Shown one piece after another: positions 1 through 64,000 of a stretch of DNA of 64,000 nucleotides. This DNA comes from Diacronema lutheri (lineage: Eukaryota; Haptophyta; Pavlovophyceae; Pavlovales; Pavlovaceae), in the NCBI GenBank assembly GCA_019448385.1, contig JAGTXO010000008.1:1165573-1229572 (forward strand), written 5' to 3'. The notes beneath the pieces were generated by a model. It did not search any database. It worked only from the letters and a program-made list of their open reading frames with translations, and was not told the origin of the DNA. Position 1 is the first letter of the stretch; the number at the start of each line of letters is the position of its first letter. The position numbers and the translations under genes were made by a program.

Positions 1-633
1 CGCCCGCGCTTGCCGCGCCCACTGCGCGCGAGCGCGCCACACACGCGCTCGCGGGATGGGTGCGTGCGGCAGTTCGACGCGCCGCCCGCACCGCCCGCTT
101 TGGTCGATTCGCCGCGCGCCAACGCCTGCGTGCAGCGCTCGCAGCCTGCGCGCGGAGGCTCGCACGACGCGCACGTGCGGCCCGTGAGCGCGAGCGCGCC
201 GCGGGAATCGGTCGCAACGGTTACGACCGATTCCTCGACGGTTACGCGCTACGGATCGCCGCGCGGCGCCGCCCACGATGGCTGCCCCCGCAACGGTTAC
301 GCGCTGCCCACAATGGCTGCCCGCAGCGCCTCGACCCCAATGGCTGCCCGCAGCGCTCCACGCGCTGAGTTTCGTCTCGAGGGCAGCCAGCGAAACTCAG
401 CGCGCGCGCGCGCGTGCGCGCGCGACGCGGCGCACGCCGCGCTCGTCGTCGAGTCCGGGCAGGGCGTGGAAAAGTCCGGGCCGGGCAGTGCAAGGTGTGG
501 CGATCGCGCGCTCAGCGCGCAGCGCAGTTCGCAGGGGCAAGGCGTGCGCGAGCCGAGCGCCGCAGCATCGGTGCGGCGGTCGACGCCGCGCCGCGCGTGC
601 AGAGCGCTGGCGAGCGGCGCGCGCGCTCGAGCT

Positions 634-840
634 GGCGGCGCGGACACTGGCGGCGCGGATACCGGCGGCGCCGACGCTGGCGGCGCGGACACGGGCGGCG
701 CAGACACGGGCGGCGCGGACACTGGCGGCGCCGACGCTGGCGGCGCGGACACGGGCGGCGCAGACACTGGCGGCGCAGACACTGGCGGCGCAGACACTGG
801 CGGCGCAGACACTGGCGGCACAGACACTGGCGGCGCAGAC
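634..840. repeat. 15-bp tandem repeat, about 14 copies
   Basis: The unit is close to ggcggcgcagacact with single-base variants. In one plus-strand frame it reads Gly-Gly-Ala-Asp-Thr. The unit length is a multiple of three, so it stays open in every frame, which explains several long but meaningless ORFs over it. Confidence 0.9.
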
Positions 841-1240
841 AGTCAGGCGCACAGCCGTGGCGGCAAGCGCGCGCGCGCCGCGTACGACGGCCAAGCAGCC
901 GGGCACAGCCCCGACCGCACCAACCGCCCGGTCGCAGACGCGGCGAGCCCCGACGGGCGTCCATCGTGCGCGCAGCACACGCGTGCGCGCAAGTTGCCCG
1001 CGAAGTGGCGTGCGCCAGCCGCGCGCGACACACCGCGCGCGGGTGCGGGTGCGCCCGCCTCTTCAACGGCGCGCGCGCTTTCTCCACGCGCGGTGCTCGC
1101 AGCCGGCGCCGACGCTGTGCGCCGCGCGTACGCGCGCGGGCCGCACCACGCGGCGCCGCGCGCGCGCCTTGCGCCTCATTGGCTTTTGACGCAGCTCGTG
1201 GTGCAACCGCCTGGGGCCTGCGGCGCGTCAAGGTGGTGCG

Positions 1241-1372
1241 GCGCTTTGGGCGGTACTGGGCAGCATGGCGGCGGGCGCGCCGGTGGCATTGGCGAAGGGC
1301 GCGGCGGCGCTTTGGGCGGTACTGGGCAGCATGGCGGCGGGCGCGCCGGTGGCATTGGCGAAGGGCGCGGCG
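1241..1372. repeat. 66-bp tandem duplication
   Basis: Two adjacent identical copies (1241-1306 and 1307-1372), each starting gcgctttgggcggtactggg. Exact identity suggests a recent duplication. Confidence 0.9.
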
Positions 1373-2020
1373 AGTCGCCGCCCGCGTGCGCGGAGCGCAC
1401 GCGGCACGATGGCGGAGCGGCGGCGGTTCTGAGGCACAGTCTGACTCACGGTCTGAGTCACGGCCTGGCGCCGCCGCCGCCATGCGAGCCGGCGATCCTC
1501 GTGGCGGCCACGCCGGCTGCGCCGCGCAGCGCCGGTGCGGCCGGGCGCTCGCGCGCGCCGCCCGTGCACGACGTCGCTTTGCTCGGGTCGAACGCGTCGA
1601 CGCCGCGCGGCGGCGGCGCGACGTGCATCGCGTGGCGCGCGCTGGAGGAGGCGAAGGGGGGCGAGGACTTCGAGCTGGCGATAGGCGGGGACGCGCCAGT
1701 CGGACGCGGCTCCGGCGCTCGTGACGGCGACGCGAAACGGATCGCGCGCGCGCACGGTGAGTCGACGTCACCTATTTTCTCGCCGCCGTTTCGTTTCGCT
1801 GAGAGCGCGACGCAGCGTGACGCGCTCGGGGCTGGCGGCGGCGAATATGCGGTCGCCCTTGAACCCTGGCCTGCCGGCGGCGCGCGCGCGCGGCGGCTGG
1901 CCGCGCTGTGCGCTCGCTCCTGTCCGGAGAGCGATCGGCAGTGCCCACTGTGGCTGCTGCGCAGTCTCACCCTGTTGCGCTGACTGTGCACTGACAAGTG
2001 ATGTCCACTCAGCCAGACGC

Positions 2021-2180
2021 TTACGACCTCACACTGACCGCAACGGTCGTCTTGATCCACGCGGCCATCTTGGACTGCGGGCAGAGAACCTTGCGCGGGC
2101 CGCCGTGCGCGCTGATTTCGACGTAGTGCCCATCGCGCGAGATAAAGTTCTTCAAGTTCAACCACGATGTAGCCCTCGAA
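2021..2180 (-). other. Possible last exon or fragment of a minus-strand gene
   Basis: On the minus strand an acceptor-like cgcag at about 2180 is followed by a reading frame that looks more protein-like than its surroundings and ends in TAA at 2021-2023. It includes the stretches SRDGHYVEISAHGG and CPQSKMAAWIK. The first residues read best in one frame (FEGYIVVEL) and the rest in another, which hints at a one-base indel and a decayed copy. I do not recognise the family and found no upstream exon before the start of pyridoxal kinase. Confidence 0.25.
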
Positions 2181-2571
2181 GCCTGCGTCTCGTTCCTACG
2201 CTGTCGCTGTCATTGCTGCATGCATGCGGCGCGCCCAATCGCCGATCGGCGTTCGTCTCGGCGGGAGTGGCCGCGCTCGCTTGTCCGCCGCGAGCACAGC
2301 GGACGGCCGCGGTTTGCGCGTCGCGTCCAGCAGGACGGGCATCCCGGCCGACCCGTCTGCTGTGAGGTGTTTGCCCGCACGGCCGCCAATGTGTGTCAAC
2401 GTTGCGGGCGCGTTCGCCGGCTGCCGCGCTTGCCACCATCTCACATCTCACATCGGCAAACAAGCCGAACAGCGCCACGCCGGGGTCGTCTCCCGCCAAA
2501 CGGAGAAAAACCGGAAAACTGAAAATTCTCAGACGTTGTGTGCCGGTTTTCGCGTCGAGGACGGGCCGGCG

Positions 2572-3633
2572 ATGGTCGAGTCGCGCGTGCTCTCGATCCA
2601 GAGCCACGTGGTGCACGGGTACGTGGGGAACAAGGCGGCCGTGTTGCCGCTGCAGATACTTGGCCTCGAGGTCGACTTCATTAACTCGGTGCAGTTTAGC
2701 AACCATACGGGCTACCCAAAGTTTACCGGCGAACGGCTCGGCGGCGACGCGCTTGGCGAGCTCGTCTCGGGGCTGCGCGCGAACGGGCTGATCGGGTACA
2801 CGCACGTGCTCACCGGTTACATTGGCGCGGCCTCGTTCCTCCGCGCCGTCATCGCCACTGTCAAGGCCGTGCGCGAGGCGCAGCCCAGCGCCGTGTACGT
2901 GTGCGACCCGGTCCTCGGCGACGGCGGCAGGCTCTACGTGCCCGAGGAGCTCGTCGACATCTACCGTGAGGAGGTGCTGCCGCTCGCGTCGGTGCTCACA
3001 CCCAATCACTTTGAGGCCGAGCTTCTCACGCGCTCCACTATCGCCACAGAGGACGACGCGTTCCGCGCGTGCGCCGCGCTCCACGCGCGTGGCGTCCGCA
3101 CCATCGTGATTACATCCGCCGTGCTCCGCGCCGACGGCGCGAACGGCGGCGCGAACGGTGGCGCGGACGGCGGCAAGGGCGGTGGCGACGGCGGCAGCGG
3201 CGACGGCGAGGGCGGGCGCGTGATCACGCTCCTTGCGAGCCAGCGCTCCGCCGGCGCGCCCGCCGACACGCGCTACCGGATCGAGATTCCGGCGATCCGG
3301 GGCGCGTACACGGGCACGGGCGACCTGACGGCCGCGCTCATCCTCGCGTGGATGCACAAGCTCCGCGGCGGCGGTGGTGGTCGCGAGAGCGGCAGTGTAG
3401 ACGGCGGCGGCGTCCGCGGAATTGGCGGCGACGGCGGCGGTGCCTCCGGCGCCGACGACGACGAAGGCGACGACGACCTGGCGACGGCACTCGAGCGCGC
3501 GGTCGCGTCCGTCCAGGCGGTCCTCCGACGGACACACGACGAGACGGGCCCGGGCTCGGAGCTGCGGCTTGTGCAGAGCATCGGCGAGCTCGCGTCACCG
3601 ACGGTGACGCTGCGCGCGCAGCGTGTTTCATAG
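2572..3633 (+). CDS. PDXK: Pyridoxal kinase (PDXK family)
   Basis: Phosphorylates pyridoxal, pyridoxine and pyridoxamine with ATP in the vitamin B6 salvage pathway, normally in the cytosol. The 353-residue product starts at ATG 2572, where family similarity begins (VLSIQSHVVHGYVGNKAA); the frame is open further upstream but without similarity. Conserved blocks follow in family order: NSVQFSNHTGY, the Tyr/Thr-rich segment around HVLTGY, VYVCDPVLGDGG, LTPNHFEAELL, and the GTGDL nucleotide-binding loop with its catalytic Asp near residue 250. It is about 40 residues longer than the human enzyme (312 residues) because of two Gly/Asp-rich insertions (about 3133-3210 and 3366-3475), typical of low-complexity expansion in this genome. 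No introns. Convergent with the F-box gene, with about 220 bp between the two stops. Confidence 0.93.
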   Translation: MVESRVLSIQSHVVHGYVGNKAAVLPLQILGLEVDFINSVQFSNHTGYPKFTGERLGGDALGELVSGLRANGLIGYTHVLTGYIGAASFLRAVIATVKAVREAQPSAVYVCDPVLGDGGRLYVPEELVDIYREEVLPLASVLTPNHFEAELLTRSTIATEDDAFRACAALHARGVRTIVITSAVLRADGANGGANGGADGGKGGGDGGSGDGEGGRVITLLASQRSAGAPADTRYRIEIPAIRGAYTGTGDLTAALILAWMHKLRGGGGGRESGSVDGGGVRGIGGDGGGASGADDDEGDDDLATALERAVASVQAVLRRTHDETGPGSELRLVQSIGELASPTVTLRAQRVS

Positions 3634-3851
3634 GAAGGTCATGCCGCTGGCCCCAATTTTGAATTTGTCGTAGAGGGAATCGGCGAGCTCGCGGGAACTG
3701 GCACGACGAGCACAGGGTCAACGCCTTTCGGACCGACGCTGCGTGCACACTTCCGCTCGCTCCGTTCGTCACGCCTCGGCCCCGTGCACGCCCTTCCTGC
3801 TGACCCGCCTGTAAGCGTCGTAATGCGAAAAATAATGCTTTTACCCTTTCC

Positions 3852-5780
3852 TCAATCCTCGCCCTCGTCCTCATCCGCCGCCCACGCGCCCACGTACGTG
3901 AAACCGCCACCAATGTCCTCCGAGACCGTGCGCGAGATGGCGCGCCGCGCCGCCGGCGGGTCGCTCTCACGCCACGAGTGCCGCTCGCGCTCAAACGCGC
4001 AGAACACGAGCACGAGCGACGTCGCGCTCCACAGCGCGGCGAAGGTGCGCGGCGGCGGCGCACTGCTGGCGTCGACCGCCGCACGCGCCGACGCGCCGCT
4101 CGACCATTGCGCGCCGCCACCGCCGCCACCGCCGCCGTCGCCGTCGTCGCCGTCGCGGTCGTCGCCGTCGCGGCCGCCATCGTGTCGCGCGAGTGCGAAA
4201 AGCAGTAATGGCTCCCACTCCGGCCGCCATGCGCTCGGCACGCGGTTGATCTGCATCTGGCCGGCGAGCACGGCCGCGAGCGTGCCGGGCGCGCCGCCCG
4301 TCGTCTGCAGGTGCGCACGATGCCGGTCCTCTATAGGCCGCGGGCCGAGCGGCGGCGGGCGCATCGCCGCCGCCGCCAGCTGCGCGGCTGCGCCGATCGC
4401 GCCGCCGACCGCGCCGTCGAGCCGGGCGGGCCCGTGGCGGGCGCGGCGCACGGGCTCAAGCGGCGCGTAGAAGCTGGTGTAGTTCGCCGGCACGTTCTGA
4501 TCGCCTAGAACCTTCCGGAAGACGAGCCGTTCGGGCAACTGATCGTCGACGTCGGTTTCATACGAGCGCGTCGAGCGCCAAGCGCCGGTAATGGCAGCGC
4601 CGGCGGCCGCGGCAGCGCTCCCAAAGACGCCGGCGCCGAGGCTGAGGCCGAGGCCGAACCCGCGCGCGAGCGACGCCTGCTGCGCCGGCCAATCGCCGAT
4701 CGGGTCCAGCGGGTGCACGTCCGGCTCGCCGCTTTTCAAATGGCGCACCTCAACGAGCTCCAGGCCGTGCGCGCCGTAGCGCGAGACGTAGAGGCCGGAG
4801 AGCGCGCGCGCGCACGACACGTCACCGTGCTCGCCAGGTGGCCACGCGGCGTCCTCGGCGCCGTCGGCGCCGCCGCCGCCGGCCGAGCCGGCGCGCGGCG
4901 CGCCGCCGAGCTCGTCGTGCGCGGGCGGGCGTGGTGGCGGCAGAGCGCGCGCGTGCGGGAGCAGGCCATTCCCCGCCAGCCGCACGAAGACTTCGCGCCC
5001 GCTCGCGCCCGCGCGGCGCGCGCGCGGCTCGAGACCGGCGTGGACGCCGCGCGGCGGGTCGTGAAGTGAATCCGCGACGCCATCGGCAAACGACGCGACG
5101 AGCTGGCCGATCCGGCCGCCATTGTGCGCGCGCGAGTGGGTGAATTGAACGCACGCCGACGAGCCGTGCGCGCCCGGCAGGCCGCCCAGGTACCGCTCGC
5201 CCTCGACGACCTCGAGCCGCACGCGAACGGGCGCGGCTGTGGAGGCCGCGCCGATGCCGCCGCGGTCAGACGCGCCGCCGCCCTCGGCGCGGGCGTGCGC
5301 GGCGTCGAAGGCCTTGCCGGCGGCCATGGCGGCCGGCGCGGCCTCCACAGCCGCGCGCAAGGCGAAGAGGCGGTCGGTGCGCAGGCCGAGCATGGAATCC
5401 TCCGACGGTAGCGCGCGGCGCGTGAGCGTGCCGACGAGCAGCCCGTCGTCGGCCCACGCGGTGTGGAGCAGAGCGCCGTTGGGCTGGCGTGAGAGGGACG
5501 ACCAGTAGCCGACACCGCCGTGCTGGTCCGTCAGCTCGAGCAGCTGGAACAGCGCGCTGTAGCTCGGCACGCGCGCGCGCGCGCACAGCTCGTCGAGCCA
5601 GCCGCCCACCGCCGACGCGTCCATGCCGAGCGCAATCTCGCGCGCGGCGCAGTGGTGGCGCCAGAGCTGCTCGTCGCGCGAGGCTACACGCAGCTCGGCG
5701 CACACGAGCGCGCACGCGCGTGTGTCCGCGGGCGACGCATGCCGCAGGACGCTCGCCCAGGCGTCCGCGTGCAGCTCCAT
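3852..5780 (-). CDS. F-box protein, FBXO31-like
   Basis: Single-exon protein of 642 residues. The N-terminal 45 residues fit an F-box (WASVLRHASPADTRACALVCAELRVAS then LWRHHC), the module that docks on SKP1 in SCF ubiquitin ligases. Further on, SGLYVSRYGAHGLELVEV and, after an insertion, VLGDQNVPANYTSFYAPL match the substrate-recognition region of FBXO31 and plant relatives (pattern G.Y..HG.E followed by .GD.N.PA). The inference is that it selects a target protein for ubiquitination; the target cannot be read from sequence. The middle (about residues 150-330) is poorly conserved and rich in Gly/Ala. The ATG at 5780 is 115 bp from the start of the divergent coiled-coil gene, so the promoter must be short and probably shared. 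Alternative: another F-box class with a similar C-terminal sheet. Confidence 0.82.
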   Translation of the reverse strand: MELHADAWASVLRHASPADTRACALVCAELRVASRDEQLWRHHCAAREIALGMDASAVGGWLDELCARARVPSYSALFQLLELTDQHGGVGYWSSLSRQPNGALLHTAWADDGLLVGTLTRRALPSEDSMLGLRTDRLFALRAAVEAAPAAMAAGKAFDAAHARAEGGGASDRGGIGAASTAAPVRVRLEVVEGERYLGGLPGAHGSSACVQFTHSRAHNGGRIGQLVASFADGVADSLHDPPRGVHAGLEPRARRAGASGREVFVRLAGNGLLPHARALPPPRPPAHDELGGAPRAGSAGGGGADGAEDAAWPPGEHGDVSCARALSGLYVSRYGAHGLELVEVRHLKSGEPDVHPLDPIGDWPAQQASLARGFGLGLSLGAGVFGSAAAAAGAAITGAWRSTRSYETDVDDQLPERLVFRKVLGDQNVPANYTSFYAPLEPVRRARHGPARLDGAVGGAIGAAAQLAAAAMRPPPLGPRPIEDRHRAHLQTTGGAPGTLAAVLAGQMQINRVPSAWRPEWEPLLLFALARHDGGRDGDDRDGDDGDGGGGGGGGAQWSSGASARAAVDASSAPPPRTFAALWSATSLVLVFCAFERERHSWRESDPPAARRAISRTVSEDIGGGFTYVGAWAADEDEGED

Positions 5781-5895
5781 CAGCCGCGCGCGCGTCGAAG
5801 TTTCACGCCGTGACGCGGTAGTTACGCGTCACCCCCGTTTGGCGGGCTGCCGTCGTTTGAACGCGCGGTGGGGCACGGCCTGCCTTGGCCGCGAG
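5781..5895. promoter_or_regulatory. Short divergent promoter
   Basis: Only 115 bp separate the start codons of the F-box gene (-) and the coiled-coil gene (+). The stretch is less GC-rich than the coding DNA around it (for example gttacgcgtcacccccgttt). No clear TATA box. Shared control is inferred from position only. Confidence 0.4.
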
Positions 5896-8383
5896 ATGGA
5901 GGACGTCGAGAGCCTCAAGCGCGCGCTCTTCGATGTGCAGACGCGCAACTTTGTGCTCGAGGCGCGCGCTCGCGCGCGCGCACGCGCGCGCCGCGAGCCG
6001 TGGCGCGGCGCCTCGCCGCGCGCCCGCTGCGCGCCGCGCCTCGCCGAGGCGCGAGCGCGCGCCGCCGCGCGCACCACCGCGGCACCGCTGCGCGCAGAAC
6101 CAAGTGGCGGATTTGGCGGGCGGACAGGAGGGCTCGCGGATCCACGAGGAGCTGCTCGCGACACGCGAGAGCCTTGTGAGGCGCGACGAGGAGCTGCAGG
6201 TCCGCCACGCGCGCGCGCGCACGTCCGCGCCGGCGCGCGCGCGCGCTCACGCGCACATTGGCGCGCGCGCGCGCCGGTGCGCGCCGATGCGCCGCGCGCA
6301 GGCGTGCGAGCGCAAGCTGGGTGGGAGCAAGGAGGAGGTGCGGCAGCTCAAGCAGCTGCTCGTCAAGGCGCGCGGCACGATCGGCGCGCTCGAGGCGCGC
6401 GCCTCCGCGTCCGATGCCGAGGCGGTCGCCGCGGCCGACGAGCTGCACGCGAGCCGCGCTGACGCGGACGCGTTGCGCAAAACATGCGCGGCGGCGACGA
6501 GCGGCGCGCGGCGCGCTGTGTGCGGCACCGAGGCGCTCTGCGCCGCGCTCGCCGACGCCGACGCCGAGTTCGCTGCCCTCCTTGCTGCGCATGTCGGTTA
6601 CGCCTCGGAAATCGAAGCGACGAAACAGACGGCGCGCCGCACGGCTGCGCACGGTTCGGCTGCGCTGAGCGACGCGACGGGCGAGGTGGCGCGGCTGCGC
6701 GTCGACGGCTCGAAGCTGCGCGGGCGCGTCGCCGCGCTCGACGCCGAGCTCGCCCGCCTCCGCGAGCAGCTGCGCGTGCGTGAGCGCGAGGGCGCGGCCA
6801 CGGCGGCGGCCGCGGCCAACGGCGCGGCCGCCGCGGCGGTGCTCGAGGTGCAGCTCAGCGCGGCGCGCGAGCAGGGCTCGGAGGCGGCCGCGCAGCTGGC
6901 GCGTGCGCACGCCGAGCTCGACGCGCGCGCGCTCGCCCTCGCCGAGCGCAATGCTGAGCTCGAGCGCGCGCGAGCGCTCGGCGAGGCGGCGACGCGGCGG
7001 CGCGCGGCGGCCGACGCCGACAGCGTGCGGCGCGAGCAGCGGTGCGCGGCGCTCGAGGCGCAGCTGGCGGTCGCGTTGTCGGACGCGTCCGCCGCGCGCG
7101 CCGCGCTCGACGCCGCGCGCTCTGCCGCGCTCGGCGCCGAGCTGGGCAGCGCGGCCGCGATGCGCGCGGTTGTGGTCGACTTCGCGCAAGTCGACGTCGC
7201 GCTCGGCGCGGCCGACGCGCGCGCGCGCGCCGAGCTGGCGGGCGCGCTCGCGCGCGGCGCGGCAGAAGCGGCGGAGCGCGAGCGGGAGGCCGCTGCGCGC
7301 GTGCGCGCGCTCGAGGCCGAGCTTGGGCGCACGCGCGCCGAGCTCGGCGCAAGCGACCGCAGGCTGGCGGACGCGACTTTGAAACTCGGCGCGTCCGCTA
7401 AGGCCGCGTTGCAGGTGCGTGCGCTGCAAGCGCACGTGTCGGATTTGTCGGACAAGCTCGCGAAGAAGGCGGCCATGTGCGAGCGCCTGCTCAAGCGCGC
7501 CGCGCCCGCCACCGCCGCCGGCGCGGCCGCCGGCGGCGCGGACGCCGCGGACGCCGCGGACGGCGGCACGCCGCGCGCGCTGCCGGCCGCCGTCGACTGC
7601 GCGCCGTGCGACGCGCGCGCGCGCGCGAGCTCGTCCGAGCTCGCCGCCGATCCGCCGTCCGCCGGCGCGGCGCGGCGGCCCGCGTCGCGCGCGCGCGAGC
7701 TGTGCGGGCACGCGGAGCTGTGCGGCAAGGAGAACCTTCCGACGAGCGCGCGGGAGCTGTGCGGCAAGGACAACTTTCCAACGAGCGCGCGCGCGCCGTG
7801 CGGCGGTGCGGCAGGCGATGGCGGCGGCGGCGGCGGCGACGACGGCGACGATGACGCGCGTGCGCCCTACGCCGCGTCGCGCGCGCCGTCCGTGCCGCGC
7901 TCGAGCTCGCGCTCGCGTTCGGGCCCTTTGCACCGCCCCTCCTTCCAACCTGCCGGACGCCGGACCAGCGGCGCGCTCGCGCTGCCCGCCCGGCAGTCCG
8001 ACCGCTCCGTCCTGACGCCGCGCGCCGGCCCGCCGTGCCCCGCGCCCGGCGCGCGCTTGACGCCCGCGCGGCGCGCGGGCGGCTCGTGCGCGTCCTCGGA
8101 CGTCGGACGCGGCGCGACTGGGCCGCACGCCGGCGGTGCGTGCCCGCCGGCCGCGCCGGCGCTGCCCGGCGCCTGCGCCGTCGCCGACGGCTGTGCACCA
8201 GCCGACGCCCGTGCGCCTTCGCGCGAGGAGCCGGAGCCCGCCAACGATGGCGCCGAAGCGCCGGCGCGCGAGCGGCGCAAGTCGGGCGTCAAGCTCGTCC
8301 CCTCGCGCTACCTTGACCTGGGCGTGTCTGCAGCGCGCGGCGCCGGCGTGAATGTGACGACGCGCTCGGCCAGCCGGCGCTGA
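5896..8383 (+). CDS. Long coiled-coil protein with KEN-type motif
   Basis: Predicted join 5896-5961, 6098-6199, 6302-8383 (about 749 residues). Exon 1 reads MEDVESLKRALFDVQTRNF. Joining it through a GC donor at 5962 keeps a heptad pattern (VLENQVADL); a GT donor at 5953 is the alternative and is also in phase. Most of the protein (about residues 20-530) is Glu/Ala/Leu/Arg heptads, so a long dimeric coiled coil is expected. The C-terminal quarter is basic, Ser/Pro/Ala-rich and probably disordered. Two tandem copies of an LCGK(E/D)N(L/F)PTS motif lie at about 7728-7782; the first contains KENLP, which resembles a KEN-box degron of the anaphase-promoting complex. I do not recognise the family; a cytoskeletal or mitotic scaffold is a guess. 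It converges with NOLC1, leaving 73 bp. Confidence 0.7.
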
Positions 8384-8456
8384 CCGCTGTCGGCCATGGA
8401 CGGTGGGGAAAAGGTGGGAAGTAGAATTAGTAATCATCCCCGAGTGAAAACTAGGG

Positions 8457-10412
8457 CTACTCGTCGTCAGAGTCGCGGAACTTGACGCTGTTCACCGCGC
8501 AGTCGATCTGCCCGCCCGTGTACGTCCCCTTCTTCCGCTTGTCCTTCTCCTTGCGGAACTGCGTGCCCTTCACTTTGGACAGCACCTCGTTCGCCTTCGC
8601 GCCCCATTGGTAATTGAGGCCCACCTTGCCCGTCTCGAGCATCGCGTTGAACGAGTTGTCCTTAAGCCGCGCGTCAAAGTCGTAAAAGGCAACCTCCGAG
8701 TCGTCGACGCGGCGGAAGGGCGTGTTGCCCTGCGCGCGCTTGGTGGCGGACGCGCCCGCGCCGCCGGCGGTGGCGGGCGTCGCGGCCGCGGCCGGCTCTT
8801 GCTTGACGCGCGACACGGCGGCAGCGGTGGCCGGCCGCTTGGCGGCCGGCGTCGGCGCATCGTCCTCGGGGTCCGAGCTCTCGTCGGACTCGTCGTCGGA
8901 TTTGGTGTCGGACTCGGCATCGGAGCTGTCCGAGTCCGACGCGGCGGCGGCGGCGGCGGCGGCGTCCGGCGGCACGGGCGCGCGGCTGGCGGCGAGCGGC
9001 GCGTCTTCCGGGCCGTCCGAGCTGTCGGAATCGTCGGACTCGTCCGAGCTGTCGGCGTCGGACTGCGGGGCGGCCTTTGCGGCTGGAACGGTCGGGGCGG
9101 GCGCGGCCTTGGCCGCGGCGGCGTCGTCCGAGCTGTCGGAATCGTCGGACTTGTCCGAGCTGTCGGCGTCGGACTGAGGGGCGGCCTTTGCGGCTGGAGC
9201 GGTCGGGGCGGGCGCGGCCTTGGCCGCGGCGGCGTCGTCCGAGCTGTCGGAATCGTCGGACTCGTCCGAGCTGTCGGCGTCGGACTGCGGGGCGGCCTTT
9301 GCGGCTGGGGCGGGCGCAGCCTTGGCCGCGGCGGCGTCGTCCGAGCTGTCGGAATCGTCGGACTCGTCCGAGCTGTCGGCGTCGGACTGAGGGGCGGCCT
9401 TTGCGGCTGGAGCGGTCGGGGCGGGCGCGGCCTTGGCCGCGGCGGCGTCGTCCGAGCTGTCGGAATCGTCGGACTCGTCCGAGCTGTCGGCGTCGGACTG
9501 CGGGGCGGCCTTTGCGGCTGGAGCGGTCGGGGCGGGCGCGGCCTTGGCCGCGGCGGCGTCGTCCGAGCTGTCGGAATCGTCGGACTCGTCCGAGCTGTCG
9601 GCGTCGGACTGCGGGGCGGCCTTTGCGGCTGGGGCGGGCGCAGCCTTGGCCGCGGCGGCGTCGTCCGAGCTGTCGGAATCGTCGGACTCGTCCGAGCTGT
9701 CGGAACCGTCGTCCGAGCTGCCGGGCGGCGCAGCCGCAGCCGCGGCTGGCATGGACTTGGCTGGCGCGGGCGCAGCCGTGGCGGCATTCGCCGCTGTGTC
9801 CGAGCTGTCGGAGTCGTCGGAGTCGTCGGAGCTGTCGGAACCGTCCGAGCTGGCGGCCGCGCCAGCACGCGCAGGGGGCGCTGCGCCCACGTGTGGCTTC
9901 TTGGCGGGCGGCTCGTCGTCCGAGCTGTCGCTGTCGGAGCTGTCGGAACCGTCCGACGAATCGGCGTCAGAATCCGAGCGCGCGCCGGCTGCGCCGCCGC
10001 GTCCCGAGTCAGGCGCGGCGCGCTTCGCGCCGGCGGTGGGCGGCGCGGCGGCGGCGGCAGCAGGCGCGGCGCGCGCGGCGGGCGGCGGCGGCTTCTCCTC
10101 CGACGAGTCCGACGAGCTGTCGTCCGACCCGTCGCTGTCGGAGCTGTCGGATTTATCCGACGAGTCGGCGTCGGAATCCGAGCGCGCGCCGGCCGTGCCG
10201 CCCGACGGCTTGGGCGCCGCCGCGCCGTTCGCGACGGCGGCGGGCGCGGCGCGCGCACGCGGTGCGGCCGGCGTGGCGCCCTCCTCCTTCAGGCCGTCGT
10301 CCGAGCTGCTGTCGTCCTCGTCCGAAGAGGAGCTGCTCGCGGCCGCGGCTGCCTTGTCGACCGCCTTGTCGGCCGGCGCGGCCGGCGCAGCGCTCGGCGC
10401 AGCGCCGCCGAG

Positions 10413-10448
<36 letters not shown>

Positions 10449-10934
10449 CGAAGAACTCTCGCCGTCCTTGGACGAGCTCTCGTCCGAGTCGTCCGAGTCG
10501 TCCGAATCGGCCTTCGCCGCACCGCCGGCGCCGTGCCCGTTCGCGCCCGCGCCGGCCGCGGCGGCGCCCACGTTCGCGTTCGCGTCCGAGTCGTCCGAGC
10601 TCGTGTCGGACTCCGAGTCCGACGTGCTCTCGTACTTGCCGTGGGGTTTGGCGGCGCCCGGCGGCTTGGGCGGCTCGGCGGCATGCTCATCCGCCTCCTC
10701 ATCCGGGCTCTCGTCCGAGCCCTCCGACGAGTCGGACGAGCTGGCGTCCGACGCGGCGGCCGCTGGCGCGGGCTTTGTGGCGCCCAGCGCGCGGCCGACG
10801 AGATCGCGGAGCGACTCGCTCGCGGGCTTGGTGGGCCGGATGTCGGTTTCCTTGACGAGCGCCTGCGCCGTCACCGTCAGCCCGCGCGCGACCAGCTCGC
10901 CGTGCACCAGCGCGAGCAGCGTGGCGTCGTCCAT
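8457..10934 (-). CDS. NOLC1: Nopp140/NOLC1-like nucleolar phosphoprotein (SRP40 C-terminal domain)
   Basis: Intronless, 825 residues. The N-terminus (residues about 1-50, ATLLALVHGELVARGLTVTAQALVKET) fits the LisH-like start of Nopp140. The centre alternates acidic Ser/Asp/Glu blocks (SSDESDDSDSSDD) with Ala/Pro/Lys linkers, the CK2-phosphorylated repeats of the family. The C-terminal 85 residues are the diagnostic SRP40_C domain: TPFRRVDDSEV, NYQWGAKANEVLSKVKGTQF, RKEKDKRKKGTYTGG and VNSVKF. The family shuttles between nucleolus and Cajal bodies and escorts snoRNPs and RNA polymerase I factors. The central repeats (8990-9730) are 111-bp units with 102-bp variants. The start codon lies 108 bp from the divergent kinase start. 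Confidence 0.92.
8995..9735. repeat. Coding tandem repeat in NOLC1 (111/102-bp units)
   Basis: Six to seven copies of a unit encoding an Ala/Lys/Pro linker plus a Ser/Asp/Glu acidic block. Unit length is 111 bp (37 codons), or 102 bp where three codons are missing. Copies are nearly identical at the DNA level, so they are probably still expanding and contracting. Confidence 0.9.
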
Positions 10935-11042
10935 CTCGCCGACCGTCTAGGAGAAGGGGGCGGTGGATCTTCGGCCACGATGCCGTCCGAGGTCAGTCCA
11001 CGAGCCTCGCCGACCTTTTGAAAAGCAGCGGGAAAACCATCG
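10935..11042. promoter_or_regulatory. Short divergent promoter (NOLC1 / kinase)
   Basis: 108 bp between two divergent start codons. If the kinase instead starts at the in-frame ATG at 11130, the gap is 195 bp. No obvious TATA element. Confidence 0.35.
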
Positions 11043-12665
11043 ATGGCCGGCGGCGAGGCGAGGTGGGATGGCGCGAGCCGTCGAGAGCCGGGCTGGTGTG
11101 GTGGACTGGCGGCGAGTGTGTGCGCGGCGATGGTGGCGGTGATCGTAACCGTCGCCTTTGCCTTCGCGCCGCGCCGCGCCGCCGGCCTGGTCGCTGCGCT
11201 TGTCGTGCGTGCGCGCGCGCTCGCCGCGCGGCGGGGCGCCGAGGCGCGCGCGCGGCGCGTGTGGCGCGCGCTCGAGGCGCGGCTGCCGCCTGAGCTGCGC
11301 GACGAGCTGGTGCGCCTATCGGACGCGCAGCTCGCCGACGCGCTCGCCGGCGTGCTCGAGCCGTTCCTTGGCCCCGCAGAGGACGCGCCGCAGCTGAGCC
11401 TCGCGATCGACATCGGCGGAACCCGCACCAAGTTCATGCTCCAGCGCTGCGCGGGCGGCACGGGCGTAGGCGGCTCGGGCATGGGCGGCGTCTCCTCGGC
11501 TGGCAGCGTGGCGGGCGGTGCCGACCCCGCCGCCGCCGCCGTCCGATGCGAGGAAGTCGTTCTAGAGCCCCTCCCAAGCAAGTCGCTTTGGCAGGTCAGC
11601 CGCTGCCGCCCAAGCGCCGCACGCCGCGCGCCGCGCTGCGCGTCGCCGCGGCACGGCGTAGCCGACGTCGCAACGCGCGCCGCGCGCTGCGAGCTGGCCG
11701 CGTGCCGCGCGCCGTGCCGCACGCCGCGCGCCGCGTGCCGCGCGCCGTGCCGCACGCCGCGCGCCGCGTGACGCGCGCCGCGTGCCGCGCGCGGCGCTCG
11801 CAGGACGAGCGCCTCCCCGGCGCGGACAAGTTTGACCCGAGCCGTGCCGCAGAGCGCGTGCGCGCGCACCTTGAGGCGGCGGGCGTGCCACTCGCGGAGG
11901 TCAAGCGCGTCGTCTTCTCGGTGCCGGGGACCGTCGACATCGAGGAGGCCATGGCGCACCTCTCCGAGCCAGTGCAGGTGTGCCGCGCGCGCTTTTCTTT
12001 CGCCCGGGCTCGTCACGAGCGCGAGCAGGCGCGCCCGCAGCGCGCGCGCCGCGCCGACGTCACCCCCCGCCTCCCCTTCCGCCCCTACTCTACCCCCTTA
12101 CTTACCCCTTTCCCCCCTTTCCCCCTTTCCTTCCTTCCCCCTTCCCCCTTCCCCCTTCCCCCTTCCCCCTTCCCCCTTTCCCCTATCCCCTCCCCCACCC
12201 CCCCCCCCCCCCCCCCCCCCCCCCCCATTCCTGCGGGGACACGCGCGCGCGCGCGTAGGTGCGCAACATGCCGTCCTTCTCGCCGCGCTTCCGTGGCTTC
12301 AACTTTAAAAAGGAGTTTGCGCCCGTCTTCCCCGCGGCCAAAGTCTCCGCCGTCCCGGACAACATGGCCGCTGCGCTCGGCGTCGCGTGCACGGCGCCGC
12401 ACGTGCAGAACGCGCTCGTCCTCGTCCTTGGGACGGCGCCCGCCGTTGCGACCTTTTTCCGCGACCCGACCAAGCGCGAGAAGTACATCGAGTCGGCCAT
12501 CTGGCAGTCGTGGGTGTGGTTCACCAAGATCGACCTCGCGGACCGGTGCGGCGGGGCGGCGCGCCGCGCGCGCAGTGCGGCGGCGCCTTCTTTTTCCCTT
12601 GTCTCCTCTCTCCTGAGCTTTTTCTCGATCCTCCCCTCATTTGCCCTTTCTCTCGCTCGCTCGCT

Positions 12666-12715
<50 letters not shown>

Positions 12716-13075
12716 TCTCTTTCCCCACAGCTTCGGTTACTGCGGCGGCATCCACCTCGGCGACGACGGCCACACGCTCCGACTGCGCGCACCGACCGAA
12801 TTTAAAATCCCGCACCACCAGGCGCGGATCCGGTTTGCGCTGGACTCGGCCACGTGGGATCGGCTTAACGGCTGCTCGCCGCTCGTGCCCGCGCACCTGC
12901 AGGGCGGGCTAAGCCACGAGGAGGCGACGGCAATTTGGTGCGATCGCCTAAGGTCTGCTCTGTCCGCCCTCGCGCTCAAATTCCATTCCGTCTACGGCCC
13001 GCCAGAGGTGTGGCGCCGCGCGCAGCGGTGCTTCGCGCGATTCGCAGCGCAGTGTGCTGTGCCCTGGCATGTAGC

Positions 13076-13116
<41 letters not shown>

Positions 13117-15067
13117 CCGCCGCCCCCCATCCCCCCCCCTACCCTTTGGTCAAAGGGCTGCATGCCGTGCTCATGTCGGACGCGCGTGCCCATGTCGGAC
13201 GCGCGTGCCCATGTCGGACGATGTCGGACGCCCCCCATAGGTGGTCTACGTTCTTGGCGGCAACTCGACGCGCTGCGCCGGACACGTGCAGTCGACCTCA
13301 TACGAGATCCCGGACTCGGCCAAGCGGCTACGGCAGACGGTACCCGTGATTATCCCGTCAGCTGACGAGCTGCAGCAGCGGATTCCGTTACTTGGACTCC
13401 TCTTCTCAGCGCGGTACAAGGTGCGACGACTGCAGCGCATAACCCCCGCCTGCGCGCGAGCCAAAGTGTGCCGAGTGGCTGCGGCTGTGCATGCACCCCG
13501 TCTGTCCCCATTCTGCCTGCCTGCGCGCGAGCCAAAGTGTGCCGAGTGGCTGCGGCTGTGCATGCACCCCGTCTGTCCCCATTCTGCCTGCCTGCGCGCG
13601 AGCCAAAGTGTGCCGAGTGGCTGCGGCTGTGCATGCACCCCGTCTGTCCCCATTCTGCCTGCCTGCGCGCGAGCCAAAGTGTGCCGAGTGGCTGCGGCTG
13701 TGCATGCACCCCGTCTGTCCCCATTCTGCCTGCCTGCGCGCCCAGCCAAAGTGTGCCGAGTGGCTGCGGCTGTGCATGCACCCCGTCTGTCCCCATTCTG
13801 CCTGCCTGCGCGCGAGCCAAAGTGTGCCGAGTGGCTGCGGCTGTGCATGCACCCCGTCTGTCCCCATTCTGCCCGCCTGCGCGCGAGCCAAAGTGTGCCG
13901 AGTGGCTGCGGCTGTGCATGCACCCCGTCTGTCCCCATTCTGCCCGCCTGCGCGCGAGCCAAAGTGTGCCGAGTGGCTGCGGCTGTGCATGCACCCCGTC
14001 TGTCCCCATTCTGCCTGCCTGCGCGCGAGCCAAAGTGTGCCGAATGGCTGCGGCTGTGCATGCACCCCGTCTGTCCCCATTCTGCCTGCCTGCGCGCGAG
14101 CCAAAGTGTGCCGAATGGCTGCGGCTGTGCATGCACCCCGTCTGTCCCCATTCTGCCTGCCTGCGCGCGAGCCAAAGTGTGCCGAATGGCTGCGGCTGTG
14201 CATGCACCCCGTCTGTCCCCATTCTGCCTGCCTGCGCGCGAGCCAAAGTGTGCCGAATGGCTGCGGCTGTGCATGCACCCCGTCTGTCCCCATTCTGCCT
14301 GCCTGCGCGCCCAGCCAAAGTGTGCCGAGTGGCTGCGGCTGTGCATGCACCCCGTCTGTCCCCATTCTGCCTGCCTGCGCGCGAGCCAAAGTGTGCCGAA
14401 TGGCTGCGGCTGTGCATGCACCCCGTCTGTCCCCATTCTGCCTGCCTGCGCGCGAGCCAAAGTGTGCCGAATGGCTGCGGCTGTGCATGCACCCCGTCTG
14501 TCCCCATTCTGCCTGCCTGCGCGCCCAGCCAAAGTGTGCCGAGTGGCTGCGGCTGTGCATGCACCCCGTCTGTCCCCATTCTGCCTGCCTGCGCGCCCAG
14601 CCAAAGTGTGCCGAGTGGCTGTGGCTGTGCATGCACCCCGTCTGTCCCCATTCTGCCTGCCTGCCCCCCCCCCCCCCCCCCCCCCCCCCCTCCCCCTCCC
14701 GCTCCCTTTGTCTGTCTCAAAGCCCACTTGACTGACTTTTAAAGCACTGCACTCGCCTCCCGTAACGCCTCGTCCCCCCTCACACCGCCCCTCCCCCTCG
14801 CGGCGTGTCGCCCGCCCCCGTGCCTCCCCCCCCCCCCCCCCCCACCCCCCCCCACCCCCCCCCACCCCCCTTGCCCGCGCGCAGGTGAAGCACGTCTTTG
14901 CGCCCGGCCAGGACCCGCTCGCGCGCGGCTGGACACGAGGCGGCGAGCTCTATATTTGGGTCTCGCGTGACAGTTACGTTTCGTCATCCGCGCGTCGGCG
15001 CGCGGAGGAGGAGAAGGCGCGGGCTCGCACGCCGTCGCCCGACCGGCTGCACGCGCTCAGCGTGCGC

Positions 15068-15100
<33 letters not shown>

Positions 15101-15541
15101 TCGTCGGCGGGGCGCGCACGTACGCCGAAACGGCTCGCGCTCGGCGCGCAGCTCGAGGCGAACGCGCGCGCGTACAGGGGGGCGCGCGTGGTGGAGGAGG
15201 GCGACGTGGGCATGCTGGGCGCGCACACCGCCGGTTTCGTCAGTTTCGTCAGTGGCGCGCCCGCAGGCGTCGACGCGCGCGGCGGCGCGCGCGCTGGCGC
15301 CGTCGGAGGCCGCGGCGGTGGCGGAGGCGTTGGCGGAATCGGTGAGGTGGGCGGTGAGGTGGGCGCGGTGCGATGCAAGCAGCAACGCGCGGGCTCGGGC
15401 AAATCACTAGCATCGCCGCCAGCCGCGCAGCCGGCCGCCGCGCCCGAGAGCGCGCGCGAGGCCAACGGGGTGAGACGACGGGTGACGGCGTCGACGAGCT
15501 GCGCGCCGGCGCTGGCGGGCGCGCGCCGGCGGAACGTGTAA
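11043..15541 (+). CDS. ASKHA-fold (ROK-like) sugar or small-molecule kinase, six exons
   Basis: Predicted join 11043-11594, 11804-11977, 12259-12545, 12731-13007, 13241-13420, 14885-15541 (about 708 residues; phases agree at every junction, all GT-AG). Exon 1 holds the phosphate-1 motif LAIDIGGTRTKF. Exon 2 has VVFSVPGTVDIEE, like the ROK-type sugar-binding block. Exon 3 has AVPDNMAAALG and VLVLGTAP, fitting the adenosine and phosphate-2 region. Later exons carry FGYCGGIHLG and VVYVLGGNS. This order is typical of ATP-dependent ROK/hexokinase-like enzymes. The substrate is not evident and the C-terminal Ala-rich half of exon 6 may be a disordered tail. A second in-frame ATG at 11130 begins a hydrophobic stretch (MVAVIVTVAFAFA) that could be a signal anchor, so targeting to an organelle or membrane is possible. 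Introns 2, 3, 4 and 5 hold poly-C runs. Confidence 0.75.
13451..14671. repeat. 71-bp minisatellite in the last kinase intron, about 17 copies
   Basis: The unit begins gcgcgagccaaagtgtgccg and repeats every 71 bp with few variants (gag/gaa, gcgcgag/gcgccca, tctgcctg/tctgcccg). It lies within intron 5 (13421-14884). Because 71 is not a multiple of three and the unit lacks stops, every frame is open on both strands, giving seemingly long repetitive ORFs that are artefacts. Confidence 0.95.
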
Positions 15542-15832
15542 ATTGCACCGTCAGTGTGGGACTGGGTGACGTCCGACGAGTGACGATCACGGTCAGCGTC
15601 TTGCCGACGTCGACGGTGCCGGCGACATCGATGATGGTGGCGGTGGCGAATGGGGTCATGGCCAGACACTGCCATTGTGTGGCACACTGAGAACACTGAG
15701 TGACAGTCACGCGCTCGCCGTCCTTTTTTGAAAGGGGCGCGCGCGAGAACGCTGGAACCTTGGGGAGCCATTCTTGTTGCATCACACGCGGCCACACGCA
15801 CGGCGTGGCGACCAACGACTGCGCGCGGCAGC

Positions 15833-18800
15833 ATGCCGCCTTCCGGAATCGACGCGAGCGCGATCGCGCAGGCCGTGCAGGCGGAGATTGAGCGGCAGAC
15901 GGAGGCCGGCTTTGCGGCGATGACCGCTGACGAGCTTGCCGCCGCCGTCGGCCAGCTCGAGCAGCAGCTCGCAAAGGCGAAGGCTGCGCTCGCCGCGAGC
16001 GCCGCGCCCGCCGCGGTCGCGCCAAAGGCCGCCGACCCGGACACGCTGCCCGAGCTTCCGTGGGGCTGTACGCGCGGCGCAGCCTCGCGCGCTGGCCGCG
16101 CCGTGCGCCGCACGCGCGCGCGCACCGCGCCGAGCCGGGAATGCGCGGCTCTCCGCGGCGCGCGGCGCGGCGCGCACGGCCGTCGCGCCGCCGGGCGCCA
16201 CGCGGGTATTGGGCGCGTCAACGCGGCGTGCGCACGTGCGAGTCGTACGCGCGTCTGCGCGCGCGCGCTCGCCGCAACGCCGCGCTCACGTTCGCCGCGT
16301 CCGCGTCTGCGCCCGCGCTTGCGCTCGCCGGCGGCGCGCGCCGCCGCGCAGCGCCCGTCGACGGCGCCAAGGTGCGCGCGTTCGTGGATGAGGAGATGAG
16401 CCGGCGCATCATGATCATCGACGGCGCGATGGGCACGACGATCCAGCAGTACAAGTTCTCGGAGGAGGACTTCCGTGGCGATCGCTTCAAGGACTACCAT
16501 CGTGACATCAAGGTGCGCCGGAGCTCCCCCCGTGTTCCCGTGTTCCCGTGTTCCCGTGTTCCCGTGTTCCCGTGTTCCCGTGTTCCCGTGTTTCTGGCTT
16601 CGTGGCTCCGTGGCTCCGAGGCCCCGTGGCCCCTCCCCGTGCCCCCTCCCGCCCCCTCCCCCTCCCCCCCCCCCCCCCCCCGTCGCCGTGCCCGCTACCC
16701 GTCCACCCGCCCGCGCGGCCTTGCCCCGCCTCGACTTCCGTGCCCGCTTTTGAAATGCGGGCGGAGGCGCCTGCGTGCGGTGTGCGGTGTGCGGCGCATG
16801 CCGCGCCGTGCCGCGCCGTCACCTGCCGCGGCTTGGCGCGGCGCGCCATGCCGGTCCGGACTTTTCGCGCCATGCCGGTCCGGACTTTTCGCGTCCCGCG
16901 GGCGAGCGGCGCCGCAACGCGCCCCGCCCCGCCGCGCGATGCTCGTGACGCGTGGAGGGGCGTGCTCGTGCTGCCATGGCGGCTGTAACGGCAACGCGCG
17001 CTGTAACGGCCACGCGCCGTAACGGCTCCTGTGCAGAGTCGGGCGCACCTCTCCCTGGCCGGGGCGAGCGGTTTCGGCGCGCCATGCGCGGGGCATCGCC
17101 TCCAACCGCCGCTCCCAACCGCCGCTCCCAACCGCCGCTCCCAACCGCCGCCTCCAACCGCCGCTCCCAACCGCCGCCTCCAACCGCCGCCTCCGCTCCC
17201 GCCTCCACACCCTCGTTGTCGCGTCGTCGCTGCCCCCCCCCCCCCCCCCCCCCTCCTCTCCCCTCCTCTCCCCTCCTCTCCCCTCCTCCTGTGGCGAGAG
17301 CGTGCCCTAATCCCCCCCCCCCCCCCCCCCCCCCCTTACACCCCCCCCCCTCCTCCCCTCCCCCCCTCCCTTGTGCAGGGCAACAACGACATGCTCGTCC
17401 TCACGCAGCCCGACACGATCTACGACATCCACCGCCGCTACTTCGAGGCCGGCGCGGACATCTGCGAGACGAACACCTTCTCGGGCACCACGATCGCGCA
17501 GGCGGACTATGGCATGGAGGACCTGGTCTACGGTGCGCGTGGCAGCGGCTGTACGGGGCGTGCGGTCCGGGTGGCAGCGGCTGTCCGGGGCGTGCGGTGC
17601 GCGTGGCAGCGGCTGTCAGGGGCGTGCGGTCCGGGGCCCGCTGCGCGCCCCTGCGCGCTGCCTTTGTGCGCAACTGCTTTGGCCGCCCTGCCCGCCTGCC
17701 TCCCTTCCCCCCCCCCCGCCCCCGCCCCTGCCCCCGCCTTCACCATGCCCTCCCCCGCCCCCGCCCCCCCCCGCCTTCACACCCCCCCAACCGCCCAACC
17801 GCCCAACCGCCCAACCGCCCACCGCAGAGATCAACCTGCGCGCCGCGCAGCTCGCCGTCCGCGCCGCCAAGGCCGTAACCGCCACGCAGCCGCACAAGCC
17901 GCGCCTCGTCGCGGGCGCCATTGGTCCGACGAACCGGACGCTCTCCATCTCGCCGTCCGTGGAGGACCCGGGCTTCCGCAACTGCACGTGGGATGAGGTG
18001 GTCATCGCCTACAAGGAGCAGGTGTGTATGTGTGGGTGTGGGTGTGAGTGTGGGTGTGTGGGTGGGTGGGTGGGTGGGTGGGTGGGTGGGTGGGTGGGTT
18101 GGTGGGCGGGTGGGTTGGTGAGTTGGTGGGTGTGTGTGCGTGTGGGTGTCCTCGAGGGCGGCGCGGGGGCGTGCAGGCGCTTGTTGGGTCGCGTGCGAGC
18201 CCGGCAGCGGCGCGCGGGCACGCGCCGCGGCGGCGGAGGCGCGGCGGGGCAGCTGGCGTGCGGTGCCCCCCCCCCCCCCCCCTCCCGCTCGCCCGGTTCC
18301 CACCCCTTCGCCCCCCGTGGCGTGCCTGGCGTGCGCGCGCGGCGTGCGCGTGCAGACTCGGGCGCTGGTCGACGGCGGCGTGCACATCCTGCTCGTCGAG
18401 ACGATCTTCGACACGCTCAACGCCAAGGCGGCGCTCTTCGCGATCGATGAGTTCTTCGACGAGAACCCGACGATCGTGCCGCTGCCCGTGCGCGCGCGCG
18501 GGCGCCGCCCGCTGCCGCTGCGCCCGCCGCCGTCGCGTGGGTTCCGCCGCGCCTGCCGCCCGCGCGTGGGCGCCGCGCCGCCACCGGCGCACTGCGGCGC
18601 GCGCGCGTACACGGCGCGAGGCGCTCACCGCGGACGCCATCTCCCCTTCCTTCCCTTCCCTCCCCCCCCCTCCCCCCCCCCCCTTCCCTTCCCTTCCCTT
18701 CCCTCCCCCCCCCTCCCCCCCCCCTTCCCTTCCCTTCCCTCCCCTCCCTCCCCCTCCCCCGCCCTTCCCTTCCCTTCCCTTCCCTCCCCCCCCCCTTCCC

Positions 18801-18870
18801 TTCCCTTCCCTTCCCTCCCTGCCCCGACCTATTCCCTTCCCTTCCCTTCCCTTCCCCCCCCTCCCCTGCC

Positions 18871-18910
<40 letters not shown>

Positions 18911-21900
18911 TTCTGCCGCTCTGCCTGCGCACGCGCCTCGCCCCGGCCCCGCCGCGCGCGTTCCGGCGTCCGGGCAGGTGATGATCTCTGGGACCATCGT
19001 CGACTTGTCCGGACGCACGCTGTCCGGACAGACGACGGAGGCCTTCTACGTGTCGGTGATGCACGCCAAGCCGCTGTGCATCGGCTTGAACTGCGCGCTG
19101 GGCGCGACCCAGATGCTCCCGTTCATGCAGGCGCTCTCCAACTGCGCCAACGTCTGCCACGTGCGCGCTGCGCGCCGGGCCGCAGCGCGCCGGGCCGTAC
19201 AGCGCGCCGGGCCGCACGAAGGCCGCGCCGCGCCGCGCGCCGCGCCGCGCCGCGCCGGGCGGCGGGCGTGCGGTGCGCCGCCCGTGGCCGCGCCGCGTGG
19301 CGGCTCTGCCGCGCAGGGTCCGGAACACACCGTCACGGGTGTCACCGTCACGGGTGTCACCCGCGTCACCGCGTCACGCGCCGTGACGGTGCGTCACCGC
19401 GTCACGCGCCGTCACCCCGTCACCGCCGCGTCACCAGGTGCACGCCTACCCGAACGCGGGCCTGCCCAACGCGATGGGCGGGTACGACCAGAAGCCCGCC
19501 GAGTTCGCGCTCGAGGTGAAGCAGTTCGCCGACCTGGGCATCGTCAACATGCTTGGCGGCTGCTGCGGCACCACGCCCGAGCACATCGGTGCGTTGGCGA
19601 AGGCGGTCGCGTCCGTCAAGCCGCGCGTCAAGCCGACGATCACGGGCATCCCCAAGATGGTGCGCTGCTCGGCGCGGCTTTTTTAAAACAGGCGCATCGT
19701 GTCCATGAATGCCCTGCCCGTACCCACCGCCACGACCGCCACGACCGCCGCCACCGCCACCCCCGCCACCACCGCCTCCGCCCACCGACTGCACCCCCCC
19801 CCCCCCCCCCACCTGCCCCTCCCCACCCCCTCCCCTCTCCTGCTCCCCTCCCTGCAGCAAATCTCGGGCCTCGAGGCGTGCACCGTCGACCTGGGCACCC
19901 TCGGCTTCGTCAACCTCGGCGAGCGCTGCAACCTCGCCGGCTCGATCAAGTTTAAAAAGCTGATCATGGGCGGCGAGTACGACAAGGCGCTCGACATCGC
20001 CAAGCACCAGGCCGAGAGTGGCGCACAGGGTGCGGCGCGCTCCTACCACGCGCGGCACAGAGGCGGGCGTAGCGTGCCCTCCCTACCCCCCCAACCCCCT
20101 CCCTACCCCCCCTCCCCCTGCTCCCCTACGGCCCCTTCCCAGGCGGGCCTGTCTGGGACGGGCCGGCCATAAGCGCGCGCGGGGGGGGGGGGGGGGGGGG
20201 GGGGGCAGAGAATGGGAAGGCGAGGAGAAAACAAAAGAGAGGGGGAGGTGGGTGGGGGGGGGGGGGGGGGGGGGAGCGGGGGGGGGGGGGAGGCAGTGGC
20301 GGCATGCTCGGCTGCGTGCACGCAGGGCAGCCGTCCGCCATGCCGTCCGCCATCGCCGCACACCGCGCGCGGTCCGCACGCTCAACCGCGCCGCGCGCCG
20401 ATCCGGACTCGTAACGTCCATCCACCGGACATGCCGCCACCGCCGCGCATGGACTGCCGCCGCCATGCTGCACGCACCGCGGCCGTTACACACGCGCCAC
20501 TGCCGTTACGCACGCGCCGCGGCCGTTACACACGCGCCACTGCCGTTACGCACGCGCCGCGGCCGCGCAGTGCTCGACATCAACATGGACGACGGCATGC
20601 TCGACGGCGTTGCGGCGATGACCAAGTTTTTAAACATGGCGATCCCCGAGCCCGACGTCTCCCGCCTGCCCATCATGGTCGACTCGTCGAAATTCCACAT
20701 CGTCGAGGCGGGCCTCAAGTGCTGCCAGGGTGCGCCGCCCTGCCCTGCCCTGCCTCCCCATCGCCCCCCCCCCCCCCCCCCCCCCCCCCCCCCTGCTCCC
20801 GTGCCCTGCTCCCGTGCGTGACTCGCGCCTATCGCTCTGACAATCCTCGAGCGGTCCGGTCCGGTCCGGTTCGGTCCGGTCCGGTCGATGCGCTTCGGTC
20901 CGGTCCTGTCGATGCGCTCCGGTCCGGTGTGCGCGCCTGCAGGCAAGTGCATCGCAAACTCGATCTCGCTCAAGGAGGGCGAGGCCAACTTTATCCGCCA
21001 GGCCAAGGTGCGCCCAGCCCGCCCCGCCCAGCCCGCCCAGTCCGCCCTGCCCAGCCGCCCAGCCCGCCCCATCCGACAGCCCCGCCCAGTCTGGACAGCG
21101 CACCTGCTGGCGGCGATGCGAGGCGCGTCCGCTCGACGATGGCGGTCGTGAACGGAGCCATTGTCGAGCGTCCGCTTAACGATGGCGGTCGTTGCGACCG
21201 TCGCTCCGCGCTCCACCGGCAGAGCGGGCCTGCTGCGGAAGGCACAGAGTCAGCCCGCGCATTCGCCCTGTGCGGCTCGCTGGCCGTGGTCGCCCCTTCG
21301 CTGCGCATGGCCGCGTGGTCTGCCAGCTCGCCTGCCCTTGCTCCGGCGCCCGCGCTTTGACTCGCCCGTTTTTTTTTGATGCTTGCGCGCCATCTATCTC
21401 GGCGTATGCCGTGCGCCGTTGCCCGCGCCTGCGCACGCGCCACCATTCCCCGCGCCAGCACCCTCACCGCCGTCAAACCCGCCTCACCGACTCCCCCCTT
21501 ACCCCCCTGTTCCCCCCCTCCCCGCTGCCGCCGCCGCTGTGGCAGATCATCAAGCGCTTCGGCGCGGCCGTCGTCGTGATGGCCTTTGACGAGGAGGGGC
21601 AGGCCGCTGGGTACGCGGAGAAGATCCGCATCTGCAAGCGCGCGTACGACATCCTCGTCTCGGACAAGGTGCGTGGCAAGCCCTCTGTTCTTCCCTCCTC
21701 TTCCTTTCCTTTTCCGATTCCCTTCCTTCTTTTCTTTCCTTCTTCCTTCTCCCTTCCTTTTCCTTCTTCCTTTTCTCTTTCCCTTCCTGCTTCCTTTTCC
21801 CTTCCTTTTCCTTCTTCCTTTCTTCCTTTTCCCTCCCTTTTCCTTCTTCCTCTTCCTTCCTTGTTTTGTGTGCTTTTAAAAAGCGCCCTCGCCTTCCTTA

Positions 21901-22021
21901 ACCCTTCGCCAACTGCACGTGTGCCCCTGGCCATTTTGGCTTCCCCCCTCGCCCGCCCGCCCACTGGCCCGCCCGCCTCGCCTCGCGTTGCCTTGCCCCC
22001 CGCGCAGGTCGGCTTCCCGCG

Positions 22022-22054
<33 letters not shown>

Positions 22055-25000
22055 GATCGCGACCGGCCTCGCCGAGCACAACAACTACGGCAAGGACTTC
22101 ATTGAGGTACGCCGCGCGCAAGGCGTGCCGCACGCGCGCGTGCACCGATCGCTCGTCCTCTTGCGCGCACGCGGCTGCGCCCAACCGCCCGGCCTGGACG
22201 CTGCTGCCCGGTCTGGGCCCAACCGCCCGGTCTGGGACTCACCGCCCGGCCTGGGCGCTGCTGCCCGCTCTCAGCAGAGCGCGCAGGCCAGCGACCGGTG
22301 GCATCGTCTCGCGCACGCGCTACGCGCGCCGGCCGCGCCCGTCGTGCGCCGCCGCGCGCGTTGGTCTCCTCAACGCCCCGTCCGCTTGCGCTCACGACGC
22401 GCCGCGCCGTTGCGCCGCGCCCTCGCGCGTCGCCCGCTCGCCCGCCCACCCGCCCGTCGGCGCGTACCACTGCTGCCCGTACGTGCGTGCACAACCCCCA
22501 GTCGTGCGCGTGGATCAAGGCGAACCTGCCGGGCGCCAAGATCAGCGGCGGCGTCTCGAACCTTTCCTTCGGCTTCCGCGGCCTCAACGAGCTGCGCGAG
22601 GCTATCCACGCCGTCTTCCTGTACCACGTACGCGCGCCGCGCGCCCTGCGTGCCCATCGCGCGCGTCAGCGAGGGCCCGCGCGTCAGCGAGGGCCCGCGT
22701 GCACACCGTGCGCAGCGTCTGCGCGCATGTCGTGGCTGCGACGGCCCCGCAGCCCGCCGCGCACCGGCGCCAAGGCGTCGCGGGGACGTCTCACCCGCCC
22801 GCTTTGCCGCCCGCTCCTTGCCACATTCTCCCCGCCCGCCGCCCGCCGCCCGCCGCCCGCCTCGCGCAGGCGATCAAGAACGGGATGGACATGGGCATCG
22901 TCAACGCGGGCGCGATGCCCATCTACACGGACATCCCCGAGCCGATGCGCTCGTACGTCGAGCAGGTCGTGCTCAACACGTCGGACGACGGCGAGCACGT
23001 CGAGCGGCTGCTCAAGTTCGCCGAGGAGGAGAAGGAGCGCAAGGAGCGCGGCGGCGCGACGGCCAAGGTGACGTCCAAGCTCGAGTGGCGCGAGAAGCCC
23101 ATTCGCGAGCGCCTCACCTACTCGCTCATCAAGGGTGCGTCCGACCGCGTCGTCCAACCGCGCGCGCGCGTCCTCGCGCCCGACCGCGCGCGCGCGCTGG
23201 CGGGCAGGCGGCGCGTCCGCGGCCAGCCGAGCGGGCCGCGCGGAGCCGGTCAGATGCCCGCTCGCCGCCGAGCGTCGCGTCGCGTCACGCGCGCGGCTCA
23301 CGCGCGCGCGCCCGTGTCCTGCCGCGCCGCCACGCCGCACGCCGCTTCGCCGCGATGCCCTCGCGCGGCGCGGCGGCGTTCTGCTGCCTGACACCCGGCG
23401 GGCGGGCGGGCGCAGGCATCTCCGAGTTTGTGGACGAGGACACGGAGGAGGCGCGCCAGGAGATCAAGTCGCCGCTGCAGGTGATCGAGGGCCCGCTGAT
23501 GGACGGGATGAACGAGGTGGGCGACCTCTTTGGCGCGGGCAAGATGTTCCTCCCGCAGGTGGGTGGCTGCACGCGGGGCGACTGGCTGCATGCGGGGCGG
23601 GTCGGTGCATGCGGGGCGGGGCTACTGCGGGCAGGGCGGCGGTTTCGCTGCGCTGCGCTGTGTGAGCTCTACTGCGGACAAATCTGAGTTGCACTGCAGT
23701 ACACTGCAGTGCATGCGGTGCATGCAGTGCACTGCACTGCAGTGCACTGCACTGCATGCAGTGCACTGCGCTGCATGCACTGCAGTGCACCGCAGCTGCG
23801 TGCATGCCGCTGCGCTGCGCTGCACCGCTCCGCATGCGCTGCATGCACCCGCCATCCCACGCAGCACCGCCCGCCCTCACCACCCCGCCGCACGCACCGC
23901 GCCCTCCATCGTTCTTGCGTTGTAACCGCCAGGTGATCAAATCAGCACGCGTGATGAAGAAGGCCGTCGCCTACCTGATCCCGTACCTCGAGAAGGAGAA
24001 GGAGGAGGTGAAGGCCGCGCGCGCCGCGGCCGGCCTGCCCGTCGAGGAGGACAAGCCCAAGGGCACGGTCGTGATGGCGACGGTCAAGGGCGACGTGCAC
24101 GACATCGGCAAGAACATTGTCGGCGTCGTGCTGGGCTGCAACAACTACAAGGCACGCGCACGCGCACGCGCACGCGAGGTCGCGCGAGCGCGCGCGTGCA
24201 CGTGCGTGGCGCGGGTTGCTTGCAACCGTGCCGGCCAGCCATGCGTTGGGAGCGCGCCGTTGGGCACGTGGAACGAAAAGTTGGCCCACGGCGGCCCGCC
24301 GGCGGCTGTCGCAATGCGATCGCGCACGAGACAAGCGCGCCTGCCGCTTGCTGCTCTCTCATCGCGCGCCGCCTCCGCCTGCCACGCGCTGCTGCTCCCC
24401 CCCCCCCCCCCCCCCTCCACGCCCTCACGCCCACACCCCTTTCCCCCCTCCCCATTCCCCCCCCCCCCCCCCCCCCCCCCCCGCCCCACCCACCCCCGGC
24501 CGCCGTCTCGACGTACGGCGGAGCGCAGGTGATCGACATTGGCGTCATGTGCTCGTGCGACAAGATCCTCACCGCGGTCCTCGAGTCGAAGGCGGACATC
24601 CTCGGCCTCTCGGGCCTGATCACGCCCTCGCTCGACGAGATGGTCTTCGTCGCGCAGGAGATGGAGCGGCGCGGCATCAAGGTGCCGCTCATGATCGGCG
24701 GCGCGACCACCTCCAAGATGCACACCGCCGTCAAGATCACGCCAAAGTTCTCGGGCTTCTCGATCCACGTGCTCGACGCGAGCCGCGCCGTCGGCGTCGT
24801 CGCCTCGCTCCTCGACGAGCGCGTGCGCGACGAGTACCAGGCCGACGTCCGCGAGCAGTACGCGCCCTGCGCCGCCCGGACTCGCCGCCCGGACTCGCCG
24901 CCCGGACTCGCCGCCGCGCCCTGCGCCGCCCGGACTCGCCGCCACCGGACTCGCCGCCGCGTCCGGCGCCGCACGGACTCGCCGCTCGGACTCGCCGCCG

Positions 25001-28000
25001 CGCCCTGCGCCGCCCAAACTCCCCGCCAAGCCCTGCGCGCGCGGACGCCCAGCCACGCCCGCCCCCCGCTGCCCGCCCGCCGTCCCCCGCCCGCCCACCG
25101 CTGCCCGCCCGCCGTCCCCCGCCCGCCCACCGCCGCCCGCGCCGTTGGCGGCAGGTACGACGACCTGCGCGAGGAGCACTACGCGTCGCTGTCCGAGCGC
25201 AAGTTCCTCGCCCTCGAGAAGGCGCGCGCCAAGGGCCTCGCCGTCGACTGGAAGGTGCACGTGCCGCCCACGCCCAAGATGCTTGGCAACAAGGTCTTTT
25301 TGAATTTCCCGCTCGCCGAGCTCGTGCCCTATATTGACTGGAACCCGCTCTTCGCCGTCTGGCAGTTGCGCGGCCGTTACCCCAACCGCGGCTACCCCAA
25401 GGCGCGCGCGCCCGCGCCGCGAGAGCGCGCCCGCCGCCCGGGCCGCCATTGCTGCTCCCTTGCGACCACCGCCAGTGCTGCTCCCTTGCGACCACCACCA
25501 TTGCTGCTCCCTTGCGACCACCGCCAGTGCTGCTCCCTTGCGACCACCGCCATTGCTGCTCCCTTGCGACCACCGCCATTGCTGCTCCCTTGCGACCACC
25601 GCCATTGCTGCTCCCTTGCGACCACCGCCATTGCTGCTCCCTTGCGACCACCGCCACCGCCAGTGCTGCTCCCTTGCGACCACCGCCATTGCTGCTCCCT
25701 TGCGACCACCGCCATTGCTGCTCCCTTGCGACCACCGCCATTGCTGCTCCCTTGCGACCACCGCCATTGCTGCTCCCTTGCGACCACCGCCACCGCCAGT
25801 GCTGCTCCCTTGCGACCACCGCCATTGCTGCTCCCTTGCGACCACCGCCATTGCTGCTCCCTTGCGACCACCGCCATTGCTGCTCCCTTGCGACCACCGC
25901 CATTGCTGCTCCCTTGCGACCACCGCCACCGCCAGTGCTGCTCCCTTGCGACCACCGCCATTGCTGCTCCCTTGCGACCACCGCCATTGCTGCTCCCTTG
26001 CGACCACCGCCAGTGCTGCTCCCTTGCGACCACCGCCATTGCTGCTCCCTTGCGACCACCGCCATTGCTGCTCCCTTGCGACCACCGCCATTGCTGCTCC
26101 CTTGCGACCACCGCCATTGCTGCTCCCTTGCGACCACCGCCATTGCTGCTCCCTTGCGACCACCGCCATTGCTGCTCCCTTGCGACCACCGCCATTGCTG
26201 CTCCCTTGCGACCACCTAGCCACCAGGCGACCCGGGGGCGGGCGGGGGGGGGGGGGGGGGGGGGGGGGAGGGGGGGGAGAAGGGGGGGGGGGGGGGGGGG
26301 GGGGAGTGGCGGTGGCAATTTAATCCCATCCCCCGCCGCTTACCACACACTTTCAAAAACAAACCCCTAACCCAACCGTCGACCCCACCCCAACCCAACT
26401 TGAACCCACCCCTCCCGTGCGCAGATCTTCAACGACGAGCTCGCCGGCGTCGAGGCGAAGAAGCTCTACGATGACGCGGTGGCGCTCATGCAGCACGTGA
26501 TCGACAACAAGCTGCTCGAGGCGCGCGCGGTCGTAGGCATCTACCCGGCCAACTCCGTGGGCGACGACATTGAGGTGTGCATGCAAGGGGCGGAGAGGGA
26601 AGCGGGGGCTGGGGGGGGGGGGGGGGGGGCGGGGGTGGTGGGGGGGGCAGGTTTGAAAGACAGCGCTGTGAAGGGCGCTGTGAGGGGCTGGCGGGCGGAG
26701 AGGAGGCAAGGGCGCGCGGCAGGGTGGGCAGGGGGGCTGCGCAGGGGGCGAGAAAACACCAATTCCAACCCCTCACCCAACCCCTCAACTCCACCGCTTA
26801 GGTCTACGAGGACGAGAGCCGCACGAGCGCCAAGGCGACCTTCTACACCCTCCGGCAGCAGGAGGAGCGCGAGGACGACTCATACCTCGCACTCTCCGAC
26901 TTTGTCGCGCCCAAGGGCTCTGGCGTCAAGGTGCACGGCGCTGCGCGCTCTGCTGGGCCGCGGCGCTGGACGCACCTCCCCCCCCCCCCCCCCGCCCCGC
27001 CCCGCCCCGCCCCCCGCCCCGCCCCCCGCCCCGCACGGCGCTGCGCGCTCTGCTGGGCCGCGGCGCTGGACGCACCTTCCCCCCCCTCCCCCCCCGCCCC
27101 CGCCATCTTTGCCATGCTAGCCTTGTGCCCCTCCCCTCCCCTCCCCTTCCCCCCTTTGCTGCGTGCGCTGCCAGGCGCCACCCCCCCGCGCGGCCCTGCG
27201 CTACCGCCACCTCACCGCCCCGCCACCTCACCGCCCCGCCCCCATCGCCCCGCCACCTCACTGCCCCGCCCCCATTGCCCCGCCCCCATCGCCCCGCCGC
27301 CATCGCCCCGCCCCCCCTCCGCCGCGCAGGACTACATCGGCGCGTTCGCCGTCTCCGCCGGCTTCGGCTCCGAGGAGCTCTGCGAGAAGTACAAGGCGGA
27401 CAACAACGACTACAACGTGATCATGACCGAGGCGATCGCCGACCGCTTTGCCGAGGCCTTCGCCGAGCTGCTCCACGCCAAGATGCGCAAGGCGAGCGCT
27501 CGCGAACGCGCGCGTCTTCCTTCTTGCCCCCCCCCCCCCCCCCCCCCCCCTTGGCCTCCCTTCTTGCCCCGCCCCGCCCCCCCCCCCCCTTGGCCTCCCT
27601 TCTTGCCCCGCCCCGCCCCCCCCCCCCCCCCCTCCCCCTTGGCCCCATCCACCCCGCGCGCACGTGCCGCAGCTGCCATCGGCGCGGCGCAGCGGCGCAG
27701 CGCGCGCGCGCGTCGCCGCCCATTGCCGCGCTCACTCGCCTGCCCGCCCGTCCGCCCGCCCGCCCGCTCGCCCGCCCGCACGCTCGCACGCTCGCCCGCT
27801 CGCACGCCCATCCGCCCGCCCACGCCCGCCCGCCCGCCCGCCCGTCCGCCCGCTCGCCCGCCCGCCCGCTCGCCCGCTCGCCCGCTCGCCCGCTCGGTGC
27901 GCAGGAGCTGTGGGCCTACGCGCCCGACGAGGAGATTAGCCCCGACGACATGCTCAAGGTGAAGTACCAGGGCATTCGCCCCGCGCCGGGATATCCGACC

Positions 28001-28640
28001 CAGCCGGACCACACGGAGAAGCCGACGATGTGGCGGCTGCTCGGCGCGGCGGAGTCGGCGGGGATCACGCTCACGGACTCGCACGCCATGCTGCCCGCCG
28101 CGTCCGTGTCAGCCATCGTGCTCGCCAACCCGTGCGCTCAATATTTCCAGGCGCGTGCGCACGATGGCGGCGCCACCTCCCCTTGTGCCCCTCTCGACCC
28201 CTCCACCACTCCCCGCTCCTTAACTTTCCAGGGGGCACGCGGGGCGGCGTGCCCCATGGGGACGACCGACGACCAGCGTGCGCGCGCGCGCGTCGCCGTT
28301 TGCGCCCGCGCGCTCAACCCGCGCCCCCCCCCCCCCCGCCCGCCGCCATCGTGCCCCCCCCTCCGCCCGCCGCCATCGTGCCCCCCCCTCCGCCCGCCGC
28401 CATCGTGCCCCTCCGCCCGCCGCCATCGTGCCCCTCCGCCCGCCGCCATCGTGCCCCCCCGCCCGCCGCCATCGTGCCCCCCTCCGCCCGCCGCCATCGT
28501 GCCCCCCCGCCCGCCTGCATGCGCAGGTCGGGCGTGTGTGCAAGGACCAGGTCGTCGACTACGCCGGGCGGAAGAAGCTCTCCGTCAAGGAGGTCGAGAA
28601 GTGGCTCGGCCCCTACCTCGCGTACGACGACAACGCGTAG
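15833..28640 (+). CDS. metH: Cobalamin-dependent methionine synthase, 23 exons
   Basis: Transfers methyl from methyltetrahydrofolate to homocysteine through B12. Predicted exons: 15833-16067, 16352-16512, 17379-17532, 17828-18021, 18356-18487, 18978-19160, 19438-19659, 19858-20029, 20571-20729, 20943-21007, 21546-21668, 22008-22106, 22502-22627, 22870-23134, 23416-23558, 23933-24151, 24529-24857, 25155-25401, 26425-26574, 26802-26930, 27330-27491, 27905-28150, 28527-28640; total 1,342 codons plus stop. Exons 2-7 form the homocysteine domain with zinc cysteines in GLNCALG and [10 protein letters not shown]. Exons 8-14 form the folate domain ([23 protein letters not shown]). Exons 15-17 form the B12 cap and Rossmann domain, with the cobalt-ligand His in GDVHDIGKN. 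Exons 18-23 form the reactivation domain ([15 protein letters not shown]). Four introns use GC donors (24152, 25402, 27492, 28151). The first exon encodes an extra helical N-terminus of about 75 residues; its donor is uncertain by three bases. Confidence 0.95.
18056..18115 (+). repeat. GGGT tandem repeat in MetH intron 4
   Basis: An almost perfect run of gggt repeats sits just inside the intron that starts at 18022. Four or more closely spaced G3 runs on the sense strand could fold into a G-quadruplex in DNA or pre-mRNA. No function is shown by the sequence. Confidence 0.85.
20178..20292. repeat. Poly-G runs in MetH intron 8
   Basis: Several runs of G of about 10-25 bases are separated by short purine-rich spacers. 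They stand out because most other homopolymer runs in these plus-strand introns are C on the same strand. Confidence 0.85.
23690..23830. repeat. Palindromic tgca/ctgcag simple repeat in MetH intron 15
   Basis: The stretch is built from overlapping tgcactgcag and gcatgcagtgca words, each self-complementary, so the block can fold into many alternative hairpins. It is inside the intron 23559-23932. Confidence 0.85.
25445..26216. repeat. 26-bp minisatellite in MetH intron 18, about 29 copies
   Basis: The unit is attgctgctcccttgcgacc plus accgcc. Some copies have six extra bases (accgcc doubled) or agt in place of att. It lies within the GC-AG intron 25402-26424. The 26-bp period shifts frame each unit, so long repetitive ORFs in all frames are artefacts. 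Confidence 0.95.
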
Positions 28641-29448
28641 GCCAACCTGATTGGCCGCCGCCGCCGCCTCCCGCCCGGGCGCGACGGCGCGACGCGCCGC
28701 GTGGCGCGCGGCCGAGCGGCTGCGCTGCGCTGTCCGGGGCGTGCCGTCCGGGGCCCGGACAGCGGCGCTGCCCTGCGCGGTGCGCTGCGCTGTCCGGGGC
28801 GTGCCGTCCGGGGCCCGGACAGCGGCGCTGCCCTGCGCGGTGCGCTGCGCTGTCCGGGGCGTGCCGTTCGGGGCCCGGACAGCGGCGCTGCCCTGCGCGG
28901 TGCGCTGCGCCGCCGCTGGGCCGGCGGCGCGCGCGCCGCCGGGCACGGCGAGGCCACTGCTGCCACGTTTCAAACTTTCACTGTGGGCTCGCGCCCACTG
29001 TCCGCTCAAAGCTCCGCCACCTGCCGCCTCTGTTGCGCCGGACGCCGCGCGCGTCGCGGCGCTGGCGCTGTCCGCCGACGGTCGCGGCGGCGGCGCGAGG
29101 CGGCCGATCGCGCGCGGCGCGCCGCCGCCCAGCACCGCTGAGTCACTGAGCCCATGCGGCGCCTTGACTCGGGGCTCGTGGCTCGTGCAGGCGCCCCCTA
29201 CAGTCGTCTCCCTCCTTCCATGCCAAGTACCGTACCACCTCATCGCCTCTTCACAGTGAGCACGCTTGCCAATATTTTCCCGCATGCAGCCCGTTGTGAG
29301 CGTGGCGACACACAGTGTTGACTGTGCGCGTGTACAGTGAGTTTTGTCCTAGCCGGTCTGAGCTTTGACTGTCACCGTCACGGCAGCACCTCGTCGAGGC
29401 GACGCTCGCGAAGGGCGCCGCGCTCGAAAGCATCGGCCGCCCGTGCGA
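28641..29448. other. Intergenic region between MetH and PAQR gene
   Basis: About 800 bp. The first half is GC-rich with a triplicated 60-bp unit. The second half (from about 28960) is less GC-rich, with several tgac/tcactg words (for example tgagtcactgagccc), and probably contains the PAQR promoter. No gene seen. Confidence 0.6.
28722..28905. repeat. 60-bp tandem repeat, three copies
   Basis: Three nearly identical 60-bp units containing gtccggggcgtgccg and ggggcccggacagcgg, starting 80 bp after the MetH stop. Internal palindromes (tccggggcccgga) could form hairpins in the MetH 3' end. Confidence 0.9.
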
Positions 29449-31296
29449 ATGGCCACGCGCCGACGCGGCGCACCGGCCGCGCGCGGCGCGGACGCGCCGG
29501 CCGGCGCACCCGCCCGCTTCGCCTTTGAGCACGGCACGTTGCGCGACGCGATGCGCTCGCGCGGTGAATCGCTGCCGCAGTTCGAGTACGTCGGCGTGCT
29601 CGGCGGCTACCGGCTGCACGACCACTCCATCCGGCAGGCGCTCGCGACGCTCTTTCATTGGCACAACGAGACGGTGAACGTGTGGGTGCACGTCGCCGGC
29701 TTCATCGCGTGCGCCGTCCTCCTCGTCCACGCCGGTGCCTTCGCCGTCCGCGCGCCCGCGCTTAGCCCGTTTGGCGCGGGCGCGCGCGCGTGCGCGCGCG
29801 CCGCGGAGCCGGCGCGCTGCGTGCGCGAGCTGGTGCTCGGCACGCTGTCGCGCGAGCACGTGGACGGGCTGTTTGCGAGCATGGCCGCCCAGCGCGGCCT
29901 CTTCGACGGCGCGGCCGCGCGCGCGGCCGCGGAGGCCGCGATCCGCGCGGAGCACGCGCGCGCGGCTGGCGCGGCCGCGCCGGCGGCGGCCGGCGCGCGC
30001 GCGGGCGCGGCGCTCGCGCGCATGCGCGCGTGGCTCGCGCGCGGGCCCGCTGCGGCGGGCGGGATCGTGCGCGCCGCCCGCCGCGCCGGCGCGCCGCGCG
30101 TGCGCGCGCCGCCGGCGCGCGCCGCCGGCGCGACGGGCCGGCCGTGGTCGCTCGCGTCGCGCGCGCGCGCGCTGGCCGGGACGGCGGCGTCCGAGCTCGT
30201 CGACGCGCTCGGCGCGGCGCGCGGCGCGCCGGCGCGCGACGTCGGCGTGCGCGTCTCGCTCCTCGCCACCGCGGCGCGCGTGCATAGGCTGCACGCGGCC
30301 GCCATGCTGGAAGCTCTTCCCGAGGGCTTGGCACCCGCGCGCGCGCGCGCGGACGCGCGCGCGCTGCTGCGCGGCCTGGCTGAGACGCTCGACGGCGCCG
30401 ACGGCGCCGACGCGGAGCGCGCGCCGCGCTGCGAGCCGCCGCGCGAGGCAGGGGTGCAACGGCCACACGCGCAACGACCTCAGCTTGAGCGTTGGCCGTT
30501 ACGTCTCTTCCTCGCGTCGGCGATGCTATGCCTCGGGGGCTCGGCGGTGTATCACCTCTTCGGCACGGCGAACGCGCGGTGGACGGCGGCGCTCGTCACG
30601 CTCGACTACGCGGGCGTGAGCGCGCTCATCGTCGGCTCGCTGCTGCCGCTCGTGCACTACGGGTACGGCGGTTACGGCGGCGGTTACGGGAGCGGGTACG
30701 GCGGCGGTTACGGGAGCGGGTCCGGGAGTGGCTCCGGGAGTGGCTCCGGGAGCGAGTCCGCGCACGACACGCGCGCGCTGCTCGGCGGCCTGTACTGCGC
30801 GCTCCTCGGCTCGCTCGGCTCGCTCGTCCTCGCGCTCTCATGGACGCGCCTCTTCCACGACGAGGCGTTGCGCGCCGTGCGCGTTGCGCTGTACGTCGCC
30901 CTCGGCTTCTCCGGCGCGTTGCCCATTGGCCACGCGCTGCTTGTGCGCGGGCTGGACGCGGTCACGCGCCGGATGGCGGGCGCGGCGGCGACGACGGGCG
31001 CGATCTATCTTGTCGGCTGCGCCTTTTACCTCAGCCGCTTCCCGGAGGCGTTCGCGCCCGGCCGTTTCGACCGTTTCGGCTCGTCGCACAATATTTGGCA
31101 CGTGTTAATTGTGGTCGCGGCGCTCGCCCACTATGCGATGCTCGTCGAGCTCGGCCACGCGGCGCACGCGCAGCGCGGCGCGGAGGCGGGGTGGCTGCCG
31201 TGTGCCGCCGACGGCGCGGCCGCGGTGGCGCAGCTCGGCGCGGCGCGCGGCTCGCACGAGTGGAGCGCGTGCGACGTCGCGCTGTTCGCCGACTGA
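29449..31296 (+). CDS. PAQR family (adiponectin receptor / hemolysin III type) membrane protein
   Basis: About 615 residues, no introns, starting at the first in-frame ATG. PAQR signatures are all present: FHWHNETVNVWVHVAGF at the first membrane segment, SAVYHLFGTAN (Ser and His of the zinc site), LDYAGVSALIVGS, then YLSRFPEAFAPGRFDRFGSSHNIWHVLIV with the two C-terminal metal-binding His. Seven hydrophobic segments can be traced. Members act as ceramidase-like receptors or channels in the plasma membrane or Golgi. A large Ala/Arg-rich insertion (about 29750-30470) separates the first membrane segment from the rest, and a Gly/Ser/Tyr repeat (30661-30758) sits in another loop. Both look like low-complexity growth in loops and should not break the fold. 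The subgroup cannot be decided here. Confidence 0.88.
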   Translation: MATRRRGAPAARGADAPAGAPARFAFEHGTLRDAMRSRGESLPQFEYVGVLGGYRLHDHSIRQALATLFHWHNETVNVWVHVAGFIACAVLLVHAGAFAVRAPALSPFGAGARACARAAEPARCVRELVLGTLSREHVDGLFASMAAQRGLFDGAAARAAAEAAIRAEHARAAGAAAPAAAGARAGAALARMRAWLARGPAAAGGIVRAARRAGAPRVRAPPARAAGATGRPWSLASRARALAGTAASELVDALGAARGAPARDVGVRVSLLATAARVHRLHAAAMLEALPEGLAPARARADARALLRGLAETLDGADGADAERAPRCEPPREAGVQRPHAQRPQLERWPLRLFLASAMLCLGGSAVYHLFGTANARWTAALVTLDYAGVSALIVGSLLPLVHYGYGGYGGGYGSGYGGGYGSGSGSGSGSGSGSESAHDTRALLGGLYCALLGSLGSLVLALSWTRLFHDEALRAVRVALYVALGFSGALPIGHALLVRGLDAVTRRMAGAAATTGAIYLVGCAFYLSRFPEAFAPGRFDRFGSSHNIWHVLIVVAALAHYAMLVELGHAAHAQRGAEAGWLPCAADGAAAVAQLGAARGSHEWSACDVALFAD

Positions 31297-31805
31297 AGGC
31301 CGTACCTCAACAATTTACTAACGACGCTTACAGGCGGGTCAGCAGGAGGGGCGCGCACGGGGCCGAGGCGTGACGGAGGGAGCGAGCGAATTTACGCCAC
31401 CTCTCTCCCGCTTTTGCGGGAGACCGGCCAAAGACTGAGACGGCACGCAGCGCGAGGGGCCCACTCTGGAGGTTCAAGCTGTCGGTGTGGTCCGGCCATC
31501 GATGAGGTGCACGCGAGCGCTGCTCCCGCACACTCAGCGCGGCAACTGGCAGCCCACGTATGGGATGCGCGCGCCAGTCAAGCCGCCCCGAGCGTCGGCG
31601 CTCCAACCGGCGGCGGGCGGCGGGTGCACGACGCAGCGGCAGCGCGCTGCGCGCGTCTCGACGATGCGTGCGCCACGGTGCGAGGCGGGCCACGCCCGCC
31701 CGGCCCAGGCAGCATCGGCGTCGGCGGCGCGTCGGCGGCGCGCGCGAGCTCGCGACGCGACTCGATCGGCGGCGGCGGCGAGATCGGCGGGGTGGACGGA
31801 GCGGC
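31297..31805. other. Intergenic region, nothing recognised
   Basis: About 510 bp between the PAQR stop and the ERH stop (convergent genes). Base composition is mixed. I see no ORF or RNA that I can support; it should contain both 3' ends. Confidence 0.5.
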
Positions 31806-32120
31806 TCACTGCGCAGCTTGGCGCTTGAGATGGTTGAAGACCTGCGTCTTGATCCAGTCCTTGCCCCGCGGGATGTAGGACGTGGTCTGCGCGTTGTAGA
31901 TGAGCATCGAGAGGTCTGTCAACTGGTCAATGTACTTGTACAGGTCCGACACGTCGTACGTGATGTTGCGTACCCCGGGGTTGCAGCGCTTGAGCTCCGA
32001 CTCGTAGATGGCGCACACGCCATCGATGCCTTGCACGAGCGTCTCAAAGTCCATATACGTCCGCGAGTTCGGACTGTCCGTGTACTGGATGAGGAGGATC
32101 GTGTGGTTGCTCTGCGCCAT
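31806..32120 (-). CDS. ERH: Enhancer of rudimentary homolog
   Basis: A 104-residue product, exactly the usual length of ERH. Family blocks run from end to end: SNHTILLIQYTDSPNSRTYMDF, GVCAIYESELKRCNPG, ITYDVSDLYKYIDQLTDLS, LIYNAQTTSYIPRGKDWI and FNHLKRQA. ERH is a small conserved nuclear homodimer that binds RNA-processing and chromatin partners. The start at 32120 is the first Met with similarity; the frame is open further upstream without it. It is a divergent neighbour of a small plus-strand ORF, with 134 bp between start codons. Confidence 0.95.
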   Translation of the reverse strand: MAQSNHTILLIQYTDSPNSRTYMDFETLVQGIDGVCAIYESELKRCNPGVRNITYDVSDLYKYIDQLTDLSMLIYNAQTTSYIPRGKDWIKTQVFNHLKRQAAQ

Positions 32121-32254
32121 CCTGCGGCCTTTTGCGCCGTCGCGAGGAGCGCTCTTGAGCGGCCGCCCCTTTTCAAAAAACGGACGGGGGGTGCCGACGC
32201 GAATCGAAACGGCGGGGGCTGCGTCGTCGGCGCCGTCGCGCGACGGCCGGGCGA

Positions 32255-32584
32255 ATGGCGGCCTACCGCATCGAGCTCGGCCCGCGCCGGTTCCGCTACG
32301 CCGGGCACAGCTGGCACCAGTACGTGCACGTCGTCGAGCTGGCCCCTCCGCGCGCCGAGCCCGCCCAACCGGCGCGCGGCCTCGCCGCGGCGATGGCGCA
32401 GAACGCGTCCGACGACTCGCGCTGGCTGCAGGAGCGTTACGGCTTCGGCTTCCGCTCTGCAGGCGGCCGGACAGCGAAGACCGTGGCGGCAGAACCCGCG
32501 TACGCGCACGCGCACGCTGGCGTGGACGGCTGCGAGGCGTGCGCCGTCGCCCTCGCCATCCTGCGAGCGCCGCTCGCCACGTGA
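32255..32584 (+). CDS. Small hypothetical protein
   Basis: A 109-residue ORF starting MAAYRIELGPRRFRYAGHSWHQ. The first 70 residues look protein-like; the last 35 overlap one arm of an inverted repeat and read GVDGCEACAVALAIL. No family recognised and no homolog known to me. It may be an exon of a longer gene or a non-coding transcript. Support is the plausible N-terminus and a start context next to the divergent ERH gene. Confidence 0.4.
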   Translation: MAAYRIELGPRRFRYAGHSWHQYVHVVELAPPRAEPAQPARGLAAAMAQNASDDSRWLQERYGFGFRSAGGRTAKTVAAEPAYAHAHAGVDGCEACAVALAILRAPLAT

Positions 32585-32748
32585 GGCGACCGTCGGCATC
32601 GGCTGGCGAGCTGTGGCCACAGCCGCATCGCGCGCGCAGATTGGCTGCAGGTGGGCGACAGCCAAGGAAGAGAGGACGACGGCGCACGCCTCGCAGCCGT
32701 CCACGTCGGCATGCGCGTGCGCGTGCGCGTGCGCGGGTTCTGCCGCCG
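32486..32748. repeat. Imperfect inverted repeat, arms about 65-70 bp
   Basis: The left arm (about 32486-32550, starting gcggcagaacccgcg) and the right arm (about 32676-32748, ending gcgggttctgccgc) are near-perfect reverse complements with a few indels. The roughly 125-bp loop also contains partly complementary segments. An RNA copied from either strand would form a long hairpin. Confidence 0.8.
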
Positions 32749-32879
32749 CGTCGACGTTCGATGTGACCGCCGACGGGCCAGGCGCAAAACACCTCAACTT
32801 GCTGCCACTGTCCGTGTGGCGCACATCGACCGTTGACGCAGGCCCGAAAGGTGCCGCGCACAGTGGCAGCAGCACATCG

Positions 32880-33290
32880 ACGGCAACATGTGGAGTCATC
32901 GGCCTAGGCCGTTGATAACGGTGTATATAGGGCGCGGTCCGGGCTGGTCCGGCCAGTGTAAGGCTGAGAGTACGACCCGGGTCGTACAATCAAGGGTTAA
33001 AAGCCAGCCAATGAGCGCTCGAGGGGTCGGGGCGAGGCTTATGACGAGCCTAGGACCGAGACACCCTCCTGACCGGCCGATTTGGATTAGAATTCGGTGT
33101 CGAGCGGGCGCGGCGGACGGAGGGCCCGAGCCGGGCCGACGGAGGGTCCGACCCCGGAATGCGGGCGACCGGAAGGGCTTGGGTGATTTACGCCTAGTAG
33201 AATAGAATGGCGGATTCCGGGGGGGCTCGCAACTGGCATCGCGCAAGCTGAGGCCCCCTGACTGACCGGACCGCGCCGAGTGCGCGTGCA
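32880..33290. other. Lower-GC intergenic block with TATA-like site and 18-bp palindrome
   Basis: Contains gtgtatataggg at 32921-32932, a perfect palindrome gtacgacccgggtcgtac at 32970-32987, and taatc/taaaa words that are rare elsewhere in the window. It is followed by short repeats of gacggaggg. No ORF. Its composition differs from the flanking genes, so it could be an element end or a strong promoter. Confidence 0.5.
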
Positions 33291-33463
33291 CCCCGTGGAG
33301 GGCGCGGCCAGTCGGACACTCTTCGCGACTGAGCTCGCCGCGGCATACCGTGCGCTGCGCCGGCGCGCTACTTGCCGTTGGCCGAGCTGCGGGTGTTGCG
33401 CACCGCCGTGTTGCGCAGCCAGCGGCTGGATGCGCCGGTGGCCGGAACCTTGGCGCGCTTTGG

Positions 33464-33641
33464 CTAAGCGACCTCGGCCTGCACAGACTCGAACGCGTGC
33501 GTAAACTCGAGGCGTTGCAGGTGGCGAGCACGTGAGTTCGCGTAGGAGGTCTTGTACTCGGTGGCCTGACTGTCGACCGACGAGAGCTTGGGCGAGTTCG
33601 GCGGCACGTTGGCTCACTTGGGCTCGGTGCGCGGCTCTGCC

Positions 33642-33674
<33 letters not shown>

Positions 33675-34507
33675 CTTCGGACTCGCTGCCCGGCTCTGCC
33701 TGTGCGGGCGCGATGCACTCGGACTCGATGCCCGGCTCTGCCTTCGTGGGCGCGGTCGCGGGCACGGGCGCGCCCTCGACCCCGTCGCGGTTGAAGACAT
33801 CGAACTCGACGCACACGCCGTGGTCCTTGAAGTCGGTGGCCTCGCTGTCGTTCGCGTAAGCCTCGGGCGAACTCGCAACGAGCGACGACATCTCGGCGTG
33901 GAGCCAGCACATCTCATGCTGCACCGCGTGTTCAGGTTCTCGAGCGCTCCGTTGAAAGAGTCACTCTCACCGAGGCGCTCGCTGCACCACACCAGATAGC
34001 CATCGAGCTTGTGAGCGTGCTCGTGCGCCCGTGCGAGGTCCTTGGAGAGCGCGTCGGCGCGCGCGCACATGCCGTCGCATGACTTGGCCGGTGTCATGCT
34101 GTGCTTCCAAGGCCTGGTGCTCGGCGTTGAGCGTGTCGTGATCCTCGCGAACGAGCTGCAACCAGCTGCAGCAGCCGCGCGACGCCGCTGTCGCCGACGA
34201 TGCGCTGGAGCATGTGGCCCATGAGGTGTGCGCGGCACATGGCGAGCGCCACATTTTTGCGCAGCAGCGCGAGGATCCGGGCGCCGCGGACGAGCCGGCC
34301 CATGCACTTGAGCGCGTAGATTCGGCCGCACATGCACGCGCCGACGACCGAGTCGGCGGGCCCGCCGTCGAGCCAAAAGTTGGCCTCGGCCGCATCGCGG
34401 CGGCGGGCGACGCGCTGAAGGATGCGCACGCGGTAGTGCCGGTCGACGAGCAGCTCGTCGCCGAAGATCTCGTCGGGCAGCAGCTCGGAGACGTTCTGGG
34501 GGTACAT
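33464..34507 (-). pseudogene. Decayed coiled-coil protein gene
   Basis: Protein-like segments lie in order on the minus strand but in different frames: MYPQNVSELLPDEIFGDELL and VVGACMCGRIYALKCMGRLV (34507 down to about 34190), then VREDHDTLNAEHQALEAQHD, then ADALSKDLARAHEHAHKLDG, then MCWLHAEMSSLVASSPEAYA with FKDHGVCVEFDVFNRDGVEG, an acidic Ala/Glu/Pro repeat, and a last piece SPKLSSVDSQATEYKTSY ending at a TAG (33464-33466). That final piece is preceded by an in-frame TGA. At least three frame changes plus a stop, with no intron-like sequence between pieces, make a pseudogene much more likely than a spliced gene. An alternative is a sequence with many assembly indels. Family unknown. Confidence 0.6.
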
Positions 34508-34921
34508 GCTGTGCGAGCGTGCACGCGACGAGATCTCGTCGGGCGTGCCGTCCGTTCGTTCAGAGCAGAGCGCGTCGGACCGGCAGACAGACGATGCAGC
34601 GCGCGAAGGCACCTGCGGCGCGCGGCGTGGCCTCGCGTGCCGTCACGAAGCCGCCTGCGCGCACTGCGGAGGCGGCGAGCGCGACGAGGGCGGGCGCGGA
34701 CGAGGTGCTGAGCGGCGTCACGTACGCGCCCTCGCTCGCCGAGCTCGACGCCGCGGCGCTGACGATGCGCGCGGCGTACCACACCGACCGCCCCTGAGAC
34801 GATGCGCGGCGCCCGCGGAGGACTGGTCCGTTGGCGCGCAAACCGTGGGCGAAAGGGCGCGAAGCCAACGGCCGTCCGCGCACGTTCAAACGCGCGCATA
34901 CGGGTGGCATCCTCCCACCTT

Positions 34922-35244
34922 CGGCGCCGCTTTCTAAAAGGGTGTAGGGTGTAGGGTGTAGGATGCAAAACAAGCCCTCCCCACATTTGGGCCCGACGTC
35001 ATTCCTTCTTCGAAGCCGTGACGTTACTCACATACGAGTACCTTTACTTAGTGTAGGATGTATCTATTCTCTAGGTATTTGCATAGTGTAGGGTGTAGGA
35101 TAAGTACGGTTATGAAAGTCCCATAGGGGGGAGAAGGAATGACGCTGTGACGAAAGAAGGAATGACGTCGGGCCCAAATGTGGGGAGGGCTTGTTTTGCA
35201 TCCTACACCCTACACCCTACACCCTTTTAGAAAGCGGCGGCGCC
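34922..35244. mobile_element. MITE-like element A with terminal inverted repeats
   Basis: Both ends carry the same long inverted repeat (about 70-80 bp): gccgctttctaaaagggtgt at the left, and the complement ending acacccttttagaaagcggc at the right. The left arm continues with three gtgtaggg units, atgcaaaacaagccctcccc and gggcccgacgtcattccttc. The interior (about 150 bp) is AT-rich for this genome and has no ORF. Length and structure fit a non-autonomous DNA transposon. No matching transposase was identified in the window. Confidence 0.75.
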
Positions 35245-35471
35245 TCGGAGCATGGCGGCTCGACAGCATGGCGCCTATACAGCATGGCGTCGTCCAGCGT
35301 GGCGTCCAGGATGGCGACTGCGCCCGGGCCGTGACGCCGCGACGTCGTTCGGCTGCGTCACGGAGGAGCGCCATCCGTGCGCCACGGAGGAGCGGCAGGA
35401 CCACGACGCGGCGTGACGCTGGACGACGCCATGCTGTATAGGCGCCATGCTGTCGAGCCGCCATGCTCTGA
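35245..35471. repeat. Palindromic spacer between elements A and B
   Basis: The outer about 65 bp on each side are inverted copies of each other (agcatggcggctcgacagca on the left matches tgctgtcgagccgccatgct on the right), leaving a unique centre around 35330-35400. Elements A and B plus this spacer therefore make a nested palindrome of roughly 870 bp. Confidence 0.85.
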
Positions 35472-35795
35472 GGCGCCGCCGCTTTTCAAAAGGGTGTAGG
35501 GTGTAGGGTGTAGGATGCAAAACAAGCCCTCCCCACATCTGGGCCCGACGTCATTCCTTCTTTCGTCACAGCGTCATTCCTTCACTCCCTGTAGGACTTT
35601 CGTAACCGTACTTATCCTACACCCTACACTATGCAAATACTTAGAGAATAGATACATCCTACACTAAGTAAAAGTACTCGTATGTGAGTAACGTCACGGC
35701 TTCGAAGAAGGAATGACGTCGGGCCCAAATGTGGGGAGGGCTTGTTTTGCATCCTACACCCTACACCCTACACCCTTTTAGAAAGCGGCGGCGCC
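35472..35795. mobile_element. MITE-like element B, inverted copy of element A
   Basis: Reads as the reverse complement of element A across its whole length with a few substitutions (for example ttttcaaaag instead of ttctaaaag at the left end, catctggg instead of catttggg). Near-identity indicates a recent duplication or transposition of one into the neighbourhood of the other. Confidence 0.75.
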
Positions 35796-35889
35796 TCAGA
35801 GCATGGCGCCCGCCCGCTCGAGCCGGACCTCCGCGCAGCCGGACTCGCCCCGCCCCGGGCTGCTCTGGCTGGGCGACGTCGTGCGCGCC

Positions 35890-36374
35890 TCAGAACGCCG
35901 CGCTCGCCACGCGCACGTAGCCCTCGTCCGGGTCCGGCTCGGGCGCCGCGTCGCGCACCGAGCGCGACGCGGCCTCGACGCCCGGCGTTTCGGCACGCGA
36001 GGCGACGGATGCCTCGTCCGGCCGGCCCCACGGCAGCTGCAGCTCGAGCTGGCGCTGGATGATGCGCGGCGTCGCAACGCGCCCGTGCTGCACCTCGCGA
36101 CGTCGCGCGCGCACGTAGAGCACGATCGCCACCGAGCCGCTGAGGCCCATCATCGCGCCGAGCAGCACCGAGATTGTGGTCTCATTGTCTGCTTGGGCGC
36201 GAACGGAAAACGCGCGAAGGGTGGCGACGAAGATCGTTGGGTTGGGTTGGGCCACCGGCTCCCGAGGATTGCTTGTGGCGCTCGACTGACCGTTGGCCCA
36301 GCTTTTTTTTTTCTCGAACCTACTGTGGAGCCGCCTGCAGCGTGATCTCCCGCGCACAACGACCATGGCCGCCA
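35890..36374 (-). CDS. Small single-pass membrane protein, start uncertain
   Basis: The minus-strand frame ends in TAG at 35890. About 110 C-terminal residues look genuine: a hydrophobic helix (TISVLLGAMMGLSGSVAIVL) followed by a basic stop-transfer stretch (YVRARRR), then VATPRIIQRQLELQLPWGRP and an acidic tail. That suggests a membrane protein with a cytoplasmic C-terminus. The start codon is unclear: in-frame Met codons at about 36374 and 36468 overlap the PIF1-like gene on the other strand, so a spliced or shorter start is possible. Family unknown. Its position next to a virus-like helicase makes a virion or element membrane protein conceivable, but this is only inference. Confidence 0.4.
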
Positions 36375-39049
36375 TCGACCTGCGCGCCTTCGACGCGGCG
36401 CTCGTCAACTGCGAGATCGTGAGCACGCGGCCGGTCAAGCCGAGCGAGCAGGCGCGCACGGTCGACAAGCTGAGCTACGGGCCGTCGCGCCGCGCGCTCG
36501 CCTTCGTCTCGCCGCCCTGCGTCGTCGACTGGCCCGAGCTCACGGGCGACGGCAACTTTGGCACCATGTACGGGCCGACGGACGTCGACAAGGCGGCGTA
36601 CACGGCCGGCGTGACCGACAAGGAGCTGCCGATTGAAGGCGCGCCGCTCGCGCAGATGGACGCCTACTTTGGCGCCCTGCGCGCCATCGACGATCAGCGC
36701 GTCGAGACGGTGCACGCGCGCCAGAAGGAGCTGCTCAACACGCGCGGCCTCTCGAAGGAGGAGGTGCGCGGCAAGCTCTCGCCCGCCGTCAAGCCCAAGT
36801 ACGAGGACGACACGCTCGCGCACACGCGGCTGAACATGTCGACGCGCACGTTCACGTGGGCGGGCTCCGAGCGCGTCGTGCCGCTCGTCGACGCGCGGCG
36901 CGAACCGGTCGACGAGATCCGGCACGAGGACGTCTGCGCCATCGCCACGCAGCTCGACCGCGTCTACACGGGGCTCACGGGCTCGATGTTTGGCACCAAG
37001 TGGAACGTGTGCGGGGTCATGCTCCTGAAGCGCGCCGAGCAGCGGCCGCAGCCCGGCTCGGACGCCTTCGCCTCGTACGGCGTGCCCGCCTGGGCCGACA
37101 CGTTCGACTCCACGGGGCTGTACGTGCCCGACGAGCGCGAGCGCGCGGCGGCGCTCGCGGCGGTGGCCGGTCTGCGCACGGCGCGCGCGCCGGCCGGGCC
37201 GGGCGGGCGCGAGCTCGCGCGCGCGCAGGGCTACCATCGCGCCGAGCGGGCTGCGAGCGCGGCGGCGGCGCGCGCGGCGATGGCCGAGGGCGGCCAGCAG
37301 TGCGCGCTCCACGGCGCGGTCGTCAAATCGGCGCTGCGCGGCGTGGGCAACCGGCTGCATCTTTGCGACGCGCCGGGCGGAACGGGCAAGACGTTCGTCG
37401 AGCGCGCCATTATCGCCGCCGTGCGCGCGGATGGGCACGCGGTCGTCGTGGGCGCGTCCTCGGGCGTCGCCGCCACGCTGCTGCCCGACGGCCGCACCTT
37501 CCACTTGACCTTCAAGGTGCCCGGCGGTGCCGACTCCGACGGGCAAGCCGTTCAATGGCGTGCCGCGCTCCGAGCGCGGGCGCTCCCTGGCCGCCGCGGC
37601 GGCTGGTCGTGTGGGACGAGGCGCCGATGCAGACGCGGTGCCACCTCGACTCGCCTGATCGGTGTTTGCGCGACGTGACGGGCGTCGACGAGCGCTTCGG
37701 CGGCGAGACGCTGCTGCTCGCCGGCGACTTTCGCCAGTGCTTGCCGGTGGTGCGGCGCGGCTCGCGCGCGCAGATCGTGCGCTCCTGCCTCAAGTACTCG
37801 GCGCCGTGGCAGCACGATCGGCAGCACGCCTTGGTCGAGAACGTTCGCGCCTCGAGCGCGGCGCGCGACACGGGCGACGCGCTCGGCGCGGGCGAGTGGG
37901 CGGAGCTGCTGCGCAGCCCCGGCGACGGCGCCGTTCCCGCGGCGGTGCCGGCGGCCGGGGCCATGCCCGGCGCATTCCCGCTCGATCCCGTGCAGCTGCC
38001 CGAGGCCGTCGGCGGCGTCCCCATCCGCGTGGGCTCGGCCTACCCGACGGAGCTCGTGACGACTTTGTCCACGGCGCGACGTGTTGGACCGACGACGGCT
38101 CGCTGTGCGACCGCGCGGTGCTCTGCGCCAAGCAGACGGACGTGGCGCGGATCAACTGGCTGGCGATCGGCCGCTTCCCGGGCGCGGCGGCGAGGTGCGC
38201 GTCGGCGGACGAGCTGGCGCGACGACGGGGCGGGCAAGCAGATTGCGCGGGCGTCGGTCGAATTCCTCGACTCGCTCGAGCACGCGCAGATGCCGCACCG
38301 CGTCCTCGACCTGAAGCCCGGGATGGTGGTGATGCTGCCGCGCAACCTCTCGCCCGGCGAGGGGCTGTGCGGCGGCCCGGCGAGGGGCTGTGCGGCGGCA
38401 CGCGGCTGATCGTGCGCGGCGTGCGCGCCGGCGGCCGGCTGCTCGAGTGCGCACGCCCCGGCGCGGCCGCCGGGCGCGACAGCACCGTGCTCGTCGCGCG
38501 TGTCGACCACCACTCGCCCGACGACGGCACGTTCGCGCTTGTGCGGATGCGCCGCCAGTTCCCCGGTGCGGCCGGCGTAACGAGGCGCAGGGGCAAGCGC
38601 TCGGGTGCGCGGGCGTGTGGCTCGCCGAGCCGTGCTTCACGCACGGCCAGCTCCACGTGGCCGCTTCGCGCGTCGGGCACACGTCGCGCGTCCGCTTTGC
38701 GCTCGGCGCGGACCTCGTGACGCGCAGCGTCGTCTTCAAAGAGGTGCTCCGCGCGGTCAGCGGTGGCGAGGCGGCGGCGGCGGCGCTCGCCGCGGCCGCC
38801 GTCGCCGCCGCGCGCGAATGCGCGGCGGCGGCGCGCGGTGGCGGCGAGCGCGGCGGGCGCGGCGCGGACGGCGCGCGCGGCGCCGGCGGCGGGCGGCGCG
38901 CTGGCGGCGGGCGCGCCGCCGGCGCGCGGTGCTGGCCAGCACCCGCCGGCGCGACGCCCGCCGCGCCGCTCGCGCCGACGCGCAGCCGTCGGGTGCTCGC
39001 CAGCACCGCGCGCCGCGCGACCGGCCCGCGTACCTGCGCGCCCTTCTAG
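36365..39049 (+). pseudogene. PIF1-family helicase with virus-like N-terminal domain, frameshifted
   Basis: Starts at ATG 36365 (MAAIDLRAFDAALVNCEIVS). Residues about 1-240 (ending GLTGSMFGTKWNVCGVMLL) resemble a domain seen in large DNA viruses and virus-like elements of algae, possibly ssDNA-binding; I am moderately sure of the resemblance, not of the function. A PIF1 helicase follows: Walker A DAPGGTGKT (about residue 340), the FHLTFKVP block, VVWDEAP (Walker B), LLAGDFRQCLPVV, LKPGMVVMLPRN, and near the end QGQALGCAGVWLAEPCF with THGQLHVAASRVG. These blocks lie in at least three frames, changing near 37545, 37595, 38060, 38200, 38380 and 38570, without intron signals. One change comes from a 23-bp tandem duplication at about 38354-38399. 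Best read as a decayed gene; assembly errors are the alternative. Confidence 0.75.
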
Positions 39050-40306
39050 GGCGCGCAGGGCGGCGCCAATGCGGCCGGCGCGCAGGGGCCTCACGCTGGC
39101 GCGCTGCCCGCCGCCGCGTGGGTCGCCGCTGCGCGCGTGCCGTCGGCGCTGCCGCCGCCCGGCGTCGCGCTCGCGCCGCAGCCGCAGCCGCCGCCGCCGC
39201 CGTCGCCGCCGCCTGCCGCCTGCCGGCAAGCTGGGCAAGTGCGCAGCGGCGGCGACGGCGGTGCGCGACCCGGCGAGCAGGCGGCGCGCCGCCGAGCCGG
39301 GGGCGGGCTCCGTGGGCGACGAGGCTCGCCCGCCACTCGCACTACTCGCGCGCCAAGTGCGCACAACGCGCCCCCCCCCCCCCCCCCCCCACCCCACCCC
39401 CCGATGAATTTAATGCTCATACCATGGCGTCGCGCCACGGCAGTACGCCCGTGGCCCCGGCGGCCAGCCTCGCGCCGCTACGCCGTGTCGTCGCGGCCGG
39501 CGCACACAGCGAACTGTGTTTCCGCGGCACATGCCCGGCTGCTCGCGCGCTGCAAGCTTGCCGAACTGCTCGCGCTGGAATGGCGCGTTGCGGGCGTGCC
39601 CGCGCACCGCGCGTGTGCCATGCGCGTTCCGGGAGCGCCGCGCCGCGCGCCAAAGCGGCGCGCGGCGGACGTGCGGCCTCGGGCCGAAGAGGGGCCGGCG
39701 CGACCGGCCGCGAGGCGGGCGCAGACGCTCGGCGTGCCGGTCGATGCGTCGTCCAAATCCGCGTCGGGCGGATGCGCGCCTGGGCCGGCGCTGCGTGCAG
39801 TCGGCGGGGCCCGGCCACGCGCTCGGGCGTAACGTTCGCGCCTGTTCGGCCGAGGCGCACTCGCCGTCCCCTCGCGCCGGCAACGTGCGTGCGGGCCAGC
39901 ACGCAGGCAGCGTACGATGCCACGGCAGCGGCGAGCGCGTCCCCGCCGGTGTGCCGCTCGGCGCCCCGTCACGCGCAACGTGCGCGCCGCCCGCTGCATG
40001 CGCACGCATACGCGCGCTGGCAGCGTGCGCAAAATTGCCCGGGCAAGATCGTCCCGCGCTCGCGCCGCCGACGCATCATTCCATGTGTCCGTTTCGGCAT
40101 CTGCCACCATCCACCAGCCCTCGAAAGCCGGCTTGCGCGTGGGCGCCCGTCCGGTGCGAGAAGCGGCTCGCGTCCTCGCGCGGGGCGCCTCCGCGCCAGG
40201 CGCCCGGCGCGCGCTCGTCTTGCCGCGCCACCACGCTGATCTGCGCCCAACCCTCGCTCGCCAATTCCCCCGTCGTCCCTGCTGCGCAGCCCGCAACAGC
40301 GCGCGC
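39050..40306. other. Gene-poor stretch, no supported product
   Basis: About 1.25 kb. A poly-C run at about 39370-39391 looks like those inside plus-strand introns, and is followed by gatgaatttaatgctcatac. Frames on both strands are open but their translations show no family features. It may hold the 5' end of the USP-like gene or introns of an unrecognised gene. Confidence 0.45.
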
Positions 40307-41972
40307 ATGGCGCGTGCACGGCGCGGCGCCTTGAGCAAGTTTTACGTCGTCGGTCGGCAGCCTGTGGAAGACGCGTTTGACGGCCCGATGTGGCCGGTGA
40401 GAGTGCCCGGCGTGCCGCGTGGTGAGCGCCTGCACGGCTTGCCGGGCTCGGCGCGCGCCCAGCCAGCCTCCCTCCATCCCGCCGCAAACCGTGCGTGCGC
40501 ACCCCGCACACCCGGCGCTGCGCGGCGCGGCGCAGGCGCGAAAAACGAGGGCAGCGCGTGCTACACGACCGTCCTTATGCAATCGCTCTTCGCCCTGAAC
40601 ATGCTCCGTGCGATGCTTCGCTCCGCTTCGCGCCGTGCCAACAGCGTCGAGAGGGCGCGTTTTCGGGACTTTGGCACGCTGATCGAGGACACCAGGGCGC
40701 CGACACGGCTGTGTCTTGTGTCCGTCATCGACGTCATCTCGGGCCGTGGCGCGCGAAGGACGCCGCAGGATGCCGCTGAGTTCTTCCGGTTGCTGCTCGG
40801 CCGAGTGCCCGGGCTCGCTGCGGCCTTTGAAGCCGACACACGCGTCGGGCCAGTGCTCGAGCAGATCGCCGTGCCTTCAGAGGCCGGCGAGGGCATCGCC
40901 GTACTCGTCAGCGTCGGCGGCGATGCGGCGCGCGCGCTTGCACACGCTCTGGGGGGCGCCGCTGGGCCGCCGCGGGATCGCCACACGAACGCGGGCCACT
41001 CGGGCGTGCTCACGCCAGCCAGCATTGCTGTCGAGGCGCCGCGCACGACGCGCGGCAATGGCTCGCAGTGCAAGAACAACCGCGCGCTCGTGTGCGCGCC
41101 GCGGCTGCTGCTCGGCGGGCGCGACCACCTCCCCGTCGCCGGCGTGGTGCACGTGGGCGAGGGGCCGATGAGCGGGCACCTTGTCGCCATCGTGCTCCGC
41201 AACGAGGCTTGGTTTCCGTGCGACGACTACAACGTGCGGCGGCGCGCACGGTCGCTCGGTGCCGCGACCGGCGGTCGAGCGCAGCCGCGACCGCCCCGTC
41301 CTCCCGCGCGGCACGCGCGCGTGGCCTGAAAGCTCGCGCGCGCGCCTGCCGCACGCACGCGCGTTGCCCGCGCAGATCTACAACGTGCCTGAGTCCGACG
41401 CGCTGGCGTGGGCAAGTGGTGCGAGCATGCTCGTTCACAGCCGGCTCGACGTGGAGCCGTTGGACCCGGCGCTGGGCTCAGCGTCACCGCCGTCGGCCGC
41501 ATCGCCTGCGTGGCCGAGCTCGGAGCCCGACGCGCCGACCTTGCCGGCAGCCTGGCCGCGGGTGCGGCAGATGGCAGCGGTGCCAACAGATGCGACGATC
41601 GGCATCGCGGAGACGGCTGCAGACATCTCTACGGCGGCGATCGGCCCAGCTGCGTGCGAGGCCCGCCAAGTTGTCTCCGTGACGCGCGCATTGCCAACAG
41701 CGGTGAGTGCGTCCTCGTCTCCGGCGGCCGCTGTGCCCCCCCCCCCCCCACACACACACACACACACAACTCTCCCTACCTTCTTCCTCCTTTCGCACCT
41801 CGCACGCGCACGCCGTCCGCTGTCCGCTGTCCGCGGCCCAAATTGCCTTGCGGAAGCCGAGCAGGCAGAGCCCTGCTTGGATGGCTCCAGCGCGCATCTT
41901 GTGGATGGCGACGCTGTGGGCGAGCACGGACGCTCAAATGTGACCAGTGGCGCGCACGTGCACGTGCGCTAA
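40307..41972 (+). CDS. USP-type (peptidase C19-like) cysteine protease
   Basis: Predicted join 40307-41233 and 41376-41972 (about 507 residues, phase 0 junction, GT-AG). Residues 80-100 read NEGSACYTTVLMQSLFALNM, matching the Cys box of ubiquitin-specific proteases, with catalytic Cys at codon 40559-40561. The His box is GVVHVGEGPMSGHLVAIVLR, with catalytic His at 41177-41179, followed by WFPCDDYN, the usual acidic position. Exon 2 adds YNVPESDALAWASGASMLVH, the closing strand of the fold. The product probably removes ubiquitin or a ubiquitin-like tag. It is short for a USP, without the zinc-finger insertions. The N-terminal 80 residues and the region after about 41460 are not conserved, so start and end are uncertain. 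It lies inside the mobile-looking zone and could be element cargo. Confidence 0.6.
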
Positions 41973-44650
41973 CTGGACGTCGAGCGTGTGCGCCTTGTCC
42001 GCACGTGTGCACTCACGTGCGTCTGCGGCGATCTGCCCGGCGTAGTAGTCCGCGCGCGCGGGAGCCGCGTCGGCAGTAGGAGCAGGATAACGTACTTGCG
42101 CCTGACGAGGACGGCGAGAAGTGCGGCTTTTCGCTCGGGGTCTACCATGCCGCCGAGGTTGGCGCTGGCGCGCGTGAGGCAGTCGGAGCGCGCTGGGCCC
42201 GGGTTGAAGGCCTCACCCCGGGGGACGGGAGGATTCAAGGCGCCGAGCCGCTGCGGGTGCGGCGGGAGGCCCCGGGCGGGTGTGCTAATGCGGCTCGATG
42301 GCCGCCTGCCGGGGGGGGGGGGGGGGGGGGGGGGGGGAGGGGGGGGGGGGGGGGGGGGGGGGGCGTTGGGCCGCCCGCGGAAACGGAGGTGAGCGTGTGG
42401 GAGCGGCGCGCGTCGGCGCGCGCGGCTGGCGTGCAGCACGGATAAGTCTTGTGTGGACTTCGCGGGGCGGATCCCGGTGCAGGGATTGCCGACGTAGGCC
42501 GCGAGCGCGAGCAGGGCGGGGATGAAGACGGATGATGGGGTTGGGGCCAAGGCCGCCGCACCCGCAGCTATCACGGTGGCAGCGACCGCCACGGTCAGTG
42601 CGAGGCTCGCGTGGCCGCTGCGCGGGCAGCTCGCCCGCCAGGTCCAGGAGGGCCGGCCTGCGGCCTCAGTGCCCAGCGTTGGGCATGTCAGCGTCTGCGT
42701 CTGCGGGCCCGCCACTGCGATGGCGCATTGAGCCTGGCGCACCAAAACGCAATCGGTCCGCCGATCGGGGGGGGGGGGGGGGGGGGGGGGGGGGCGAGGC
42801 GTGCGCGGGGGCTTGGGGTGGGCTCCGGGTGCCGGCGCTGTGCCAGCGGCGGGCTTGGTTGACGCCGTCTCGCCGGGGCCCTTGCGCCTTGCGGCGCGAG
42901 CGTCGCGGAGGGGCGTCGGCTGCGCTGGCTCCGCGTCGGCGGTGGCGTGGGGCAGGCTCTTGTGGAGGGCGGAGCGCTCGCGCACGAGTCGGTTGCCAAG
43001 GCGGGCTGTCTGCGTGCCGTTGGGCTGCGCTTGGGCAGGTAGGACCTGCGGCCTCGGGGGCGGGCGGGTTTTCGTGTTGGGCCAGGCGGCAACGCGCACC
43101 GGCCGTGTTCGCGGCCGGCAGGCGGACGTCCGCAGCGGGGCGGAGAATGCGGGTGAAGCGCTTGCACGGGCGCGGTTCGCACCTGGCGGCCAGGCGATCA
43201 CGAACCGTTGGGTCGCCCGGCTGTTTGGTGGAGCCGAGGGCAGCAAGGATAGCGAGCTTGGCCGCCTCATCGGTGACGAGCGGCACTGTTGCCCAGCTCT
43301 GTACCTCGAAGCCCTGGATGTGCAGGCGTCGGGGAAGTTCCCGGCAGCGTCGCCTGCGTCCGTCGAGAGGCGGACCGAAGTCGCGCCCGTGCCCCCGTTG
43401 GCGACACCGAGCTCTCGCTCGTTCACACCGGCCCGCCGACGCGGGCGCGTGGTGCGCGCGCGTTGGGTGCGTGTCTGCCTCGAGCAGCGTGCCCAGTCGC
43501 AGTGTGGGCGCGTGTCCGTCTGCCTCAAAACGCCACGTGGAGGGGAAGGCGCGGGGCGGGCTCGCCGAGGAGGTGCCGCCGCTCGCTGCCACCCGGCGCG
43601 GGCTCGGGGCAGCCGTCTTCGGGTGCCGCGCTCTTCGCGCCATGCACGAACGTTCCGCCGCGCTCGCAGCGCGCGAGCGCACACACAGAGCGCGCGGCGA
43701 CCCCGGCGGGGGCAGTGCGTCCCGGTGGCACTCGCGGGCGCGCGCCTGGCCTGGGCGCAGCTGGGCGCGTTGCCGCCCGCGCAGCGAGCCGCCCGCGCGC
43801 CTCGCCGCGCGCGCGCTTCGTCGCACGCGTGCGCCCTGCATGCACGCGCACAGCGCGCGGCGGCTCGGCGCAGTGCAAGGCAGAGCGTGCTGCAACGGTT
43901 GCAAGGGCGCGCACGCGCGGCGCGGCGCGCCCCTGTGTGGTCGCCTGCGCGCGGCGCGTGGTCCGGACGCAGCTCGGTGGCGTGATGCCGTTCGTGCAAC
44001 ACAGTGCGCGTGAGAGCCGCACGTGCACACCTGCAGTGCAACGCGGCATTGCGCGCGTTGCGTGGGCGGAGCGCGGCTGGATGTGCTTGAGGTCGCGCAG
44101 CATGCCGCGCGCCGCGCGCTGTGCGGCGCAGCGAGTCGGCCATGCCCCTGGTCCTCGTCTCCGGGGGGGGGGGGGGGGGGTGGTGGTGGCAACCAGGATC
44201 CGCCAGCGCGTGGTGGGCGCCGTCCAACTCCCAGCCAGGATGCGCCCCGTTCTTCCCCGACACTCTCCGTCCAAACCCGCCGCCCAGCCTGCCGCCGCAC
44301 CCGCCGCCAACGCCGCCGCGCACCCATCCGCCGAGCTCACCTCGCGCGCGCTCGCGCTCACGCTGCGCGACGAGGCTGCGCAGGCCGGCGCGCGGCCGTG
44401 CAGAGCAGCGCAGGCCGGCGCGCGGCCGCGCGCGCGCGCTCACGTTGCGGCCGCGCAGCGAGCTTTCGCCGCGTCGCAGCCCCTCCGAGCAGCCACGATG
44501 CACGCCCCCGGAGGACGTTGGCCGCGCTCGGAGGCCGCGCTCGGGCGCGCAAAGAGAGGCGGCGCGGGCAAACGAGTAGGCTCGGCGCGCTGGCGGGTCC
44601 TGGTTGTGGGAGAGCGGGGCATTCTCCAGGGCATCATGTAAATTCTCCCA
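41969..44650 (-). mobile_element. Possible minus-strand LINE-type retroelement remnant
   Basis: Poly-G runs at 42308-42361, 42769-42794 and 44163-44180 are poly-C on the minus strand, as in introns of sense genes here, so the transcribed strand is probably minus. Near 42200-42050 a minus-strand frame reads RGEAFNPGPARSD, then SANLGGMVDPERKAALLAVL and RRKYVILLLLPTRL. NPGP followed by an N-terminal endonuclease-like pattern is a common start of the second ORF of non-LTR retroelements, though the match is partial. Upstream frames (about 43360-42830) are basic and Pro/Ala-rich with fragments such as GFEVQSWATVPLVTDEAAKL. No reverse transcriptase is visible, so at most a 5' fragment is present. 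The very long open frame over the whole interval is not a credible single protein. Confidence 0.3.
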
Positions 44651-44699
44651 AGTATCATCCGGGCCGCCATCCGGACACTGACGTGCCCACAGTCTGCAG

Positions 44700-47600
44700 A
44701 TGGAGGACTCCGTGAAGGACGCTTTGCCCGGCGGGCGGGGCGGCTCGGACAGTTTCTCGCTGGCCCTCAGCACCATTCTGTCGCCGGGAGATACCCACCC
44801 CCACGTGGTCCCATCCACTTGCCTCATCGCCCTGCTGCGTTACGCGGATTTCGGCACGAGCAGGGTTAGGGTGGGCGACACGGGGTGCTCGCAGCATGCG
44901 CTCAAGGTGGCGCTGCGCAACCTGCGCAAAGCATGCGCGGATGCGGACCGGTTTGGGCAGGTGCTCGTGGTCGTGCTACCGCTCTGCCTCCGCGCGTCCA
45001 GCGGCCTCGTGCACTGGACGGCGGCGTACCTGCTCCTCGCGCCGCCCGCGCAGCGCGGCGCGCCGCCCGGCGCCGCGCTCGCCCTGCTCGCCGATTCGCG
45101 CACCTTGGGCAACGGCGAATCGGCGTACGCCACGGCGGCCGGCGTGCTCATCAAGAAGCTTGCGCAGCGCATCGGCAGAACAGCGCCGCCCATCGATGCC
45201 TTCAAGGCGCCCCCGCAGAGTGGGGCCGCGTGTTGCTTCGCCGCGGCAACAGTCGCGGCCGAGGTCGTGGCGAGCGCATCGACGCTCTACGGCCGCCGCG
45301 CGAGTGTCCTTGTCGACATCAAGAAGGCTTTGGACGCGCGCCTCGCGCGCCTCACGACGGCCGCGTACGAGGAGACCCGCGCGCGCACGCTCCGCGCCGC
45401 CATCGGCGCTCTGCTCGGCGACCGCGCCAGGCGCTTCGGCCCGTTCACCCGCGAGGCCGCGCGGCTCGCCGAGGCCGCGCGGCTCGCCGAGGCGTGCGAT
45501 GCCAGTGTCGGCGGATCCGCGCCCGACGGGCTGCTGCAGGCCGTCGAGGCGGCGCTGCGCGCGCCCGACGACCGCATCGCACGCACGGCCGCGCTCGACG
45601 CGCTCACGGGCGCTGCAGGCCGCGCGCTGTCGACGGCGGCCAGGCCGCGCGGCGCGGCGGCGCCAAGGCCGCCGTCGCGAGCGCCACCGCCGCGTGCGCC
45701 GCAGCGGCGCGCCGCCTCGGCGTGGGGGCCCCGACCATTCAGCAGCCTCGGCGGGGGCGAGGGCGACGGGGACGATGGCGACGCCACCACCGCTGACGAC
45801 GGGGAGGGCGCGGAGGACGGGGACGACGACCCCGCGGGCGCGGCGGCTGCGGCGGTGGCGACGGGCACGGCGGCGACGAGCGCGGTGGCGGCGGGCGCGG
45901 CGCCAACCTCGCCGGCGGCGGCGGACGGCGGTGGCTCGGCGCCGCTCGAACGCCGCTGCGTCTACACTGCGCCTGATGAGGGCGACGCGGACGCGCGCGT
46001 GTACGACGCCAAGGACCCCGAGCAGCTAAAAGCGGGCAGGGCGCGGCTACGGGCGAACAGCGGGCGCGCGCCCGCCGTGGTCGACACGCTTTTCGCGCAC
46101 GCGACGGGCACGATCGTCACGCGGCAGCGCACGGAGGGCGTGACCGGCGCGGGCATGCACCACCTCGCCGCCCCGACGCAGGGCGCGGGGTACGGTGCCG
46201 TCGTGCGGGCCGAGCTGGGCGAGCCCGGCTTCGCGGGGACGACATGGCACATGACGTCGGGCGTGGAGAACCAGCCGCGCGCGGTACGAGCGGCCGCGCG
46301 CGCGTACGCGCACGACGGCTGGGGCGGCGTGTACAATGCGCACGAGGACTTTGCCGCCTTCGAGGGCTTGCCGCGGCTCGCCGCGCCCGAATCGCTCGCG
46401 GCCATCGCCGGCGGGTCGGCGGACGCGGTGTTCTGCTGGCGGTCCGGCCGGTCCGTCATCGGCGAGGTGACGACGGTTCACTTCAATGGCGACCGCGCCG
46501 CCGCCATCGACCACGCGCGGGCGCTGCGCGTCAGGCCCGATTGGCGCTCGCAGCCCAGGATCTACGAGGCGGCGTGCGGCGCGGAGGGCACGGTGCTGCT
46601 CGTGTGGGTCGTGCCCGACCGTCACAAGAACCCGCGGCTGGACTGGGCGCCGATTCTCGTCGTGATCCACCTGCCCGCCGACCCCGACTGGCTCGCGCGC
46701 GCCACGCCGGCGATCGCGAAGGCGCGGCGCGAGGTCGAGGACGGACGCGCGCGCGCGGAGGCGCGCGGCGTGCCGCAGCACCTCGCCTACACGCTGAGCC
46801 CACGCTTCCGAGGCACCGCGCCGCGCGGAGCCGCGCGCGTGCCGCCGCGCCTCGGCGCGAGCGACGCGCGCGAGGCGCGCGCGCTCGCGGCGCTCGAGCC
46901 GGCGCTCATGTTCGCGCCGGCCTGGCGGCGCGCGGTGCGCGCGGCGAGCCGCGCCCCCGGCAGTGGCGCCGCGGCCGTCGAGCGCGCGCTCGCGCGCCTG
47001 CACAACGCGCTCGAGCCCGATGACGAGAGCGCGCCCGAGTCGACGCGCGTCGCGCCGCTCGCCGCCGCGCTCGAGCAGTCGGCGGGCTGGCCGGCGGGCA
47101 CGGCGCGCATGGCGGCAAGCGTGACCAAGGGCCCCGGCGTCGGAGATGGCGCAGGTGGCGACGAAGTGACCAAAGTGGAGGAAACGGCGAAGACGAGCGG
47201 CGACGGCTGCACCGGCACGCCTCCTCTGCGCCCGGCCGCGCGCGCGGCCGGCGCGGCGGACGACGGAGGGGCGGCGGTCGTGGCGGGCGTCGAGGGCGAG
47301 CGCGACGCACTCGCCAAGACGGGTGCCGGCGGCTGCGACGACGACGCTCGCGAGCCGCTGTCGGCCGGCAAGCCCGGCGCACTCGCCGCCGCGGCGACCG
47401 TCGGGGGTCTCGGCGAGCTCGTCGGCAGCCTATGCGCGTGGCTGGCGCGCGGCGCGGCTGGCGGCGCCATCGCGGCCATCTCCCCCGGGACGGCCGCGCG
47501 CGGAGCAAACGGCACGCCGCAGCGCGCCGAGCCGCCGGCCGCCGGCGATCCCGTCGCTCCGCACGCGCGCGTCGCCGCTGCGGCGCCCTTGGCGGGCAGC

Positions 47601-49580
47601 GCGGCGGCGCCGTCGTCGGCCGCGCGCGACGCGCAGCGCGGCGTCGCGGGATTCGACGCGGCCGCGCACGCGCACGCGCGCGACGGCAGGCGGGCGGCAC
47701 GGCGGATGCGCGAGCAGGAGGGGGCGGTGCACAGGGCCTTCCGCATGTCCCTCTGGCGCGACGCGACGTTTGTCGAGTTCGTTGAGAAGCTGCGCCCCGA
47801 CGGCGGCGCGCAGCTGCTCGCGCGCGAGCCCACGCGGCGCGCGGCGGCGGTGCTGTGCGAGCTCGCGCGCGGCCGCGACGGCGCGAGCGGCGCGGCCGGG
47901 CTGCTGCACGAGATGAGAGCCGCCGATGCGCGCGCGCGCGAGGCCGCCAAAGCGGCGGAGGCAGCGCGGCCTGCGCACGGGACGCTGCGCATCGTGGCAA
48001 CCGTGGCGCTGGGCGGTGCGGTCTTCGCCGGCATGTCAGCGCTGGTCGTTGCTTGCGCGGCGCGCACGGCGACCGGTGCGCTTTTTGGGGCCCGCCGCCC
48101 GCGGGCGGCCGCGCGCGGAGCCGACGACGCGCTCGGCACGCTGCAGCGCGCCGAGCCGCCGCCCGCCGACAAGGGCAAGCGCAGGCGCGCCAGAGCCAAC
48201 GACGACCCCGTCGACGCGGCGCGCAAGGCCGTGGGCAAGGCGGAGGGCAACTGCCGCAAGGCAGCCCGCCGGCTGCACCTCGCTGCACTGGGCGAGGAGG
48301 AGGCGCAGCAGCGCGTGCTCGACGCCGAGGCGGCGGAGCAGCTGGCGCGCTCGCGCGAGCCGGCCGGCGGCTGGGTAGGCAGCGCGCGCGCGCGCGCGCG
48401 CGCGCGCCCCGCCGCGCGCGCGCCCGTCGATTGGCGTGCGCGCAGCGCAGAACGGCGCGCCAGCTCCGTCACCTGCGCGCCGCCGCGCCCGTGCCCCTCG
48501 CGCGCAGGGGCGCCCTGCGGACCTGCGGCTGCAACAGGCGCACTTTGGCATGCGCGAAGATGCCGACGCGGAAGTGCGCCGCGCGCACGAGGCGCTGCGC
48601 CGGGCGAGACAGGGTGTGGCGTGCGCCAAGGCCAGCGTGCGGCAGATGGAGGCGGCGTTGCTCAACGCGACGCGCTGCGCCACCGCGGTGCTCGCGCCGC
48701 GTGGCGTGCCGGAGGGTGACGAGCAGGCCGCGGCGAGAGAGCAGGCGGCGCTGGACCGGGAGGCGCCGCCGGCCGCGCAACGCGCGGCGCCGACGGCGCG
48801 CTCGCCCTCGGAGCCGCCGTCCGAGTGGGGCCCGCCAGCGGTCGGCCGGCGCCCGACGCCGCGTGCACTGTCGCACGCCGCGGGTCGCGGGGACGACAAC
48901 CCGTTTGCGCCGCTCGCAACCGTCAGCGGCGATTGGTCGCCCACGCCGAGCTCGCGCTCGCCGTCCTCGCCGCCGCGGCAGCCGCCGTCCGACCGCCGCA
49001 GCGCGCAGCGTCGCAGCGCGCGCGCGCGGCCGCCGAGGCCGACCGTTTCGCCCGAGGACGCGCTCGCAGCCGAGCGCCAGGCGCGCGCGCTGTCGGAGCA
49101 GGCGGAGCAGAGGCGCGCCAAAAAGGCCGCCGCCAAGGCCGCGCGCCGCGCCGCGCGCGCCGCCGACAAGCGGACGGCGCGCGTCGTCCACGCGTGCGTA
49201 AGCGCCGCCTTGCGGCGCGTCTGCACGAGCGTCGCCACGGGCACGCCGCTCGCCGTGCTCCGCGAGCGCGCCGAGGGGCCGCGCGCGCCGAAGCCCGCGC
49301 CCGCGCCGCCACGCCGCGCAGCGGACGGCGGCCGCGCGCTCCGCCACGCGCGCCGTGCGGCCGCCGCGGCGGCGGAGCGCGAGGCGGCGGTGGCGGCCGA
49401 CGCCGACGAGCGGTTCGAGCGGCAGCCCTCCGCCGCCCGGTTCGACGGCGGCGATGGCGGCGGAGGCGGCCACGTCGAGGCGAGCGCGCGACCGCGCGCC
49501 GGCGAGGCCGGCGAGGCTGGCGCGCACGGCGCGCCTGGCGCAGCGGGGCCCCCGGCGGCGTCGCTCGCGTCGCGCAGCCC
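44700..49580 (+). CDS. Large protein with N-terminal Ulp1-like (C48) protease signature
   Basis: Starts at ATG 44700; exon 1 runs to about 48374 (1,225 codons). A GT donor at 48375 joins in phase to an AG at 48507 or 48537, giving a coiled-coil segment (DADAEVRRAHEALRRARQG). The 3' end is uncertain. Residues 1-200 resemble Ulp1-type cysteine proteases: His105 in VHWTAAYLLLAP, Asp132 in LLADS, Gln173 and Cys178 in PPQSGAACCFAA. The Asp-Cys gap is 46 residues and Gln-Cys is 5. A second globular region (about residues 420-700) includes GEVTTVHFNGDRAAAIDHAR and TVLLVWVVPDRHKNP; I do not recognise it, though a PD-(D/E)XK-like fold is imaginable. A hydrophobic helix (VATVALGGAVFAGMSALVVA) lies near residue 1105. 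The gene directly precedes the giant Fanzor-bearing gene on the same strand, and the two could be one transcript. Confidence 0.6.
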
Positions 49581-49865
49581 GTGTGATGCGCGCCGCACGG
49601 CACGCCTCCCGCACGCACGCGCCGCAGCCACCTGCGCACGCAACGGCGGCTGGGGTGGCAACGTCGGCGGCGACGTGTGCGGCGGTTGTTTCGGCGGCGG
49701 CGGCGTCCGTCGCGACGCCTGCGGCGGCGGCGACGCCACCTGCGGCTGCGGCGATGGCGGCGTCGGTGCTGGCGCTGGCGAGGCCCCTGCACACGGTGCG
49801 CCGGCGCGCGCGACGGCGTCGCGCTTGCTGCGCTTGCTCGGCGCGCCACGCGCCGTGTCGGTGCG

Positions 49866-52800
49866 ATGGCGCACGCCGCGGCCGTGTTGGCGCGCGGCGT
49901 GGCCGCAGCCGTCGCTGGCGTGCGCGCCGCCGCGCGCGCCGTGCGGCGCGCGCGCCGCCGAGCGCCTCGCGCGCGCCGCACGGCTGCGCGGCGGGCTCGC
50001 GGCCCGCCGATGCGCGACGTCGACGGCGCCCTGCGGCCCTCGCCGTCCTGGTTGCGCACACGCCTCGTCTGCGGCCGGCGCCTCGCGCCTCTGCGCCGCG
50101 CGGGCGCGCGCCCGCCGCCCGCACACGCCGCGCCGAGTTCCCGCGCGCGCGCTGCGCAACCCGACAGCGACGCGCCGGCGTGCGCGCCGCGGCGCTCGGC
50201 GCCTGTCGGTGCGCCGCCGCGCGCGCGTGGCCTGCGCGCGGCGCGCGCACGGCGCTTCCTCGACGTCGCCGGCCGCGCGGCGCGGAGCGCGCGCCTCGGC
50301 GCGCGCATCACGCGCCAGCGCACGCCGGGTTCGCCATCGGAGCCCTGCACGGCCGAGAGCGGCGACGGCGCGGGCGCCGGCGGCGTCGGCGCGGCGGCGC
50401 CTGGCGCGGCGACGATGCGCGCCACCGGCGCGCGCGCAGCGCGCGCTGCGGCGGCGGCGGTCGGTGGCGCCTCGCGTCTCGCGCGCCGCGCGATGGCAAG
50501 CGCCGCCGCCGCTGCCACCTCCATCGCCGGCGCTGCCGCCTCCACCGTCGCCGCCGCCGCCGTTGCCATCGGCGCGGCCGTCACGTCACCGGCGTTCGCC
50601 GCGGCGCGCGGCATGGCGGCCGCATGCGTCGCTGCCTGCGCCCGCCCCACCGCCGCGCAGGCGGCCGCGTCGCGCGCGCTCGGCGCGCTCTTCGTGCTCG
50701 TCGACGCGGCCGACGCGGCGGGCGACAGCGACGCCGCGCTCGGCGCGCTCGCGGCCGCGGTCGACGCGACGGAGCTGCGCCCGCCGCCGGCCTTTTGGCG
50801 CGCGGGCCGCGCCGCGGCGTACGCACCGCGTCCGCCGCCCCTCGACTCGGCGCGGCCGCGCTACAACCGGCGCGCGCGCGCACCTAGCCCTCCCGTCGCG
50901 GCCGCGCGGCGCAATCTCGCGCGCGCGGTGCGCGAGCTCACGCGCGCCGCGCGCGCTGAGCGCGAGCGCGCGCCGGCGCCGCGCGGCGCGCGCGGCGGCG
51001 TGCTCCACGCGCTGCGCGCGTCGCTCCCCGTGCACGCGCGTGCCGCGCTCGGCACGGACGCGGAGCTGCGCGCGGACATCGCCGCGTTCGCGCGCGCGCG
51101 CCGCGAGCTGCACAGCCTCACCGACGCCGAGGTGGCGGCGCTCGCGCGCCCGGACGGGCCGCCGCTGCCCGTGCGGCTCGCGTGCACGGCGGTCGCGCGC
51201 GCGCGCGGCGTGACCGTGCTGCTCGACATCGTGCCGCGCGGCGGCGGCGCGCCCGAGCGGCTCGTGTGCCGCGCCCGTCGCCGCGGCGCCGCCACGCGCA
51301 CGCCACGGCCGACAGCCGCCGTTATCGCGCGCGCGCCTTGCATAGCGGCGCGCGTTGGCCACACTGAGCCGGCGCGCGCGTGCGCGGGCGGATCGATCGG
51401 GGTCGCGCGCCTCCGTTCAGCGCGCCGCCGCTCTTGGCGTGGGGCGCGGCTCGACGTGCACACCCGCGAGCGGCTGGCCACACCGGTGCCAGGCCACGTC
51501 GTGGCCTGCGCCGCCGCCTCGGCCATCGGCGCGTGCGTCGCTCGCGCGCGGCTTGGGCTTGCACGGCTGGCGCGCGCGTGGCCCTGCGCCTCCGCTCCAC
51601 TGGCCGCTGCTGCTGTCGCCTTCGCGCCTGCCGCCGACGGTGTTTTCTGCGCCCCGCTGGGCGCTCCTGCATCCGCCTTCGCGCCTGCCGTCGACGGTGT
51701 TTTCCCCGCCGCACTAGCCGCTGCTGCATCCGCCTTCGCGCCTGCCGCCGATTTTCCCGCCCCACTAGTTGCTCCTGCATTCGCCTCCGCGCCTGCCACC
51801 GACGGCGTTTTCCCCGCCCCACTAGCCGCTGCCGCTGCCGCGTCCGCGCCTGCCGCCGCGGGCGCGTCTTCCGCCCCACCAGCCATCGCCGCCGCGCCCG
51901 CCGCCAACGCGCGCACCGCCAACGTGCCCGTTGCCAACGAGGCTACCGCCACCGAACCAGCCGCCCTTGAGCTTCCCCTCCAACCCGCCAACTCGGCGCT
52001 GCTTGCGTGGGCGGGCGACGCGGCTGCGCGCCGGCTGGCCGCCGCCGCCGCGAGCGCCGGCCTCCCGCAGGCAGAGGTGGAGCGCATCGCCAGCGGCGAC
52101 ATGCTCGCCTCAACCGTCGACGCGTGCTGCGAGGTCGTGCTGCGCGTGCACGGGCAGGCCGGCGGCGGGCATGTCTGCCACGTGCCGCTCGCCGCGCAAC
52201 CCGCGGTGTTTCAGGACGACGCCGAGCGCGCCGCGCTGCTGCACCGCCTGCGCAGCGAGGCGACAACGCAGGCTGTCATCGGCGTGTGGAGCCCGTCGGA
52301 CGAGCGCGGCGGCGCGGGCGGTGACGACGGCGCGCAGCTCGCCTCCGGCCATTTCACCGCGTTGCGCCTTGTGCGCGTCGCGCGCGCGGGCGAGCATCGC
52401 TACGACGCGGTGCTCGTCGACACGCTCGCGTCGCCCTGCAGGCAGGCGCTCATGCTCGCCAAGGCGATAACTGCCACGCTGCACGCGGCGGGTCTCGACA
52501 TTTCGCGCGTGCGCCGCGCGCTGCTGCTCAACGAGGCGGCGCAGCGTGGCGCGACGTGCGGCCTCGCGATAGTGGGCGCGCTCAACGACGCGCTCGCCGC
52601 GGCGGGCTGCTCGTCCGCGCCGCGCACGTTCAGCGTGGCGGACATGTACGCTGTCGGCGAGCGCCTCCGCGTCGCGCTGACCGGCGCGGCCAGCGATCGT
52701 GCGCCGGGCGGTGTCTGCGCGGTCACGAGCGCGGTGCGCGGCGGGGGCAGCCCCGATGGCGCCGAAACGCCGCCGCAGACGCGCGGCGCCAAGGCCGCCG

Positions 52801-52954
52801 CTGGCGTCACCGCCGCCGCCACCGCCGCCGCCACGCCGCCGCCGCCCGCGCTGGGCGCCGCCGCCGCCGCCACCGCCGCCGCCGCCGCTGCTGCCGCCGC
52901 CGTGGCCGCGCCGCCACCGCCGCCACCGCCGCCGCCGGCCGGCGACGCGGGCGA

Positions 52955-53027
<73 letters not shown>

Positions 53028-56000
53028 GCCGCGCGCACGTTCTTGAAGCTCGCGCCCAGGGCGCGCGCGGCCGCCTCGGCGCGTGAGGCGTTGCGCGCCG
53101 CGTGTGCGCGCGCGGACGCGGCGGCGTCGTCACACGCGTCGGCGCCGCACGCGCCCGCCGGTGCGCGCCGCCGGCGGCGCGCGGGCGCAGGCGAGCTGGC
53201 GCTCGCGGCTGCGCGCGCGCTCGCCTCGACGGAGCACGGCGATTTGACGGACGACGCGCTCGAGGCCGCCGTCGAGCAGGAGCTGGGCGACGAGCGCGGC
53301 CAACTGCTGCTGTGCACGCGGGGCGCAGCGGCGCAAAGGCCCGCGCTTTGCCGGCTCCTGAAGCACGCGTGCGCGTCGGCGCGCGCGGCGAAGCGCGCGC
53401 AATTCACGGTATTCGTCGTGCGCGCGGCCACGCGCGGCGAGCGGGGGGGCGCCGCCGCGAGGCGCGTGGACTCGGTGGTCGAGCTGTCGTGCGCGCTGCA
53501 CGAGAAGGCGGGCGCGCTCGGCGGCCTCCAGAGCGTCTGTGTGCGTGGCTTTGCCCTCGAGCGCCGCCGGACACTCGACGCTGGCGCCGAGGCCGGCGCG
53601 TCCGCCATCGGCCAGGACGAGCAGGTCGAGGCAGAGGCGGGCGAGGCGTGCGTCGCCGGCGTGACGATGGCCAAGCAGCTGCGTCAGTTTGCCGAGCAAG
53701 CTGCCCGCGACGACGTGCTCTTCCACGTCGCCGTGTCCGAGGCCGACGCCCACGCCCGGCTGGCGCGCGTTGCGGGTGACGATGTCGGCGCGTACAGCGT
53801 CGTGCTCGCAGTCGCCGGGCTCGTCTGGCTGGCCAAGGCCGACGAGGTTGCGCCGGCGGCCGCCCAGTCCGCCGCCGTGCCGCCCGCCGCCCCGCCTGCT
53901 GCCGCCACGTCCGCCGACGCCGAGCGCGACGCCTCGCCTTACGACCGCCTGCGCGCGCTGACGCTCGCCGTGCGAGTCGCGCTCGCGCGCGGCGTGCTGC
54001 GCCACCTCCTCGCCGACGCGTCGCCGGGCGCGTCCGCGACCGCTGGCGGTAGTTGCGCGACGCCCGTCGAGGCGGCCGCGTCCGACGCCGCGCCGCCCGC
54101 CACGGGCGTCGTGACGAGTGGCGTTGCGGCGGGCGCTGTGGCGGCCGCACCGGCTGCTGCGGGCGGTGCGATGGCGGGTGCATCGCCCATCGCGCGGCCG
54201 GCGAAGCGCGCGCGGCGCACGCTCACCGCCGCTCCAGCCGCCTCGGCCGTTGCGGCCGCTGGAGGCGCACGCGCGGGCGCACGCGGCGCGGCCGGCGCGC
54301 CTCGCGCGCGCGCCGCGCGCGCGCCGGCCGAGTACGTCTGGCTTGCCATCGCGCGCCGGATGCTGGCGGCGCGACACGCGGCGGCCGCGGGCGGCGACTT
54401 TGTCGCGTCGTGCGTCGCCGCGATGCAGGCCGAGTACGGCGACGGCTGTGCCGTCGTCGTCGGCGACGCGCCTGGTGACGCCTTGGTCGAGGCTGCGGCG
54501 GCGGCGCTGCTCGAGGGCAAGCACGCGGCGGTGAGCCTCGGCTGCGTCGACCGGCCGGCGGTGCTCGTCGTGCAGCGCGCCGTGGACGCGCCCACGTCGC
54601 GCGTGCACGGGTGGTGCGCGCACGCGGCGGGCGCCGCCGAGTTTGACGAGGGCGCCGCGCGCGACGTGTTCAACGCGATCGTCGAGCGCGCGTGGGCGCT
54701 GCGTCCGGACCCGGCCGACGGCAGCCCGCCGCCCACGCGCACGTGGGAGGTCGAGCAAATCGCTGACGACGCGCCCGACCAGGCGGGCGTGGCCGCGCTG
54801 CGCGTGCTCTACGCGCTCGTCGCGGCGCACGGCCGCTACCGCTCGGCCGCCGCGCTCTTTGGCGCGATCGCGCAGCTGCACGCGCCCGACGCCGCCGGCG
54901 CGCGCGCGGAGGTCGTCGCGGCGGCGTGCGCGGTGCCGCCCGGCGCGCGGCCGGGCGCCGCGCCGGCGGCCGCGCGGGACGACGCGAGGGAGCGCGCATG
55001 GGAGGGCGCTCAGATCGCCGCGCTCGCCGTCGGCGCGGACGCTGCGCGCAGGCGTGTCGCGCCCGTGCGCGCGCTCGTCGACGCGCTCGGCACGCCGCCG
55101 ACCTCGGCGATCACGGGCGGGCCGGCGGTGCGGCTCGCGGGCGCGGGCGACGGCGGCCACGGTGCACGGTGGGTGGGCGGGCAGGCGGCGACGCCCGCCG
55201 AGCAGCTGCCGAGGGAGCTGCTGCGCGCCTACCACGAGGCGGTGCTGTGCGTCACGCCCGGCAGCCTCCAGCTCGGCCCGGCGGCGCTCGACGCGGTCAC
55301 GCGGCCGCGCGAAAACGACACGCTGGAAGGCCTCCTCGCGCGCGTCAGCTGGCAGTGCGGCGCGAGGGCGAGCACGTGCGCCATGCTCGCCACGTTTTCC
55401 GAGCAGGCGGGCACCGGCTCGCGCGTCGCGCTCAAGGCCCTCCGCACGAGCTCCGACCTGGCCGGGCTGACGGCGGCTGCGGTCGGGCAGCAGGCGCCGC
55501 AGACGCCGCCGCCGCCGCTGCTCGTGATGCTCGGCCGCTGCCCCAGCCCGCTCGTCGGCGGTGGCCTCTTCCCGCCCGACCGCGCGACGGGCGAGCCGGC
55601 GGTGCACGCGGCGACGTCCGAGCTCGCCGTCGAGCTGCTGCGCGACGCGCGCGCGCTGGCCGGCACGGACGGGCGGCTCGTCGTGCTGTGCCTCGAGGCG
55701 TCCAACCCGCTCTGGTTCTGCCCCAAGGTGCGCGAGCTCGAGCTGCCGCGGACGCGGTCGGACGGCGTGCGCGCGTCCGGCTGCACCTGCCCTGCGACGT
55801 GCAGCGATGCGCGCGGCGCGGCGGGTGGCGCTGCCCGCGGCGCATCGACGCGGCCGGCGGCGCGCGCGATCAACAAGGCGGTGCTCGACCACTTCGTCGC
55901 GCTTTTCGGCCGCGAGGGCTTCGCGACCTTTGAGTTTGCGGGCGGCGGCGAGGCGAGCTGGCTGTGCGACAGCGCGGCCGGCACGACGACCGTCGCGGCG

Positions 56001-59000
56001 TGCGCGTCGCTGCCGCCGCGCATGGGCGATGGGCAGCTGGCCATCCGGCGGCACACGCTCGGCACGGGCGCCGACGCGCCGGCGCACGCCGTCGTCTCGC
56101 TCCGCGTCGCGCACGTGAGCCACGCCATCCGCCGCGCGGCGGACGACGGCGGCGCGCGCGCCGAGCGGATGGCGCGCGCCGCGCGCGCGTTTTGCGATGT
56201 GGCGGCCGCGCTGCGCGTCGACGCGATCCTGGCGGAGGTGCCCGAGGACCGCCCGACGGGCACGCCCTTCCTTGGCGGGCTGCTCAAATTTTGGGACAAA
56301 GACCACGGGAGCTCGACGGCGCCAGCCACGCTCGCGCTCGGAGACGTGCGCGAGGTGGCCAAGCGGACGGCCGACGCAGCGGCCGGCCGAGCGGACGAGG
56401 TCCCTGCGGCTGGCCGTCCGCAGGTCGCGGCGCGCGCGTGCGCTGGCGCGATTGGCGGCGGCGCGGGCGCGGCGGGCGCCTCGGACGCTGCGCCGCGTGC
56501 ACTGGCGGGCGCGTCGGGTGCGCGCACGGACGGCGGCCCTGCCGACGCACCGCGCCAGCTGGAGAGCCGCTACGGCGAGGCGAGCAAGCTCGACCTACCC
56601 CAAGATTCCACTACGGGCCGCGTCCTCGACGCTCGCGAGGCCCAGGACCGCGCGCGCGTGCCTGCTGCGCCCGACGGCACAGCGCTGCGCCGCGTGCTCG
56701 ACGCCGTCGGCGCGGGCGCGCCCGCGCAGCGCAGCCCGCGCTGGCACGACGAGCGATGGGAGGAGGTCACGGGCAGCAAGGTTGGCGACGTCGTGAACGA
56801 CAACGCCGGCGTCGCGCACGAGACGCTCACCGACGAGTACGTGCACCGGCGGCGGCGCGAGGTGCGGACCAAGGCGACGACCGCGGGCATCCTCGGCGAG
56901 GCCGTCGCGCTGCGCAAGCTGGCGGCCGCGTACGGCATCACCGTCGTGTGCAACCTGCCGATGGTGCGTGCGGACCCGCACGACAAGAGCGCGCCGTTCG
57001 CCTTCTCGCCGGACGGGCTCGCCATCCTCCCCGAAAACAACGAGCAGGTCCTCGTCGAGGTGAAGACGCTCACCAAGGCGGGCGCCACGGCGCACGAGGA
57101 CGGGCCGCCGCAGCCGCACCGCGATCAGCTGCAGCTCGGCATGCACGTCCTCGGCGTGAGCAAAGCGCTCTACGTGCAGTACCTCAGGCACGAGGACCGG
57201 ATCGTCGTGCACGTCGTGACGCGCGGCGCCGGCTGGCTTGCATTCGCGCAGCCGAGGGTGCAGGCCTTCTGGGCGCGCGTCGTCGAGCGGCGCGCGCGGC
57301 TCGAGCGCGCGCGCGCCGACCACCCGGCTGCGAGCCGGCGGCACCGGCGGCAGCAGACGCCGGCCGGGCCGCCGCTCGTGCTCGCGCTGGACGGGCGCAT
57401 CCCCGCCGCGCGCGCCGCCGCGCTGCACGCCGTCGCGCACGGCACCGCGAGCGCGGCGGCGGTGACGGCGGCGGCGGCGACGGGCGACGCGACGGCGTTG
57501 CAAGACGCGATCGCGGCGCTGCGCGCGCCCGTCGGCAATGCGGCGATCGACAGCGCAGCGCGTGCGGAGCGCGCGGCCGTCGAGCGGGCGATCGCGTACC
57601 TCGGGCAGCCGGCAGGCGACGCCGCCGCCCGCGGCACGGCCGAGGCGGCCGAGGAGGAGAGGACGGTCGACGCCGACATCGGCGCGTTGCTGCACCAGCT
57701 CGGCGCGAGCGTGGCGCACGTGCACGTCGAGGACGCGGATTGCGTCACGCGTGAGCACTGGGGCGGGGCGGTGCTCGCTGCAGCGGGCGACCCGTCGAGC
57801 GCCCCCGCCATTTCGAGCGTCATCGTCGCGCACATCGTGCGCCTCGCCGGCTTTGGCGTCGAGCTCCCGCAGTCGATTCGCGTCGCCCCCAGCACGGCCG
57901 ACTGGCACGAGGGCTGGCTCGACGTGCAGTGCGTGCTGCTGCGCACGCGCCGGCGCGGGCGGCGCGACGACGACTTTGTGGCCGTCGTCAGGCGCGGTGG
58001 GCGCTGGTTTGCGTGCGAGCCCGGCCGCGCGCGGCGGCTGCAGTGGCGGTCGGTCCTGCGCCGCGCGCGCGGCGGCGTCGACGGGACCGGCGAGGAGGCG
58101 TTCGCGGTCGTCTACGTGCGGCGCGGCGACGCGGCCGGCGACGCGGCTGGCGACGCGCAGGCCGAACGGGCGCGCGGCGGGCGCGCGCGCAGGCGCACGC
58201 GCGGCGGCACGCGCAAGCGCAAGCGCGGCGCCTCCGCCGGGCTCGAGGCGGCCGCGCCCGCCGGCGCGCCGGCGGGCGCTGCTCACCGCCCGCCCGCCAG
58301 GCGTGCCACGGTCGCCGCGCGCACCACGCGCTCTGTGACCGACGCGCGGCACTCGGCGCCTGCCGCCACGGTTGCACCTGTCTTCGACTGGCGCGCCGGC
58401 CGCCCGCCCCCTGCCGCCGCCGCCGCCGCCAAGCGCGGCCAGGCGCTCGAGCCGGGGCAGTTCGCGCGGCCGCGTGGGCGCGCGCCATGGGGCAAGGTCT
58501 GGGACAGAGTCTCGGGTGCGTGGGCGGACAAGCCGACTGGTGCTGCCGTCGCCGCCGCGCCGCCGCCGCTGCCGCCCGCCGCCGCGCCGCCGCCCGCCGC
58601 CGCGCCGCCGCCCACCGCCGCGCCGCCGCCCGCCGCCGCGCCGCCGCCCGCCGTCGCGCCGCCGCCCGCCGCCGCGCCGCCGCCGCCGCCGCCACCGGCG
58701 GCGCTCGGCCGCCGGCAGCACGTCGGCGCGGGCGGCAGCGCGGCGGGCCGGCGGCTCGCGGCCATCGCACGGCGGCAGCGCGGCGTGCGCGCGCCGCCGC
58801 CCGCCGCGCGCTTCCTCGCCACGCTGCCGCCACCGCCACGCGACGGCCTCGCGCGCACGAGCAAGCAGGCGCGCGCGAGGCGCAACGCGGACGGACGGCC
58901 GGCGCACGCGCGCGCGGCCAACGCGCGCGCCTTCTACCGCGGCGTGGAGCTCGGCGTGCACGCGACGCGCGCCATCGTCGACGCGCGCCACGCCGACCTG

Positions 59001-62000
59001 CCGCAGGCCGTCTTCGTGGCGGAGGCGCGGGCGATCGTCGCGCGCTCCGCCGGCGGCGGCGCGCTGCTCGCGCCGGACGACGTGCGCGACCTGTGCGACG
59101 CGCAGACGGACGCCGATCGCGCTGCGATCTGGGCGTCGGTGGGCGCGCACGAGGCGACGCGCATCTTCGCGCTCGTCACGCGCAACGCGAGCTTGGCGGG
59201 CGCGGCGCTGCTCGTGCTGCACACGCCGGCGGGCGCGCCGGCGCGCGCGCTCGGGCTCGTGGCGACGCGCTCGCGCGCGCCGTCGACGGGCGCGCCGCGC
59301 GACGCGCACAGGGCGCTGGTGCAGCGGTTGGACGTGCTGATGGACGCGATCGCCGCGGCGCGAGGCGCGTCGCCGCTCGAGCTCGAGCTCGCGCTCGCGC
59401 CCGAGCCGCAGAGCGCGTGCAACGCGCGTGCGGCCGCGCTGCTCTGCCTGCAGGCCGTCGCGGACGCGAGCGGCCGTCCCGCCGCTGAGGACGCGCTGGC
59501 CGCGCTCGACGACGCGCGCGGCATCGACCGGCACTGCCACGCCGTCCGGCAGCAGATCGAGGCGAAGCTCGCGTGGCGGCGCGCCGACGGCGCCGTCGGC
59601 GTTGACGGCGCCGACGGCGCGCCCGCGCTCGCGCCTGCCGCCGCACCGCCGGCGTGCGCGCCGGCGCACGCTGCCGGCGAGGCGGCGGTCGACCAGGCGA
59701 TCGTCACGCGGTGTGCGCGACGCGCTGCGCGCGTGGGCGACGACTGGCACCGCGCCCAGCGCGGCGGTGCTCGACGACGCCTGCGCCGCGTACACGGCCC
59801 GCGCACGCGCGCGCAAGGACGCGCGCACGGCGCTGGGCCCGACGCGCGCGGCCGAGCTGCTCGCCGCGGCCGCGCGCGGCGGAGCCGACGGGGCGGATGC
59901 CGCGCGCGCGCTGCTCGGCGGCACGCCGCGCCTGCTCGTCGTGCTCCTCTGCGTGCCCGTCGCCGCGCCGTCCGGCGAGCCGCCGCGCCCGGTCGGGCTG
60001 CTCGTCGCCGACCGGCCGACGGACGACTCGCGCCCGGCCGCGCTCGTGCGCTACGACTTTGCGCCGCTCGACGCGGACGTGGCCGTCGCGGTCGGCGCGC
60101 ATGCCGTCGCGCTGGCCAGTGCGATCTGGCCGCTGCTCGCGGCCGAGGGGGAGCCGCGGCCATCGCCCGTCGTGCGCTCGCAGCCGCGCGGCGGCGACGA
60201 TGGCGCGCGTGCGCTCGCAACGTTCGCGTGCCTCGACGCGCTGATGACCGCCAGCGTCGGCGCGCACGGCCTCGCGGGCGGCGCGGGCATGCTGCCCGCG
60301 CTGGTCGCGCGAGGCGCCGCGGCCGCCCAGCGCGAGCGGCAGCTGCGCGCGGCCGCCGAGAGGCTGGGCGGCACGGTCGCTGGGTGGCCGGACACGGGCG
60401 CGAGCGCGGCGGGCGCGAGCGTCGACGAGGAGGCGCGCACGTACGAGGTCGAGGCGGTCGTCGACGAGCGCCGCAAGGCGGGCAAGAAGGTGACGTTCCA
60501 GTTCCGGATCAGGTGGCGGGGCTACGACGAGAGCGCCGACACGTGGGAGCCTGAGGCCAACGTGAGCAGCGACCTCGTCGCCCAGTTCCGCAAGACGCGC
60601 GACGAGCAGAAGCGGCGCGCGGGCGTATCGGGCAGCGGCAGCGGCGGCGCGGGCGCGGCGTCGGCATTGGCGTCGGCGCCGCTTCGCGCGCACGGCGAGT
60701 CGGGCGCCGCGGGCAAGCGCGCCGCGGCGGGTGCCGCCGCGAGCGCGCGCGACGCCGCGGGCGCGCGCGCGCCGAGCGTTCCCCGCGCGCGCGGCGTCGA
60801 GCGCGCGCGCGTGGACGAGCCCGCTGCGCCGAGCGCGCGCGCCGCCGGCGGCGCGACGGCGCGCACGCGCGTCAGCGTGCTCCCGGGCTTCGTGGTCAAG
60901 CGCTCGACGCTCAACGCGGGGCCGCAGGCGGTGACGGCGCAGCCCGGTGCGCGGAAGGAGCTGCGGCGCATCGCGGCGGCCGTGCACAGGCTCACGACAC
61001 AGGCGTACCGCGTCATCAACAAGGTGGTGCGCGACGAGGCTGCGGTGGCGAGCGCGCAGGCCGTCGGCGCGGCGTCGGGCGGCCCGTCGACCAGCGTGCA
61101 CACGTCGACCACGATGGACAAGGGAACCGTCCGTGCGATCTTCTCGGCCATCGGCTGGCACAAGGACGAGAGCACGTACGGTGCAGCGCCCCGAGGCAAG
61201 CCCGCCGAGCAAGCCGCCGCGCAGACCAAGGCGGCGACGGCGCGCGCCGTCGGCGAGATGGCCGAGGGCGTCCAGCCCGTCTGCGCGGTGGGCCTCACGG
61301 AGATCCTCGAGGCGGAGGCGACGCAGGTGTCCACCGCGTGCCTGATGCATCCATCGCGCGTCGTGAACGGGCTGCTCCGCGACGTCGTCCGCGCGGCAGT
61401 CGAGCGCGACGAGGCGCTCGTCGCGCTGCCCGAGATGCAGCGAAACGCGCGCGTGCGCGAGCTGTGCGAGCGGCTGCTGCGCGGCGACGTGGAGGGCGCG
61501 CGCGTCGGCTGCCCCGCCGCGCTCGACCGCCACCTGCCCGACATGGTCCTCCACAAGATCGACTACAAGTGCACGCCCACGAAAAGGTGGAACTACGACC
61601 GGCACACGACGCGCTACTTCCTCGTGCAGATCCGCACCCTGCAGCACGTGGCCGAGGGGCAGGCGCTGCTCTGCCGGCTCGCGCACATCCACACGCAGCT
61701 GACCGGACGGCCGCCGCGGTACAATGTGGCGCCGCTGCGCACGCACAATGTGCGCGCGAGGCGTGGCTGCCGCTGCCGCCGCCGAGCGCCCAAGCGCGCG
61801 CGCCGCCGCCGTGCGCGCCGCCCCGCGGCCAGGTTGGTCACGCGCCCGCGCGCTCGCGCGCCGCGCGCTGCGCGCAGGTGCCGCGCAACGTGCGCCTCGC
61901 CGCGAGCGCCATCTGGGTGACGCTTTCGGATGACGAGCGCAAGGAGCTGCGCGCGCGGCTCAAGGCGCTGGACCTGCGCGACCACGATGGCGAGCCGATC

Positions 62001-63596
62001 AAGTGGACAGGCACAAACGGCAACACCCCGCCGATGTCGGACGTGCGCGTCAGGTACGCGGTCTTTGCGACGCGCTTCGACATCTCCAACCGCGTCTTCG
62101 ACTACGCCGGGCGCGAGCGGCCGCCGGCCGATCTGCCGTGGCACGCGCGGCGCTCGTGGGTTGGCCTCGCGCCGCTGCCGCGCGTGCCGCTCCCGGGCCG
62201 GCAGCCCGTCAAGTCGGTGGTGACAGATGGCGTCGCCGTGCACGCCGTCGGGACCGTCCTCGTGCCGAAGGCGCAGGCGCCGGCCGGCGGCTCGGGCGTC
62301 CTGCACCGCTGGCGCCGGCCGGACGGGCGCATCGCCGTCGCGCTCGGCTCCGAGCTGCGGCGGGCGATCGACGTCGAGGCGGCGGTCGTCGTCGCGGCCG
62401 ACCCGAACATGGGCAACATCACCACCTACTCTGCGCACGTCGGGCGGGCGGCCGTCTGGCGGCAGTTCACGCAGCGCGCGCGCGCGCGCGCCGCGGGCTT
62501 TGCGCGCGAGACGGCCAAGACCAACGCGGCGCGGCGGCGCGTGCGCAAGGACGGGCGCGGCGAGGAGTTCAGCGTGGAGGCGGACGAGGCGCGGCTTGGC
62601 GAGGCGCACAGCGCCAAGGTGCTCGACGCGGGCAAATACATCGCCTTCCACCGCGAGAGCGCGCGGGTGCGCGAGCGCGCCGCCGAGCACGTGTACGACG
62701 CGCCGGCGCGCCGGAAGGAGCGCTGGCGGCGCGACAGCGGCGGGCGGTCCAACGCGGCGCGCGTCGCCGAGGCGCTCATCGCGGCGCACTGCGTCGACGG
62801 CGTGACGCGCGACCGGCTGCTCGTGTGCGTGGGCAAGTGGCTGCGCGACCACAAGGGCGCGCAGCCCAAGGGCGCGCCGCCCGCCTTCCAGGTGGGGCTG
62901 CTGCGCGAGCTGCGGCGGCGCGGCGTCGCGGCCGTCTTCGTGCCCGAGCCGTACACGTCGATGCACTGCTCGATGCCGCGGCTCGCCAAGGGCGGCAGGC
63001 TGCAGCGCTGCGGCGCGGAGCTCGCGCAGAACCCGCGCCTGCCCGTGGCAAAGGGCGGCACGCGCACGGTGCACGCGCTCGTCATCTGCCCGGCGTGCAA
63101 CGGCGGCAAGAAGCCCGTGCACCGCGACTACAACGCCGCGCGCAACATCTTCTACGACGTGCACGACATGGCGGCGCACGCGGCCGGGCGCGACACCACG
63201 TCGACGCCTGAGCGCTTTGCCCTCGTGCTCGCCTGGTGGGCGCGCGGCGAGGTGTGGGAGCGTGAGGAGCGCATGGTGCACGGCGAGGGCGACGACTGCG
63301 ACGACGAGTGCGACGGCGACGACGAGGGCGACGACGAGGGCGACGACGACGACGACGACGACGGCAGCGGCGACGGCGGCGGCGGCGAGGGCGACGGCGA
63401 CGGCGACGGAGGCGGCGGCGGCGACGACGACGATGACGGCGGGGGAGGCGGCGGCGGCGACGGCGGTGGCGACGACGGCGGCGGGCGCGGCGGCGGTGGC
63501 GGCGGCGGCTCTCGCGCCCGCACCCCCGCCCGCGGAGCTGCCAGCGCCAGTGCCGGCGGCGGCAGCGCGCGCGGGCCGAAGCGCGGCCGGCGTTGA
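49866..63596 (+). CDS. Giant multidomain protein: Ulp1-like protease, YqaJ nuclease, chromodomain, Fanzor nuclease
   Basis: Frame one runs to about 59710, frame two to 61749, and the last exon is 61878-63596. The 61750-61877 gap is a clean GT-AG intron (phase 0). The earlier frame change fits either a 49-bp GT-AG intron (59711-59759) or a one-base shift near 59705. From ATG 49866 the product is about 4,517 residues; the true start is unknown because the first 600 codons are Arg/Ala-rich and an upstream exon is possible. Domains in order: Ulp1-like (52000-52620); a possible degenerate second protease-like region (54400-54900); YqaJ nuclease (56725-57300); an unassigned stretch with DFVAVVRRGGRWFACEPGRA; Pro/Ala linker (58550-58700); chromodomain (60440-60600); Fanzor (about 60880-63200); acidic Asp/Gly/Glu tail ending in basic residues, possibly nuclear localisation. 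Whether it is cleaved by its own protease is unknown. Confidence 0.7.
52000..52620 (+). other. Ulp1-like (C48) protease signature in the giant protein
   Basis: LASGHFTALRLVRV carries the putative catalytic His (codon 52350-52352). YDAVLVDTLAS carries Asp (52419-52421). NEAAQRGATCGLAI carries the oxyanion Gln (52542-52544) and nucleophile Cys (52557-52559), followed by Gly as in classical Ulp1. Asp-Cys spacing is 46 and Gln-Cys 5, identical to the preceding gene. Such proteases remove SUMO or process polyproteins and are common in eukaryotic DNA transposons. Similarity is by motif only. Confidence 0.6.
52930..53036. repeat. gccgcc triplet repeat in coding sequence (poly-Ala)
   Basis: A near-uninterrupted gcc-type triplet run in the giant ORF, encoding about 30 Ala after a poly-Pro stretch. 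Likely a flexible linker between the Ulp1-like part and the middle region, and prone to length change. Confidence 0.9.
56725..57300 (+). other. YqaJ / lambda-exonuclease-type nuclease domain
   Basis: RSPRWHDERWEEVTGSK is the usual entry motif. GILGEAVALRKLAAAYG gives the first acidic residue (Glu, codon 56898-56900). FSPDGLAI supplies the conserved Asp (57012-57014) and VLVEVKTLTKAG the Glu-x-Lys (57057-57065). HRDQLQLGMHVLG is the Gln motif that follows. All PD-(D/E)XK residues expected for a metal-dependent 5'-3' exonuclease or recombinase are present, so activity is plausible. Confidence 0.8.
58550..58700. repeat. Pro/Ala repeat (18-bp units) in coding sequence
   Basis: Tandem units of gccgcgccgccgcccgcc encode APPPAA-type hexapeptides, about eight copies, with Thr and Val variants. 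It forms a linker between the YqaJ-containing half and the C-terminal half. Confidence 0.9.
60440..60600 (+). other. Chromodomain
   Basis: TYEVEAVVDERRKAGKKVTF followed by QFRIRWRGYDESADTWEPEA and NVSSDLVAQFRK is a textbook chromodomain, with the aromatic positions Tyr, Trp (WRGY) and Trp (DTWEP) that bind methyl-lysine. In mobile elements such domains steer integration or binding to histone-marked chromatin. Confidence 0.88.
60880..63200 (+). other. Fanzor (eukaryotic TnpB-like) RuvC nuclease domain
   Basis: Fanzors are eukaryotic homologs of TnpB and act as RNA-guided DNA nucleases. RuvC-I: VVVAADPNMGNITTY, Asp codon 62400-62402. RuvC-II: VAAVFVPEPYTSMHC, Glu codon 62946-62948, with the family TS before the first zinc Cys. 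Zinc ribbon Cys at 62967, 63009, 63087 and 63096 (ending VICPACNGG). RuvC-III: VHRDYNAARNIFYD, Asp codon 63126-63128. The N-terminal part (RNA/DNA-binding region in the family) includes KELRRIAAAVHRLTTQAYRV and WNYDRHTTRYFLVQI. It is interrupted by the 61750-61877 intron. All three catalytic acids are intact. Confidence 0.87.
61750..61877 (+). other. Spliceosomal intron within the Fanzor domain
   Basis: The donor aat|gtgcgcgcg at 61750 and acceptor gcgcgcag|gtg at 61877 remove 128 bp. The flanks join as LRTHN plus VPRNVRLAAS in phase 0, linking two different frames. The internal sequence is Arg-rich in every frame and lacks family similarity. Confidence 0.8.
63270..63560 (+). repeat. Acidic Asp/Glu/Gly repeat tail of the Fanzor-bearing protein
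   Basis: Interrupted gac/ggc repeats encode a long disordered tail rich in Asp then Gly, followed by a basic Arg/Lys ending (RGPKRGRR) before the TGA at 63594-63596. Acidic tails of this sort are common on chromatin-binding proteins. Confidence 0.85.
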
Positions 63597-64000
63597 CGCA
63601 CGGCCGAGCCGCGCAGCGGTCGACGCTTTGCGGGCTCTGCCCAGGTCGCGCGCGGCTGGCGACGCGTACCGCATTCGGCACGCCCGTGCACGCCGCCACC
63701 CGTGGCCGAGCGCGCCGCACCAGCCGGCCCGCTCCAACCGCCGTGCGGATCACGGACGCTCGCTACGGCTCGTCGGCGCGCGTCACCTGCGCCGGCGGCC
63801 ACGGCGCCGTCTGCTCCGGCCTCGTCGCGAGCAGCCCGACCGCTGCTCGCCGCCCGCACGCCGCCGCAGCAACGCTGCGCGTCGTGCTCCCCCGCTCGCC
63901 AAACGCGAAGAGCTCCCTCACAAGGACGTCCTTCCGAACGGCCCGCGCTGCACTCGGGGCGCGATCGTGCCCCTGATCGGATTTGGCTTGACCATCTATA
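63597..64000. other. Downstream flank, no gene recognised
   Basis: About 400 bp after the last stop. No recognisable ORF or repeat. In TnpB systems the guide RNA overlaps the 3' end of the gene and the element end, so this flank is where an analogous RNA and right boundary would be sought, but I see no clear motif or terminal repeat before the window ends. Confidence 0.4.

Follow-up and report, generated by a model that had tools for sequence, protein, structure and literature searches.

A giant, multi-copy mobile element of Diacronema lutheri that appears to encode a Fanzor nuclease in one gene with a chromodomain and a RecE-like exonuclease

The end of one contig of the Diacronema lutheri genome carries a run of long open frames and raises the question of whether a Ulp1-like protease, a YqaJ nuclease, a chromodomain and a Fanzor nuclease are joined in a single gene, as originally predicted for positions 49866-63596, and what kind of genetic element would carry such a gene. 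The window, i.e. the whole stretch of DNA analysed, takes up the final 64,000 bases of contig C71, in a genome of 43.49 Mb and 103 contigs. The assembly of strain NIVA-4/92 is described as 43,502,671 bp with 22.9% repeats, and no word beginning ‘transpos’ occurs in the main text (PMC8379373). Comparison with the rest of the genome indicates that the region under study is the 3′ part of a mobile element of ~31 kb. The YqaJ part is found at no fewer than 131 genome places, the window included, at 99-100% protein identity (131 of 246 candidates scored), and the TNB profile of the Fanzor has at least 148 genome matches (150 of 306 candidates scored). Most of the latter share a single score of 31.3 bits, and the fetched members of that group belong to the giant-element family. 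In an alignment over 54.8-64 kb, between 22 and 108 substitutions separate each of sixteen other copies from the window; L011 and L019 were omitted from this comparison as too short, and L009/L010 as being the window itself. With at least 131 near-identical places and fixed ends, the ‘transposon’ half of the ‘transposon polyprotein’ once suggested for this locus holds, and the copies indicate a real, unusual, young and recently active family. Its share of the genome is an estimate rather than a measurement: 131 places at 21-31 kb would amount to roughly 3-4 Mb, or 6-9% of 43.5 Mb.

The limits of the element were placed by comparing copies. With window positions 32001-36500 as query, 36 other copies were scored, of which 33 have their start no more than 7 bases from position 32924 (query positions 919-931; 37 of 310 candidates scored), and the remaining 3 start ~100 bp later. 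The 3′ end, position 64000, is reached by all 40 scored copies (40 of 269 candidates). Upstream, window positions 20001-30000 gave only simple-repeat-like genome matches. Tandem arrays with 71-base and 26-base units also lie outside the element, at 13448-14664 and 25443-26216. The extent and termini are as follows.

32924-64000, plus strand: whole mobile element, ~31.08 kb; the contig stops at its 3′ terminus
32924-32929, plus strand: 5′ terminus, TATATA(G/C)GGCGCGG, in 10 of 10 copies with both ends paired
32970-32987, no strand: 5′ subterminal perfect palindrome of 18 bases, 46 bases inside the left end
63956-63973, plus strand: 3′ subterminal hairpin, GGGGC...GCCCC, 27 bases from the right end
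63997-64000, plus strand: 3′ terminal TATA, end of both element and contig

TATA is present at both termini in 10 of 10 paired copies, and the right end reads CCATCTATA in all ten copies with both ends read. Right ends were read in 22 distinct copies; two (L016 and L022) are altered, and in the 20 intact ends the following base is always C. No exact inverted match of 9 bases or more was found between the two 400-base ends, and the last 250 bases at the 3′ side have a folding z of only -1.99. When the joined flanks of copy C42 were searched in the genome, no site spanning the junction was found; TATA may represent a duplication, a recombination core or a target motif. A ~77-base host repeat with two boxes, often directly upstream of the element, surfaced in the same search; in L057 it ends ...GCCGTTAGTATA. 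Insertions may favour this repeat, or it may mark where another element ends; Rfam gave no match on its loci or on the window.

L034, L050, C2:68537-68610, C3:413764-413830 and C36:903459-903500: loci of the ~77-base host repeat, which adjoins several insertions

Several contigs break exactly at element ends (the starts of C1, C6 and C12 and the end of C71), and the giant element probably limits the published assembly. Telomere targeting, considered when several contigs were seen to begin exactly at the element 3′ end, was rejected because contigs C32, C49 and C69 seem to begin at the 5′ end, and because the assembly reads, with an N50 of 23 kb in the available text of PMC8379373, are shorter than the element.

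The 5′ half of the element holds further genes and repeats. Reading of the sequence alone had missed that the region belongs to a 31 kb repeat, which likewise contains a PIF1 helicase and a gene resembling ubiquitin proteases.

33-34.6 kb and 35.9-36.3 kb, minus strand: small unassigned frames
34922-35793, no strand: long inverted repeat with a nested small repeat pair, 90.5% self inverted match
36362-39049, plus strand: PIF1-like helicase region, split over three frames
40400-41290, plus strand: ubiquitin-specific-protease-like (UCH) region, PF00443 at E 4.3e-8

Each of the two ~310-base units that make up the inverted repeat has GGGTGTAGG-type ends, and other copies contain the repeat as well. 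The helicase region matches PF05970 (E 1.4e-24 and 3.7e-14) and Pif1_2B (E 1.5e-9), and its frames are split in copy C42 too. Against copy C14, the UCH region has a dN/dS of 1.07 in frame, versus 0.88 and 0.63 in the other frames; the gene, perhaps a captured host gene, is probably decayed. Since the PIF1 frames are split and the protease-like gene looks decayed, some parts of the element may be relics. Between 41.4 and 44.8 kb, five frames scanned gave no Pfam match.

Copies fall into length classes. Among 17 copies with both ends paired by coordinates, ten measure 30.97-31.08 kb, four 26.28-26.90 kb and two 21.56-21.58 kb; the last, of 22.4 kb, has a shortened 5′ end. In the 26.5 kb class (C42 and C5 inspected), 39371-47097 is replaced by ~2 kb of other sequence. 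In the 21.6 kb copy C14, 39.9-41.7 kb is retained at 87%, and the match is taken up again from 51.88 kb at 86%. These replacements point to modularity in the 5′ and N-terminal part; all copies examined share the YqaJ-chromodomain-Fanzor part. The size classes thus swap 5′ and N-terminal modules in the manner of a cargo-swapping element (L031/L058 for C42, L060 for C5, L059 for C14).

The account preferred here, and considered probable, is that of a DNA transposon family of ~31 kb which would encode a polyprotein of ~6,000 residues and spread by guided cutting, resection and copying-in, with a Helitron2-like or recombinase step for the first insertion. As to class, the best reading is a giant Helitron2-like or an unclassified DNA transposon. 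The PIF1 helicase and the hairpins near both ends point to a Helitron2-like first insertion; membership in Helitron2 itself is doubted because no Rep was found and the ends differ. The closest competitor takes the element to be Helitron2/Helentron-like with captured genes, the Fanzor, YqaJ and chromodomain being passengers and Rep being lost or acting in trans. Besides helicase and hairpins, the swapping of 5′ and N-terminal modules between size classes would suit such an element, and Bao and Jurka 2013 (available part of PMC3627910) describe Helitrons that carry Fanzor1 and a pair of hairpins in Helitron2. However, Pfam on the element ORFs and regular expressions revealed no transposase, HUH/Rep or tyrosine recombinase, searches by which remote forms could be missed. 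The ends are neither 5′TC nor CTRR3′, and the asymmetric terminal inverted repeats characteristic of Helitron2 were not seen at 9 or more exact bases in the 400-base ends. Catalytic residues kept in 16 of 16 copies also count against mere passengers, with little weight given how young the copies are. This alternative is possible rather than probable, and since it overlaps with the first-insertion step of the preferred transposon account, the two are not mutually exclusive. Of the traits of DDE cut-and-paste elements, neither terminal inverted repeats (400-base ends) nor a transposase (Pfam) was found.

The gene itself appears larger than first supposed. Its predicted extent is given below with the candidate introns.

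44700-63596, plus strand: giant gene of ~6,000 codons, with predicted start and introns (~48.38 kb and 61750-61877)
48375-48460, plus strand: candidate intron with provisional 3′ limit, GTAGGCAG followed by a (GC)n tract
61750-61877, plus strand: putative 128-base GT-AG intron of phase 0, splitting the Fanzor

The three plus-strand frames on which the original prediction was built exist (stop to stop, 49587-60554, 59341-61920 and 60555-63596), and codon periodicity extends on that strand from ~44.7 to ~63.3 kb, with GC at third positions of 0.91-0.98 in the domain-bearing parts. The almost continuous single frame then envisaged is upheld in 13 of 16 other copies, where the open stretch begins with the fetched sequence (54.0-54.8 kb), takes in YqaJ, the chromodomain and the N-terminal Fanzor part, and closes at or a little after ~61.92 kb, but the gene would start near 44.7 kb and not at 49866. 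The frame is broken in L015, L018 and L023. Lengths of the frame around YqaJ at the 131 places cluster at 4,490-4,525 aa (64 places); seven are of at least 5,000 aa, the longest 6,136, and 34 are below 4,000. A frame of 4,513 aa corresponds to window positions 48379-61917, and the 5,746 aa of one copy come close to the 5,745.3 codons between window positions 44682 and 61917.

Near 59.71 kb all 16 other copies differ from the window by one base in length, so the frame change there is the window copy's own, either a mutation or an assembly error. Near 49.86 kb C42, the sole copy compared directly, also differs by one base, and this change is probably peculiar to the window copy as well. The window, C42 and C5 each have a different length of the (GC)n tract near 48.38 kb, which may belong to an intron. 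The change near 61.8 kb is present in all 16 copies checked, with GT and AG unvaried and no indels. Of 17 copies, 16 preserve the spacing around it; in L028 there was no match to the anchor. The constancy of this change in position, splice-site bases and length argues for the 128-base intron.

At 75-80% GC stops are rare, and GC-rich DNA yields many long spurious frames on both strands, so the giant frame might be an effect of composition that spans separate genes. Yet codon periodicity keeps to one strand and tracks the domains, at 85 of 131 places the frame around YqaJ reaches at least 4,400 codons (one has a stop inside the match), and in 13 of 16 copies there is no stop between YqaJ and the chromodomain. 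Separate genes are thus distinctly unlikely. That one giant gene joins the Fanzor to the chromodomain and the YqaJ/RecE-type exonuclease is well supported at the level of sequence, and its predicted product would lead from the Ulp1-like module or modules through the exonuclease and a chromodomain of the H3K9me type to the Fanzor at its C-terminus. Ratios of N to S among the 16 young copies range from 0.66 to 2.6, mostly near neutral. Two further parts seen by eye, one resembling endonuclease/exonuclease/phosphatase domains (55-56.4 kb) and a second resembling PD-(D/E)XK nucleases (46.0-46.9 kb), gave no convincing profile match and were set aside.

Of the four families originally read in one frame, the Fanzor, the chromodomain and YqaJ are recognized by profile; the Ulp1-like protease is seen by motif only. 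The segments concerned are as follows.

44700-45389, plus strand: Ulp1-like module A (HW...AD...Q....CC), motif only
51990-52697, plus strand: Ulp1-like module B (GHF...VD...Q....CG), motif only
56673-57320, plus strand: YqaJ/RecE-like exonuclease domain with GxxE, D, ExK and Q, by profile match and residues
60442-60594, plus strand: chromodomain with a Y-W-Y aromatic cage, PF00385
60886-61749, plus strand: Fanzor N-terminal part, by position only, in the same frame as the chromodomain
61878-63596, plus strand: Fanzor RuvC and zinc finger, acidic/Gly-rich tail and stop, PF07282

The chromodomain is the most clear-cut. PF00385 matches at E 1e-12 with 48.2 bits against a cut-off of 25.1, and 57 PDB sequences match at E of 0.01 or less (best 3.9e-10), with CDYL, CDY1 and HP1 as relatives; assignment as an HP1/CDY-like chromodomain is strongly supported by these profiles. 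The cage, the positions of which are presumed from HP1, is intact in the window; in one of the 16 other copies its third residue is changed from Y to N. All nine chromodomain variants among the 16 young copies are amino-acid-changing.

The exonuclease domain matches PHROG 434, ‘RecE-like recombination exonuclease’, at E 1.2e-16. Its YqaJ Pfam score, 20.4 bits, is just below the cut-off of 22 (E 0.025 with the whole 3655-aa frame scanned), and TIGR03033, matched at E 6.2e-7, scores 29.6 bits, below its curated cut-off of 68. The E, D, ExK and Q residues, which presumably have the roles they have in the YqaJ/RecE family, are unvaried in 16 copies; one variant in this part among the young copies is a stop. 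An AlphaFold2 model from the single sequence, with no alignment, had a mean pLDDT of 42.9 and Foldseek matches all at E above 0.1, and against PDB sequences both the YqaJ and the Fanzor parts gave chance matches only.

In the Fanzor, PF07282 (TNB domain) passes by one bit, with 27.3 bits against a cut-off of 26.3 (E 4e-6); NCBIfam TnpB (E 0.084) stays far below its cut-off and the N-terminal part has no Pfam match. The RuvC residues D at 62400, E at 62946 and D at 63126 are unvaried in 16 copies, as are all four cysteines of the zinc finger, in which the second CxxC is present and the first pair reads C-x13-C where Fanzor1 would have CxxC. A shifted glutamate (E-PYTSMH-C from 62946) lies six residues before the zinc finger, the arrangement reported for Fanzors (Yoon et al. 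2023, available part of PMC10711439). RuvC-I reads DPN, not the DPG described there as ‘near exclusively’ present in Fanzors. Membership in Fanzor1 is retained on the other features, as a presumably divergent case given DPN. In a second Fanzor family of the genome (L052, L053, L054 and the more distant L061), the frames measure 670-1,779 aa and contain Gly-rich linkers as well as N-terminal segments that are repeated. Pfam TNB is above cut-off in all four members and is their sole Pfam domain at E of 0.1 or less, with no chromodomain or YqaJ. As far as these four show, the fusion is not general among the Fanzors of Diacronema lutheri.

The protease identity of the Ulp1-like part is a hypothesis. 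Both patterns were written after the sequence had been seen, and were matched by 6 of 3000 shuffles for module A and 2 of 3000 for module B (H...D...Q....CG). Module A has no convincing Pfam match; module B has no match in Pfam or PHROG and chance matches only among PDB sequences. The single-sequence AlphaFold2 model, again with no alignment, had a mean pLDDT of 41.9 and Foldseek matches all at E above 0.1. An alignment of the presumed Ulp1-like repeats was abandoned when the motifs failed to line up. The original claim of a protease therefore keeps its H-D-Q-C motif and lacks profile or fold support. Module B is nevertheless under purifying selection: against one diverged copy its dN/dS is 0.43 in frame, versus 1.34 and 1.45 in the wrong frames, and its motif is kept in a subfamily copy with DNA 14% different.

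Two further origins were weighed. A tyrosine-recombinase (Crypton-like) or other recombinase element, with exchange within a shared TATA core, would account for TATA at both ends with no longer terminal inverted repeats; yet Pfam detects no recombinase domain, and the sole regular-expression match lies in a spurious minus-strand frame, leaving this explanation a slender chance. YqaJ and Ulp1-like genes and PIF1 helicases occur in large viruses of protists, and one paper on Mimiviridae reportedly names both YqaJ and Ulp1. Fanzor occurs in large protist viruses too (available part of PMC3627910). Even so, the remnant of an integrated large virus, spread as a repeat, is a very improbable source: the ORFs of the element that were scanned match no capsid, packaging or polymerase family, and viral contigs held no relatives in four queries able to detect close relatives only.

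Under the preferred account of a transposon family with guided copying-in, the right end of the element would be transcribed into a guide RNA, the guide itself being flanking DNA. The chromodomain would bring the Fanzor to methylated chromatin and so restrict the place of insertion, and the Fanzor would cut a TATA-adjacent empty site, with TATA(C) as target-adjacent motif. Guide RNAs of Fanzor1 take the target-site duplication or fixed flanking bases into their scaffold (available part of PMC10711439), and TATA followed by C at the right end would fit such an arrangement. The RecE-like exonuclease would then resect the break, and the element would be copied in from a sister or a dispersed copy. 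It has been proposed that TnpB cuts the sister chromosome, to which its element is then copied by homologous recombination, and that Fanzors may act likewise (available part of PMC10432273). The first insertion would require a rolling-circle (Helitron2-like) or a recombinase step at TATA, and the Ulp1-like modules may separate the parts of the polyprotein. Cooperation of the two nucleases, and chromodomain-directed cutting, are put forward as a hypothesis. A more radical form, in which spread needs no classical transposase because a guided double-strand break and recombination would bring the element to TATA sites in selected chromatin, with the polyprotein cut by its own Ulp1-like modules, is doubtful.

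Saito et al. 2023 (available part of PMC10432273) describe as open what Fanzors contribute to the elements that carry them. A Fanzor that shares its reading frame with a chromatin reader and a recombination exonuclease offers a testable proposal, i.e. cut, resect and copy in marked chromatin; it would be a natural chromodomain-nuclease fusion and could show how such elements copy into chosen chromatin. Activity, target preference and guide RNAs could be read from one culture, given how young the family is and how many copies it has. No publication with this domain combination was found among the papers listed in a search judged by title, the start of the abstract and term counts, with bioRxiv and most subscription papers outside its range. 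The terms YqaJ, Ulp1 and ‘chromo...’ are absent from the available part of PMC10711439, as are YqaJ and Ulp1 from that of PMC3627910.

Among known systems, Helitron2/Helentron elements likewise combine a PIF1-type helicase with hairpins near both ends; the present element differs in its ends, TATATA...CTATA, in having no asymmetric terminal repeats and in that no Rep/HUH was found. Chromodomain LTR retrotransposons (available part of PMC6338049) also carry a chromodomain in a mobile-element protein. Here there is no reverse transcriptase or integrase match, and the chromodomain stands beside an RNA-guided nuclease. Phage RecE/YqaJ exonucleases (PHROG 434) share the profile match and the E, D, ExK and Q residues, whereas the present domain lies inside a eukaryotic giant protein and no annealing partner was identified. 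The second Fanzor family of Diacronema lutheri is set apart by its DPG and by the absence of chromodomain and YqaJ. With the described Fanzor elements (Saito et al. 2023, PMC10432273; Yoon et al. 2023, PMC10711439; available parts), the element shares the RuvC D-E-D, the shifted glutamate, multiple copies and defined ends. In contrast to these, it is 31 kb long, with no transposase found, and its Fanzor would form the C-terminus of a giant chromodomain/RecE-like protein.
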